Assembly: GCA_012845835.1 (NCBI GenBank)
Contig: JABAKD010000023.1
Location: 17,950,027-18,014,026, forward strand
DNA: 64,000 bases
DNA from: Undaria pinnatifida
Taxonomy: Eukaryota > Sar > Phaeophyceae > Laminariales > Alariaceae
Direction of reading: 5' to 3'
Numbering within the stretch: position 1 is the stretch's first letter; every line of letters starts with the position of its first letter. Positions 1 to 64,000 of the stretch are shown piece after piece. Below the pieces are notes generated by a model that did not search any database, was not told the origin of the DNA, and was given only the letters and a program-made list of their open reading frames with translations. The translations under genes and the position numbers were made by a program.

Positions 1-1000
1 GGGGTGGAAGCACAGTGTAAGATCGCCCAACACGTTGACACTCGTCGCACCAAAACGGGCAGCATTTACCCTAGGTGTAGTGTAGAGGGGGAGCACAGTG
101 AAAGGTCACCCAACACGCTGACACTCGTCGCACCAAAGCAGGCAGCATTTGACCTTGGTGTAGTGTAGGGGTGGAACCACCGTGTAGGATCGCCCAACAC
201 GCTGACACTCGTCGCACCAAAACAGGCAGCATTTACCCTAGGTGTAGTGTGGGGGTGGAAGCACAGTGTAAGATCGCCCAACACGCTGACACTCGTCGCA
301 CCAAAACAGGCAGCATTTAACCGAGGTGTAGTGTAGGGGTGGAAGCACAGTGCAAGATCGCCCAACACGCTGACACTTATCGCACCAAAACGGGCAGCAT
401 TTAACCTAAGTGTAGTGTAGGGGTGGAAGCGCAGTGTAAGATCGCCCAACACGTTGACACTCGTCGCACCAAAACGGGCAGCATTTACCCTAGGTGTAGT
501 GTAGGGGGGGAGCACAGTGAAAGGTCACTAAACACGCTGACACTTGTCGCACTAAAACAGGTAGCATTTAACCTACGTGTAGTGTAGCTGGGGAGCACAG
601 TGAAAGGTCACCCAACACGTTGACACTCATCGCACCAAAACAGGCAGCATTTAACCTAGGTGTAGTGTAGGGGTGGAAGCACAGTGTAAGATCGCCCAAC
701 ACGTTGACACTCGTCGCACCAAAACGGGCAGCATTTACCCTAGGTGAGTGTAGGGGGGGGAGCACAGTGAAAGGTCACCCAACACGCTGATGCTCGACGC
801 CCCAAACAGGCAGCATTCACCCGAGGTGTAGTGTAGGGGTGGAAGCACAGTGTAAGATCGCCCAACACGTTGACACTCATCGCACCAAAACGGGCAGCAT
901 TTAACCTAAGTGTAGTGTAGGGGTGGAAGCACAGTGTAAGATCGCCCAACACGTTGACACTCGTCGCACCAAAACGGGCAGCATTTACCCTAGGTGTAGG
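1..1000. repeat. 84-bp tandem satellite, array A
   Basis: About twelve head-to-tail copies of an 83-84-bp unit run up to the assembly gap. Each unit carries GGCAGCATTTAMCCTAGG, GTGTAGTGTAGGGG, a CACAGTG segment, CGCCCAACACG and a CACTCGTCGCACC segment. Copies differ by scattered substitutions. The variant typical of this array is GTAAGATCGCCC with CTCGTCGC, unlike array B at 30.6-34 kb. Because 84 is a multiple of three, one minus-strand frame stays open with a 28-residue period, but nothing else suggests coding. The array probably continues into the gap. Confidence 0.95.
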
Positions 1001-1500
1001 NNNNNNNNNNNNNNNNNNNNNNNNNNNNNNNNNNNNNNNNNNNNNNNNNNNNNNNNNNNNNNNNNNNNNNNNNNNNNNNNNNNNNNNNNNNNNNNNNNNN
1101 NNNNNNNNNNNNNNNNNNNNNNNNNNNNNNNNNNNNNNNNNNNNNNNNNNNNNNNNNNNNNNNNNNNNNNNNNNNNNNNNNNNNNNNNNNNNNNNNNNNN
1201 NNNNNNNNNNNNNNNNNNNNNNNNNNNNNNNNNNNNNNNNNNNNNNNNNNNNNNNNNNNNNNNNNNNNNNNNNNNNNNNNNNNNNNNNNNNNNNNNNNNN
1301 NNNNNNNNNNNNNNNNNNNNNNNNNNNNNNNNNNNNNNNNNNNNNNNNNNNNNNNNNNNNNNNNNNNNNNNNNNNNNNNNNNNNNNNNNNNNNNNNNNNN
1401 NNNNNNNNNNNNNNNNNNNNNNNNNNNNNNNNNNNNNNNNNNNNNNNNNNNNNNNNNNNNNNNNNNNNNNNNNNNNNNNNNNNNNNNNNNNNNNNNNNNN
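1001..1500. other. assembly gap (500 N)
   Basis: Exactly 500 N follow the satellite array, so the true length is probably unknown. The gap begins inside a satellite unit, and non-satellite DNA begins directly after it. Open frames across the gap are artefacts. Confidence 0.99.
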
Positions 1501-2404
1501 TCTGCTTGATAATGTGCACGAACCCTGACAAAATGGAGCAACAAGCGCGGTGCAGATTACGTCGTCGTCATGTTGACACAAAATTTGCTTTTGCCTTTCA
1601 AGTCCTTTGGGTACTAACGTCGCGCCTGTGTCCCAGCAACGGTGGGGGCGTATGGTCACATCGTTTCACGTCGTTTCACGTCGTATATGAACGTCGTCGG
1701 CCAGGTACCAACTGAAAATCGCGATCTACAGTAGGGACAAGGAGCCGTTGCTAGGCCTGCTGTGCTCCCAGCGAAACTCAACCTATGGTGCAAACTTGCG
1801 CAAGCGGCCTTTCGCGGAGCGTTCGGAGTCAATGTCGTCATCCGTATCGCCGAGGGTCGACCTGGCAGGGTTAACGACTGAATCAACCACTTTGTCAACA
1901 GAGAAGGAAACTACGGAGCAGGCATACCGTGGATGCACGAGTTTCTGGTCCCCGCCATGGACCTTCTCCACAAGAAACATTCGTTGCCGTCATCGTCAAC
2001 GCCTCGTAACGTCGGATCATCTCGCGCCTCGGGAGAGAAGGAAACGGCGCAGTCCGCCTCCGAATGCCCCCGGGATTTGAACCTTAAATGTTGCGTTTCT
2101 TCCGCCAAGGTGCAAGAGACGCACGCGTGGCGTAATCTTAGTCGCCGTTTCGTATGTTTTTTTGGAGACGCCGTTAAGTATGGGTATACGTTGCGGCACG
2201 TGCTGCCATATATAGAGGTAGCACTTTACGTCTGAAATATTTCTGGATGACGGGATCCTTGACGCTAAATCGTCGGAATCAGCCTATGTGTTTGTTGTGG
2301 GTTTCGTTGCGTACGTAGACCATGGTGTTTTCCATCCGGTACCAGTTCCGTATTTCTACAAATATGTTCTCGGGGTAGATCGTAATCTCCCGGATTGAGG
2401 TATC
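1501..2404. other. no recognisable gene
   Basis: Unique-looking sequence of moderate GC. Only short overlapping frames occur on both strands, and I found no domain motif, long repeat or convincing intron. Confidence 0.5.
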
Positions 2405-2953
2405 TCAGAAGAAAAACTGGTGCACCTCCATGGTAGCACCCGTCTTGCCCGCTGTTGACGTCTTATTCTCGCCAATAGTGGCATGCTCGTATTGAGGACA
2501 CCAACATATATGTCTACTTCGAGCCCTTCGATAGTTGAGCACACGTCTAAGCCAACTTAAATCGTCGTTAATGTGGGGTCGAAGCGCAATGTGAACAAGA
2601 CCTTCGTCGTTTCCACGCACGGAACGTCGAACACGTCGGACCCATCCCCATACCTTGCGAAGTAATGATGACCAACGCGCGGCAAGATTTACCGACCACG
2701 AAGGGCTTGTCTGAATCGGGATAGGACCATTTTTTCTGTCCACAAGGTGACGAGGTCCCAGCCAGGAGTCGTCGGGATGATTCAAGAGGTAGCGCCGTAG
2801 AGCACAGCCCTTGTCGTAGAAGATCAATCCCGGCCGGCTGGCGGGGTCTTTCCAGATGGAGTCCAGGCAACCGGCCACGACCTCCACGACCTCCATCCCC
2901 TCGTGTTCCCAACCCGGACCCGACCCGGCGATGGTGCCGCAGTTTAGAGTCAC
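2405..2953 (-). pseudogene. transposase-like fragment (YDxxC / VDR patch)
   Basis: A 182-residue minus-strand frame contains GLIFYDKGCALRRYLLNHP followed by a Trp, Leu, Gly patch and HLVDR. In my memory this pattern (tyrosine-aspartate near a cysteine, then a VDR before an expected histidine motif) resembles the catalytic region of KDZ-type eukaryotic transposases. After VDR the expected residues are missing from this frame, while a neighbouring frame continues with KKWSYPDSDKPFVV, so a frameshift is likely. No start, terminal repeats or complete domain can be seen. This is most probably a decayed transposon fragment; the family assignment is tentative. Confidence 0.35.
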
Positions 2954-4136
2954 TATGAAGTTTCCGTGCCTGTGATGGGTAGAAAAAAACAGCCGGAGTT
3001 GTCGCGCTTCGTAGGGCTTGTCTCTGTGTGGGATGGCGGCATTTCCAGCATCACGGTCGGGTGGGTAAGCGACCAGGACGTCCGTTGCAGCGGCAGCAAG
3101 GGCAAGGGAGAGAACGTGTCAGTAGTGCAAATATTCCATGTAAGAGGTTGGAACGCTTTCATGGTGCGATCACCAACAGGTGACTCCAATGGCATGCGAC
3201 GTTAACTACATGGCTGAACGCGAACGACTTCTTGGGCCGCCTGCTGAACGGCTACTTGGCAATATCCATTCTTCCTGCTAAACCGTAGGTACGAATTACA
3301 TGATGTCGAACCTTCGCCCGCGCAGAAAATCTGGAAGAAACAGTGGAATCAACGTGCCATTTCTCCACAACGAGATCGCCACGACGCCTACGTCGCTATG
3401 TTTCGGCGCGTGGAGGTCACCACACGTTCCTTGCAGATATACAACGTTATGGGTCGTGGGTTGAAGTTGGTAGGCGTGGGGTGCGTGGGTTGTGTTGTTA
3501 TCGTCGGGCGTGTTTGGCGTGCTAAGGCCGTGTTGCCTCCGGTGCATCCCCGATCTTGATTTCTCTTCCGGAATGTGGTGCACGTCATGGACAGTTCGAC
3601 ATGACCGCGGGTTGCAGATGTACCATACCCGTCAAATGACACGCGCGCCAGTGCCTCTAATCCCAAGGTATAAAGGTGCGGCGCACGAACGTCGGGGTGG
3701 GTGGATGGCCGTTGTTATGGCTTCATTTGCAAGCATGGCCTTCAGCGTACCAACTAACACGGATCTTGAAACAAGCTCGGGAGAGTAGTTTGTCAGAACC
3801 GCGGAAACGTCCCCGAGCCAACTTGGCTTAGTCGAGGCCTCCCCCGTCATCGTACCTCCGCCACTGTAGTTTTGCGTTTCCTAAACACAGAAGAGGACGT
3901 GTCCGAAAAATATTGGCAGAAGGAAATATGATGTAGCAAGGCGGTACCAGTGCCACGAAATGAGGCGGGCACACCATCAATGACGCACACATGTAGGGCA
4001 AACGATTACCACGTAGATTCAGTGGAAAGCATGGGTCACGCCCGTGATGTGGCTCGTTGCTATCGTCAACAGCGTCAGGAGCGGGAACGGAGGCTGTTTG
4101 ACGGTTAGGTGGGGCTTTCACGTGGACAGTCCACAA
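2954..4136. other. no recognisable gene
   Basis: Mixed-composition sequence with short frames only. It lies between two transposase-like patches on the same strand and may be decayed interior of one element, but no motif supports this directly. Confidence 0.4.
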
Positions 4137-4397
4137 CTACGATAAAAAAACCTCGTCACGTCTTGTAAGGGAAATAACTTGTCTTAGCAACGGTACGAGG
4201 AACCGTCGGGGTTGAGGGCGACTTATTCTTGGAAGGATCTCCTTCTTATAGAGCGCGTGCCAACATTCACCCGGCGTTGTTTTTATTTTAAATTCTTCGC
4301 AAGTACAGTGGGTGCGGCAGGCTTCAGAGCTTTGGGTGCTGTGATTGAAACCGTCTTCGAAATCGGGTGGAGGTAGGGCTCGCTGCATACCCAGCAC
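4137..4397 (-). pseudogene. SWIM-like zinc-finger fragment
   Basis: This minus-strand frame contains CRTHCTCEEF, then 11 residues after the second Cys of CTC comes CWH. That fits the SWIM zinc-finger pattern CxC-x(n)-CxH, roughly at 4257-4307. SWIM fingers are common in MULE-type transposases and some chromatin proteins, where they bind DNA or protein. No catalytic domain lies in the same frame. The closest partner is the transposase-like patch about 1.3 kb downstream on the same strand. Either one decayed transposon supplied both, or the match is by chance. Confidence 0.35.
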
Positions 4398-5598
4398 GAA
4401 GCACTCACCTTTCGTGACGAGTGATTTTGGGCGTTAACCTGAACACTGACTACGGGCCGGATAGTTGGCGGCTACCGACAAATAAATAATTGCGAATTAG
4501 CTAGCGGACAGTTCAAGCGGCCGGTACAGGCTATGTTATGGATAGCACTGCAACAACAATTTACGGTTTAAGCGACGACCTCCGAAGCACGCAAAGAAGC
4601 ACCGCGAAACGCTTAAAAGAGATGCCTGACATGTCTCCGCCTAACACGGCCCACGCGCACCAATACGAAGAGTGTCTCAGGCCCATTGGGTCGCCACCAC
4701 ATAGTCTCGTGAGGCTCCTTGTAGGGCCCGTGGTACATTTTGACGTGTAATTTCCAAAATAACTCAGAGCCTACTTGTTTTTTGAAACCGTCAAATTTCT
4801 GTGCCGCGGTCAGTCTTTATTCCGAAATCCAAAGGGTAGCTGGCGCCCCTTGCTCGGCCCATCATTTTATGCGTAACTGACACTTGTCACTGACAATACG
4901 TCGGGCGCCAAACGTGCTCGAGGGGGATGTCAGCGTCCTAAGTGTGGTCGACCCAAGATATCAGTCGACAAGAAATGAAGTCGGTTGTGACACGGTAAAA
5001 GTTATAGGCGTAAAATCGTACATATATGTGAGACAATAATAAGGTGGAAAGGAGGTACAGACAGATATATATGCTAAAATTGCGGTAAGCCACACTACCA
5101 ACTTATTACGTAGGGTATACCGTACATCCCGTCTGCATGATCGCCTCCTAACCTATGCCAAGCAAAGTATGACTAACGAAGTAACGTAATTGAGCGCGTG
5201 TACACAAAGCGTGCCTTTCAAAATACTAATGATTCACATTTCTCCCTTTCGTTCTCAATGGCGGTTACATTGCATGACCACATCACCTCGCCTGTTGTAT
5301 TTGGCAATATTATCTCTTTCTTATAATTATTAGCGATGTCAGAAAACATTGGTATCTACATGATTGTACCTATGGATTAATATAATCTATATTTCGATCC
5401 ATGTACAATAACAAATTATGAAGCTTTTAACACGTTGTTTACTACACTCAAGAACTGGGTTGCATACTACATGTAACATCCAAACCTTCTATATTAATAA
5501 GCATTACCAGGCGGGTGATATGAAGGGGTGTCTCCTTGGTACAACCGTCAGATTCGTCCTCTTCAAGGTTTTATAGTTTCCGCGCAAATATTGAAATG
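4398..5598. other. no recognisable gene
   Basis: The stretch becomes AT-rich after about 4.9 kb. Only short frames are present, with no domain motif, long duplication or splice-linked coding segment. Confidence 0.5.
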
Positions 5599-6880
5599 AC
5601 CCCCCCCCCCCCCCCCCCCCCCGCCGACCCCTCTTGTTCAAACGCCCTACTTGAAATAATAATCTACCATACATAGTAGTAGTAAACACTACCACCAGCC
5701 AGCTGATATCATCTCAGTATCCTTCTAGCCATCCATGCCGTAGCTCCAACTCATCTCCGCCCTCCTCCCCCCCCCCAATTTTTTGTTCCCCGCCCAGTTC
5801 GTTCAAACGCCCTACTTAAAATTGAAATCGGCCAGAGTACTAAACACTTCTAAGCAATTGATATTACGTCATTATCTTTCTAGCCATCTATGACGCAGCT
5901 TTCATTCATTCTCCCTGCTCCCCCTCTCCCCCTCCAACGCCCCCTCCTTCCCCACACCCCGCACGATCGCCTAGACCCAGCACCGCGCGTATAGCAAGCC
6001 CCTACATATGTAATTAATACGCGCGATCGAAGGATCACACACAATGTTGCGAAGATCAGTGTCGACCAAATCCTTGATCTCATAGCTGGAGTGTGTTTTG
6101 ATATTATATGTCGACCTAAACCTCTTGAAACCCTTTCCGCCCCCCCCCCCCCCCCCCCCCGCCTTTTTTCATTTTTATTTTTTCCTCGCTCTCTCTTGCT
6201 TAAACGCCCCACCTAATATCGAGATCCGTCACAGTAATAAACACTTCCACGCCCTGGATATCGCCTCATTATCGTTTCAGAGCCGTTCATGCCGCTGCTG
6301 CAATTCCCACCCCCCCCGCGCCCCCAATGCCCCCTCCTTCCCCACCAACCGCACCATAGGCTAGACCTAGCACCACGCGTATAGCAAACCCCTACATCTA
6401 TGCGACCTAAAGCCCTCCCCCCCCCCGCCCCCCCCCGCCACATTCCCCCCCCCTCCCCCACAAGAAGGATTTTTAGTTTCCACGCACAAATTGACCTGAC
6501 CCACCCGTCCCCTCCCCCCCTCCCGCCCCCCTTTTGATCAAAATCAGGCCCCCACGTCCTTAAAAACTCCGCCCTCCCCTCACCGGTTATTCGACTTACA
6601 GGATTCACTTGATAAACTGATGCATTTCCTTCCACAGCTGTCAGATTTTGTCCCCCTCAGAAACGGGTTTTAGAGTTTCCGCGCACAGACTGCCTAGCAT
6701 CACCCTGTTGACCCTGATAGCTACAATATAGTTGCAAGGGGAGTCGCCGACCTATATCCTTAATGAGGACACACCACCCGTAATACGCGCGATCGAAGTA
6801 TCACACACAGCTTGCAAAGATGAGTTCCGACAAAATTTTCGATCTCACAGCTGAAGTGTATTTTAATATTTATAAAATAT
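5599..6880. repeat. poly-C-rich interspersed repeat, copy 1
   Basis: An internally repetitive block has two to three diverged units, each with a TTCAAACGCCC or TTAAACGCCCC segment, a Y-rich stretch, CAACGCCCCCTCCTTCCCCAC-like sequence, a CTAGACCTAGCACC-type segment and a poly-C run. Runs include 23 C at 5600-5622 and 21 C at 6140-6160. It ends with a distinctive segment (about 6590-6880) containing GTTTCCGCGCACAGACTG and CATCACCCTGTTGACCC. The same block recurs in the same direction at 43.6-44.7 kb. Inverted copies of the end segment lie at 40.7-41.3 kb. No coding motif is seen; probably a non-autonomous element of unknown class. Confidence 0.8.
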
Positions 6881-7149
6881 ACGCTGCTTCGCATGTATCA
6901 AGTACTTCCACGTACCTGGTTAACGATGGGAGCCTGGCCCAAAATAGGAGTGTTTCATTAACGCCCTTTACAATCACCCCCGGATTTGTCGAGACAAACG
7001 GCTTGAATTTAGTGTTGGATGATTTTTGCAGTATGAGACGTCGTGTGGCGTCACGGACTTCATCATCGGAGGTTGTTACCCATTGAATGGACTGATCTTT
7101 GCATTGAGTGAGGGGTGATGTGCGTGAGCGACCGGCAGTTTCCAGGCCA

Positions 7150-7300
7150 CCCTCCAGGATCCTGAACCGGCGACGGGGAATCTGCCAACATTGGCAGGAA
7201 GGAATAACCTGCCAACACAGAAAACGCCTGCAGAAAGCTACTCTGCAGAACCAGATTTCAGTTGATTGCACCGAGCTACGCGCTGTGATCGCGCCGCGTC
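7150..7300 (+). repeat. short repeat with CTGCCAACATTGGCAG palindrome
   Basis: This segment contains the 16-bp palindrome CTGCCAACATTGGCAG, a second half-copy CCTGCCAACAC, and then AACCAGATTTCA. It is repeated at 58480-58565 on the same strand and, partly, at 12560-12665 on the opposite strand. The last two lie at the inner sides of the 4.3-kb inverted repeat family, so this may be an end module of that family. Confidence 0.7.
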
Positions 7301-8154
7301 TCTCAGGGAGAGAAGAGAAACCGCAAGCCGGGCCGCGCGCAGCGCAGACGCCAGACAACCGTCACCACAGCCGGCTCCTCAGCACCATGCTGGTGTGGCG
7401 GCTATGTACGCTTTGGTATGTCTAAATGCGGTTCTGCCAGCATACGACCACCAGACTCGTAGGCTATTCCTCCTTCCCATAAGAACGGGGCACACACAAC
7501 GCTCTTGAGGAAAAATATGAACTTCGTAAATTGTATACTGAAGTTAGTTTCGGGGCACATCATTTTCAAGAAAATACGAAATTCAGCCTACAAAAAAAAC
7601 GACTTGATTTCTTATCAGAGAGCCGGCGGCACAATACTCTTAAAGTAGTAGACTACAGGACGGAAGAATGGCAAGCTGATACTTCTAGGAAGACAATAAA
7701 TCTGGGAGCTCACGTTAGTGCAGATGGCATCCTCTCCCACATAAGAAACCCGCAGCCCCAGCCAGGATTCCAGTTTCTCGCTATCAAATAAGCACCTGAT
7801 ACTTGTACAAGTAGGTGTAGTGCTAATATATTATTCTAGGCACAATGCTGTTCAAACAGTAGTAGTAGAAATGAAATATTAATAGGAAAAAAAGAAAGAA
7901 AGCGGAACAATTCTGGCCGAGGAAGAATTTCTTACGCGAGAAAGGGTGAGTTCTACACACTATCTCCAGCACAGCGCATCTCAATTGCCTTCCTTTCCCG
8001 GTAAGGTACAAGTATCAGCCCTGCTTTCCTACATCCCTGTTTGCTTTTTTACATTCATGTCGTGCACCACTACAAGTAGTAGTAATTTATCACGTAATAT
8101 GTACAACGGCAAGCATCACCAACCAGCCGCAACACAGTGATTTTTCCATGCGTT
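7301..8154. other. no gene; scattered repeat scraps
   Basis: Short phrases here, such as GTATACTGAAGTTAGT and AGTAGACTACAGGAC, recur near 12.4 kb and 59.0 kb, so the stretch is probably decayed flank of the 4.3-kb repeat family. No coding motif is visible. Confidence 0.4.
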
Positions 8155-11100
8155 TGATACAAATGTTGTCGGTGCTGTACAACGTCTCTTTTGCGTTGAA
8201 CTCCTTGGTGTGTATCGAATGAATGAGGTATATAGGTCTTTCGGTGACAATATTCGACTGGGAAACGACGCGGGTGGTTCCGCCAAAATAGACGACACGA
8301 ACACCACAAATAATAGGATCCATGTAACTCCAATTCAACGAAATGATTGGCGATGCTTTTGAAAAATCTTCCTTCTTCCAAGTATAGACATTTTTGTGTG
8401 GTTTATGTCTTGGCACTGAACCGTTCTTGCCGCCCGGCAACATCCAGCACCCCCATCATGCCCGGCGAAGGAGGAGAAATATCAGGGGGGTGGGGAATAG
8501 CTACGCGTAGGTACCAGATAACTCCCGCCCCCCTTCTTCTTTCCCTCTCCCCAGAGATGGAAAAAAAAGGAAAACATGGGAAAGGAAAAACAAAACAAAA
8601 AGGGCTCACAATTTTGTCGACAACGGTGGTAGTACCGCTGTTGACCCCCCCCCCCCCCCCCGAGATGGAGCAGACAATCAAACCCAGGGCCACACAAAAC
8701 GAAACGGCCGGCTCGCAAGCGAAGCAAAAACAAAATAAGCTCGTACGGTCTTTACTCTTTGTGAATTAACGAGAGGCAAATTCGACCCGACACTGCAGAC
8801 GCTAACCTACGAAACCAAGATGGGCCGTAGTGCACTTTTCACATTCACAACATGACCACCACCGCTTCCCGTCTGATCTAGTTTTTTGCCCAGTTCTGTA
8901 GGCCTCGGGCCGGTGCTTTTCTGGTGGCACATTGCATTGGGGCCGCCCCTCCCTCCCACGCGGGGCTGGGTGAGCCTCCTGGTACGCGCCTCCTTGTCGA
9001 ATGTGGCCGCGGTGAAAGAAAATCTGAGGGCCCCCGAGTGGGCCCTTCTTGGGCGTCGGTTGGCGGCGCCAAACTACCCAGCCTCATCTCCGCCACCGCT
9101 AAAATCCAACATCTCTGCAGCTGACGCCGACACGCCTGCACCTGTCGCTGCGCCCCCCCTTTCACTGCCGCCACGAACGCCAGCAATGCCTACCCCATAC
9201 CAACTCCGCGAAACAGCAGGGGAAACAGCGCTACCGACAACATCCGCAATCATCGCGCCCCCGTCAGCTTCCTGCAACCTAGCATGCAATGCAGCATGCC
9301 GTTGACTAATAGAGATCATCATACTCTTAACGTTGGCGTGCCTTTTGATTTCATCATAGTGATTCTGAGGTTGTTGAAGGTCGACAAGATCAACCGGCCC
9401 CTTACCCCGAGCATCAGGTCCCCACAATCTCTGAGAAAGGTCGCTTTTTCACCAGTGTCTGTCACGTCAAGAGCAGAGACCCACCCAGGTAACATCGGGC
9501 TATCCGGTGATCAGCTGGCCGTGTCGTCTTAGATAATCTCAAACTCAAACTGTTCGTAGCATGCTCCAATCTACTTCGGCAGTCCGAGTTTCTTCGCAGC
9601 CATCCCAACATTGCAGCGACAATTTAACTCCAGCAGAGTCGAGTGGGCCAGCGCATGAGAAGCTCAACAGTAGCCTGCGGAGGTAACGATGAAAACCCAT
9701 TACAAAAGGGCAAACAGTTACAGCAGGCGGGAACCGTATTGAACAGGTGTATGTCATGTCGATCATAACACGAATTACCTGGTCGACCACCAAGCCGAGG
9801 AAAAAAGTGAACATGTTACAAACACTGCAACAAACGAAACCGTGCAGTATACTTGACGGCAAATACTATGAGCATAGGAATATGCCGTGAGGCCAATGTT
9901 ATGGGTGGAAATGGTTGCTGTACCTGCTAGTGATAGGAAAGTCACGAGAAACACACACACCAAGCCCCTGTACTGCTGTTACCTCTGACAGAGCGACAAG
10001 TGGTGATCCACGCTTTACTTTTCCCTGTTGCGCAGTACAGCGACACGCCGTCAGGCTTTCTTAGACAGCAAGCTTCGATGTGCTTGCGGAGCAGCTTCAC
10101 GACCTCCAGTGTTTTCGGGCGCAGGAGAGCTTATCCCGATTTCGCATCGATCACGTCGCAGAACCGATCAATCACTAAATCAAAGCGCGTCAACAATCGT
10201 GTCCGCTCGGGCGCTAACCGCCGACAATTCCGCAAGAAACACGTCCAGTTCATCTCTATATACTCTCCGACCTATTCCGATGCCATTTTTTGCGCTTAAA
10301 GAGCAATTTCTACCTGCAGTCGGAAGCGAGATCGGCAGGAGCGTAATGATCACGAAACATGACCCAGTACAGGCATTGTTTTCGACGACAGCTAAAGTCT
10401 CTCCATATCGCTGAATTGAACAACGACACAAGTGACGTGAAAACCACTTGCGTCCCTGATGTCTTCCAGATTAACGATATAGCAAGCATCTCTCAACCAA
10501 GCCATGGAGGGCTTGAAAGCGCCGAGAATCTTCTTCACCAGGCGCGAGATACTCGGAAGCGCGTGGAAGATATCCAGGCGACCCTTGAGCATGTTTGGGC
10601 CACCCCCCCTGATACAGTTGGCAACAATCAACATGAATTCAGAACACTCGAACAGAAAAAAATCGAACACAAAGATCACATTGACGCCGAGCAGATTTCA
10701 GAAACAAACGAAACATATTTGCCACCTCTACAGCACTCACGTCGTCCCGGTCGACATTGCCACCAATCTCGTCTCCGGCTCTTAGGTCGCAAGCGCGGTC
10801 GTGACCAACATTAAAGTCATTCCCGTCGCCACCGTCCTCTTTGCCCTCGTCCGAGTCCGCATCGTCAAAAAAGAAAAACACCAACGAAAACGTTTGGTTT
10901 GTTTGGCGAATAATACAAACGTAAGCAAGAAAATAAGGAACGCCAATGCCGGCAGGGCGTCAGACAACTCAGCTCAATTTTTTCCTAGGACAGGGTAAGG
11001 CCTTACCTAGCGAGCCCACCACGTGGCAAGGTGCTTCGGTGGCGAAGAAGTCGGGGTCATCGTTGTAAGCGGCACTTGCATTCGGGTTCGGCGACGGTGC

Positions 11101-12490
11101 TGGTGTCGCAGGGGGGGCTGTCCAATCGGCCGCAAGGCGAACATGGGTAGCGTCCCACAGAACAAGCCTGTCACTGCCGCCGCAGAGTTCCTTCATCGTC
11201 ACACGACCTACACCAGCGGAGAATGGTGCCTCCTTGTGTGCTGTGTACGCAGCAGGCTTCACCGCATCGCTCACGTTGACTACGACGCCCTTCTGGCCGC
11301 CGGATTGACGTGATTGAGGGCGCCACCGAGCAAAGATCCAGAGGTAGTCTCATGGCCCTGTACGTTCCCAACACTAACGCAACTGGCATGGTTGTTGCTG
11401 TGGAGTCGCACTTAGAGTTCCGTCGTAAAATAGACCAGGTTTGGGGGGTGATACCAGGTTTAGTCGCTTGTGATGCGGACGTGCCGTGCATGTCGTTGGT
11501 TAAGATGATGCAAGAAAAAAGGTCTCGATGAATGTGGTACAAACCATCCCAATGCCACCTGTGTTCCCGGCGGCAAAATGGTCGGAACCGGGCTGCGTAT
11601 GGGATCCTTCAACATGTCGATCTCCACGTAAACGAGAACGGACGCGCAAGCATCCAGGCAGGCATACCCTACCCGTGATGGCACCGTAAGGATTCAAAAT
11701 GCAGCCATCATTAACATTCCACCTACAAGCGGATTCAAAAGCATGGCGCCAGCAATTAAGCTGGCAACAAGAAATGTTCCATAACCCACAACGAGCGTGA
11801 ATAGGACACGCGCATAGCTAACTAGAGTAGTATCACCAGTTGGGCGTGGAGGGGAGAACTCCGGCAAGACAAGCGGAAGGTCGGGTCTGTGGGCAACCCT
11901 TCCCCAAGCAAACTAGACATTATACCCGCCAGCGAAAAAGATGGCGTCGGCACCCAACAAACGTTTGCGTGAGTCAGCGGGTCCACAGTTTTTGCGCCTT
12001 TGACCTCATCCAAATACGTCGCGTCTGACTTGGAGCTAGCGCCAAGTCTACCATGATGTCCTGGTACCAAGTCACGCTGATTTTTCATCTTGTGAAACGC
12101 AAGCGAGAATATTCGAATTTAATACGCCTTGTGCCAGCTGCGCACTGCCGAACCAAGAAAACACGACTGCCACAATTGTACTATTAATAGGTGCCAGATA
12201 TCATGTACCAGTCATCATATGCTTAGAGCTATAGACTACATCACGTGTACGAGTGTACAAGCTGCGACAGCGAACAAGCTTCAGCAGAAGCAGTAGCTTT
12301 AAAATAGATATGGTGATTAGCCACGCTGTTATTTTTCCACGAAAAAAAGAAACTCGTGATACGTTATACTGAAGTTAACGTACGATAAGGTAGAGTGCAC
12401 CCTCTCCCAAATAGGAAAGCCAGCCTAGGTATCTATTTTCAAGCACCTTGAATCTTTTAGGTGTCCTGTACTCTGGTATCTGGCACGCGT
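8155..12490 (-). repeat. 4.3-kb inverted repeat, left copy
   Basis: This stretch matches 59640-63955 in reverse orientation along its whole length. The order of segments is preserved: an end near 8155 with TTGCGTTGAACTCCTTGGTG, GC-rich segments at 8.9-9.2 kb, exon-like segments at 10.4-11.7 kb, and an AT-rich end at 12.1-12.5 kb. Substitutions and small indels are common, so the copies are not recent. Similarity stops sharply near 8155 and fades near 12490. No terminal repeat, transposase or reverse transcriptase is recognised. It may be a transposon family or an inverted segmental duplication. Confidence 0.85.
9074..11684 (-). pseudogene. unrecognised multi-exon gene, left copy (broken)
   Basis: This is the minus-strand counterpart of the plus-strand gene at 60440-63052. 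Exon-like segments include a 75-codon frame with CASVLVYVEIDMLKDP (11460-11684), a frame with SDAVKPAAYTAHKEAP ending at a GTAAGG donor at 11001-11006, an acidic exon ending at a GTGAGT donor at 10735-10740, and a frame with NMLKGRLDIFHALPSISRLV (10392-10608). A later segment (9074-9427) has LQEADGGAMIADVVGSAVSP. Two defects are visible: the acceptor AG before the acidic exon is lost (TTTTTTGACG replaces TTTCTAG), and an extra G in a G-run shifts the next exon. I recognise no domain. Protein-level similarity to the right copy argues that the segments once coded. Confidence 0.5.
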
Positions 12491-12499
12491 TTTATCAGA

Positions 12500-12665
12500 C
12501 GTCAAGTACAATATTTACAGTTTCCGCGCACAGACTGCCTAACATCACCCTGTTGACCCAGCGCGATCACAGCGCGTCCCCCTGTCGCCCTGGTGCAATC
12601 AATTGAAATCTGGTTCTGTAGAGTAGGTTGTGCAGGCGTTTTCGTGTTGGCAGGCTATTACAGCT
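12500..12665 (-). repeat. chimeric repeat junction
   Basis: About 12510-12558 (GTTTCCGCGCACAGACTG through CCTGTTGACCC) is the end segment of the poly-C repeat family. It is joined directly to a reverse copy of the palindrome repeat seen at 7150 and 58480 (GAAATCTGGTTCTGTAGAG, GTGTTGGCAGGC). Two repeat families meet here without spacer, indicating nested insertion or recombination. Confidence 0.7.
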
Positions 12666-12849
12666 TTTTTCGTAAGGGTGTAGGTCTAGGGCCGTACCCA
12701 ATAAGCTAGCATATCTTTTAGCTTATATTGGCTTTTTGAGCTTATGGAAAAGCTTATATCCGCCCGAGCATAGCCAACATGCCAAATAGCTTATGTGAGA
12801 GCATAACAAGGGAAATCGAGCATAATAAAAGGTGGTTATGCCCGCCCCC

Positions 12850-13040
12850 ATTACAGATGTATTGTTGTTGTTGTTGTTCTCACATTAACTCGCATAATCA
12901 AGTCCGTGGTCACAGGACAGGCTCCAGTCACTCTGGAGCTGAGGAATACCCCAGGGAAAAACACACACAACCCAAGGTGGTACACGCATATATCACAGCT
13001 GACGCAATTCATGCCTCCACCAGAAACATCTAAAAGTGAA
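12850..13040 (-). mobile_element. SINE-like repeat with (CAA)n tail
   Basis: Read on the minus strand, this 190-bp unit starts near GACTCCCGATTTCAC, contains TGTGACCACGG, then GTGAGAA, and ends in a (CAA)n tail at about 12859-12877. A second copy is at 50273-50480 on the plus strand, again ending in (AAC)n. A 3' simple-sequence tail after a shared end motif is typical of retroposed short elements. I see no clear Pol III boxes in this piece, so it may be 5'-truncated or a LINE 3' end. Confidence 0.6.
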
Positions 13041-13051
13041 ATCGGGAGTCA

Positions 13052-13335
13052 GTCTATGTTTGTTGATCCCTACGAATCGTAGAGGGCTCACCCGTTGAGC
13101 TGACAATAGTGGGGTAGTGGAGTCACCGGTATGAAGACAAGTATAAGACGTACAAGTATAAATTAAGTTGCTCCTAGCCAAGGCGCAGCGTGGAGTGCGC
13201 TCGCCAGGAAGAAAGGCGGATAAATAGGCGGAGTATTTCCACCATCCCGATATCCCGCTATCATGTGGCCAACTCATCACTGGAAACCCCTTCAATACTC
13301 AACCGTCATCATATCCGCATCATATCCAAGCATAC
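13052..13335. repeat. interspersed module M, copy 1
   Basis: This 280-bp block, from GATCCCTACGAATCGTAGAG to CAAGCATACAATCAACAG, recurs nearly intact and in the same direction at about 37410-37688. It has no coding content. Here it adjoins the SINE-like repeat; at 37 kb it adjoins the tRNA-derived SINE, so it is a mobile or duplicated module in its own right. Confidence 0.85.
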
Positions 13336-13964
13336 AATCAACAGCCTCCCTGCTTCGTAAATGATACGGTATGATGCTATATTGTCATATCATCAGGGTA
13401 AAACGATTCAATGAAAATTACGGTCAATCAATATCCTCCCAGTACCTCCGTGACAAGAAAGAAAGATTGCAACACCATAGTCCTTAAAAAGCACTCCATA
13501 AATCTAGAGATACAATTCAGGGACAGTATTCAACATCAATCTTCACGAACCTAAGATCTAAGTCGTAAAATCCTAAGTCCAAATACAAAAACTCAAATCC
13601 GAAATTCATAGACCGAAAACTTAAATCCGAAAACTCAAACATCGGCCTTATAATCGGCATTCAGCCTTCCTTATATAACGGTTGTCAGCTCCATAGAACA
13701 GGGGTGCCAACAAGTGTGATTGGACAGCAGTCTCAAAACTCACTCTCGAATGAGACAACGCCTCCCGGCTGGGTACGCACTAAAAATCCATTGAAATTCC
13801 AAACGCTCAAATCCCGAGAAAGATTATGCCATACTAGACAACGCAATCGTGAAAACAGTAATATTTCAAAAATAAAGAAATAGTTACTTGCCTCCCTAAC
13901 TACCATGCATTCTTTAAAAGTACGAAAATCCAGCTAATACATGCAGAATAATCCGTCAAGAAAC
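13336..13964. other. AT-rich, no gene
   Basis: Low-GC sequence with short direct phrases such as AAATCCGAAA and CTCAAA repeated around 13570-13640. No frame or domain of note. Confidence 0.5.
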
Positions 13965-14060
13965 ATGTCAAATCAGCTCGCAAAAAAGTTAGTCGCCCTC
14001 GGGTTTAGACGTATCGAACTCGTCGAGTTTGAGACCTTTTTTCAACTTAACGAGCCATAA
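13965..14060 (-). pseudogene. Ty1/copia pol scrap, second copy
   Basis: The minus strand encodes LKKGLKLDEFDTSKPEGD followed by a stop. This aligns with LEKGLILEEFDATEPEGD of the larger copia fragment 1 kb away (about 15010-15070), where Trp-Pro-Phe follows. It is the segment between reverse transcriptase and RNase H. Being so short and diverged, it is an older, separate copia relic. Confidence 0.7.
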
Positions 14061-14359
14061 TCCTCTCAAGTGGTCAAGCGAATGCTTTCCCGCACAAGCA
14101 GTAACAGATGGGTGTGACCCCTCCTTGCAGGATGAAAACTAAACGGTTTGGCTCAGCTGGGTCTCATTAAGGGGTTTGTTGAGAAAACCATAGACTGATT
14201 ACGAGGGGATGACCTCGGGTAGTTTACCAAAAATCGTCGCCGTCCCCAAATCCCCCAAAAAATATAAACTGAACGATTTGGCTCAGCTATCATAATTAAA
14301 CAGTAGAAAAAACAAACCTAGCGTACTAAATCATGACATATTCCACCGTTCTCCCAAAA
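14061..14359. repeat. copia 3' flank with duplicated 24-bp motif
   Basis: A motif of the form AAACTRAACGRTTTGGCTCA appears twice, near 14138-14162 and 14266-14290. Both lie just downstream, in element orientation, of the copia pol end at 14360, so this may be 3' untranslated or LTR-derived sequence. No complete LTR can be delimited. Confidence 0.5.
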
Positions 14360-15460
14360 TCAAATGTTCATCACAAAATCCCGGTGAAAACGAAAAACTG
14401 GACAGGCAAGTGCCTTCGTCAGGAAGTCTGCGTGTTGCTGCTCAGACTCTACGGCGACAATGTCAAACTCTCCCTTACAAGCTCTCGGAGGAAGTGGTGC
14501 CTAATGTCGATGTGTTTCGAATTCGACGCGCACACCGGGTTATGAGCCAGGTGCCTTGCCCCCTTGCTGTCCTCAAAAACCGTGATGCATGCAGTACCAA
14601 GGCCAGGCAAAATAAAACTCCACACGTACCGCAAGAAAATCACCTCCTTGATGGTGTCTGCTAGTGCTACGTACTCATCTTCTGTGGTGGAAAGCGTCAC
14701 GCACTTTTGAGTCCTCGAAAACCAGCACACGCATGCTCCTGCGCACATGACAGCCCCACCGGAAACCGACCTCTTATCAGTGGCATTGCTGACGTAGTCT
14801 GCATCCGCATGCGCAACCAGCTCCAGTCCATTGCCTCTCTGAAAAGTAATGATAAAATCGCTCGTGAAAAAAACATACTCTAAAATGCCAACCGCTGTCT
14901 TCCAGTGTATCGCTCTGGGCGAGTTGGTGTACCTGGCTACCGCTCTCACTGCGTTCGCAATATCCGGACGTGTCTGATTGGCAAGCCACATTAAGCACCC
15001 TACCAGTTCACGGAAAGGCCAGTCACCCTCAGGTTCAGTCGCATCGAACTCTTCGAGTATAAGGCCCTTTTCTAACGTGTTTCTTCTGCCCGAGCTAACG
15101 CCGAACTTCAAAGCTGTGTTTTCAGCGAAAGCTTGCTAAGAGATCGTTCAAGTGCCAGCATCCCAATCTCTAGAATACCGGCAGCCAGCATACCACCTTA
15201 GCTCGCCAAGGTTGTTAATCGGCACTAGGCGGTTCAAGTCTTCGCAGAACTGATCGCATCTAGCCTTCCGTCCTACTGCGAAGATATCGTCCACATAAAC
15301 TACTGTTACTATGGAGACAGTTCCAGACTCGACCAAGCGCAAGACACACGCGTCTGCTAGACTCTGCTCAAAACCAAGACTCTTCATGTGCGATAGCAAG
15401 TGGTTGTGCCACGATCTCGACGATTGTTTCAAGCCGGTATAGCACGACTTCAACTGCGTG
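14360..15460 (-). pseudogene. Ty1/copia pol fragment: reverse transcriptase end and RNase H
   Basis: The minus strand carries the last part of a copia polyprotein. The upstream part has GLKQSSRSWH and the catalytic YVDDIF of reverse transcriptase. The RNase H part has ADADYVSN, KRSVSGG, STTEDEYVALADTIKEV, EDSKGARHLAHNPV and KHIDIRHHFLREL, in the normal order. Two in-frame stops (TGA at 15148-15150, TAG at 15136-15138) lie between them. A single-base deletion near 14460 shifts the end, after which HADFLTKAL leads to a stop at 14360-14362. The 5' side is cut off near 15460, so Gag, protease, integrase and most of RT are missing. The remnant cannot be autonomous. Confidence 0.92.
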
Positions 15461-16416
15461 TTTATTTCTGTTTCAGAGTGCCGATAGATCAGAGCGCAAA
15501 CGCCTCGCTACACGTGACGAGGTTGTTATATCGAGGGTCAAGTTATTCCGCACGTTCCTTCCCGGAAGATCGACACGTAGTATCACAGTGCTGCAAGAGT
15601 GTTAGTCCATGCTGCTACTTGATAAGCTACCGCCATAAACAAAAAACGATCCTTGAAAATGTTTGGCAACCTAGATTAAAACGCGTACCTGGTACATAGG
15701 ATACGGTATCAGGTACGAACTCCATAACAAACGCAGGAATATTGACTATCTTCGTCTGTACTCAAAATGTTCGTATACTACGTACATAAAATGTTTGAGC
15801 ACCTAACTGTGGCCTCATAATCTACCCCATTCCCCCTGCTCAATACTTTTGTGGTCCGGCATACAGCGGATACCGCTTATCATAACACTCTGCACACGCG
15901 CACGATAAGGGCGGGGGAAGTTGAGGGGGTGATCAAACCAAAGGAGGCTTAAACATAATCAAAATCCTATCATCAATCATTGTCAAGCAAAGCATGTCAG
16001 ATTACAATATCATATTTATGATACAGTGCGAGGCATAACCGGGACAAGATCAGGGTGGAATCTTCAGTCTAACGAAAAAAACGCATCCCGATATTTCCAC
16101 CACATATTGCATCATAAAACGTGAGTAACAGTATATTTCCTCACTACCGGTTTCTTCATTTCGTGTACCGCACTATGCTAGATCGCTGGTGAGGTTGACA
16201 ACCAGCTATTCTGGAAGTAACCCGCATTGTGTAAGACAAAACAAATACCACGTATGTTGTCATCGCCTCTCGTGCGTACCCGAAATATAATACTACTGGT
16301 ACTAACAATACCCATCATCATCTCCCGGGCGTACCTTGAATATAGTACTACTGGTGCTAACGATACCCCTACAGCCATCAGCCGTCACCAATTTATCTGT
16401 AAAACCGGATGACGTA
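15461..16416. other. no gene
   Basis: Moderately AT-rich sequence with small local duplications, for example TAATACTACTGGTACTAAC and TATAGTACTACTGGTGCTAAC near 16288-16360. No domain or element end is recognised. Confidence 0.5.
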
Positions 16417-16740
16417 TGTTAAATTAAAGGAGGGGGACACAGAGTGCCCCCTGCAGGTCTGCCAATTGAGCAGGTCCTCGGAGAGTACTCACTTTCGTTC
16501 CTTCGTAGAGATGTAGCTTTATTCGTTTCAACCAGAGCCCGGGATAGCTTCTGAGATCGGAGGCACGTGCCTCCGATCTAATTTCTAACTTTCCCGAATA
16601 TAAAACGCCAACCTTATCATAGTGCCTCCGATCTAATTTCTAACTTTCCCGAATATAAAACGCCAACCTTATCATACGAAACCCATCCAAATGGTCTCAA
16701 ATTCGGATACCTACAGGCCTTTCGAGGCCGTATCTTAACA
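16417..16740 (-). mobile_element. LTR of the TGTTAAG family, copy a
   Basis: In element orientation (minus) this LTR starts TGTTAAGATACGG and ends TTTAATTTAACA, giving TG...CA ends in a TGTTA/TAACA inverted repeat. It contains a TATA-like TTTATATT, an AATAAA signal and the 24-bp palindrome centred on CACGTG. It is longer than the 269-bp copies because of a 55-bp tandem duplication (16567-16621 and 16622-16676). On its 5' side in element orientation it is followed by 175 bp matching the TRIM interior, so it is a 3' LTR that has lost its partner. Confidence 0.88.
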
Positions 16741-16915
16741 CTAGCCTACCCTGATGAGTCGCATATGCAGAAATATGGGAGATTCGGGGAAACTCCGGTT
16801 ATACGAACTAGACCATGAGTCGAAGATGCGGCTCCTCAAAACCCACTCCCACACCTCTAACCGTCTGGCTATGGAGCCAGGAACACGCGAAGAAAAGCAG
16901 TAGAAAGGAAAGCAG
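16741..16915 (-). mobile_element. internal remnant adjoining LTR copy a
   Basis: This 175-bp segment (from CTAGCCTACCCTGATGAG to AAAGCAGTAGAAAG) closely matches the interior of the miniature element at 43133-43341 in reverse. Beyond 16915 the match stops, and no primer-binding site or 5' LTR follows. It is either a truncated element or part of the longer parent from which the miniature form arose. Confidence 0.85.
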
Positions 16916-16948
16916 ACCCTACAGCAAGGCAATAGTCACCCATCAAAA

Positions 16949-17046
16949 CCTGCCGCATGCCGCCGGTGTGGCGGGGGGGGCAGAAAAGGCTCTAGGACCT
17001 GCCGCATGCCGCCGGTGTGGCGGGGGGGGCAAGAAAGGCTCTACGG
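16949..17046. repeat. 49-bp tandem duplication, GC-rich
   Basis: CCTGCCGCATGCCGCCGGTG followed by TGGCGGGGGGGGCA and a purine-rich tail appears twice in tandem with period 49. The rest of 17047-17596 shows no gene. It lies beyond the 3' end of the gypsy pol and may include its 3' untranslated or LTR sequence, but no matching LTR is found at the other end. Confidence 0.8.
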
Positions 17047-17596
17047 TAAACCAACCACAGAAAAGGTACTATGGCGAGGCGAGCCCTCGTCGATATGGAG
17101 GGGAACACAGGCGCTAACACAAGGGAGAAGTCATGCGAAAAACCTCCCGCGGGCCATCGGCAAGGCGAGGGGTTAGACGAGGAAACGAGGAATACCCGGG
17201 ATGAAAGGTGTCAACACCTACAGCCCCGCTACGGGAGGAAGTGTTTAGACGAAAAAAACAAAGCAGAACAAATACAACACACAAAACATAAAAGAAGACA
17301 CACAGACCCGTACACTGGTCGCCCCCCGGCTCTGGGTTGAGGGGGGCGTCGGCAGGGCGAAAATGAACAATGACGAACAGGCGACAGCCCTGCGCCTCAG
17401 ATAGCGGCGTTTTACCCAAACCCTGAGCCGGAACTGAGCAGGGGGTTCGGCAGGACAGAAAGAAAATCAACGGAAGCACCACCCCAAAATCCGACGAAGA
17501 CTCTCAGGACACCACGAACAACCCAAAGACAAAGACGCAAAACTCATAACTCCAAATAAAAGAAGAACTATCGAGGAGCGGTGGTGGCTTGGAAAG

Positions 17597-17975
17597 TCAA
17601 CTGGCCACGGCCGCGCCTCGAGATTCGTCTACGTTACGTTGGATTCCCCGAGGAAACGCACTGGCGATGTGAACTTGCAAGCACCAAGGACCTCCTACGG
17701 CTCCCGTTGAAGTCGTGTAGCGCGCCGGGGGAAGAGGAAGTTTAATCGGTCCCGGGTGGTCCAGAAAGCGGACCAGGTATACCTTGTCCTCGGTAGGGCT
17801 CGCGCTGATTTTTCGAAGCCACCCAAAACCATCGTTTCCCTTGTACCAAAAGCGGGCTCCCTTAGGGAGTACTGTGTCGTGGTAGCGACGGAGCCAATCG
17901 GCGCGGGGAACACAGGCGTAGCCCGGCGCTAGGAAACGTTCCCCGTTGTTGCGGGAGAGCTCACGCTGTACCGCT
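17597..17975 (-). pseudogene. gypsy Pol C-terminal Tudor-like domain
   Basis: After the chromodomain, the pol frame stops at 17929, but the adjacent frame continues coherently with GYACVPRADWLRRYHDTVLP, GARFWYKGNDGFGWLRKI, VYLVRFLDHPGPIKLPLPP and YTTSTGAVGGPWCLQVH before a stop at 17597. A single-base deletion near 17970 explains the switch. The FWYK-DG-GW-I...YLVRF pattern resembles Tudor or Agenet barrels, which often read methylated histone tails or bind nucleic acid. That assignment is mine from pattern only. If correct, this element's integrase carries two chromatin-reader-like modules, perhaps for target choice. Confidence 0.6.
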
Positions 17976-20850
17976 CCGATCCGCATTCGGCGGTAAAGGC
18001 GGTTGGTTGGCGGTGCTGGTCCGGGGTTCCGGCCCAATAGCGCAAGATGTGGGAGCGGGAGAGGTGAAGGTCCATTTCCCGCTCCCAGGACGGTTCGGGG
18101 AGTCCCGCCCAATGCGTCTTGTATAGCACCGCGATGACGCCACCTCGCCCCCGTACCGACTGATGACCATTGATCTGCTCCACCTCCAGCCGTTGGAGGG
18201 GAGTCGAAACGTCGTCTTGAGTGACGTGGTACGGCGGGGACTTCTTGGAAAATATGTTGAGCACATACTGTGTCAGCCCCGTCGGTAGGTATTTGGGCAT
18301 GTCCCCGCTGTCGTGGGGGTTGGCACAGGGTTTGCAGCGCTCGATGGTCACACGCCGACGAGCGTCCGAACCAGGCAGGTCGGAAGGGAGATCCCAATAA
18401 AGGAGGTTGCTCCCGAGCGGAGAGCCGTCCGGTGTCTCGGCGGCGGAGCAGGGACCGACGGCCAGGACCTTGTATGGGCCCGTCCAGTTAAGCGCGAGTT
18501 TGGCCTTGAGTACCTTGGCGTCGGTATTCGCCTTCACACCCTGGCGGATGGTAAAGGCATAATTGTATACCCATGCCCAACCACCCACAGTGAAGTTAGG
18601 TGCTGGACGCAGCGCGTCGGCGAGGGCGGAGTTTCTGCGGTTAACACGGGAAACGGTGAGGGCGTGGTGTGCGCGGACAATGTCGTTCGCGCGCTTTTGC
18701 CGGTCGGTGGCCAAATCGCAATAGGCCAGGTGGTCACGGGCCAGACTCTGGTGTCCCACGACACCTGTGCGGTCGAAAATCGTCAGGGGGAGCCGTGGGA
18801 GTCTGCCCATGTGGACCTCGTTGGGCGTCAAACCCGTCGCCGCGCTGACAGAGTTGTTGTAAGCGAATTCTACGTGGGGCAGATGCAAGTCCCAGTCGTC
18901 TTGTCGCTCGTTGACGACCATAGCCAGCATTTGTGCCATAGTGTGATTTACCCGCTCAACGCACCCGTTACAGTTGGAATAATAGGAGCTTGTAGCAAGC
19001 TTGTGTACACCTAACAGCTGATATGCAGCTTGTGAAAGCTTGGAGCAGAACTGCAGTCCGTTGTCCGAGAGTGTGGTGCGCGGGCACCCCCACAAGGGGA
19101 TGTATTGGTTCACCAGGATATTGGCTGCACCTTCCGCGGTGAACTCAGCGTGAGTGACGGGGAACATGTCGGCCCGACGACTGAAGCGATCGGTGAACAG
19201 CAGGGTGTAGGTGTTGCCTCGTGGTGTGACCGGAAGGGGGCCGAAGTAGCCAACACTGACGGCGATACCTGGACCTTCCGGCAGAGGCATTGTGATGATG
19301 GGCCAGCGGACAGTCAGCCGTGGGGTTTTCCGCGCTTTGCACTTCAAGCAGTGGCGAAGCCACCACCAGGTGCACACACTCATGCCAATCCACCAATAAA
19401 AACGCTCCAGCATGCGCAACGTGCGCGTGGTGCCAAGGTGGCAGGAGGCCGTCGAGTGGCAAGCTTGCATGATCCAAGGGCGCATGAGCAGGGGAACGTA
19501 GATGCGAACTGGCTCGTCGTTTAGCAAGCAAGCAGCTCGCCCCACAGAGTTCGGTTTGTCAGAGCTTGTTGGCGGGAGTGTCGGGTTACGGACGTGTAGG
19601 ACGAAGTCGTCGTCGGTTGTATGTAGTCGACCCTTACCCGCCAGTGCCTGGATGCCTGAGAGGGAGGGACGCTTGGGCGAGGGGTAGCATGCCAAGAAGT
19701 CGGGTGGCAGGGCCGACGGCCGGCCGATAGAGATGTAACGTATCGTGGCGTGGCACGTCGGCTCTGCGTGTTGTTCGCGCTTCCAATCGGCATGTGAATA
19801 ACGCGCGACGGAATCCGCGAATCGCAACTCAGCAGCGTCGCCGAGGGCATCCGACCTTGTAAGTGCAGCCGGCGTTTCACCAGGAGGAGGCGTAAGCCGT
19901 AGGAGCGGAGTTCCCATAGGCTCTGCGTGGTCGTGGTCGGACGGAAGTGGTACCGTGCGGGCCGGCGGGTCGGCAAGAGTAGGGGTCGCGGCGACTGGCG
20001 GAGCCGGCCGCGGCCGTCGGGCTCGCGGCGGAGTTGTAACTCGTCTGGACGATGGCTGGGGGACCCCGCCGGGCCCGAAGCCATAGTCGACAGCAGGGGG
20101 TGCCTTACCAGCTGCTGTTGCTGAACGCCGGCGCGTCCGAGTGGAGATGCGGTCCGAAAAAGGCGTCATCGTCTGGGGCGCCGGAGATCCAGGCGAGGTT
20201 GGGACGGACGCGGTCGGGCCCATGGGCTCGACGGGGTTTGTCCCTTGTACCGAACTCCGGGAAGGAGTCGGTTGGGCCACTGATGTCGTGGCAGCCGGGG
20301 CTTCGGCGGAGTCCTCGTTGGTCACGGTGGGTACAGCAAAAACCGAATCGAAATCGTAGTCGGCTGTACGCGAGCCCCCGCTTCGGCCGGGCGAGCTATC
20401 GACGGTGGCGGTGGATGCAGAAACACGAGCGACGAATCTCCTGGAAGGAGTAGGAAGGTCGTCAAGCCTCATACGTGGCCCGTGTGTGCGAAAATCGCAA
20501 AAGTTGGCAAGAGTAAGAGGAAGCCCACCCAAGGCATTACTTTCGGTACGGGGCATTAGCCCACCCAAGCCGACACCCGGTACCGGAAAAGAAGGAGTGT
20601 ACAGCTCGCAAGCCCGTATGAGGTAAATGCCACCATCCTCAACAGGGGTAAGGCTCGTCGAACCATTGCGGCCGTGTTCCGTGGCAGTCTCCGGCAAGCA
20701 AGACAGGAAGTCAGCGTTGACGTTTGCGCTTCCTTTTCGGTATTCGAGGGTGTAATCGAATGCGGTGAGGAACTCGAGCCATCTATGGACTCGGCCGTTG
20801 TGACTCCCCACTTTGCCTATGTTTTCCAGAGCCTTGTGGTCTGAGAACAT
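17929..20850 (-). pseudogene. gypsy RNase H end, integrase and chromodomain
   Basis: A 973-codon open stretch begins within RNase H (FSDHKAL, then YRKGSANVNADFLSCLP). A long Ser/Pro/Thr-rich linker with no known domain follows. The integrase has an HHCC zinc-binding motif (HSTASCHLG ... CLKCKARK), then the core. DD35E residues are expected in VGYFGPLP, TLSDNGLQF and NGCVERVNHT. The second Asp and the Glu are present with 35 residues between them, but the first Asp is Gly (codon at 19249-19251). The C-terminal part has LEVEQINGHQSVRG, LYKTHWAGLPEPSWE and HILRYW, a chromodomain pattern. A TGA at 20851-20853 separates this from the RT. The integrase is predicted inactive. Confidence 0.93.
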
Positions 20851-21771
20851 TCAGAACTTGGTGCTCCAAAGGTAGCCGCGGAGGCGCTTGAGAGCCCAGA
20901 CGATGCTGCCAGCCTCCAAATCGAGAGGAGGCCAATGCCTTTCGGAGTCGAGCGTAGCTCGACTGATGTATGCGATGGGTTTTATGGAGCCGTCCGTCTG
21001 CTCCCGTTCGAGAGCGGCTCCGAACCCGTTGATGCAGGCATCGCAGTACACGTGGAACGGGCGTGTGCCGTCGGCGACGGCGTCCCAATCAGGGAAAACG
21101 AGGACCGGCGGGGTCGTGAGCTCCGCCAAGATTTCTCTCACCAACTTCTCCATAGCAGGCGTGAAGGCAAACTTTACCCCCTTCCGAAGGAGTGGGTTAA
21201 TAGGACGAAGTCTCTTCGATAAGTCGAGCAAAAATTTGCGGTAATAGTTGATACCACCCATGAGTGCGCGCACCTGCTTAACGTCAGTGGGCATTGGCAT
21301 ATTGGTCAATGCCGACACTTTTTCCGAATTTGGGCGTAGGCCTGCTGGAGAAATGGAGTGGCCTAGAAAGCTCGCATCGGTAGCGCCCAAAAGCTCCTTC
21401 GAGGGGGAAAGCTTGAGATTGTGCTTTCGAAGGCGTTCGAAGAGAGAGCGAATCGTCCGAACATGCGTTACCGGGTCGGAGTCGAACACGATGACATCGT
21501 CGAGGTAAGCTGCCACCTGTGTCAAGCCTTTGATCACCTCATTGATAACCTTGACGAACCACCCAGGCAAGCCGCTGCTGCCCTGAGGCATAACGAGCCA
21601 CTCATAAAGGCCCGTGGGTGTGCAGAACGCTGTAAGGGGAACTGTGTCCTTGTGTGCCGTTATCTGGTGGAACGAGGAAACCAAGTCGAACAGGGAAAAC
21701 ACCCGACCTGAGCCTAAGGAGTCCAGGACCTGGTCCACGCGCGGAATCGGCAGTTGGCTGAGCTTGCTAAT
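20851..21771 (-). pseudogene. gypsy reverse transcriptase palm and RNase H start
   Basis: This segment continues the same frame as the protease and integrase segments. Typical RT blocks are present: FSLFDLVSSFHQI with the first catalytic Asp, TAFCTPTGLYEWLVMPQG, AAYLDDVIVF with the YLDD catalytic pair, and FLGHSISPAGLRP. RNase H begins with FHVYCDACINGFGAALE. The catalytic residues of RT look intact. It is bounded by a TAA at 21772-21774 upstream and a TGA at 20851-20853 downstream. Between the TAA and the first conserved block the frame reads ISKLSQLPIPRVDQVLDSL, so the TAA is a point lesion inside the RT, not a natural end. Confidence 0.95.
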
Positions 21772-23220
21772 TTATTTGAGTTTTTTGTAGTTCACCGTGA
21801 TCCTCACACCGCCAGATTTCTTCGGGACGACCACCAGCAGGCTCGAGTACGGTGAGGTCGAGTGCTGAATCAGCCCAGCTGCGAGGTACTGGTTAAGGGT
21901 CGCGTCCACTTCTCTGGCCAGTATAGGGTTTATGCGATGGGGCCGTGAAGTGACCGGAGCGCTGCCCTCCGGAACCGAGATTTCAAAGGGCATTAGAGAG
22001 CATGACCCAAAATCCGTCTTCGAGGTGGAGAACACGTCAGAAAAGTCGCAGAGCACATCCCCCAGTTGCTCAATGGTCGGGGGGTCCCAACCAGGGTCGT
22101 GTAAGTCAAACGCAATCTCCCGCAGGTGCGGTGGGAGTCGGGCCCAGACGCGTAGAAATGCAGAACGTTGGGCTGGGTTCAAACGTTCCATAAGCGTCGG
22201 CGAGGGCGGCGGTACGGCGGGAGCTATCCCCTCCGCGTCCGTCGGGCTCGCGACCGCAGAGACCTGGCTGTCCGAAGTCTGGCCAGAGTGGGGACCCGCA
22301 GCCTTGATAGGGTGTTGCAAGGCACCCAGCCGAATGCGCAAAAGTGGGGCGTCGGCGACCCCGACAAGGTCGCCTGGCTCGAGGTCCGCGACACCTATGA
22401 CGGGAAGCCCCTGTCGTCCTGAAGCAACAAAGTGTTTCTGTCCCGAAAGAATATCCGGCTGCGGCACTATGTCGACAAGATAGTGTCCTGTAAGCGCAGG
22501 AGAGCCGTTACTGCGCACCAAGAGGACCGCGAGCAGTTGGGGCTCGTCCGACAAAGTGACACCTGTAGAGCCATCATAGCGAAGGTGGAAAGCACCGTTC
22601 GATGGTGCGGGATCGATGGCATAAGCCGCTACGCCTGCTGTGGCGTGGTGGGACAACGTCAGCTCGCCCAAAACCCGATTATTGAGAGGACGACGGGGCA
22701 GGGCGCGGTACGAACGGGTGTTGAAGCGCATCCAAATGTCGCGGCCCAGCAAGACAGCGTGCTGCATGACCGATGGAGGGACCACGCATGCCCACACCGC
22801 GAAAGAGCATGTCGGTTATTTTTCGAGGAAGAATTGAACGCTCAGACGGATGTGGGTCGCGGTCCGTAAAGGGGCGGATTCGCCAAAACCACCCCAGGAG
22901 CGAGGGCTGGTGGGCCGCTCGCACGCCGATGAGGCGGTGCCTACCGATAGCATACGATCCAACACGTCACGTCGGATGAAGGTTTGGGGCGAGCCAGTGT
23001 CAAGCAGCGCTGTACATTTGTAGGGCGCAATGGCGTCTCCTCCGCTATGTACTGCAATATCGGTAGTGAAGAATCGTCGTCCAGCGTCACGGTACCCCCG
23101 ACGAGGCAGGGGCCATGTTCTGGAAGTGCGCGGTCTGAGGCGCGGCGAGAACCTATCGCCAAAACCTCCGGGCTTTGATCGGCGGGTGTACCCGAAAAAT
23201 AGGCCGAAAGAGGGCCTTGG
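21772..23220 (-). pseudogene. gypsy aspartic protease and RT amino-terminal region
   Basis: The pol frame opens after a TGA near 23221. The protease has CTALLDTGSPQTF, the retroviral-type D-T-G-S active site (around 23000), and AVLLGRDIWMRF toward its end. A TAA at 22816-22818 lies between these blocks. The region then runs into the RT N-terminus (PFEISVPEGSAPVTSRPHRI, VVVPKKSGGVRITVNYKKLK). The NADAR frame and the protease frame differ by one base; the switch lies near 23035, where a single-base deletion would join them. No convincing slippery heptamer is visible, so I favour mutation over programmed frameshifting. Confidence 0.9.
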
Positions 23221-24789
23221 TCAGCGCCGACCGCGGTCCCCAAGCGCGACTGCTGAGCGGACAAAATTTCGTGGATTCCAGCATTCCCCGTGGGCCTGCG
23301 AAATCGACGAGGGGAGGCCGGGTGTGGCGATCCGTCCTCGCTGTCGCGAATTGCTTCGCGAACGGCAGAGAGTGCCTCACCGAGCAAATTTTGTCCTCTC
23401 CACTTGTGTGGATCCTTGGCGTGGGGGTCGTCCGCCCGGAGACCTATACCCCACACTGTGTCTAGAGGACTGGCCTCTGCCAGAAATTTGTTGCCAGTGC
23501 TCAAAAGATGATTTTTCATGGCTGGGTTCTGCGTAAATTTGGCATAGTTGCCAGATAACACGGCATTTTGCTTCTCCCTGTCCTAAACGGCGGTGTCAAA
23601 GTTGCGCACGCCTCGACCGACGCGTTTGTGTGTGCTAGGGTCAGACGATGACATGATGAGCTCCACTGCGCAATGGTCTTTAAAAAGCCGAGCCTTTTCA
23701 GCCATCATAAACTGCTCCGCGCAAGAATATGAGACGTCGTCGACGACAAACGACGAAGGAGACCACTGCGAGAAAAAGGACGGCGGTTGCCAGAACAACA
23801 CTACTTTGCCTGTAGAGTATTCGAGGGAAGGGTCAAAAGTCAACGGTGCCAACCCGTCGGAGGCCGTGTTAGGCATATGAGCTTGTAATGTCCCCGTCTG
23901 GGGACACCAGTCTCTGGCACATTGGGCCTGCAGCGTCCCCGTCTGGGAACGCCCGGCCTCGGGAGCACGGCGCGAGCCCGAACCCACGGGTGGTCGCGTC
24001 GTGGCCTTGTCGCTCTTTGGCGTAAAATCGCAAGGAACTGCTCTCACTGCACCCGAAGGGACAGGGGGCTCGGAGCTGTTACTGCTTGACGAGAGGCGCG
24101 ATTCTTCCGTATCTTCACGGGAATAGCGTCCAGCTGATCGGGCTGGAGGCCGTGGCGTCACCACTGGCCCGTTGCGCAGTGTCGGATCTATATCCTGTGC
24201 CACTGGGGCAGACGTAGCCTGGTGCACGTGGGTTAGCGTGCTTAAAGACGGAGCAGGGCCCGTAGACCCTGTGGGCGTCTTCGAGAGCGGGGCTCGGGCA
24301 AGTGGAAATAAATTCTTCGCCCGAGGGGGCTCCTTCCCGTTAGCCCTCTTGGAGGAGAGAGACGAGGTAGCTAAGCTTGTCGGCTCCTCCTTGATGGGAA
24401 AAAGGATAGAGCGCCCGCCACTATCGCGAGGAGACACTGGATCAAATCTTGGAAAAGATCTCGGTGCATATGGGTTGGCTTTCCCACACCTCAAACCAAC
24501 CGCCGCTTTACGGTCAGGAAGAGGTGGAGACGAACCCGCTCGCATATGGGGGCGACGCGTCGTCGCCGCAGTCTTCTTGCTGCGAGACGCGTGCCGGGGG
24601 GGAGCATGCAAGGTGCAGGCTCCTGAGTCATGGTTGAGGGGGGCAGCATTAGGGGCGCATGCCTCCGTTGTCGAGCTTGAGCCACGGCAGGGGTTAACGG
24701 CGTTGGAAGCGCTGGTCCCCATTGCCGAACTCGGACCATGATCGAGGGGGGCGTCGCTGTGGGCGCGCACGCCCTTCGTAGAAAATGTA
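22941..24789 (-). pseudogene. Ser/Pro-rich spacer and NADAR domain of the gypsy polyprotein
   Basis: About 320 disordered Ser/Pro/Arg-rich residues precede a NADAR (YbiA/DUF1768-like) domain at 23346-23807. It has VVLFWQPPSFFSQWSPSSF, SYSCAEQFMMAEKARLFKD, KRVGRGVRNFD, then GNYAKFTQNPAM, LAEASPLDTVWGIGL and WRGQNLLGEALSAVREAI. These match the family's FW..S..SNW, AEQ-MMAEKA, GR.V..F, KF.QN, L.EASP.D..WGIG and W.G.N.LG blocks in order. A TAG at 23583-23585 stands where the family has a conserved Trp, so it is TGG to TAG. Known NADARs include an N-glycosidase of riboflavin-pathway intermediates and enzymes removing ADP-ribose from guanine. The domain lies in the retroelement's own reading direction, just before the protease, so it looks like a polyprotein part and not a chance neighbour. 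Confidence 0.88.
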
Positions 24790-27226
24790 TGAGCGATGGC
24801 CGAAATCGGGTACACCCGATTGACCTATGGCCGTTATCGGGTACCCCTTGAACACACAGTCCCACAACGACTCAGGACGACACCTCATTGGTCGAAACCA
24901 CACCGCATCCGAACGCAGCCGCATGTCCATCGGGTGTACCCGATTATGGCTGAACAAGTCCTCGACATGTACCCGACTCGCATACGAGCCACCCGATTAT
25001 GGCCGGACTACTCGACCACCAGCCCACACGCTCACACGCACGCGCAGCGGGCGCGAACTCGCGCCACGTCACGAGGCGGGGCATTGTTTGTTCTTTCGTC
25101 TCGGAGGTCTTTTTTTCCGGAGCTCTTTTTCCGGAGCTCTTTTTCGTGGACCTTGAAGTCGCAGTTAGGCCATTTCTTACGCAGTCGGATACCGCCAGTC
25201 GAAAACGGCCCTTTTCGACTGGATTCTTCTGGTCCTTCTTCTTCACGTCAATCGAGCCGATTTCTTATTCTTATCGTCAGTCGAGCCGATTTTATAGTTT
25301 TGGTGCTCTTCCTAGAGGCGGTTGGTGTGAGGGAGTACTGCTGTACAGCAGTCGAGAGCTCTTTTTCCGGAGCTCTATTTTGTGGCTTGTGAGACCCCGC
25401 TCCGCTCACGCCGGCGCGCCCAACCTCAGCCACAGCAGTAGTGATGTGCGACAACGGCCAGCCGCCTGGCCAGGCGCAGGCCCTCGAGGAAGGAGCGTGG
25501 TTTCAAGACACGAAGAGCTTACGAGCAGCCGCGGGCGAGATGTTCGCTGAGGCAGGGCGCTCTTTCGTCGCCGCACCCCAAATATTTTTCCCGTGTGGGA
25601 CGGCGACCAGGGACGGCGCTACGAGGAACACCAGCGACAGCCGAGTACACACAAAATTGGCAAAACAACGCAACAACATGTGCACGAATATACATGAGAC
25701 TCCACACATAACATGAAGCACTGCTGTGTACAGGACTGCTGGATTTTGGCCATTGCAAAACTAATTCCTATGTAAGAGAGGTAAAAGCACGACCCACAGA
25801 GCTTTTCCTGAAAACGGCGTCCCTGCAGGTCACCTATTAGCGAGACCAAGGAAATCATGTGACTCAAATCATTTGATCAAATCATTTCTCGGGGTGTGAT
25901 GTGACAGGTGGCGGCAGTACATTTCTCGGGCCCGACACGCCACGAACATATCTCCCTGTCTGTGCCATTTCGAAAGGAGCATCTATCTGAATCGTTAGCC
26001 TTTTTTGTGCCGTGTCCGAGCCCAGGTAGTCTGTGATCTGTCTAAACCGTCTGCATAGATGCGCTTCTGTGCCTTATGTGTAAGGGGTGCTAAGGCCATT
26101 TATTATGCAGTCGGATGTGTTTTCGACTGAAGCCCAAATCGAGCTTTCTTACGCAGTCGAAAAAGGGCTTTTTTGACCAAACTTTTTTCGACTGAGAATT
26201 CCGACTGGATACTCCAGTCGAAAATCTCAGTCAAAAAAGTTTTTTACGTGTTTTTTGAACCGATCGCATCGCTCATCCCACCACCAAACACACACCCACA
26301 CGGCCACACGGCCACACACCCATACCAGGTACCACACTGCAGTACCATACAAGGCGTTCACGCTGGCTTCGCTATCCCAGCTGTTGCTTCTCGCAGCAAG
26401 TCAGCATGGCGCATTTCTAGTTTTGCTCGCCAGCAGCGTGTATCACACGACGGCAGAAGCGCGCGGTCTCGATCCCATGCGGCCAACAACGGCTGCGGCT
26501 GCTGTAGCCTTGGCGGCTCTCGGCTGAGTGCAACTCCACGAACGTAGCTTTGGCGGCTTTCGGCTAAGCCCAAAGCCACCAACTCGCTGGGACGAGGGTT
26601 CGTCGAGCCGTTGCTCGCGAAGAAAGCGCGAAGCACAGAGCTGCCAACCGATTTCGAATTTCGACTGCTGCTGCTGTACAGCAGTACTGTACTCCCTCAC
26701 ACCAACCGCCTCTAGGAAGAGCACCAAAAAAACCATAAAATCGGCTCGACTGACGGTAAGAATAAGAAATCGGCTCGACTGACGTTAAGAAGAAGGACCA
26801 GAAGAATCCAGTCGAAAAGGGCCGTTTTCGACTGGCGGTATCCGACTGCGTAAGAAATGGCCTAACTGCGACTTCAAGGTCCACGAAAAAGAGCTCCGGA
26901 AAAAAAGAGCTCCGAGACGAAAGAACAAACAATGCTCCGCCTCGTGACGTGGCGCGAGTTCGCGCCCGCTGCGCGTGCGTGTGAGCGTGTGGGCTGGTGG
27001 TCGAGTAGTCCGGCCATAATCGGATGGCTTGTATGCGAGTCGGGTACATGTCAAGGACTTGTTCAGCCATAATCGGGTACACTCGATGGACATGCGGCTG
27101 CGTTCGGATGCGGTGTGGTTTCGACCAATGAGATGTCGTCCTGAGTCGTTGTGGGACTGTGTGTTCAAGGGGTACCCGATAACGGCCATAGGTCAATCGG
27201 GTGTACCCGATTTCGGCCATCGCTCA
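24790..27226. mobile_element. long-TIR DNA element inserted in the gypsy element
   Basis: Two nearly identical arms of about 560 bp face each other at 24790-25354 and 26660-27226, each starting TGAGCGATGGCCGAAATCGG. The insertion is flanked by a 7-8-bp target duplication, AAATGTA (AAAATGTA with one ambiguous base), at 24783-24789 and 27227-27233. Arms carry iterated TCGGGTAC or GTACCCGA motifs. The 1.3-kb centre has AGTCGAAAA-type phrases and no transposase motif, so it is probably non-autonomous. Frames in the two arms look alike only because the arms are copies. TIR and target-site length would fit hAT-like or Mutator-like mobilisation, which cannot be decided here. Confidence 0.9.
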
Positions 27227-27233
27227 AAATGTA

Positions 27234-28205
27234 ACCTGGCTGGGGGGGGCATGCTGGGAGCGCTGGTCCCCACCGCCGGCACTGTGCCGTGAAAGTCATC
27301 AGGCGACGTAGGAGCCCGTGGGCCCTTGACTGAAATAGTTTGTGCCGCGCCACGTGTAAGGCGAACGACAGGCACTCGAGCATCTTGTGAAAGCAAAGGA
27401 AGTGTCCCCGACAGTGCCGTCGGCGTACGGGTCGGGTGTGCCGTATCGCCGTCGCCCTGTCAGTTGCCAGTGCGAAAGGTACCCGGTTGGCGCGCGTTGG
27501 GGTTTCCGCTCGGATTGTGGGTTGCCCCGAAACGCTTCCCCGGAGCAGACACGGAAGCCGAGGAGGCTGGCGAGTGCGGGACAGCACCATGTTGGCCAGG
27601 CGTGTATGTGCTGTTGTTGTTACCGCTGTGGCTGTTTGTCTGTCCCTGGTCCCGTGGGTACCCTCGTGATTGGTTCGAACGATTTCGGCGATTTTTGTTG
27701 AACGTTTGCGAGCGAGAAGACCGTCCGTCGCGGCGGTAGCTAACCATACGTGCTTGCCACCGTCGGAAAACGTCATCATCGCCAAGTTGGCCGAGTTCAG
27801 GGTTTAGACAGCCGCTGGCGTTGATAAAGGGATGCCTACAGTTGCGTAAGGAGTGAGTGTCTTCTTGACAGTTGAGGCAATGACCCCTGTTTTCTCGGAG
27901 AGCCGCGGCGCGGGCAGAGGGCGTGAGGAGGCCGCTCCAGAGGGGAGGGTCGTCGGTCTTAAACGAGGCACTAACAGCGAAAACTTCAGCATAGTGTTGT
28001 TCTTCTAGGGGCCAGCAGTTGGACATTTTGTGGAGCCAGGGGTCGGTGGAATCAACAATCGGCATGGCAATCGGATTATGGCTCGAACCCGTCTGCCAAG
28101 AAGGCGACTGGGACAGCACTCGGCCCTGGCCGCGCCCATGAACGGCGGGCCGGGGCCCCGAGGGGGCGGATGACCGCGATCCCGTCGAAGAAACAGGTAG
28201 AGAAA
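27234..28205 (-). pseudogene. gypsy Gag nucleocapsid region
   Basis: In element order this follows the capsid-like region. It contains HCLNCQEDTHSLRNCRHPF, a zinc knuckle with the canonical C-x2-C-x4-H-x4-C spacing, followed by basic, Asn/Ser/Arg-rich sequence (RRDGRSSRSQTFNKNRRNRS) that would bind RNA. The frame is shifted by one base from the capsid frame; the switch sits at a T-run near 28205, where loss of one T suffices. A TGA at 27460-27462 interrupts the region, and the same frame continues beyond it toward the TIR insertion. Confidence 0.85.
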
Positions 28206-28793
28206 AATGTTTTCGCCGTTGACGGAAGGTGTCTTATTGTGCGCCAAGTCACTAAACGCTTTCCACATGGCATCTAACGAGGCGTATGGCCGTGGGTCCG
28301 TAGCCTTCGAGCCAGGGTATAACGTAGGCATGAGCGTCGGAAACTGCTCGTTGACCGCCATCCTAACCACCTCCAGCACGACATCCGTCCCCGGGGACAA
28401 AACACGCTCACTCCCCGTGACTGCCGATACTAGCACACGGAACTCCCGACTGAAATCAGAAAAAGGCGTGCCGTTACACACTCCCAAAGTGTGCAACTTA
28501 GTGTGGCCTTCGCCCGTGTCGACCCGGTCAAAGTGCGTCACGAGCAGGCGTAGCAGGAGGGTGAAAGCCTCGGGCCCAGATGCTCCTCCGTCCAACGCTC
28601 TTGACACCTGTCCAAAGAAATCGTCGATCAAGGTGGTCATGCGAGCGGTCGTGGGCCTGTCAGGTGTTATGGCACGGTTGAATGCCAGGCGGAGGGGGTG
28701 GATCCAACCGGGAACCCACGTTGGGGCACGTACGCCCTCTTGGCGACGGTCGTCACAGCGCATGAGTATGTCAGTCATGGCAGACCGAACCGA
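28206..28793 (-). pseudogene. gypsy Gag capsid-like region
   Basis: The frame beginning near MTDILMRCDDRRQEGVR reads WVPGWIHPLRLAFNRAI, LIDDFFGQVSRALDGG, FTLLLRLLVTHFDRVDTG, FSDFSREFRVLVSAVTGSE and LDAMWKAFSDLAHNKTP. It is mostly helical in character and sits between an acidic/basic N-terminal Gag part and a CCHC knuckle, as a capsid should. I cannot match it to a named capsid family by eye. It is out of frame with the upstream part because of a 16-bp tandem duplication at 28794-28825. Confidence 0.75.
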
Positions 28794-28825
28794 ACGCGTG
28801 AGTTGCTGTACGCGTGAGTTGCTGT
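28794..28825. repeat. 16-bp tandem duplication causing a frameshift
   Basis: ACGCGTGAGTTGCTGT occurs twice in immediate succession (28794-28809, 28810-28825). Removing one copy brings the upstream Gag frame and the capsid frame into register. This is a direct explanation of that frameshift, typical of replication slippage. Confidence 0.9.
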
Positions 28826-30424
28826 GTGCCGTCAGACTTGTTCAAAGAGGCGGGGAACGATAGCACAGAAATGCGTGATACGTCCTTGTGGGAGAGCTTA
28901 ACATGGGCACGCCTAACCGAGTCATTGAGCGTGGATTTAGCTAAAGCCGCGGCGGTAGCAAGTTCGGCGGTACACTCACGGGCCGAATCCGAAGAAACAG
29001 GCTTGGTGTGGTCACCCGACGCAGTTAGTTTGCTCAGCCGATCGGCGGAAGAGGCAATATCCACCAGGGAAGGAGTTACTTGCCTGTTGCCAGCTACCAC
29101 TGTCACCTCGCCGTGGTCCGTGTTCGAGCTCAAAGACGAGCGGGAGGACGTTGACGAGTCGTCCCACGCTGAGCGCCCTCGTGTTTTCGCCGTCCTCCGG
29201 TGCCTCCTCCCGAGCTGCGACCGCCGCCCCGGTTGGTTCGGGCCTGGTTGCTCCCTTGGCGGCGCTGTGGGCCACCACCAGTACCCGACGTTTCCCTCCC
29301 GCGCTTCCACCACCGTTGCCACCACCGCGGCGTTTGTGGTGGCCACCACTCCCACCACTTTCCCCGTTTCCCCCACTCTGGCCGCCACCACCCTCGGAGT
29401 TACCACCTCCACGGTTGCGGTCCCCCCGATCACGGCTGCCACTGCACCGCTGTTTGGTGGAGCGCCTTCCTTCCAGCGCTTCCTTTGGAGTCGGCCACAG
29501 GACTGGGTTAGGGGCGTCGTCGTGGGCCAATCTTAAGGCTTTGACCACAGCGAGGGTAGGTGCTCGCCTCATCTGCCCGAAGGCGGACGAGTTGTCGCGG
29601 CGAGCCCAGACTGCTCCGACCGAAAGGCCTTCGGCCTTGAACGACTACCGTCGCTCCGAAGTTAGAAGGGCCGTGGCCGCTGCTATGACCGCCTCCGCCA
29701 GATGCGCCGAGAACTCGACCCTCGGCGTGGTAGCCATGTATTGGACGCTGCCAGACATGAAAACGTCGTCCCCGGGTCGTGTCTCTTGGGAGGCAACACC
29801 CAGCGGGCGCGCCGAGGAAGGAGTAGCTCTCGCTGGAGTCGATGTAGCTGAGAGGGCAACGGCTTGGCGTGCCCTGTCTACCGCGCGGGACGCCTCGCGA
29901 GCAGCGGCCCTCGCTTGATCGATGGCGTGATCCTCACGGCGTCGACGTTCGTCATCGAGCCGTCTGCGTTCCTCTCGCCGAAGCAGGGTCGCGTTGGCTT
30001 CGTCGAGAGCTCTTTGGGCCCGACAAAATTCAGACTCTGAGTCTGAGGGGCCGGCATCGGAGCGCTGGTCTCCGTAGCTCTGGGGAAGGCGCTCTGTCGA
30101 GCGCGGAGAGGTCAAATGTCGACGGTGGTGCTCTGAGGACAGCTGGAGATGCCCCCTCGAGGTTGGGGATATTTGTCGTCGTGATGTCTCCGCGCCCGGT
30201 TGGAGTTTTTCCACCTCGTCGACCGGCGAGTCGGGGTGGTCGGTCGGTGTGCCGTGTTGTTGACTCGTGTTGGAGTCACTATCGTCGTCAAGGTTTTCGG
30301 CGCGTCCTCCTCGTCTCGATTCGCGGGACCTCGAGCGTTCCCGTTCTTCTCCCTGGGCCTCCTGGATGGGGCGCGTGGAGGACCTCAGCCTGCCCGTGTA
30401 GCCCCCATCGTCACTGGTGGACAT
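28826..30424 (-). pseudogene. gypsy Gag amino-terminal region
   Basis: The likely start is the ATG at 30422-30424 (MSTSDDGGYTGRLRSSTRP). A charged Arg/Glu/Ser-rich segment follows, with a helical, coiled-coil-prone part containing RRALDEANATLLRREERRR-like sequence, ending LLTSERR at a TAG (29645-29647). The same frame reopens directly with SFKAEGLSVGAVWARRD and runs into a Gly-rich stretch (GGNGESGGSGGHHKRRGGG), so the TAG is a point lesion. A +1 frame change near 29150 then leads to WDDSSTSSRSSLSS and GNRQVTPSLVDIASSADRL. The family of this region is not recognised. Confidence 0.75.
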
Positions 30425-30600
30425 GGTGCTTAGGTGTAGTGTAGGGGGGGGGGGGGGGGGGGGGGGCGGGATAGGAACGACGCGTGAAGAAGCTATGGAG
30501 ACAGATAAATTGTCGTGGTGTTCCTGCTCCAAGTAGCGGTATATCTGTGTTTCAGCAAACAGCAACATATGGGCCTCGACTCCGTCCAGCATCAGTGATG
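30425..30600. repeat. Gag leader with satellite motif and G23 run
   Basis: Directly upstream of the Gag start lies TTAGGTGTAGTGTAGG, the core of the 84-bp satellite, followed by 23 G at 30444-30466. About 135 bp of unique sequence then separates this from the degenerate edge of array B. No LTR or certain primer-binding site is visible. Confidence 0.8.
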
Positions 30601-33600
30601 GTAGCAGCCACGCCAACTAGCCGTAAAAAAGGAGTACAGCAGCAAAAAGGTACCAACCATCAAAACCAAAACATAAGAGCAGCGCCCAGTCTGACCGTAG
30701 GGTATATGGGTAACGCCCGCACGAACCGCAGTAAAAGCAGCCAAAACTGGGCAGCACTGACCCTAACCGCAGTGCAGGGGGTGCAACACAGTAAAGGTAC
30801 GTCTGCAGCCATCGCACTTGAACAGGCACCATTCGACCTAGCGGGGGGGGTAGCACAGGAAAGCGTCGCCCAAAACGCCCACGCTCATCGTACCAAAACA
30901 GGCAGCATTTAACCTAGGTGCAGTATAGGGGGTAGCACAATAAAGGTTCGCCCAACACGCCGACGCTCATCGCACCAAAACAGGCAGCGTTTAACCTAGG
31001 TGTAGCGTAGGAGGTAGCACAGTAAGGGTCGCCCAACACGCTGACACTCATCGCACCAAAACAGGCAGCATTTAACCTAAGTGTAGTGTAGGGGTGGAAG
31101 CACAATGAAGGGTCGCCCAACACGCCGACACTCATCGCACCAAAACAGGCAGCATTTAACCTAGGTGTAGTGTAGGGGGGTAGCACAGTGAAGGGTCACC
31201 CAACACGCCGACACTCATCGCACCAAAACAGGCAGCATTTAACCTAGGTGTAGTGTAGGGGTGGAAGCACAGGGAAAGGTCACCCAACACGCCGACACTC
31301 ATCGCACCAACACAGGCAGCATTTAACCTAGGTGTAGTGTAGAGGTGGAAGCACAGTGACGGGTCGCCCAACACGCTGACACTCATCGCACCAAAACAGG
31401 CAGCATTTAACCTAGGTGCAGTGTAGGGGGGCAGCACAGTGAAAGGTCACCCAACACGCTGACACTCATCGCACCAACACAGGCAGCATTTAACCTAGGT
31501 GTAGTGTAGGGGTGGAAGCATAGTGAAGAGTCGCCCAACACGCTGACACTCATCGCACCAACACAGGCAGCATTTAACCTAGGTGTAGTGTAGGGGTGGA
31601 AGCACAGTGAAGGGTCGCCCAACACGCTGATACTCATCGCACCAAAACAGGCAGCATTTAACCTAGGTGTAGTGAAGGGGGGTAGCACAGTGAAAGGTCA
31701 CCCAACACGCCGACGCTCATCGCACCAAAACAGGCAGCGTTTAACCTAGGTGTAGCGTAGGAGGTAGCACAGTAAGGGTCGCCCAACACGCTGACACTCA
31801 TCGCACCAAAACAGGCAGCATTTAACCTAAGTGTAGTGTAGGGGTGGAAGCACAATGAAGGGTCGCCCAACACGCCGACACTCATCGCACCAAAACAGGC
31901 AGCATTTAACCTAGGTGTAGTGTAGGGGGGTAGCACAGTGAAGGGTCACCCAACACGCCGACACTCATCGCACCAAAACAGGCAGCATTTAACCTAGGTG
32001 TAGTGTAGGGGGGTAGCACAGGGAAAGGTCACCCAACACGCCGACACTCATCGCACCAACACAGGCAGCATTTAACCTAGGTGTAGTGTAGGGGTGGAAG
32101 CACAGTAAGGGTCGCCCAACACGCTGACACTCATCGCACCAAAACAGGCAGCATTTAACCTAAGTGTAGTGTAGGGGTGGAAGCACAATGAAGGGTCGCC
32201 CAACACGCCGACACTCATCGCACCAAAACAGGCAGCATTTAACCTAGGTGTAGTGTAGGGGGGTAGCACAGTGAAGGGTCACCCAACACGCCGACACTCA
32301 TCGCACCAAAACAGGCAGCATTTAACCTAGGTGTAGTGTAGGGGGGTAGCACAGGGAAAGGTCACCCAACACGCCGACACTCATCGCACCAACACAGGCA
32401 GCATTTAACCTAGGTGTAGTATAGGGGTGGAAGCACAGTGACGGGTCGCCCAACACGCTGACACTCATCGCACCAAAACAGGCAGCATTTAACCTAGGTG
32501 CAGTGTAGGGGGGCAGCACAGTGAAAGGTCACCCAACACGCTGACACTCATCGCACCAACACAGGCAGCATTTAACCTAGGTGTAGTGTAGGGGTGGAAG
32601 CATAGTGAAGAGTCGCCCAACACGCTGACACTCATCGCACCAAAACAGGCAGCGTTTAACCTAGGTGTAGTGTAGGGGTGGAAGCACAGTGAAGGGTCGC
32701 CCAACACGCTGATACTCATCGCACCAAAACAGGCAGCATTTAACCTAGGTGTAGTGTAGGGGGGTAGCACAGGGAAAGGTCACCCAACACGCCGACACTC
32801 ATCGCACCAAAACAGGCAGCATTTAACCTAGGTGTAGCGTAGGGGTGGAAGCACAGTGAAGGGTCGCCCAACACGCCGACACTCATCGCACCAAAACAGG
32901 CAGCATTTAACCTAGGTGCAGTGTAGGGGGGCAGCACAGTGAAAGGTCACCCAACACGCTGACACTCATCGCACCAAAACAAGCAGCATTTAACCTGAGT
33001 GTAGTGTAGGGGTGGAAGCATAGTGAAGAGTCGCCCAACACGCTGACACTCAATCGAACCAAAACAGGCAGCATTGCCCCTAGGTGTAGTGTAGGGGTGG
33101 AAGCACAGTGAAGGGTCGCCCAACACGCTGATACTCATCGCACCAAAACGGGCAGCATTTAACCTAGGTGTAGTGTATGGGGGTAGCACAGTGAAAGGTC
33201 ACCCAACACGCCGACACTCATCGCACTAAAACAGGCAGCATTTAACCTAGGTGTAGTGTAGGGGTGGAAGCACAGTGAAAGGTCACCACCCAACACGCTG
33301 ACACTCATCGCACCAACACAGGCAGCATTTAACCTAGGTGTAGTGTAGGGGTGGAAGCACAGTGAAGGGTCGCCCAACACGCCGTATATAAAAAAAAAAA
33401 AAACGGCAGCATCTGCCCCAACGGTAGTGTAGGGGGGGGGGGGGGTAGCACAGTGAAGGATCGCGCCGCCAACCGTATTAAAACGGGCAGCATCTGCCCC
33501 CACAGTAGTGTAGGGGGGGGTAGGACAATAAAGGTTCGCGCACCAACCGTATGAAAAAAGGGCAGTATAACCCCCCCAAACAAGGTAGTTTCCCCCGACC

Positions 33601-33970
33601 GCACTATAGGGGGACGGTCGCGCCTACAGTATTGCTGATTGCTGCAGTATCACTGCTGTGTTGAGAGGAAACGGCAATTTCAACCGCACCAAGATGGGTA
33701 GTGTAGTACCAACACCAGCTGTAGAAAAATGTGCACGCCCACAGTCGAATAGAAAGGCTGTTTGCCCCCAAAGGTACCGCATCAAACGGGCTGATCTCCA
33801 CTGCACTATTAAAAGCTGTGAAGCGCAGTATCTCCGCGAACTGTGTAGTAAGCGCTCTGTAACGGGCAGTAGCTGTCCGAACATGTGCAAAGAAGAAATA
33901 AAAAATCCCAGCGTAGACCCTAGCATTATCGTGAAGGGCAGCACATGTACCAGCAGGAAGACGGCCTAAC
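30601..33970. repeat. 84-bp tandem satellite, array B
   Basis: About 30 well-preserved units (30850-33370) are flanked on both sides by progressively degenerate ones: 30601-30850, and 33371-33970 where only phrases such as GGCAGCATCTGCCCC and AGTGTAGGGGGGG remain. Core units carry GTGAAGGGTCGCCC and CTCATCGCACC, distinct from array A. Multi-unit duplication is visible: CAGGCAGCGTTTAACC recurs 750 bp apart (9 units), CATAGTGAAGAGTCG recurs at spacings of about 1082 and 418 bp (13 and 5 units). Open minus-strand frames of 28-residue period follow from unit length. No gene is inferred. Confidence 0.95.
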
Positions 33971-34400
33971 GCCCGGACAGCTGAAAAAAAAAAAATCCGT
34001 ACCCACTCCCACCGATAAAGGGACAGTTACGTTGACAGCAGTGCAGAGTGCCGCACTGTCACAGCTGTGCATACACAGAAAATGGTATTATAGTCCCCGC
34101 GTACCCATGAATGGTGGAATGTAGGGCATCGCACACACCAACAGCCTTGCCCAAAAAAGCCAGCACAGAGTTTCAGCGTTCACTAGATTCAAGTTCTAGT
34201 CACGGGGGGGCCAGGACGAAAAAAAAAACTCTCGAATCGAACTTGCAAGGAGTACTCGCACAGCAGTGGAGGGTGTCAGAGCTGCGGTGCTGTAACTGTG
34301 GACGCTGGGTCAGTGAAGGTTCGAGCTATATGGTGGATGGGCAGGAGCAAAGTAGGCCGCTTGGCTGCTGTACAGTGACTTCTACAGCAGAGAATCCGGC
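33971..34400. other. no gene
   Basis: Low-complexity A-runs and short CAGCAGTG/CTGCTGTAC phrases; no motif or element end. The boundary with the LTR remnant interior to the right is not sharp. Confidence 0.4.
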
Positions 34401-35494
34401 GGTATATGGCAGGCATTGACACCGAGCCCATTGTGCTGCACTGTAGCTGGTACCTCTGCAAAAATGATGGTGGTTGAAGCTACGCGACGCACAGCAGTAG
34501 TGGAACGCTGTTGATCGAGAAAGATCGGAGAGGGATCCGAGGTGCGTCAAATTAGTAGCAGTACTAATTTCGGCAGAAAGGGAGCAGCTGTTTGTTCGAC
34601 GCTCAAGACGGATCGACGTACGTACTGAAACCCATACGATAACGCGTGTACTGGAAAATTCGCCAAACGAAAAAAATCCAAACATTCCACGAGCACCGCC
34701 TGTTCCTTCCCAGGTAGGATCACAAGGAAAGAGCCCCGACATGAGCTTCTAGAGCACGGTGCCCGTAGTCCAAGGGGGTCCCGCGAAGGGCGGTCTGGCT
34801 CCGACAGCAAAGGTGTACGCTGGTCGATGGGCTCTCTCAGCAAGCGAAGTCCCCGTCGAAGGTCATTCGAAGGGTTGATTCCAGTATGCTTGTCCGTGGC
34901 GTGTCGTGCACATGCCTCAGAGCCCCAAAGCGCAAAAAAAAGTACAAGTCGATGGCCGATCTTGGGGCTTGTGCTGGCAACTCGCGGAGATGTGCTGCGC
35001 AACATGCTGGCAGAGCGCGGAGCAAACAAGTCTGATGGGTGGGGCTCGGGCAGTTCCACTGCGGAGTGGTCTATGACCAGCTGGCGGTGAACTGATGCGA
35101 CCAAAGGCCGGGACGAGGAGTGTGCTCCGAAGAGCAGTGTCGTCCGCACGTACTCTGAAGGTGTCCTCTGTGTGGTGCGTGCCAAGCAACCAACAGGAGG
35201 GACCAAAATTCGAGACGAGGAGTGTGCTCCGCAGAGCAGTGTCGTCCGCACGTACTTAGAAGGTGTCGTCCATGTGGTACGTGCCCGGCGACCAACAGGA
35301 GGGGCCCCTGCCATCTCACTGCTGGTGTGGTCGCCGTTGTAGGAGGAAGGGCGCTCCCTCCATTGAGAAGCCACCCGAGAAGGAACAGGGGTTATGGGCT
35401 CGATGGAAAGCAAAAGCAAAATCGCTACGAAAAAAAAATCGGAGAGATTGGAAGAACGCTGCCACAATAGCATATCAAGCTCGTCGACGCCACA
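34401..35494 (-). mobile_element. interior of a truncated LTR element
   Basis: Just inside LTR copy b, in element orientation, comes TGTGGCGTCGACGAGCTTGA, matching the start of the TRIM interior and fitting a primer-binding site that begins with TGG. A 323-codon frame runs to 34547, but it enters from the LTR without ATG and shows no Gag or Pol motif. A tandem duplication of about 105-110 bp is at roughly 35108-35320 (GACGAGGAGTGTGCTCCG, GTCGTCCGCACGTACT). No 3' LTR is found to the left, so the element is truncated and its left limit is arbitrary. Confidence 0.55.
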
Positions 35495-35763
35495 TGTTAA
35501 ATTAAATGAGGGGGACACAGAGTGCCCCCTGCAGGTCTGCCAATTGAGCAGGTCCTCGGAGAGTACTCACTTTCGTTCCTTCGTAGAGATGTAGCTTTAT
35601 TCGTTTCAACCAGAGCCCGGGATAGCTTCTGCGATCGGAGGCACGTGCCTGCGATCTACTTCCTAACTTTCCCGAATATAAAACGCCAACCTTAACATAC
35701 GAAACCCATCCAAATGGTCTCAAATTCGGATACCTACAGGCCTTTCGAGGCCGTATCATAACA
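35495..35763 (-). mobile_element. LTR of the TGTTAAG family, copy b
   Basis: This 269-bp LTR, inverted relative to the window, has TGTTA...TAACA ends and the same TATA-like, AATAAA and palindrome elements as the other copies, though one palindrome base is changed. The putative primer-binding site lies immediately downstream in element orientation, so it is a 5' LTR. Confidence 0.9.
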
Positions 35764-36624
35764 CGTACGATATCGTACCAGGAAGTTCGTTAGGAAAATA
35801 CTCGGCACACAACCGAAATCAAGTATTATCTTTCGGAGATGGCGAATTCGTTCTCAATTCCTTCCCTCTTTAATGCGTGAGGAAAAATGGTTGATTGAAA
35901 ATGAACTAAAGTACCAAATTGCTGTACATACGACAGACAGAAAATACGGCTGTCGCAAGCAAGCGCTAGCTACTGCGGACATAATCTATTATCAACCCGT
36001 CAAGCGTCCTGCATCCCGTGCCTTGTAACCTGTTGATCAGCAGAGCTACCATACCACACGCAATCACATTCGCCGGTGGTTGGGGCGAGAGGGGCTGGGG
36101 GTCAGGCACAATCATTTATCCTGCCCGTCTCTCTGCCCAAGCTACTCTGTCCTTTGCTATGATTCAACGCGAAAAACAAAGTCTTGACAACAAATAATGC
36201 GAAAGAAAATGATCGCCTCAGCCGCAAAGAGTAACATGTCATCGCTACGTCAGTCACATACTGCTGTCGTATACCAGGTAGTTAGCAGCATTTCATATTA
36301 CTCCGCATGTATTTTCACACAGGAAACGTCCACTACCTGCTGTTTTACTCTAGAAACAAGACAAAGCCCAGACAAGAACAATTTTTCGTAACATGACCTG
36401 TGGTTGTTGCCTCAGTCTGGTGCAAACGGTGAGAAGGATTCTCCACCTGGGTGTCCGTGCCTCCCACACCCAGCGTCCTCCACCGCAACCAGTCACCTTG
36501 TGCCGACCCCAACCCGGGCCCACACATCAACGGGCTCAGCAGCCGCCGCTCCCACGGAGCACAGCAGATACTGCTGTAATTTGGTTTCGCAACCAAATCT
36601 GCGAGCCATCCCTTCTCCCCCGTC
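35764..36624. other. no gene
   Basis: The first half is AT-rich, the second half is C-rich and precedes the coiled-coil candidate's 3' end. No domain motif is seen; 36393-36620 may be 3' untranslated sequence of that candidate. Confidence 0.4.
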
Positions 36625-37185
36625 TTAAACTGCTGCTGCTGCCCCTGCGGCTGCTGCTGTGCAGTGCGCTCGCTCCCAGAGCATTGGGTATACGAGCTGT
36701 GACGTCCAAACAGGGGATGGTGCCGCCAAAGGCTGCAGCTGCTGCTGCTGCTTCAATGGCAGCTGCAAGAGCTCCTCCTGCTCTTCCCCGCTCGTCTCTA
36801 ATTCCACCATAAAACTTTTCTCCGTCTTGAGCTGCTGCTGCTGCTGCGGCTGCTGCTGAGAAGTGCTCTCATTCCCAGTCTCAAGTACTGGGATTATGAG
36901 CTGTGACTCACATCTGGCCACGCCCGCTTCCCTCTCTGGTACCTGAGACGGCTGAGAAATGCCTCGCATTCGCTCCAGTCGTAGAGAGAAGCTTGAGAGC
37001 TCGAGGAGAAGTTGCGAGTACTCGCAAATGATGAGTTCGCTTTCCTCAATGCGACCTTCGATTCTGTAGAACTCGCGCCATCCTGCCGAAACCTGGTCGA
37101 TGGTTCGGAAACCATAACGGAAACCACCCTCGATTTCTTTCTCAAGTTGGTCCCGGGTTGCGAGCAGCTCTTCCAGCTCCCGCAT
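36625..37185 (-). CDS. putative coiled-coil, Gln-rich protein
   Basis: From the ATG at 37183-37185 the frame reads MRELEELLATRDQLEKEIEG, then RIEESELIICEYSQLLLELS and LRLERMRGI, a heptad-rich coiled coil over about residues 1-85. Several Gln runs encoded by CAG repeats follow (around residues 118-127 and 152-157) and an Ala run at the end. Charge pattern, low stop density and clear amphipathic heptads distinguish it from surrounding noise. CAG/CTG repeats are frequent in this genome, so the Gln and Ala runs may be repeat invasion. The frame remains open upstream of the ATG, so there may be an earlier exon. No family is recognised; a real small gene or exon is plausible but unproven. Confidence 0.45.
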   Translation of the reverse strand: MRELEELLATRDQLEKEIEGGFRYGFRTIDQVSAGWREFYRIEGRIEESELIICEYSQLLLELSSFSLRLERMRGISQPSQVPEREAGVARCESQLIIPVLETGNESTSQQQPQQQQQLKTEKSFMVELETSGEEQEELLQLPLKQQQQLQPLAAPSPVWTSQLVYPMLWERAHCTAAAAGAAAAV

Positions 37186-37409
37186 CTTGGCCAGCTGAGA
37201 GCTCTCGCTGCCAACTCCTTCACGTCCACAGCGCCTATTTTTACCTCGCACTCAGGCATGGTTCAAATAAGGCACCCAGCTCGCTCCCTTTCACGGGGAG
37301 GACTGTTTTTATGATATCTCCAGCTAGCTCTCTTCCGCAGAAGAGCCCACGTCACTCAACACCCTTTGCTTCGAACAGGGATAATACCGCGTACGCGATA
37401 ATTATCGTG

Positions 37410-37687
37410 TTTGCTGATCCCTACGAAGCGTAGAGGGCTTACCCGTTGAGCTGACAATAGTGGGGTAGTGGAGTCACCGGTATGTATAAGACGTACAAAT
37501 ATAAATTAAGTTGCTCCTAGCCAAGGCGCAGCGTGGAGTGCGCTCGCCAGGAAGAAAGGCGGATAAATAGGCGGAGTATTTCCACCATCCCGATATCCCG
37601 CTATCATGTAGCCAACTCATCACTGGAAACCCCTTCAATACTCAACCGTCATCATATCCGCATCATATCCAAGCATACAATCAACAG
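37410..37687. repeat. interspersed module M, copy 2
   Basis: This nearly matches 13052-13335 in the same direction, from GATCCCTACGAAGCGTAGAG to CAAGCATACAATCAACAG. It ends exactly where the A-rich tail of the SINE begins, so the SINE inserted at or near the module edge. Confidence 0.85.
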
Positions 37688-38011
37688 TCTTTTTTTTTTC
37701 TTTTTTTCTTTTTTTTTGCACACTTTTACTTTCCGGCTTCTGGACAAGCCGTGGTCACAGGTGTCATCCCTTCTCCTCCCCGGTTCTTGCCTTCAATTTT
37801 TATCGCGCATAGGGTTCAGCAATCCCACTGCTCGTCGATTTTTCATCGAACGTTGCTAACTCACGCTCTCGCGCTTTCCGCAAGTCAATTTGTCCACAAG
37901 AAAAAGTCCCAACGAATTTATACGAGTATGCACTCGGCGGGGCTCGAACTCACGAAACTGACCTATACCAGGCTCGAGGATAACCTAATACGCCACCGGG
38001 GCGACCAGTCT
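37688..38011 (-). mobile_element. tRNA-derived SINE
   Basis: On the minus strand the element starts with GGTCGCCCCGGTGGCGTATT and carries an A-box-like TGGCGTATTAGG (37984-37995) and a near-perfect B box GTTCGAGCCCC (37939-37949), at tRNA-like spacing. A non-tRNA body follows with TGTGACCACGG near the 3' end, then GTGTGC and a long A-rich tail at 37688-37720. CAGTCT flanks both sides, a possible short target duplication. This is the architecture of a Pol III-transcribed, LINE-mobilised SINE. The tRNA part has extra and mismatched bases and is not a functional tRNA gene. Confidence 0.8.
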
Positions 38012-38380
38012 ACAATGTACCAGGTCCAGGCCGGTGCATACGTCTCACTACTCACGCCTAGAGAAACCAAATATTCCGATTGCCACCCAAGGAAGACTAC
38101 CACGTATATATTACACGTAGTATCTATCACTACGCATACGCACGACAGGCGTAAGTCAATTGGAGAAAAAGAAACAAAGAAAAGAAGAGAAGATAAAGGA
38201 AAGGAAAGAAAAGAGAAGAAAAACGAAACAAAACGAAAAAGGCAAGCAAAGAGAAAAATAAGACAACAAAAGCAAGAAAAGACAAGACAAGAAAGCAAGG
38301 AAAATTTCGAAGAGAAAAAAAGAAGAAAGAAAAAGAAAAAGAAAAGAAAGGAAAAGGAGAAGAAAAGAAAGAAAAACGTC
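38012..38380 (-). repeat. 150-bp module with polypurine tract
   Basis: From TACAATGTACCAGGTCCAGG to CAGGCGTAAGTCAATTGG this matches 50116-50272 in reverse. It continues into about 215 bases that are almost all A and G (38160-38375). At 50 kb the same module plus pyrimidine tract is joined to a different short repeat, so the module is a shared building block. Confidence 0.8.
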
Positions 38381-39236
38381 ATACTAGTAGACCCTAGGAA
38401 CTGGCTAAGGATGGCATTGGGCTAACGTATGTGCGTCTGGTTGTCTGGCAGCACGGTGGAGACGCCAAATGGGTGGACGCACGGTAATAATGCAATTCAC
38501 GGGGCTTAATTACACCCATTGTCGGCTTTGTTTATCGCGATATAATAATATTGGACGGTTCTACATAAGAACACTTAACCACGCACACACACGCGCGCGC
38601 GCGCGCCCACGCACCCACGCGAGCACAAAAAAAGCGGAGAGCGCAAGGGACGCAGTCGATCTTCCGATCTTGCGATCTTGCAGCGATGGCAACCGCTCTT
38701 CTCAAGTACAACAGGGGGCGGGGAAAGTAGCATTGCGTCGTGCGGGGTGCGGGGGTACTAGGTAGTCCGCTATGTTCGGCTAGCTCGCTAGCTCTGTTTT
38801 TGTTGCTGTCGAGTTTCGAGTAGAGAGTTCAAGCAAGTTTTCCAATTGACATATGGTGGGCAGTTCATGGTGGGCGGTGGTATGGAAAAGGCAGCAAGGC
38901 ACTAACTGTGCGACTGTGCGCACTGTGCTGTATATGGACACAACACACCGTAACACACAACAACAAACAGCAGAAGTAGTATGATATACGTAAATATATA
39001 CACTTTCGAAGTATAGACTACAAGCGGACGGGGCCGCCTCAACGGCGGCCCCGTCATCCAGTAGAGGCGCCCCGGTCTGAGGGCGAGGATGGGAGATATG
39101 TGAAAGTAGAGGTGGTTGTTGTTACATATTGAGCTGTATCGGGGGATACCAAGAGGGTGAGGCTGTGGTGGTTTGTGGTCACGTACAGGGGACTGTGAGA
39201 TGCCACCTTGCGATGCGACGTCCGATCGAATCTAGC
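38381..39236. other. no gene; AC/GC microsatellite
   Basis: A short (CA)n-(CG)n stretch at 38583-38612 and mixed sequence elsewhere. A GC-rich inverted repeat GGGGCCGCC/GGCGGCCCC at 39029-39052 could form a hairpin. No domain recognised. Confidence 0.4.
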
Positions 39237-39370
39237 GTTGGCGGAGATTCACCTATGTTTCTCCGCCTCAGAGGATCTGTCAGGGACTGTGAGGGCTACC
39301 TTTTGGCGGAGATTCACCTATGTTTCTCCGCCTCAGAGGATCTGTCAGGGACTGTGAGGTGCTACCTTGC
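39237..39370. repeat. 65-bp tandem duplication
   Basis: GCGGAGATTCACCTATGTTT with CTGTCAGGGACTGTGAG appears twice with period 65 (starts 39241 and 39306). A third partial GGGACTGTGAG lies just upstream. Confidence 0.85.
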
Positions 39371-39612
39371 GATGGTGAAAACGAACACTACTTGAGGCAG
39401 ATGTAACTTGCTTGTAGACCGACTTTTCGCGGGTCTGAACACCGTGCAGCAGTACATAGCCTTATTCAATAGAAGCTGGAGCTATAGGCAACTCTTGTCG
39501 GCTGCGAAATTGAAGAACCGCCCAACACTCTGGAGAAGAAGCTGCCGCTAGTCGACGGGTATACCGCAAAACTGCCAAATTAGAAAAGCACACTATAGTC
39601 GAAAGGAGAAGC

Positions 39613-40335
39613 TGCCGCGAGTCGATGGGTTAATATACCGCACGCAACTGAGACATCATACGGTAATAGGAGTACGGTGGAGAAAACTTTTGCTGCAAAC
39701 TGCAGTGCCCGTAAGAAGGAGGTGTCGCTAGGCAACTCCTGTTGACTGGAAAAAAAGAAGGTGTCGCTAGGCGAGGGGTTGGACTTGGACCCGACCTCGG
39801 TAAGACAAAGAGTGCGACACGAACTCGGTAGGACAAAAATGAAGGCACATGTCTACGGGCAAAAAGACAGTACGGAGCCACTTGGACGGTCGCACCCCAC
39901 CATCACAGCAGTAGTAGTAGTAGTACAACAGCAGTACAACAGCAGTGGAGCAGCACGTACCGACCAATCCATAGCGGCCGCGAGTCGACGGGTACTTATA
40001 CCGTAACTGAGACTCATACGGTACAGGAGTACGACGAAAAAAACTTTTGCTGCAAGCTGCAGTGCCCGTAAGAAGGAGGTGTCGCTAGGCAACTCCTGTT
40101 GACTGAAAAAGAAGAAGGTGTCGCTAGGCGACGGGTTGGACTCGGACCCGACTCGGTAAGACAAAGAGTACGATTACACAAACTCGGTGAGATAAAAATG
40201 CAGGCACATGTCTATCGGAAAGAGACGGTACGGAGCGAATTGGACGGTCGCACCCCATCATCACAGCAGTACAACAGCAGTACAACAGCAGTGGAGCAGC
40301 ACGTACAGACCAATCTATAACGGCAGCATACAGAG
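39613..40335. repeat. 365-bp tandem duplication
   Basis: Two copies (about 39613-39977 and 39978-40335) each run from GAGTCGAYGGGT through CTGCAGTGCCCGTAAGAAGG, GGTGTCGCTAGGC and GGACGGTCGCACCCCA to a CAGCAGTACAACAGCAGTGG stretch. They differ by small indels and a (GTA)n expansion in the first. No coding motif. Confidence 0.85.
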
Positions 40336-40715
40336 TATCAATACGGCAGTGCAGCGGTACACCTGTGGTCCTGTGGTACGCCAGGAGCTGGGTGGGATTT
40401 GCACTTTTTTTACGATTCTCTACCTTTCGGGGAAGATCGCTAGCCGTCCCCGGGAGAGACTTCTCATGCCCCGCGCTCGCGGAGTTGGGACTCGTCGGCG
40501 TGCCTGAACACCGTGCCGTGATGGAAAAACTTTGTAGAGCACGCCCAGCCCTTTCAAGTTCTTTCAACTTGTAAGGGCGCGTAGAGGTGAAGGGTTCCTT
40601 TACTATACTATTTTCAGAGTAGGCTAAGTTTCGCCGCTTCGCTCTGGTCAGCCGCGTTCTGCTCTCTCGTTAGCCCTCAGCCTAAAACGTCATCCTAGGT
40701 ACCCATATCTATAAT
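40336..40715. other. no gene
   Basis: Unrecognised sequence between tandem duplications and repeat ends; short frames only. Confidence 0.4.
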
Positions 40716-41300
40716 AGGAGTAGTCTAGATATAGTCTGTAGACTATAGTGTGAAAATTAAAATACATTCCAACTGTGACATCGAATATTTTGTCGACACT
40801 CATCTTTGCAAGTTGTGTGTGATACTCCGATCGCGCGTATGACGGCTTGTGTGTCCTCATTAAGGATATAGGTCGGCGACTCCCCTTGCAACTACAAGGT
40901 AGCTATCAGGGTCAACAGGGTGATGTTAGGCAGTGTGTGCGCGGAAACTATAAAACCCGTTTCTGAGGGGGACAAAATCTGACAGCTGTGGATGGTCTAG
41001 TCTAGATATATTATAAAAAATTAAAATACACTCCAGCTGTGAGATTGAATATTTTGTCGAAGCTCATCTTTGCAAGCTGTGTGCGATACTCCGATCGCGC
41101 GTATTACGGGTTGTGTGTCCTCATTAAGGATATAGGTCGGCCAATCCCCTTGCAACTACAGTGCAGCTATCAGGGTCAACAGGGTGATGTTAGGCAGTCC
41201 GTGCGCGGAAACTATAAAACCCGTTTCTGAGGGGCACAACATCTGACAGCTGTGGAAGTAAATGCATCAGTTTATCATGTGAATCCTGTATACGAATCAT
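40716..41300 (-). repeat. two inverted end fragments of the poly-C repeat
   Basis: Two consecutive copies (about 40716-40995 and 40996-41300) of the end segment of the poly-C family lie in reverse orientation. Shared phrases are CATTAAGGATATAGGTCGGC, GGTCAACAGGGTGATGTTAG and AAACCCGTTTCTGAGGGG. Their sequence matches 44450-44730 closely. Confidence 0.85.
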
Positions 41301-42095
41301 ATATATTTCACTTTTTCAGCACTGACACACCTGCACCTGCCATGTGGCTTGTAGAAAAAAAAAACAGCCGAAGAACCTGTGCAGTACGGAAAAATACTTC
41401 TTCTTTGGACGTAAATGTAAGGATGGGTTATTTTATCAATTAAAATCAAAACGGTTCCTATATTACCGACGAAATTGGTGCGATCTATGGACATGCAATT
41501 GAGATGCGTCCGAAGCGGCAGCACACCAGGAAGATGGGGTATGATGGGGTGACAAATGCCACGCTCCGATCAAAGAACCAGCTACTACAACAGCCGCCAC
41601 ACGCGCATAGAGTTGCAGGCTGCTGCTGGTAGGGGGCTGGACTGCTGCTGGGCGGCAGGATCGTAGCATGGTGCTCTGTGCAAAAAGAGGGAAAGAAACG
41701 TGTACCCTCTACGATAGCAGAAAAGCCGGGTTTGCATCCAAATTTTACGTGGGAGCACGAAAAAAAAAAAATCTGGACACCTCACTACCCCCCCCCCCCC
41801 CCTCCCCCCTCCCCCCGGGTCCGACACCAAAAAAAAGTTTTGTTTTTCTCCGAGTTTCGTTGGATGTTGGGGCCGTTCAACGTCCTCTTGTGGCTTGTTG
41901 GTCAGAGCTGTGGCCTTCGGAACAGTTTTCGACAAACTTGGACCGGCCGAACCTCCACCACTCCCAGCAGCAGCGGCAGCAGTAGGGCTACTAGCCGCAG
42001 CAGCCCCAGTCCCAGACCCAGCGACACCAGAGGCCCCATATATACTACGTGACTTTAAGCGGCAGTCGGTGATGCCGCACTTCCACTTGTCCGGC
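41301..42095. other. no certain gene
   Basis: Contains a C-rich run at 41790-41816 and GCAGCAGCGG-type sequence near 41960-42010. A minus-strand frame rich in Ala, Gly and Ser covers part of it without domain motif. Confidence 0.35.
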
Positions 42096-42300
42096 TTATC
42101 TTCGATATCCAAAACGTTTTGCATACAAAAGTTGTGCAACAAGACATACATCGCAATCGTCGCAATGGTGGCTCCCGCCGGGAAGATGCTCGAAGTCGCA
42201 GCCGCAAGTTATGCCACATTTGACCATGGCGCTACAACTCTTACGCGTCAGTCCCCATCCGCTCCACTCAGAGCTTGAACCGAGAGGTTTTGGGCGTTGA
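42096..42300 (-). pseudogene. cysteine-rich, DHHC-like fragment
   Basis: The minus strand encodes MVKCGITCGCDFEHLPGGSH followed by HCDDCDVCL. The P..xSHHCxxCxxC spacing resembles the cysteine-rich domain preceding the DHHC motif of palmitoyltransferases. The DHHC itself is not in frame; a neighbouring frame gives LLHNFCMQN. If real, this is a frameshifted or spliced remnant. A different zinc finger is equally possible. Confidence 0.25.
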
Positions 42301-42892
42301 CACCACCGAGTAGACACGAGCGTGTGCCCTTGTGCAACCTTGTGTGCCCAGAACTTGGCAGAACTGGTCGGAACGAGGAAGCTCGTCGGTGAAGTTATTG
42401 ATCTTGTCTCGCCGCGTTCTTGGGGTTTCAAAAAAAAATCTCGCCGCATTTTCTTTTGAGCTTGTGCAAGCTTGTGTACTGGCCCGGTTCGATCTCGTGG
42501 TGTCGGCGGCGTCTCGAAGACGATGCACTAAGCTCGTACAGTAGTGTCACCAAGTGTCACTGGCCTCACACCTACGTTGCCGAGGGTTCGCCTCTTATTC
42601 GACTAAACCCATTATCCGCAGTAGTGGCACCCCAGTGCCTAGTCTATGGCCAAGTCACTTTGTTGTATATGGGAATTAGTGTTGCATAGTTCTTTATATA
42701 GGAATTAGATTTGCATAGTTCTTCATAGAGGAATTAGAGTTGAGAGATCTTTATATAGGATTTAGTGTGCCGGGACCCCCCCCTTCTCCCCCCCGGCCAA
42801 ATGCAAAAAATGGAGTACGGTGTCAAGATTTTTTTTTTTTGTGCTACCTTGGAATAGTCTACGTAGATATATTGTAAAAATTAAAATACTAC
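42301..42892. other. no gene; short AT-rich tandem phrases
   Basis: Around 42670-42765 the phrase AGGAATTAG with TTGCATAGTTCTT repeats three times with drift. Otherwise nothing is recognised. Confidence 0.5.
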
Positions 42893-43610
42893 TGTTGAGA
42901 TACGGCCTCGAAAGGCCTGTAATTATCCATATTTGAGATCATTTGGAGGGGTTTCGTGTGATAAGGTTGGCGGTTTATATTCGGGAAAGTTAGGAATTAG
43001 ATCGGAGGCACGTGCCTCCGATCTCAGAAGCTATCCCGGGCTCTGGTTGAAACGAATAAAGCTACATCTCTACGAAGAAACGAAAGTGAGTACTCTCCGA
43101 GGACCTGCTCAATTGACAGACCTGCATTAACATGTGGCGTCGACGGCAGGACGAAAAAAAAAAGGGAATCGTTTCTTTCTACTGCTTTTCTTCGCGTGTT
43201 CCTGGCTCCATAGCCAGACGGTTAGAGGCGTGGGAGTGGGTTTTGAGGAGCCGCATCTTCGACTCATGATCTAGTTCGTAGAACCGGAGTTTCCCCGAAT
43301 CTCCCATACTTCTGCATATGCGACTCATCAGGGTGAGCTAGTGTTAAGATACGGCCTCGAAAGGCCTGAAATTATCCAAATTTGGGATCATTTGGAGGGG
43401 TTTCGTATGATAAGGTTGGCGGTTTATATTCGGGAAAGTTAGGAAGTAGATCGGAGGCACGTGCCTCCGATCTCGGAAGCTATCCCGGGCTCTGGTGGAA
43501 ACGAATAAAGCTACATCTCGATGAAGGAACGAAAGTGAGTACTCTCCGAGGACCTGCTCAATTGGCAGACCTGCAGGGGGCAATCTGTGTCCCCCACCTT
43601 TAATTTAACA
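42893..43610 (+). mobile_element. complete miniature LTR element (TRIM)
   Basis: A 240-bp left LTR (42893-43132) and a 269-bp right LTR (43342-43610) flank only 209 bp. Both begin TGTTRAGATACGG and end TTAACA. The left LTR lacks about 27 bp near its 3' end. The interior begins TGTGGCGTCGACGGCAGG, a potential primer-binding site two bases after the LTR. Each LTR has a TATA-like TTTATAT (43423-43430 in the right one), AATAAA (43504-43509) and a 24-bp palindrome centred on CACGTG. CTAC flanks both sides (42889-42892, 43611-43614), so the unit transposed as a whole. It encodes no protein and must use enzymes in trans. The two LTRs differ noticeably, so it is not recent. Confidence 0.92.
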
Positions 43611-43621
43611 CTACATACACC

Positions 43622-43966
43622 CCCCTTTGTTCCCCGCCCAGTTCGTTCAAACGCCCCACTTACAATCGAAATCGGCCAGAGTAATAAACACTTCTAAGCA
43701 ATTGATATCACGTCATTATCTTTCCAGCCATCCATGACGTAGCTTTCATTAATCCTCCCTCCCCCCCTCCAACGCCCCCTCCTTCCCCACACCCCGCACG
43801 ATCGTCTAGACCCAGCACCGCGCGTATAGCAAGCCCCTACATACCTGTCATATGATTAATACGCGCGATCGGAGGATCACACACAATGTTGCGAACATCA
43901 GTGACGACCAAATCCGTGATATAAATATTATATATGCCCTAAACCTCTTAAACCCCCCCCCCCCCC

Positions 43967-44004
<38 letters not shown>

Positions 44005-44735
44005 TGCCTTTTACTTTTTTCCCTCGCTTCCTCTTGCTTAACCGCCCCACCTACTATCGAAATCCGCCAGAGTAATAAACACTTCCACGTCCTGGATATC
44101 GCCTCGTTACCGTTTCAGAGCCGTCCATGCCGCTGCTGCAATTCCCACCCACCCCCGTCCCCAACGCCCCTTCCTTCACCCTCCACCCGCACGATCGCCT
44201 AGACCTAGCACTACGCGTATAACCAACCCCTACATCCATGCGACCTAAAGCCCTCCCCCCCCGCCCCCGGCCCCCCCCGCCACATTCCTTCCCTCCCCCA
44301 CAAGAAATATTTATAGTTTCGACGCACAAATAGACCTGACCCACCCGTCCCCTCCCCCCCCCTCCCCCCCTCCCGCCCCCCTTTTGATCAAAATCAGGCC
44401 CCCACGTCCATAAAAACTCCGCCCTCCCCTCACCGGATATTCGACTTACAGGATTCACTTGATAAACTGATGCATTTCCTTCCACAGCTGTCAGATTTTG
44501 TCCCCCTCAGAAACGGGTTTTATAGTTTCCGCGCACACACTGCCTAACATCACCCTGTTGACCCTGATAGCTACACTGTAGTTGCAAGGGGAGTCGCCGA
44601 CCTATATCCTTAATGAGGACACACAACCCGTAATACGCGCGATCGGAGTAGCACACACAACTTGCAAAGATGAGTTTCGACAAAATCTTCGATCTCACAG
44701 CTGGAGTGTATTTTAATTTTATATAATATATCCTC
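43622..44735. repeat. poly-C-rich interspersed repeat, copy 2
   Basis: A direct-orientation counterpart of 5.78-6.88 kb, with the same succession of GTTCCCCGCCCAGTTCGTTC, CTAGACCCAGCACCGCGCG, poly-C and the end segment GTTTCCGCGCACACACTG. Its poly-C run is extreme: 14 C, one T, then 37 C (43953-44004). No coding evidence. Confidence 0.85.
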
Positions 44736-44860
44736 CGGCGGATGATGGGGAAAAAAAACTTTAGCTCACCACACTTCCACGTATTTTCATACGCGTCGTG
44801 TGTCGATTTAACTCAGTTGTTTTCGCAGCCCAACGTTAGCTGGCGCACCCTTTTTTTTGT
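44729..44860. repeat. short inverted partner of 56063-56190
   Basis: The block from ATCCTCCGGCGGATGATGGG through CACCACACTTCCACGTATTT to AACGTTAGCTGGCGCACCC is repeated in reverse at about 56063-56190. It contains the palindrome ATCCTCCGGCGGAT-like core. Here it abuts the end of the poly-C repeat. Confidence 0.8.
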
Positions 44861-45059
44861 ACTTGGTATATATGTGCAGATTTGTCTTTTTTTGGCCCAA
44901 GTCCTTTTTCTGTCACAAGGTTAAATATTTACGGAACGTGTTTGCTCTTTTTTACGCTGCGCCTCTCATTTAATGGCTTTCACATCAGGCATAATATACG
45001 GTGATATACGAGGCATAATACACGGCAATGTACGGTACAACAAAGTATATAATGTATGA

Positions 45060-45205
45060 TACTTTCCTTTTTCTTTTCCTTTCTCACACTTTTATTTTCC
45101 AGCTTCTGGACAAGCCGTGGTCACAGGTATCGTCCCTTCTTCCCCCCGGTTCTTGCCTTCACATTTTATCGCGCATAGGGTTCAGCAGTCCCACTGCTCC
45201 TATAC
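45060..45205 (-). mobile_element. 5'-truncated copy of the tRNA-derived SINE
   Basis: This repeats the 3' half of the SINE at 37688-38011: A-rich tail (as pyrimidines on the plus strand), TTCTGGACAAGCCGTGGTCA, CCCCGGTTCTTGCCTTC and CGCGCATAGGGTTCAGCA. The tRNA-like head with A and B boxes is absent. 5' truncation with retained tail is typical of target-primed retroposition. Confidence 0.85.
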
Positions 45206-46563
45206 TAATAATCGCTTGCTCTTTCTTGCGTTTTTTTTTTGTTTTCTTGGCCGCCCACTTTTTTTTGGTCTCCTGATGACCTGCGATGTGACTGATTACG
45301 TCTATTTTTTTCACACGAGCAGCCGAGTAGGAGGTGGGCTAGAAAAGATAAAAGGGGAGGGCAGGTAGAGGGAGACATAAATAGGAACCTTCAAATAATG
45401 CAGGCACGCGAACGGACGATGCGGTCTCTTTCATCAGGCGAACACACGAGCCAAATGTACGCCTAGAGGTTGCCGTCAATGAACCGCCCTAGTTCTGGGT
45501 GTGATTCAACAGCAACTACTATAGTCTTAGACTATATTACAATGAGGAGCTAGCGATGCGAGGAGGCCGAAGGCCGACGAGCATCGATTGGATGCTCTTC
45601 TATAAGGGGTCATGTGTGCAGTTGTTGGCGTGTACCCCTGCTCACGAACAGACACAAACGGACAAAAAACAGTTCCGAAAACTGCCACAGCGTACCTTTA
45701 TTTACTGGATTTCTTAATATTGAGGTTTGTCTGTCTCTGTGTCTGTACGTCCGTCCGTCTGTTCGCTTTGCTTTTGGCGTGCGACGCGTACACCGAACCG
45801 ATTCAGACGCGCTCGGGACTGATAGACGCCCGCTATTTATGCTTAAAGTCTCGAACTGCTCGTGTCGAAAGCGGTGCCGAGATCGCAGAGCTAGGCCATA
45901 GTGACTGCTTCTTACCAGTGGCAATCGTCACTGTGTGAATAGCCTGTGAACATAATGGTTGTGTGAAGGCTCTGTCTTCTATGCGAAGAGATGCAGAGGT
46001 GGCACCGAAGTGTCTGTTAAAATCACTTGTGATAAGAAAGAAAAATGATAGTTTGGAAAGGGCGCTTGAGGCAAAAAGAGAAGAAGAAAGCAGAGAAAGA
46101 AGGAAAAGAAAGAGAGTTGGGAGAGTTGGGAAAGTGATCATGGTGGGTTGCATCACCACCTGATCATCACGGAACAATGCCCGTAGTACGGTAGAATACC
46201 GGGACAACGGGACGACCTTAACATACTCAAATCTACGTTTACATCTAGGTTACATTGAAGATTCAACGTAAGATTCAACTTAAGATTCAACTGCATATCT
46301 TATTCGTGCGAATAGACTGCGCATTAACTTAGATTTGAATCCAAGGTTCATACTTTTAACACACCCCCATAATGCGAAGTCAGATTGCTAGAGAAGCCTC
46401 ATACTTAGAAAAAAAAAAAATCGTAAAATAATCAAAAACAAATGGGTCTCATATCCGGTCCGGTGTATCAACCGCGTCAATATGGATGTATCCATGTTAT
46501 CCACACATTTTACAAAAAAATAAAACGTTACAAGGAAAGATAAGTTTTAAAAAATTACGCTTG
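45206..46563. other. no gene
   Basis: A T-rich start, mixed middle and AT-rich end. Short frames on both strands lack domain features; a purine-rich stretch is near 46035-46130. Confidence 0.45.
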
Positions 46564-46900
46564 GTGTAATTACCAGCGATAAATACCCTACCTAGTAGAT
46601 AAAACGCAAAGATTCGTCTACTGGGTTTTAAACACGCTTTCTGAATTGTACCAAATAGATAAACAATACTAGACAAATAAAGAGAATTGTGGACAAGTGT
46701 TCATCACGACAAAATAAAATATTCTCACTATTGTGTAATTACCAGCGATAAATACTCCACCTAGTAGATAAAACGCAAAGATTCGTCTACTGGGTTTTAA
46801 ACACGCTTTCTGAATTGTACCAAATAGATAAACAATACTAGACAAATTAAGAGAATTGTGGACAAGTGTCCATCACGACAAAATAAAACATCTCACTATT
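46564..46900. repeat. 169-bp tandem duplication
   Basis: GTGTAATTACCAGCGATAAA through CAAATAGATAAACAATACTA to ACTATTG occurs twice with period 169 (starts 46564 and 46733) and very few differences, so the duplication is recent. It is AT-rich and non-coding. Confidence 0.92.
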
Positions 46901-47788
46901 GAGTTGTTTGTTTAATATACTTACGTACTTCCGCAAAAACAAAACATTAGGAAGCAGGTAGAACGAGTACTGATAGTACTGTAACAAACTATGGTGGGTG
47001 TAGTCATAGTCCATCAACGAGCTATATCCCATTAAGAAACGAATAAACAAACTAACGAACAAACAAAGGTCGCTGCTGTAAGTTAACCACGCCACTTCAA
47101 TATGATCCTAGGATACGCATATAACGATAAACTGTCTGATACTAATCGTACGCTGAAGAGCATAAGAGAGACAGTCCTTTGTGAGCCTTTACTCCTAAAT
47201 GCTGGAATATATACTCGTACCCATTTTCCGGTAGAACATGGCTTACTGCTGTACGATCGTTGACATAAGTTCATACGACCCATAGTTTCACCTTTACTAT
47301 TAATAATACGTAACTGGCGAGCAGTTGTAACTTTATAGTTGACAAAGAACTGCTGCATTAAGTAATATTCTCTACTTAAGGATCAATTTCAACCGTACCC
47401 ACAATTCCAGCGCCTGTCCCCGATTGTTGACGGGAGTGCCGTTGGGGTAGCTGGTGATGGAGCTCTTTTGTACAGAAGGTCAAGGAGGGCTGAAGAAGCG
47501 CTTGGACAGAGACGGGGAGAAATTGTGATGCGATGTGTCGTACGTCGGCCTTGTTCTTCCCCGGTCCATTGCAGTCTTGTGGCTGAATTATAATAGGCGA
47601 ATCGCTTGTCGATATATTGCCTATTCGGTTTGTAGGTAACACGCTTCTCCGTCCTCGGTACATCGCGGTTTGTCGGTGATTGAAACCTCCGATAGCACGC
47701 GGCAGAATTTCAAAAAAAAGGTTAATTTTATCCCACTTATGAAACGCCGCAATCTCGTATGGAACTCCATGAAACAATGATTTTTGGA
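46901..47788. other. no gene
   Basis: Unrecognised unique sequence; overlapping short frames only. Confidence 0.45.
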
Positions 47789-49519
47789 AAATTGACAAAA
47801 TCGGGTACACCCGGGTGGTTTCTGAACAAAATCGGGTACCTTTTTTTTGGGACGGGGCGCGCTTACGCACGCGTCTGCAAAACGCCTCCAAATCGCCTTC
47901 TGGCGCCTGAACCCACTGCGCCTAGTGTACGCGCAGCACCGCAAACCGTTTTTTCAGCGTTCGAACCCTCAAAACAGCGCCAAGGACGGCCCCCGAAAAG
48001 TGTTCTCGACGGACAACCCAATTTTTTGTTCAGAAAAACACCGGATATACCCCGCCATGTGCTTCGATTTCATAAATTACCCGATTTTGTTCACACTGCA
48101 CCCGTTTTTGTTCACTTGCAAGACCCGCGGAGACACGGAAACGGACATCTCCCCGCAACCTAGCTGCGGAAGATCCCGCACACAACTGGCATCTTGCCGA
48201 CTGTGATGCAACCGCAGCAGCACTGCTAACTTCCCGGCTCACAAAGATCCGCCGTCACTGATGCACAACTTGCCGCCCCGATCCACAACTGCCTCCCCCG
48301 ATGCAACCGCACTGACCGCACTGACTGCTACTCCGTAGTTGCATCTCTCTTCTGCGTACGTCTTCTGTTCCGCATACGAAGTGCAATTCAGTAGTAGTAT
48401 CGGTCCGCAAGAACTCGTACGGGTAGGAGTACCGGTAATGCAAGGACTGCTGATGGGGAGCTATTTTTCCGCGCCGCGCGTGCTCCTGTCTGTGTCGATC
48501 CTCCACTGTTGGTAATTTGGTCCTCACAAGAACACGCGTCAGACAAGCCTGAGGGTGCCTGTTTTCGGCGGGAGAGGTGCCGGACGGAGAACTTCGTATT
48601 TTCCCCAAAAAACAACGTATCCTCCCTTCCCCGGAGTATATATTGCAGTGGAGTACTTCGAAGTACTTTGTATAACCCAACAAAACTACTTGGACTTCGT
48701 AGTACTGCTGTTGTGTGTATGTGTTCGCAGTATGTGTTCGTAATAAAGTATGTGTTCGCACCACAGTAAATATATGTTCACATTATAGTGTGTGTTCGCA
48801 GTATGTGTTCGCAGTACAGCATTCTTGTTTTTGCAGTGTTTGTTCGCAGTATGTGTTATGTAGGTCCAACGTGGGGTGGCGTGGGGAACGTGTGGAGCCG
48901 AGGGCGTGCGTCGTTTGCTGATGTTTGGAGCAACAAGTGGAGCGTCTCTACATGGTCTTGTCTTTTCGTCCAAGCGCCAGATCTTGGTTGGGGGTCCGCG
49001 CTCACCGCCATGCCACCATTCTTCGCAGTGCGGTTGCATCGGGGCGGCAAGTTGTGCATCAGTGACGGCGGCTCTTTGTGGGCCGAGAAGTTAGCAGTGC
49101 TGCTGCGATTGCATCAAAGTCGGCAAGTTGCTAGTTGCGTGCGGGATCTTCCGCAGCTAGGTTGCGGGGAGATGTCCGTTTCCGTGTCTCCGCGGGTCTT
49201 GCAAGTGAACAAAAACGGGTGCAGTATGAACAAAATCGGGTAATTTATTAAATCGAAGCACAGGGCGGGATATACCCGGTGTTTTTCTGAACAAAATCGG
49301 GTTGTCCGTTGAGAGCACTTTCTGGGGGCCGTCCTTGGCGCTGTTTTGAGGGTTCGAACGCCGAAAAAACGGTTTGGGGTGCTGCGCGTACACTAGGCGC
49401 AGTGGGTTCAGGCGCCAGAAGGCGATTTGAAGGCGTTTTGCGTAAGCGCGCCCCGTCGCGAAAAAAAAATACCCGGTTTTGTTCAGAAACCACCCGGGTG
49501 TACCCGATTTTGTCAATTT
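47789..49519. mobile_element. long-TIR element, 1.7 kb
   Basis: Arms of about 500-530 bp face each other (47789-48320 and about 49018-49519), each starting AAATTGACAAAATCGGGTAC. They contain repeated AAAATCGGGT phrases and end in a region with CGCCGTCACTGATGCACAAC. The loop holds an irregular minisatellite of GTATGTGTTCGCA (48717-48860). No transposase motif is present. No target duplication is evident. Arms have diverged by substitutions and small indels, so it is older than the element at 24.8 kb. Similar frames in both arms are a by-product of the inverted repeat. Confidence 0.88.
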
Positions 49520-49999
49520 CTCAAAGAAGAAACAAAAAAAACACAAAAAAGACGAGAAAATAGCATCTTGAAAGCGACGCAATTGGGTATCGACGCGGGA
49601 CGCGTGCAAAGGCGGCACCGTGTCCACCTAACTGCTGCAATGAACCGTGCCCACCTAACTGCTGCTGGACAGGCTGGGCTCCCAGGAGCGCGCGCTAAAA
49701 GTCGCGCGCACGCGCTCTGAAAAAAAAGGAACAATGAGTGATGATGCGCTCGGAGCACAAAAGATACAGCAGCAGAGGAGCACAAAAGATGCAGCAGCAG
49801 AAAAAGCAGCAAACATAACCACGACGAGGAACCCAAAACCAGAGGGAGACACACTGGGTGATCACCCGCGAGGGAAAGCGCGTATCTGGGATGGACACCA
49901 TGTCACAAATCGAAACCTAAGAGTGGGGTCTGGAATCAGGGTGAGGCAGGCGAGGATATCCACGGCGAAGCAGACGAGGGTATCTAGCCTACTAGCATC
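49520..49999. other. no gene
   Basis: Purine-rich start, CAGCAG-containing middle; no element end or domain recognised. Confidence 0.45.
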
Positions 50000-50480
50000 G
50001 CAAGGTCCACAAATATTCCTTGTCTTTTTCTTCTTTTTGCTTGCCTTTTTCGTTTTGTTTCGTTTTTCTTCTCTTTTCTTTCCTTTCCTTTATCTTCCTT
50101 TTTTTTTTTTCTCCAATTGACTTACGCCTGTCGTGCGTATGTGTAGTGATAGATACTACGTGTAATATATACGTGGTAGTCTTCCTTGGGTGGCAATCGG
50201 AATATTTGGTTTCTCCAGGCGTGAGTAGTGAGACGTATGCACCGGCCTGGACCTGGCACATCGTAGACTGACTCCCGATTTCACTTTTATATGTTTCTGG
50301 TGGAGGCATGAATTGCGTCAGCTGTGATATATGCGTGTACCACCTTGGGTTGTGTGTGTTTTTCCCTGGGGTATTCCTCAGCTTCAGAGTGACTGGAGCC
50401 TGTCCTGTGACCACGGACTTGATTATGCGAGTTTATGTGAAAACAACAACAACAACAACAACAACAACAATACATATTGG
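50000..50480 (+). mobile_element. composite retroposon-like repeat with (AAC)n tail
   Basis: A pyrimidine tract (50020-50115) leads into a 150-bp module shared in reverse with 38012-38160. A 190-bp unit shared in reverse with 12850-13040 follows. The 3' part has CCTGTGACCACGGACTTG, then GTGAAAACAACAAC and a 27-base (AAC)n tail. The linear order pyrimidine tract, module, unit, tail suggests one retroposed transcript. Confidence 0.75.
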
Positions 50481-50786
50481 TTCCAGATCTCCTCGTTATC
50501 AACCCCGTGCAAGTTGCCCGTGGATTTTGGTGCATTCCCTTGAAATTCAGGCCTCGCGTACCTCTCCTCTTGTCGCCGGGGGTCCCCTCAACACTACTCC
50601 ACAGAACCACGCCGTCACCGGTGATGATTATACCAAGTCAAAACTATTATCACCGCACGTTCCTATTACAGTGTTGGGGTCACCTACGGTGAGACTCCTA
50701 TCAAGCGGAACACCAAATTAACAGAAGCAAGCAACCGGAGCGGTACGCGAACACGAGCGTATGCGCTGTACTCAAACTGCACATAA

Positions 50787-50850
50787 ACACCAAACAGCAG
50801 CAACAGCAGCAGCAACAGCAGCAGCACCAGCAGCAGCTGCAACAGCAGGT
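50787..50850. repeat. CAG/AAC-type microsatellite
   Basis: CAGCAG units interrupted by AAC, CAC and CTG run for about 60 bases. Not in any convincing reading frame. Confidence 0.9.
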
Positions 50851-50859
50851 TAGACGAAA

Positions 50860-51453
50860 AAGGTCGGCCACATAAACGACGTTACGAATTGGGCACCTCC
50901 AACATGACCCTCCGACATGACGTCAGAGTAGTTTCGCGAGGAGTTCGTTTATAACAGCTTGCTGCCGTCTGCTGTGATGTGTACCAATGTAGCCCACCTT
51001 CTGGCGCCACGCTTACAACGGAGTGCGTTCGTTACTCGGGCAGGATCGGGAGGTCATCTTGACTCGAGGCCGTTTCGACTTCTTTCACGACGCCTGCACT
51101 CGTACCCAACGCCTGGAATTTCGGGTGTGCCTCCGCAGCGTTTGTCATCTGGCGGGAGCGTCAAGTTGGGCGGGAGGGTGGCTGGAGACTTAGCCGGCAG
51201 CACAAGCAAAGCCAGCTCACAAGTCGGAAGGCACGCCAAAGTACATACGTACTGCTGTTGTACTTGTACGATGCAACAGGATGGTGCGTATCTGCTGTGC
51301 ACGCATCTGACTTCAAGTTATATTTGCTGTACGCTTGCTTGTATTTGTCAGCGTTTTTAATAAGGGTGCGCGTCGCTCTTACGGTGCGGGCGTGCGGCAG
51401 CTTCCAGTTGCAGCGCGGTACCACCGAACCGCACCATAGCTGCACCATAGCGG
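50860..51453. other. no gene
   Basis: Unrecognised sequence up to the pentanucleotide repeat. Frames on the two strands lack domain motifs. Confidence 0.45.
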
Positions 51454-51521
51454 CACCGCACCGCACCGCACCGCACCGCACCGCACCGCACCGCACCGCA
51501 CCGCACCGCACCGCACCGCAC
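51454..51521. repeat. (CCGCA)n pentanucleotide microsatellite
   Basis: About 13-14 near-perfect copies of CCGCA. The unit is five bases, so each frame cycles through all codon phases and long open frames across it are meaningless. Confidence 0.97.
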
Positions 51522-53740
51522 GCTCCTGCCAATAGAACAACCACACCACGCCACCACGGGTCGGTCCTACACATGATGGCACGCGTTGGCGTTTGCTCCG
51601 TACCGCGAACAGCCTTGCGTTTGCAACTACGACAAGTAGTCCAGTTCAACCACATTACTGAAGTATAAATCAACACCCTCTTACCCCAGGCATTGCGAAT
51701 TTCATACTGGCTTCGTCCCAACAGAGGAAGCCAAAGAAGCAGGTTCGATGCTATGACGGCTTCAGGGAAAGTGGAGACAGCCTTGTTGGACCTTTGTTGC
51801 TATATACGTTTCCTCTTCCGCGGCAGGAGGAGGGCGTGTACCTGCCTGCCTACGCCCCCTCTGAATTACTATTGGTACCCGTTACATACGTGATACCTGG
51901 TACGTACCTTCTTATTATCTTGGTTAAAAGTGGGCGCCCTCCAAAAAAAAGCATTCAACTACCCCAGCTTCTCTTCGTCGTGAGCACCCGCCAAGCACCC
52001 AAACATCCCGCAGGATGTATGCATTCCAGTTACATTCGAGGTCTGACCTCGTTCATCTCGTTTCTCCATCACGGCCGTCGTCAATCGCGTAAGCAAGGCT
52101 CGCTTAGCTGTGCTTTGCTCTAGCCTCCATGCCTCGTGCTCCCCTCTCTTTCTTTGTCCTCTTTTGTTGTCCCCCCCCTTTTTGCCCATTTTTTACAGCC
52201 TCCGTCGGCTATTTGAACTCCCAAAAATCATGTCCCACCTCCACCCTACAAGAAGTTTGCCCACAGAACCGTAACGCAAATAGTGTTGTTCCATTTAGAA
52301 ATGCGGCGTAATAGGAATGTCACACGTTTGTCGATGGTGCGCGCGCTACAGTGGTCACCTTCGCGTGCCGCTAGGATGTACAGGTAGGCATGGGTGACGT
52401 GGTGGACGTGGAGCAACAAAACAGGGCCTCACGACGATGTGCCTTGATGAACGAGCATTTATGTAGGCCCAGGAAGTCCATTTCTGGGGTTTTTAATAAT
52501 ATATGGCTTTTTCGGCGCAGGGACGTACAGAAACCTATCCCCTCCCCGCAGGCGACGATCACAACTTTCGGCCTAGCAGGGGCTCCGGTGACAGGAACTG
52601 CTTGAGACTTTCAGGGCGGGTGTAATCCATCACGCCAGTGGTGCCTACCGGGTTTTGTAGCCTGCGAACGTTTGTCCACGAGCATTTGACACCTCCAAAA
52701 CCGTCGACGGAAAGTGCTGAAGGGTGCTGCTCCTGCGCGTCTCCTGTGTGCCGTGGAGGCCGCGCACCGAAGTCGTTTGGCTCTCACCAGGGCAGGTGTC
52801 GGTTGTACTGAGGGGGCATGGTCATAAGCTTTTCATAGCTACTTGTGCACACACAGTTCGTTACCTGTGACAAGAGAAACTCGGTATACAGTTCGACCCA
52901 GCATATCAGTCTTTTTTACGTATTTTGGATGCCTCGTGCACCGTCTGCTCGCCGAGGAGGATGATGCGGACTAACCAAGCATGGAAAGCCCAATCCAGAC
53001 GGAGGTCTTGCACTCTGCTTTGCTTGCGGACGCGCCGGCGCCCGGAATGGGTCGAGTACTGGCTGGAGGCACGTCGGAAGCGGTCCTTTCTGGTCGGCAC
53101 TGGAGCAATGGTCAGCTAGCATTGGAGCCGCATGGGTGCACGCTCGCGACCTCACCACGGAGCCGATGGTCGATGGAGAGTGCTTGTGCTCTCGATCGGA
53201 CTGCGTTGTGTTGATGTACAGGAGGTTCAGCAGGCAGCAGCAGAAGGCGGAGAAGGGGTCCTTGGAAACCATGGCTACGGGTCAATCCTCCCCTCTTGGT
53301 CGCTACCCCTCGACGAGCTTTCAGGTGTGTTGAAAGCCCTCACGATTCAGTTGACGTAGCAGCTGACAGGCAGAGGTCGGTACCAAAACACAAGTCACAA
53401 TATATAGCAGTGTACAGCAGTAGTTGTTTATATTTTTTTATACACTAAAGTCGAGTTATTAAGAGGTGGTTGGTGCGTGGGTTGTTCACCAAGCGCTCGC
53501 GTGCACCACTGGCACTAAATTGTATACGACACATATCACATTGGATGTAAAACACGTTGGGGATGGACTGCTGTGCTGTTGTGATTGAACATGTTAATGG
53601 CACAAGGTGGTGGGTGGTGGTACTGCTGTTCGACATGACCAAGATGACTATTATCTGAAAAATAATTTAATTTTAGTGTGTGTGCGTGTGTGTGTTCTTC
53701 ACATTAAACTGATATTTTCACCCGTCTGATGCACCTCCCG
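51522..53740. other. no recognised gene
   Basis: Unique-looking sequence. A GC-rich part at 52900-53300 has overlapping frames on both strands, but neither shows domain motifs, and I could not join them by plausible introns. A host exon here cannot be excluded. Confidence 0.4.
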
Positions 53741-54110
53741 CACAACCAGTGCCCGTGCCGATGCCTCCTCCTAGAGAGACGAGTCCGTGGTCACAAACTA
53801 CAAACAGCAAAAAAACAGAGATACATATCGCAAATACAGGTGATTTAGCCATGCATGCAATGCCGACCACACCGAGTGCGGGTGCGGAACGTATATCACC
53901 AGGCAACATGCAAGGAAGAAAGGAAACCAGTATCACTGGTATAGCATGGAAAGAAAGAAAGAGAAAAGACATAACAAGAAGGTTAAACAAATGGAAACAA
54001 AACAAAACGGAACAGGAACAGCAGAGAACAAAAAGGGAAAAGGAAAAGGAAAAGGAAAGCAATAAAAAAACAGAAAAGGAAAAGGGACCCGCCAGGAGGT
54101 AGAGATACCA
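53741..54110 (-). repeat. short-repeat 3' part with purine-rich tract
   Basis: This holds the CCGTGGTCACA motif at 53785-53795 (reverse of TGTGACCACGG) and a long A/G-rich tract at 53940-54095. The motif is shared with the SINE-type repeats, but its position relative to the purine tract differs, so relationship to them is uncertain. Confidence 0.45.
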
Positions 54111-54234
54111 AGGGAGACCAAACAGCGAGTCAACAAGATGGCATGGACACGGAAGTTACGACTAGTAAACGAAAATTATACAACGAAAAGACAACGCTTG
54201 ATAATCACTGCTGCAACGCTCGCGCATGCGTTGA

Positions 54235-55049
54235 GTTTGGTCGCGCCAGGTGCGAGCTCTTTTGGAGCACGTGGAGGTAAATGGAGAGGTTCTTGATATC
54301 TGCGGCGCGACCCAAGACGCTGTCAACATGGTACTTGCAGCTAACGGGCTTCGCATCTCCGCCAACGACCTGAATCGATGGTGAGGAATGTGCGACACAT
54401 GCTATGGTAGAGACGCCCCGTTTTTGTTCTACGACACCTCCCATGATAACTTCTGTTTCGTCTGAGAAATGAGCCAAACTATGTGTCGTACACGCGGTAT
54501 GCCGACGAGGTAAAAACTTCGAAGGAAATGTTCCGACCCATCGTATCATATCAGTGTCAGAGACAATCTGTATAGTGAGCATGATTCGCGCAGCAGCGGC
54601 ACGGCTGCCCAGTGCAACAATTCTTGCTTTCGTGCATTTCTGTAAACGATTTCTTCTCCTCCCGAAATGGGCGCGTGTGCCTCTCCTCCAGTTTACAGGC
54701 GGACACACACTACGACGCATCCTCGGAGCAGTGCGTCAAGGCCTTCACCCAGGAAGCGCGCTGCATAGACTGGATTGTTACGAGCCCCCCCTACAAGAAC
54801 GCCTTCACAATATTGGGGCAGGCTTTGCGTATTGCACGAGTAGGGGTAGCCTTCAAGCTGAGACTCTCATTTCTCGAACCCTCGAAAGCGCGCGGGCCCT
54901 GGTTCAAGGAAAACCCCCCGAGTGTCATTGTATACCTCCCCAGGGCAACGTACCGTGGGAGAGTATCCAACTCTCCGGAGGCGTGGTTTGTTTGGCGCCG
55001 CCAGAGTGTTGAGACATCTGTTGGTCAGCGTATTTTCTTTGCCATTTAG
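54235..55049 (+). CDS. methyltransferase-like protein, two exons (5' partial)
   Basis: Exon 1 (54235-54380) encodes ALLEHVEVNGEVLDICGATQ then DAVNMVLAANGLRISANDL, a class I SAM-binding motif with a Gly-containing loop and an acidic N-D after the second strand. A GTGAGG donor at 54381 and a CTCCTCCAG acceptor ending at 54691 define a 311-bp intron that joins the frames exactly. Exon 2 continues LQADTHYDASSEQC, then CIDWIVTSPPYKNAF with an S-P-P-Y catalytic motif of amino-methyltransferases, GVAFKLRLSFLEPSKARGPW and EAWFVWRRQS, ending in TAG at 55047-55049. Such motifs suggest N6-adenine methylation of DNA or RNA, or a mobile-element-borne methylase as in DIRS-type elements. No in-frame ATG is seen, so an upstream exon or start is missing. 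No stop interrupts the two exons. Confidence 0.65.
54381..54691 (+). other. intron of the methyltransferase-like gene
   Basis: GT-AG boundaries are GTGAGG and CTCCTCCAG. All three plus frames contain stops within, and splicing restores one frame across a Cys codon (TG|T). A second possible acceptor (TTTACAG, 7 bases later) would break the frame. Confidence 0.6.
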
Positions 55050-55806
55050 GCTCGTCCTACGTTTCGCTGGTAATTGTGTTGGTTTAGCTTCGGATGGTGT
55101 GGTTGGTGTGGGTTAGAATGCGCGTAATAGTCTATGTCCTGTCCTGCTGTTAACGGGTTGGACGCTATGAAAGGGTTAAGGGTTAATTTTATATTTTTTT
55201 CAGTTTCGCCCATGAAGGAGCCGAATATCAATTAATGTACCAGGGGATGCGTCTAATAGATACACGGAAACGTTCAAAAATACAATGCGGCACGTTATGA
55301 TTGCCACGGGCACTGTCGCCTGTTCTCTTCACCTGCATCATCGTGTTGTAGAAAAAATTCTCTTGCGATGATGGCTATATTAGACATCTGTCCCGTTAGC
55401 CGTCGCAAACCCGTCCCGAGTCGCACAGTGCGATTCTTCACAAAACAAACACGCACCGCAGCGCACCGCACAGTCACGTTAACCCCCCCCCCCCCCCCTC
55501 CCAAAAAATAAAGCACGCACCGAAGTGCACGCCGAAAAGCCTTGCAAAAATAATCGACAGTGTCCGACAACAGAAACACTCGCGTATATGCAACCACTAA
55601 AAAAGCCTCCATCCGCACCGTTAGGCGCGAAGACCCGCGTAATTAAAGCAAAGCGCTACAGCAGTCGTCGATGACACATGGAGTCCCATGCGAGGTAAAA
55701 TTGGTTGTACTGTAACTTTAAAATACACCAACACGTAACATACTGAAGACACCAACTCCTATATCGGACGCTTGCTTGATAAATACCGAGAGTTGCAGAA
55801 ACAAGA
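55050..55806. other. no gene
   Basis: Contains a poly-C run at 55484-55498 and otherwise unrecognised sequence. Confidence 0.45.
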
Positions 55807-56005
55807 TCATACGCCGAACTGTAGCCCCCTTCGACTCCTTTCCACATCACAAGTAATCGAATGCTGGCTCGAAGTCGTCGAAGTCATCGAACACCCCTCC
55901 ATCCCCGCCGCCCACCCATGCGAGGGCATCGACGTCGTCATCGTCCTCCTCGGCGCCGTCGTCCTCGGCGGCGTTGGGGTCTGCCGTAACGTCCAAATGA
56001 TCGAG
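55807..56005 (-). CDS. possible acidic C-terminal exon
   Basis: One minus-strand frame reads LDVTADPNAAEDDGAEEDDD then DVDALAWVGGGDGGVFDDFD and ends near 55855. GC is higher than in the flanks and the composition is strongly acidic. The region also consists of GTCGTC-like repeats, which can produce such frames by chance, and the other strand is also open. I cannot connect it to another exon with confidence. Confidence 0.25.
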
Positions 56006-56062
56006 TCATCGAGCCGTTGTAAGCGGCAATATGATGTGATCCCGAAGGGTGCGCCAGCTAGA

Positions 56063-56215
56063 CGAAGGGTGCGCCAGCTAGCGTTGGGCTGCGAAAGCAA
56101 TTGAGTTAAATCGACACACGACGCGTATGAAAATACGCGGAAGTGTGGTGAGCTAAAGCTTTATTTTTCCCCATCCGCCGGAGGATGAAAAAAAAAAAAA
56201 AAAAAAAAAAAGATG
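56063..56215. repeat. inverted partner of 44729-44860 with A-run
   Basis: GGTGCGCCAGCTAGCGTTGG through AAATACGCGGAAGTGTGGTG to CATCCGCCGGAGGATG matches 44729-44860 in reverse and ends in a run of about 22 A (56187-56210). GGTGCGCCAGCTAG is itself duplicated at its start. The A-run could be a retroposition tail. Confidence 0.75.
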
Positions 56216-56590
56216 TGATCCCAAAAAAACGAATATAGTGATCTCGATTTAACTACTTTATAAAATGAAATAAATAATTCCACTACAGCTGTGAGATGGA
56301 AGCCTATCGTTGCAAGCTGCATATGCTACTTCGATCGCGTGCATTAAGGTGTGAGTGTTGGAGAGCAAATAAAATCTGATCGGCTGTTGTAACCTATCCG
56401 TTTGTATGGTATGGGATGTATTTTCTTATCACCGGTGAGGGGAGAGGGGGTGCGCCAGGGGTTACGTATTGTGTTTTGTATTTCATAAGTGAATAGAAGT
56501 TGCGATACACGAGAAGCTGTTAGGTGTAAATTAAAAAAAAAATAAAGCCACCAGCCTGAAATGTACGTGTCAGCACGTAAGATGGCTTAC

Positions 56591-56761
56591 CCATATATGA
56601 GCCTTTCATAAACCCCAGAATGTTGTCGCCGATTTCGATGTCTTTGGCCGTCTCTCCGGTTGTCCCCATGGCACCCCTGTCGTCGCCGCTGGGGTCGTGG
56701 AGGCTACCCGCGGTGGAGTCCAAGTCGGAGTTGTCACTGTCGGCGTTGGCGTCATCAATGT
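56591..56761 (-). CDS. candidate internal exon, acidic
   Basis: On the minus strand a CAG acceptor (56762-56764) precedes DDANADSDNSDLDSTAGSLH, DPSGDDRGAMGTTGETAKDI and IGDNILGFMKGSYMG, followed by a GTAAGC donor at 56585-56590. Length 171 bp is a multiple of three. It is GC-richer than its surroundings. No domain is recognised and neighbouring exons are not identified, so it is a weak but real-looking candidate. Confidence 0.35.
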
Positions 56762-57009
56762 CTGTTTGCAATAAGGACGCAATAAGAGTCATTTCGGTGT
56801 CATTAGACCGAGTGTAACGTCGAATCGGGGCGAGTTGACTTGCACACCTTTGCAGCATGTGCGCAACGGGCATATTGAAATTCTACATGATATTTGAACC
56901 TCGATTTTAAACCTCGTATTTTTCTTTGCAAATAGTGTGTGTCAGAGCTGCTCAATGCTCATGCGTGTGACTCCTCCTACCTAAAATCTATGCTGTCTGG
57001 ACATATTCA

Positions 57010-57700
57010 ACAAACTTACTCGGAAATAGTGTGTAGGTTCGAGCTCCCCAATCTCTCGTCTTGTTGTACAAAAAATAAACTACTGCTGTGTGACAATTGA
57101 CGGTAACTACTTGCAAATAGAGTACGTCGGAGCTCCCTCATCTCACGCGACTTCTTCAGTAGTACATGAGTAGAAAAAATACCTGCTGTATTGATGTTTA
57201 CGGCGAAACTACTTGGAAATAGTGTAGGTTCCAGCTCCGCAATTTCTCGTCTTACACAAAAATTAAACTGCTGCTGTGACATTTGACGGTAAATACTTGC
57301 AAATAGAGTAGGTCGGAGCTCCGTCATCACACATGTTCAGTAATACAGGAGTAGAAAAAATACCTGCTGTACTCTTGTTTACGGCGAAACTACTTGGAAA
57401 TAGTGTTTGTAGGTTCGAGCTCCGCAATCTCTCGTCTTACACAAAAATTAAACTGCTGCTGTGTGACATTTGACGGTAACTACTTGCAAATAGAGTAGGT
57501 CGGAGCTCCGTCATCTCACGCGACTTGTACAAAAAATACTACATGCAAGTGACTAGCGGTAATGATAGGGTCAGGTTCGAGCTCCGCAATGTATATGTGT
57601 ATCACACGAGACAATTAACACGTGCCAGGTAACACATGCTGTGCTACTGGTACTGCTGTGCGTGTGACATTTGACGGTGAAACTACTTGAATATAGTGTC
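57010..57700. repeat. tandem repeat with period about 190 bp
   Basis: Three to three and a half copies alternate two related half-units: GAAATAGTGTGTAGGTTCGA with GAGCTCCGCAATCTCTCGTC, and GCAAATAGAGTAGGTCGGAG with CTCCGTCATCTCACG. Each half-unit keeps the palindrome GGAGCTCC or CGAGCTCC. Starts of full units are near 57016, 57207 and 57393. Confidence 0.85.
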
Positions 57701-58479
57701 TAAAAAACATTTCACTTGCGAGTTATGAAAAAAAAATTGCTTGTACATGTGGGCAGCGTGACGGTGTGGGTAAAAGTGTGACATTGCAAGCGTCCATACC
57801 GAACCCTCTGCTCCGCCGACTCCGCCGCAGTCGAGCTCATCTGTGTTTCGCAGGTGGTACGTGCTTTGGATACACAGAGCTCCCGGTGTCACGAGAACGG
57901 AACAGCTGAGCTTGTCAGCAAGTGCGTTGTGTTGCGGTGTATCAACATGTCACAGATCGTGCACCCTGGCTGCACGTTTTCTACGACATGCCGAGGAGCC
58001 ACACCGGGTACCTCAAAGTTGATCGATGATTTCGTGGTGCGGCGGACATCACACAGACCACAAACGCACTCACCTCTCGTTGTGTTGTCCGTCAACACAC
58101 CCTCTCGTGCCCGGTGTGAGTTCTGTTCCTCTGGGATGAGCTATCCGACCTCGGATGTCCGTCCTTTTCTGATGAGCTGCTTCTCCGCGGGATTATATCT
58201 TTTCTCCGTGGCTTTCTCTCTTTTTTGTAAGGCGTTTTAGTATATGGGCTCAGGGGTGGCGTTTCACCAAAAAATGTAAAAAATTCTAAAAAACTAAATG
58301 GAACAACACTTTGAACGCTGATAAACAACTTCACACACCATCATGACACCAGAAAAAACTGAAAAAGCATAAAGTGGAAGATTGGGTCGCAGACGCAATC
58401 TGGATTTTGTTGGAAAGTGAGAATTGAGGTGTTCTTCCATGATTGGTTATCGTGACGTAGTGTACGCCGAGGACCGGCG
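57701..58479. other. no certain gene
   Basis: A minus-strand stretch at 57889-58098 has GECVCGLCDVRRTTKSSINF and NVQPGCTICDMLIH, with CxxC pairs that could be a zinc-binding exon, but no splice-linked partner is found. Confidence 0.35.
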
Positions 58480-58565
58480 CCCGGGAATCTGCCAACATTG
58501 GCAGGAAGGCAAAGCCTGCCAACACCAAGAACGCCTGTCTACCTACTCTATAGAACCAGATTTCA
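58480..58565 (+). repeat. CTGCCAACATTGGCAG palindrome repeat
   Basis: Same short repeat as at 7150-7300, with GAATCTGCCAACATTGGCAG, GCCTGCCAACACC and ATAGAACCAGATTTCAATTT. It lies outside the inner end of the right 4.3-kb copy, at about 1.1 kb distance, whereas its counterpart at 12.6 kb lies close to the left copy. Confidence 0.7.
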
Positions 58566-59295
58566 ATTTGAAAAAGACCACGAAGTCGGTGACCATGGTT
58601 TCGTTTCTTGGAGCCTGCCATCTGTCGATGCGACGAGGTGGGTATTGATGGCGGAGGCAGCGGTGGGGGCATTGGAAGCAGCACCGGCGTAGATCATGAC
58701 GGTGGAGGTAGCGATGGAAGTAGCGGTGGAGGCAGCGGTGATGGATCCGCTCGGGAGAGCGAACCACCACAAAGTGCAACTTCATCTACTCTGACAGCAG
58801 GGCACTCATCGACATCAGGAGCACTATTCTGTCAAAGCCAGCACGTCAAGAAAAAAGCAAGCGGGTGGGGTAGTTTCCTTACAGCCCTCTACCTACGCTA
58901 CACAAGGCCGGATGTGAGTGGTTCTTTCGTAGACTTCTGTTTGTTACCTGCTGCTGTACGGACGAATCTTGCATAGCAGTATCTGGTACCATGGTAAAGC
59001 TAAAGCAGTAGACTACAGGACACCAGATAAGAAACATACTTACCTGGTACCTGCGGTAAGCTGGCTTTCTTATTTATGAGGGGGTACGTTCTACACTGAC
59101 TTTAATATAACAGCTCCCGAGCTTCTTTTTTTCCTGAAAATATCAACTTGGTTTTTTATTACTGCACCTTTAATATTACAGGTAGGTGTCTTGTACTGCT
59201 GTAGTACCGCTGTATATCGTAAGGCACGGAAATACTGACCTACAGCAGTAGGTTGGCTTTCGTATTTGGCAGAGGGTTTGTTCTTACAGGTAACT
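58566..59295. other. no gene; GGTGGAGGYAGCG minisatellite
   Basis: Around 58640-58745 short GGTGGAGGYAGCG-type phrases repeat and yield a Gly/Ser-rich plus frame and a His/Arg-rich minus frame; neither shows a domain. The rest is AT-rich, with TACTGCTGTA phrases. Confidence 0.4.
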
Positions 59296-59365
59296 TCAGT
59301 ATGTTTTTTTTTTTCTCACATTAACTCTCGTCAAAAATCTAGAGTCCGTGGTCACATAAAGGTAT
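59296..59365 (-). mobile_element. short-repeat 3' end with A tail
   Basis: On the minus strand: TGTGACCACGGACTCTAGAT, then GAGTTAATGTGAGAAAAAAA. The end motif and TTAATGTGAGAA are shared with the repeats at 12.9 and 50.4 kb, but the tail is A-rich. Only the 3' end is recognisable. Confidence 0.6.
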
Positions 59366-59639
59366 ATTGACTCCCGAGGTTCTTACTCCGGTAGCTAAAT
59401 ATCACCCTGGCTTTGGTTTATTTTTTCGTGTTCTGTACTGCTGTACACCAGCAGTTTGTCTTCGGCAATGTTATTTTGATACGAGGTACGAGTCGTACCA
59501 GGTCATTGTAGGCTACTGCTCTTGCTGCTTGTGCGCTGCTGGTTGTACGCGAATCTACCTGGTACCAGGTATCATAGCTCTGAGCATGCGATACCTGGTA
59601 CCTGGTACGAAGTAAATACCATACCTGGCCTCTGATTAA

Positions 59640-62600
59640 TCGCATGCCAGATACCAGATGCAGTAGTACAGGACACCTAAAAGATACCAGGCACATAAAA
59701 TAGCGACCTAGGCTGGCTTTCTTATTGGGGAGAGGGTGCACTCTACCTTATTGTACATTAACTTCAGTACAAAGTATCCCGAGTTTCTTATTTTCGTGTA
59801 AATAACAGCCTGGCTAATCACGCCATCTATTTTGAAACTATTACTTCTGCTGAAGCTTGTTTGCTGTCGTAGCTTCTACACTCGTACACGTGATGTATAG
59901 CTCTGAGCATATGATGACTGGTACATGATAACTGGCACCTGGTACAATTGCGGCAGTCGTGTTTTCTTGGTTCGGCAGTTCGCAGCTGGCACAAGGCGTA
60001 TTAAAATCGAAAATTCTCGCTTGCGTTTCCAAAGGTGAAAAACCAGCGTGATTTGGTACCAGGACATGATGGTAGACTTGGCGTCAACACCAAGTCAGAC
60101 GCCACGTATTTGGATGAGGTCAAAGCCGCGAACACTGTGGGCGCGCTGACTCACGCGAAAGCTTGTTGGGTGCAGACGCCATCTCTTTCGCTGGCGGGTA
60201 TAGTGTCTAGTTTGGTTGGGAAAGAGGTGCCCACAGACCCGATCTTCCCCTTGTCTCGCTGGAGTTCTCCCCTCAACGCCCAACTGGTGATACTACTCTA
60301 GTTAGCTGTGCGCGTGTCCTATTCACGCTCGTTGTAGGTTATCGAACGTTTCTTGTTGCCAGCTAGATTGTTGGCGCCATGCTCTTGAATCTGCTGGTAT
60401 GTGGAATGTTAATGATGCCTGCCTTTTAAAATCCTTACGGTGCCGTCACGGGTAGAGTATGCCTGCTTGGATGATTACGCGTCCGTTCTCGTTTACGAGG
60501 AGATCGATGCATTGAAGGATCCCATGCGCAGCCCGGTTCCGACCATTTTGCCGCCGGGAACACAGATGCGATTGGGATGTTCTGTACCACATTCATCGAG
60601 ACCTTATTTCTCGCATCATCTAAACCAACAACATGCACGGCACATCCGCATCACAAGCGACTAAACCTGTTATCACCCCCCAAACCTGGTCTATTTTGCG
60701 ATGGAACTCTAGGTGCGACTCCACAGCAACAACCATGCCAGTTGTGTTGGCGTTGGGAACGTACAGGGCCATGAGACTACCGCTGGATCTTTGCTTCGGT
60801 GGCGTCCTCGATCACGTCAATCTGGCGGCCAGAAGAACGCCGTAGTCAAAGTGAGCGACGCGGTCAAGCCTGCTACGTACGCAGCACACAAGGAGGCACC
60901 TTCCTCCGCGGGTGTGGGTCGTGTGACGATGAAGGAAATCTGCGGCGGCGGCGGTGACAGGCTTGTTCTGTGGGACGTTACCCATGTTCGCCTTGCGGCC
61001 GATTGGACACCCCCCCCGGCGACACCAGCACCGTCGCCAAACCCGAATGCAAGTGCTGCTTACAACGATGACCCCGACTTGTTCGCCACCGAAGCACCTT
61101 GCCACGTGTTGGGCTCGCTAGGTAAGGCCTTACACCGTCCTTGGAAACAATTGAGCTAATTTATCTGACGCCCTGCCCGCATTGGCGTTCCTCATTCTCT
61201 TGCTGACGTTTGTATTCGCCCAACAAACCAAACTTTTTCGTTTTGTTTTTTTTTCTAGATGATACGGACTCGGACGAGGGCGAAAAGGACGGTGGCGACG
61301 GGTATGACTTTGATGCTGGTCACGACCGCGCTTGCGACCTAAGAGGCGGAGACGAGATCGGTGGCAATGTTTACCAGGACGACGTGAGTGCTGCAGAGGT
61401 GGCAAATATGTGTTGTTTGTTTTTTAAATCTGCTCGGCGTCAACGTGCGCTTTGTATACGATATTTTTCTGTTCGAGTGTTCTCAATTCATGTTGGTTGT
61501 TACCCAACTGCATCAGGGGGGTGGCCCAAACATGCTCAAGGGTCGCCTGGATACCTTCCACGCGCTTCCACGTATCTCGCGCCTGGTGAAGAAGAGTCAC
61601 GGCGCCTTCAAGCCCTCCATGGTTTGATCGAGAGATTCTTGCTATATCGTTAATCTGGAAGACATCAAAGAGGCAATTGGTTTTGACGTCACTTGTGTCG
61701 TTGTTCGGATCAGTGATATGGGGAGACTTTAGCTGTCGTCGAAAACAATGCCCCAACTGGGTCATGTGTCGTGACCATTACGCTCCTGCCGATCTTGCTT
61801 CCAACTGCAGGTAGAAGTGCTCTTCAAGCGCAAAAATGCCGTCGGAATAGGTGGCAGAGTAAACAGAGATAGAGATGAACTGTGTTTCTTGCGGATTTGT
61901 CGGCGGTTGGCGCCCGAGCGTACACGATTGTTGACTCGCTTTGATTCAGTGATTGATCGGTTCTGCGACATGATCGATGCGAAATCGGGATAAATTCTCC
62001 TGCGCCCAAAAGCACTGGAAGTCGTGAAGCTGCTCCGCAAGCACATCGAAGCTGGTTGTCTAAGCAAGCCTGACGGCGTGCCGCTGTACTACGCAACAGG
62101 GAAAAGTAAAGCGGGGATCACCAGTCGTCGCTGTGTCAGAGATTCCAACAGTACAGGGGCTTGGTGTGTGTGTTTCTCGTGACTTTCCTATCACTAGCAG
62201 GTACAGCAACCATTTCCACCCATAACATTGGCCTCACGGCGTAACCCGATGCTCATAGTATTTGCCGTCAAGTATACCGCACGGTTTCGTTTGTTGCAGT
62301 GTTTGTAACATGTTGAGTTTTTTCTTCGGCTTGGTGGTCAACCAGGTAATTCGTGTTATAATGGACCTAACGTACACCTGTCCAATATGTTTTCCGCCTG
62401 CTGTAACTGTTTGTCCTTTTTTTAAGGGTTTTCATCGTTACCTCCGCAGGCTACTATTGCGCTTCTCCTGCGCTGGACCCACTCGATCTGCGGGAGTTCA
62501 ATTATCGCTGGGACATTTAGATGGCTACGAAGAACCGCGGACTGCCGAAGTAGATTGGAGCGTGCTACGAACAGTTTGAGTTTGAGATTATCTAAAGCGA

Positions 62601-63955
62601 CACGGCCAGCTGGTCACCGGATAGCCCGATGTTTCCTGGGTGGGTCTCTGCTCTCGACGTGGCAGACACTGGTGAAAGAAGCGACCTTTCTCAGAGATTG
62701 TGGGGACCTGATGCTCGGGGTGAGGGGCCGGTTGATCTTGTCGACCTCCCAACAACTTCAGAATCGCTATGATCAAATCAAAGGGCACGCCAACGTTAGG
62801 AATACGATTATCTCTATTTGTCAACGAAATACTGCATTGCGTACTAGATTGCAGGAAGCTGACGGGGGCGCGATGATTGCGGGTGTTGTCGGTAGCGCTG
62901 TTTCCCCTGCTGTTTTGCGGAGTTGGTATGGGGTAGGTATTGTTGGCGTTCGTGGCGGCAGCGAAGGGGGGGGCGCAGCGGCAGGTGCAGGCGTGTCGGC
63001 GTCGGCTGCAAAGATGTTCGATTTTGGCGGCGGCGGGGATGAGGCAGGGTAGGTTGGCGCCGCCAACAGACGCCCAAGAAGCCCAAGGGCCCATTCCGGG
63101 GCCCTCAGATTTTCTTTCACCGCGGCCACAGTCGGCAAGAAGGCGCGTACCAGGAGGCTCACCCTGCCCCGCGTGGGAGGGAGGGGCGGCCCCAACGCAC
63201 TGTGCCGCCAGAAAAGCACCGGCCCAAGGCCTGCAGAACTGGGAAAAAACTAGATCAGACGGGAAGCGGTGGTGGTCATGGTGTGAATGTGAAAAGTGCA
63301 CTCGGGCCCATCTTGGTGTGGTAGGTTAGCGTCTGCAGTGTCGGGTCAAGTTTGCCTTTTGTTAATTCACAAAGAACAAATATCGTACGAGTTTAAGTTT
63401 TTGCTTCGCTTGCGAGCCGGCCGTTTCGTTTTGTGTGGCCCTGGGTTTGATTGTCTGTTTCATCTGGGGGAGGGGCAACAGCGATACTACCACCGTTGTC
63501 GACAAAATTGTGGTCCCTTTTTGTTTAGTTTTCCCTTTCATATGTTTTGCTTTTTATCCATCCCTGGGGAGAGGGAAAGAAGAAGGGGGGGTGGGTTACC
63601 TGGTCCCTACTCGTAGCTATTCCCCACCCCCCTGATATTTCTTTTCCTTCGCCTGGCATGATGGGGGGTGCTGGATGTCGCCGGGCGGCAAGAACGATTC
63701 AGTGCCAAGACATACACCACACAAAAGTGTCTGTATTGGAAGAAGAATTTTTTCAGAAGCATCGCCAATCATTTGGTTGAACTAGAGTTACGTCGGTCCA
63801 GTTATTTGTGGTGTTCGTGTCGTCCATTTTGGCGGAACCACCCGCATCGCTTCCCAGTCGAATATTGTCACCGAAAGCCCTACTTCATCCATTCGATACA
63901 CACCAAGGAGTTCAACGCAAAAAAAAACGCGTTGTATAGCAACAACAACATTTTA
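59640..63955 (+). repeat. 4.3-kb inverted repeat, right copy
   Basis: Reverse partner of 8155-12490, collinear throughout. Its outer limit is near 63955, where similarity stops sharply (TTTTATAACT versus unrelated left flank). Its inner limit is near 59640 at GCCAGATACCAGATGCAG. It carries the better preserved copy of the multi-exon gene. Confidence 0.85.
60440..63052 (+). pseudogene. unrecognised multi-exon gene, right copy
   Basis: Exon-like segments lie in order on the plus strand. 60440-60664 has YASVLVYEEIDALKDPMRSP. A segment ending at 61121 has SDAVKPATYAAHKEAPSSAG and WDVTHVRLAADW, with a GTAAGG donor. A 137-bp intron (61122-61258, ending TTTTCTAG) joins in frame to an acidic exon DDTDSDEGEKDGGDG to 61383. 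A second intron (61384-61516, GTGAGT...ATCAG) joins in frame to NMLKGRLDTFHALPRISRLV. A TGA then stands at 61625-61627 where the left copy has Trp. Further segments are VVKLLRKHIEAGCLSKPDGV (about 62017-62076) and LQEADGGAMIAGVVGSAVSP. No domain is recognised. Two introns that restore frame, and protein-level conservation between copies, support former coding. Confidence 0.5.
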
Positions 63956-64000
63956 TAACTAATTTTCAAGGACGTCAGCCGTGAGTTCGACGAATTTCAG

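Follow-up and report, generated by a model that had tools for sequence, protein, structure and literature searches.

The genome of the kelp Undaria pinnatifida harbors many copies of a Ty3/Gypsy retroelement whose Pol polyprotein includes a NADAR domain, positioned between an N-terminal leader and the protease region. The element is multi-copy, has young insertions, and was mobile until recently; the copy within which the domain was recognized, located in a window of 64,000 nucleotides (the whole stretch of DNA that was analysed), is itself dead and has no intact Pol.

Identification of the domain and organization of the window copy

The initial annotation of the window had proposed that a NADAR domain resides inside a Ty3/gypsy polyprotein, and had listed a series of motifs in family order, all of which were found in that order. 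A profile search of the minus strand, which had been suggested as a check, identified PF08719 (NADAR) in two separate open pieces, with the first (profile positions 2-83) scoring 57.1 bits at an E-value of 3.4e-15 and the second (profile positions 87-163) scoring 90.4 bits at an E-value of 1.9e-25, both relative to a Pfam cut-off for that family of 35.1 bits. In a profile search of the whole genome, the same domain was recovered as a single match (G000:C30:17973372-17973821, corresponding to window positions 23346-23795) that scored 166.5 bits and contained one internal TAG. The presence of a NADAR domain within a Ty3/Gypsy Pol is thus borne out both by its two halves and by the genome-wide search, as is its location upstream of a DTGS protease region, with the two lying in different frames in this copy.

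The element extends from LTR to LTR across positions 16417-35763 on the minus strand and is flanked by a 4-bp target duplication (CGTA). Its parts, in the coordinates of the window, are as follows.

16417..16745, minus strand: 3' LTR, containing a 55-bp duplication, with CGTA outside
17929..20850, minus strand: C-terminal part of Pol, with the H2C2 integrase zinc domain (PF17921) and the rve core (PF00665)
20851..22815, minus strand: reverse transcriptase and RNase H, split over at least two open pieces, by Pfam match and position
22816..23220, minus strand: DTGS aspartic-protease region, an open frame containing ALLDTGSPQTF
23346..23795, minus strand: NADAR domain (PF08719), with a TAG inside at 23583-23585
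23796..24789, continuing at 27227-27459 beyond the insertion, minus strand: Pol leader, Ser/Pro-rich, reaching from the UGA to NADAR, 97% identical to copy C18
24790..27226, no strand assigned: fold-back element within Pol, whose inverted arms measure about 560 bp and whose target duplication, AAAATGTA, is 8 bp long
27460..27462, minus strand: in-frame UGA at the border of Gag and Pol, a TGA read directly
27460..30616, minus strand: Gag remnant in several open pieces, by open frames; a CX2CX4HX4C knuckle lies close to its end
30844..33384, no strand assigned: 83-bp minisatellite array within the 5' untranslated region, by repeat analysis
35494..35763, minus strand: 5' LTR, with CGTA outside

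The order of these parts matches that of copy C18, at 90.5-97% identity across the four longest distinct blocks. The 3' LTR forms direct repeats with positions 35494-35764 (206 nt at 97% and 120 nt at 96% identity) and matches the LTRs of C18. In both copies the LTRs have TG..CA ends (TGTTAA at one end, AACA or CACA at the other), and the target duplication in C18 is likewise 4 bp in length (CTAC). Two bases past the 5' LTR, at the position of a candidate tRNA primer-binding site, is found TGGCGTCGTCGAGC. The 83-bp minisatellite, located between the 5' LTR and gag, is also present in copies C18 and C30a and is therefore part of the element.

Within Pol, the H2C2 domain was matched at an E-value of 1.2e-10 and the rve core at 3e-5, the latter with 24.7 bits, below its cut-off of 32.6 bits; in copies C30a and C25 the rve match exceeds that cut-off (33.5 and 33.3 bits). 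Positions 20851-21771 match PF00078 (2.2e-20), PF17919 (2.8e-21) and PF17917 (1.7e-18), and positions 21772-22815, which match no Pfam family, were assigned to reverse transcriptase and RNase H by position. The DTGS region (22816-23220) matches no Pfam family at an E-value of 0.01 and was designated a protease by its motif, in which we take DTG to be the mark of an aspartic protease; a match to Asp_protease_2 in one of the subfamilies described below (subfamily B) is weak and below its cut-off (E 0.078). No Pfam match was obtained for the Pol leader, either in the window or in C30a, and no family scored above its cut-off in the Gag remnant, the open frames of which are 27460-28233, 28774-29532 and 29648-30616, the last two being assigned to Gag by position only.

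Several lesions account for the state of the window copy. The in-frame TAG at 23583-23585 occupies the position that corresponds, in an alignment with structure 8bau, to W89 of the Phytophthora nicotianae enzyme, a residue described as taking part in binding of the ADP-ribose pyrophosphate (PMC11543638); the catalytic residues E43, K50 and E125 are retained. The DTGS region downstream sits in a frame other than that of NADAR, and the copy is therefore broken at that point. The end of Gag, with its CCHC knuckle (27460-28233), is parted from NADAR by the 2.4-kb inverted-repeat insertion at 24790-27226. With a stop at W89, a frameshift before the protease and a fold-back insertion, this copy is dead.

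Additional repeats were noted in the window. The arms of the fold-back DNA element, which is perhaps hAT-like, begin with TGAGCGATGG. An array at positions 1-999, ending at a gap of 500 N (1001-1500), is 81-90% identical to the 83-bp minisatellite, and the element may be seeding satellite arrays. Further LTR copies of the element, 91-98% identical and on the opposite strand, are found at 42889-43614 and probably represent solo or partial LTRs. An inverted repeat of 4.35 kb (8157-12483 and 59654-63956, 89.5% identity) flanks the central part of the window and is probably another transposable element.

Copies across the genome

A search of the genome (511,146,479 bp in 68 contigs) produced 1454 NADAR candidates at first look, of which 150 were scored, and the corresponding control was positive in 3 of 14 named genomes. 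All 150 scored above the Pfam cut-off, so that the genome contains at least 150 NADAR matches, and 22 of those scored are found inside uninterrupted frames of at least 2,000 amino acids. Recurrence of the domain across copies and species, proposed initially as a point to be checked, is evident from these matches and from homologues in Ectocarpus. Reverse transcriptase accompanies NADAR in every one of 18 loci, drawn from the genome match list, that have a tested NADAR stretch; a nineteenth (L015) represents the 3' portion of a copy, with the NADAR of that copy being located in L016. Pairs of LTRs were assigned in two of seven paired copies and in none of the other five: those of C18 are 274 bp in length and 99.6% identical, and those of C30a are 267 bp and 100% identical.

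The copies fall into subfamilies. In subfamily A, Gag is a single open frame of 1019 amino acids in C18 and C29 and is shorter in C30a and C30b, and the Pol frame measures 2473 amino acids in all of them; it comprises a leader of approximately 400 residues that is devoid of Pfam matches, NADAR (176.2 bits, profile positions 2-163), a DTGS protease identified by motif, reverse transcriptase, RNase H, H2C2 and rve. Subfamily B displays the same order in a frame of 2371 amino acids, with NADAR at 166.6 bits. In both subfamilies RVT_1, RT_RNaseH, H2C2 and rve follow one another in the Ty3/Gypsy Pol order, with the protease recognized by DTGS only. Subfamily C looks old, because the nearest relatives of its query are approximately 80% identical or less across the full domain and mostly contain stops or short frames.

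The junction between Gag and Pol

Of 12 copies examined, 10 have a UGA between Gag and Pol (9 of 11 when the window is excluded); it is always TGA, and occurs in two subfamilies (five copies of A including L022, four of B, and the window). The junction motif was not found in the remaining two copies, L019 and L024. In six copies (four of A and two of B) the examined piece is free of further stops from the UGA onward; NADAR lies within it in one of these (C28), and in the five others the genome search indicates an open frame through NADAR. In L021, L022 and L023 the frame following the UGA is broken before NADAR, which is found on the same piece. From this arrangement we infer that Gag-Pol is made by readthrough of the UGA. 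A structured readthrough signal 3' of the stop was considered and rejected: in the 121 nucleotides starting at the UGA no stable RNA structure was found, with folding no better than that of shuffled sequences (z-scores of -1.08 for A and 0.33 for B).

Conservation of catalytic residues and selection

Across an alignment of 31 element NADARs, E43 and K50 are each kept in 30 of 30 rows (one row being gapped at both) and E125 in 30 of 31. W89, D130 and R79 are present in all 31, K75 in 30 and W133 in 29, and position 84 is phenylalanine throughout; D86 and R93, which contact ADP-ribose in the P. nicotianae enzyme, vary. Among 24 kelp NADAR copies, 20 retain all eight checked residues, the exceptions being L023, L024, L032 and the window. 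The suggestion that the domain belongs to a family that includes guanine-ADP-ribosyl hydrolases accords with this conservation. An AlphaFold model of the element domain is confident, with a pLDDT of 94.3, and the domain matches the sequences of structures 8bau (1.9e-14) and 2b3w (2.8e-4). It is judged to be a bona fide YbiA-type NADAR.

The element NADAR shows signs of purifying selection. A comparison of dN and dS across copies, also proposed at the outset, gave values of dN well below dS wherever dS was not saturated: 0.21 and 1.45 for subfamilies A and D, 0.43 and 1.45 for B and C, and 0.52 and 1.91 for B and D, or ratios of approximately 0.15, 0.30 and 0.27, where C and D are each represented by one copy with a shortened frame that may inflate dN. 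The NADAR ratios for A-B and A-C were not used as dN/dS because their dS is saturated. For comparison, RNase H has a ratio of 0.13 (B-C) and integrase one of 0.12 (A-B), and the fractions of identical residues between A and B are 0.80 for reverse transcriptase, 0.49 for NADAR, 0.47 for linker and protease, and 0.28 for the leader. Taken together, these values indicate that NADAR is constrained, less than reverse transcriptase and more than the leader.

Distribution among relatives and history of the lineage

A protein search with the protease and reverse transcriptase region returned 149 hits, of which the best 120, together with two found earlier, were classified for NADAR (122 proteins). Among those at least 44% identical across that region, 50 carry NADAR (some of them partial), 49 are too short upstream, and three lack it; the domain is therefore present in 50 of the 53 relatives that either display it or have room for it. 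Related copies devoid of the domain, which had been named initially as evidence that would count against its being part of the element, thus amount to only three of 53: two odd gene models and one basal protein, P0173, whose leader runs straight into the protease. The two odd models, P0163 (which has a Helitron domain) and P0168 (which looks chimeric), were rejected as NADAR-less relatives and judged to be gene-model artefacts. None of 20 relatives below 44% identity has NADAR, a contrast that is weak because only five of the 20 have at least 240 residues upstream.

A tree of reverse transcriptase and RNase H, constructed by a quick method from 92 of 120 rows (28 were dropped for short alignment), contains a clade of 73 rows on a long branch with SH-aLRT support of 100. 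P0179, P0180 and P0173 are basal within it, the first two lacking the length needed to assess NADAR. The remaining clade of 70 rows (SH-aLRT 95), which is shared with Ectocarpus elements, contains all 26 rows marked for NADAR, and P0163 and P0168 are nested within it. Rows named for Ectocarpus are found in several places in the clade, interspersed with the kelp subfamilies, and the NADAR-Gypsy lineage is therefore probably older than the split between Ectocarpus and kelps, barring horizontal transfer.

Origin of the NADAR domain

The nearest stand-alone NADARs are brown-algal (Ectocarpus, Scytosiphon and Pylaiella) and bacterial. Among the matches listed, the best bacterial ones, at 56-61% identity, are from Nannocystis, Polyangia and Planctomycetota, with Bacteroidota and Clostridia close behind. 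In the published analysis of Ectocarpus, hits to NADAR are described as almost all bacterial, and horizontal transfer was suggested (PMC12477816). Beside the closest bacterial genes no common partner family was found, among ten neighboring frames from six loci picked by hand from the frames of ten loci. A viral donor was rejected, with seven relatives in IMG/VR being 46-51% identical and thus below the best bacterial ones. Using a stand-alone Ectocarpus NADAR (P0092) as query, none of the best 150 of 1679 candidates in the kelp genome exceeded 57% identity, a search in which introns could hide an orthologue, and the top matches were copies of the element NADAR. Other long NADAR proteins were also encountered, including P0004, with WD40 repeats, and P0007, P0008 and P0012, with PF10021/PF03747, which we take to be ADP-ribose hydrolase families.

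Whether the domain was acquired a single time by this lineage is a separate issue. A larger NADAR tree places stand-alone proteins of bacteria and brown algae among the element NADARs, and forcing the latter into one group carries a penalty of 8.7 log units (p-AU 0.033, which is marginal); in the first tree, however, a single clade of element NADARs was not rejected (p-AU 0.46), and these trees are based on a short domain with long branches, the rows of the larger one having been chosen after the first was seen. Gain or exchange of the domain on more than one occasion is a serious possibility, at somewhat less than an even chance, and would be compatible with the function proposed below.

Possible function of the element NADAR

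Hydrolysis of ADP-ribosyl-guanine by NADARs is described for DNA (PMC11543638) and also for RNA, where one study found them to be the sole hydrolase family with this activity (PMC11833690). We propose, with roughly balanced confidence, that the element domain is an active guanine-ADP-ribose hydrolase produced only as part of Gag-Pol and borne by the particle, where it would clean the RNA or cDNA of the element or blunt a defence based on ADP-ribosylation. NADAR would be made solely when ribosomes read past the UGA that terminates Gag; since Pol follows the stop, the domain would be produced at the level of Pol, reach the particle in Pol amounts, and travel with RNA and reverse transcriptase. 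There it would strip ADP-ribose off guanines of the element RNA (or cDNA), leaving a template that reverse transcriptase could copy; alternatively, it would oppose a host defence that employs ADP-ribosylation. The simplest use would be to clear template guanines of bulky adducts, and counter-defence is the bolder one.

A different substrate is the strongest alternative to this scheme: the domain might target small molecules (free ADP-ribose derivatives, NAD-linked signals or riboflavin intermediates) rather than the nucleic acid of the element. Escherichia coli YbiA is described as cleaving riboflavin intermediates (PMC11543638), viral NADARs were once proposed to favor soluble ADP-ribose derivatives (PMC9503650), and the element NADAR is a compact domain. 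However, all NADARs in one tested panel are described as active on guanosine-ADP-ribosylated RNA (PMC11833690), the source of the viral proposal also argues that NADARs in RNA-virus polyproteins act mainly on macromolecular ADP-ribosylation (PMC9503650), and the location of the domain in Pol links it to RNA, reverse transcriptase and cDNA, all of which leaves a small-molecule substrate rather unlikely.

The most far-reaching form of the counter-defence idea is that ADP-ribosylation of guanines in retroelement RNA or cDNA is a means of restriction in brown algae, and that this Gypsy lineage has retained its packaged NADAR, since before the split between Ectocarpus and kelps, as an onboard eraser through which its genome stays readable; we regard it as doubtful. 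The DarT family had no matches in the genome, in a search whose control was positive in 1 of 14 genomes, and PARP had a single match of 33.6 bits (cut-off 26.7 bits) that covers only profile positions 10-62. These two results count against an endogenous writer. The Gag and Pol pieces gave no Pfam match to an ADP-ribosyltransferase family, and a DarT-NADAR pairing was not found there.

Retention of the domain solely as a binding or structural module, such as a reader of ADP-ribose or RNA for targeting or packaging, in which the chemistry is no longer relevant, would be consistent with its faster evolution relative to reverse transcriptase and with a pN/pS between A and B (0.49) close to that of linker and protease (0.52), but is improbable given that E43, K50 and E125 are nearly invariant across 31 element NADARs from divergent families. 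Finally, a one-off fragment of a host NADAR that a dead element had captured or that was joined to it by mis-assembly, an explanation that the broken window copy might by itself have invited, is refuted by at least 150 genome matches, by full-length frames, by two other subfamilies, by reverse transcriptase in 18 of 18 loci, by NADAR in 50 of 53 relatives, and by Ectocarpus homologues.

Comparison with known systems

Retroelements are known only rarely to gain and retain an enzyme in Pol. A NADAR that is catalytically conserved over a divergent lineage points to a recurring chemical insult on the RNA or DNA of these elements, and offers a handle on whether ADP-ribosylation of nucleic acids operates in brown algae; with so many copies, intact frames in two subfamilies, and one relative that lacks NADAR, the system can be tested. 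The roles of eukaryotic NADARs have been described as unclear (PMC11125620).

The initial annotation named no described gypsy lineage with this domain, but one has been published: a NADAR at the N terminus of Pol was described in September 2025 in one Gypsy lineage of Ectocarpus, Gypsy-12_Ec32, for which a role in RNA processing was suggested (PMC12477816), and this kind of fusion is therefore already known. Among the titles listed in literature searches, no second paper was found to describe it. That lineage shares with the kelp elements its reverse transcriptase clade (P0002 and others) and the N-terminal position of NADAR in Pol. A putative C-terminal chromodomain is also described in that paper; at the Pol ends of kelp subfamilies A and B, Pfam gave no match to one at an E-value of 0.1 or better, and a chromodomain match in the relative P0180 is weak (E 0.098). 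The terms 'stop codon', 'readthrough' and 'frameshift' do not occur in the main text of PMC12477816, and relative to that main text the present analysis adds the kelp member, the UGA arrangement, the conservation of residues, the selection, and the basal relative that lacks NADAR.

More distant parallels are found elsewhere. Tx1 LINEs of Crassostrea gigas, by the description in the same paper, also carry a NADAR of the YbiA family, but are non-LTR elements in which a divergent domain is found in ORF1 (PMC12477816), and certain positive-strand RNA viruses are described as having a NADAR in a polymerase polyprotein that functions without reverse transcription (PMC9503650). The closest named cellular relatives outside brown algae, among the matches listed, are the bacterial NADARs, which unlike that of the element are bacterial proteins. 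The NADARs of P. nicotianae (8bau) and E. coli (YbiA, 2b3w) belong to the same family, with E43, K50 and E125 aligned, but are stand-alone enzymes and not part of a Pol. Some retroviruses have a dUTPase in Pol, which, like NADAR, is an accessory nucleotide-related enzyme; its fold and chemistry are unrelated, and the role proposed for NADAR would resemble that of the dUTPase by analogy only.
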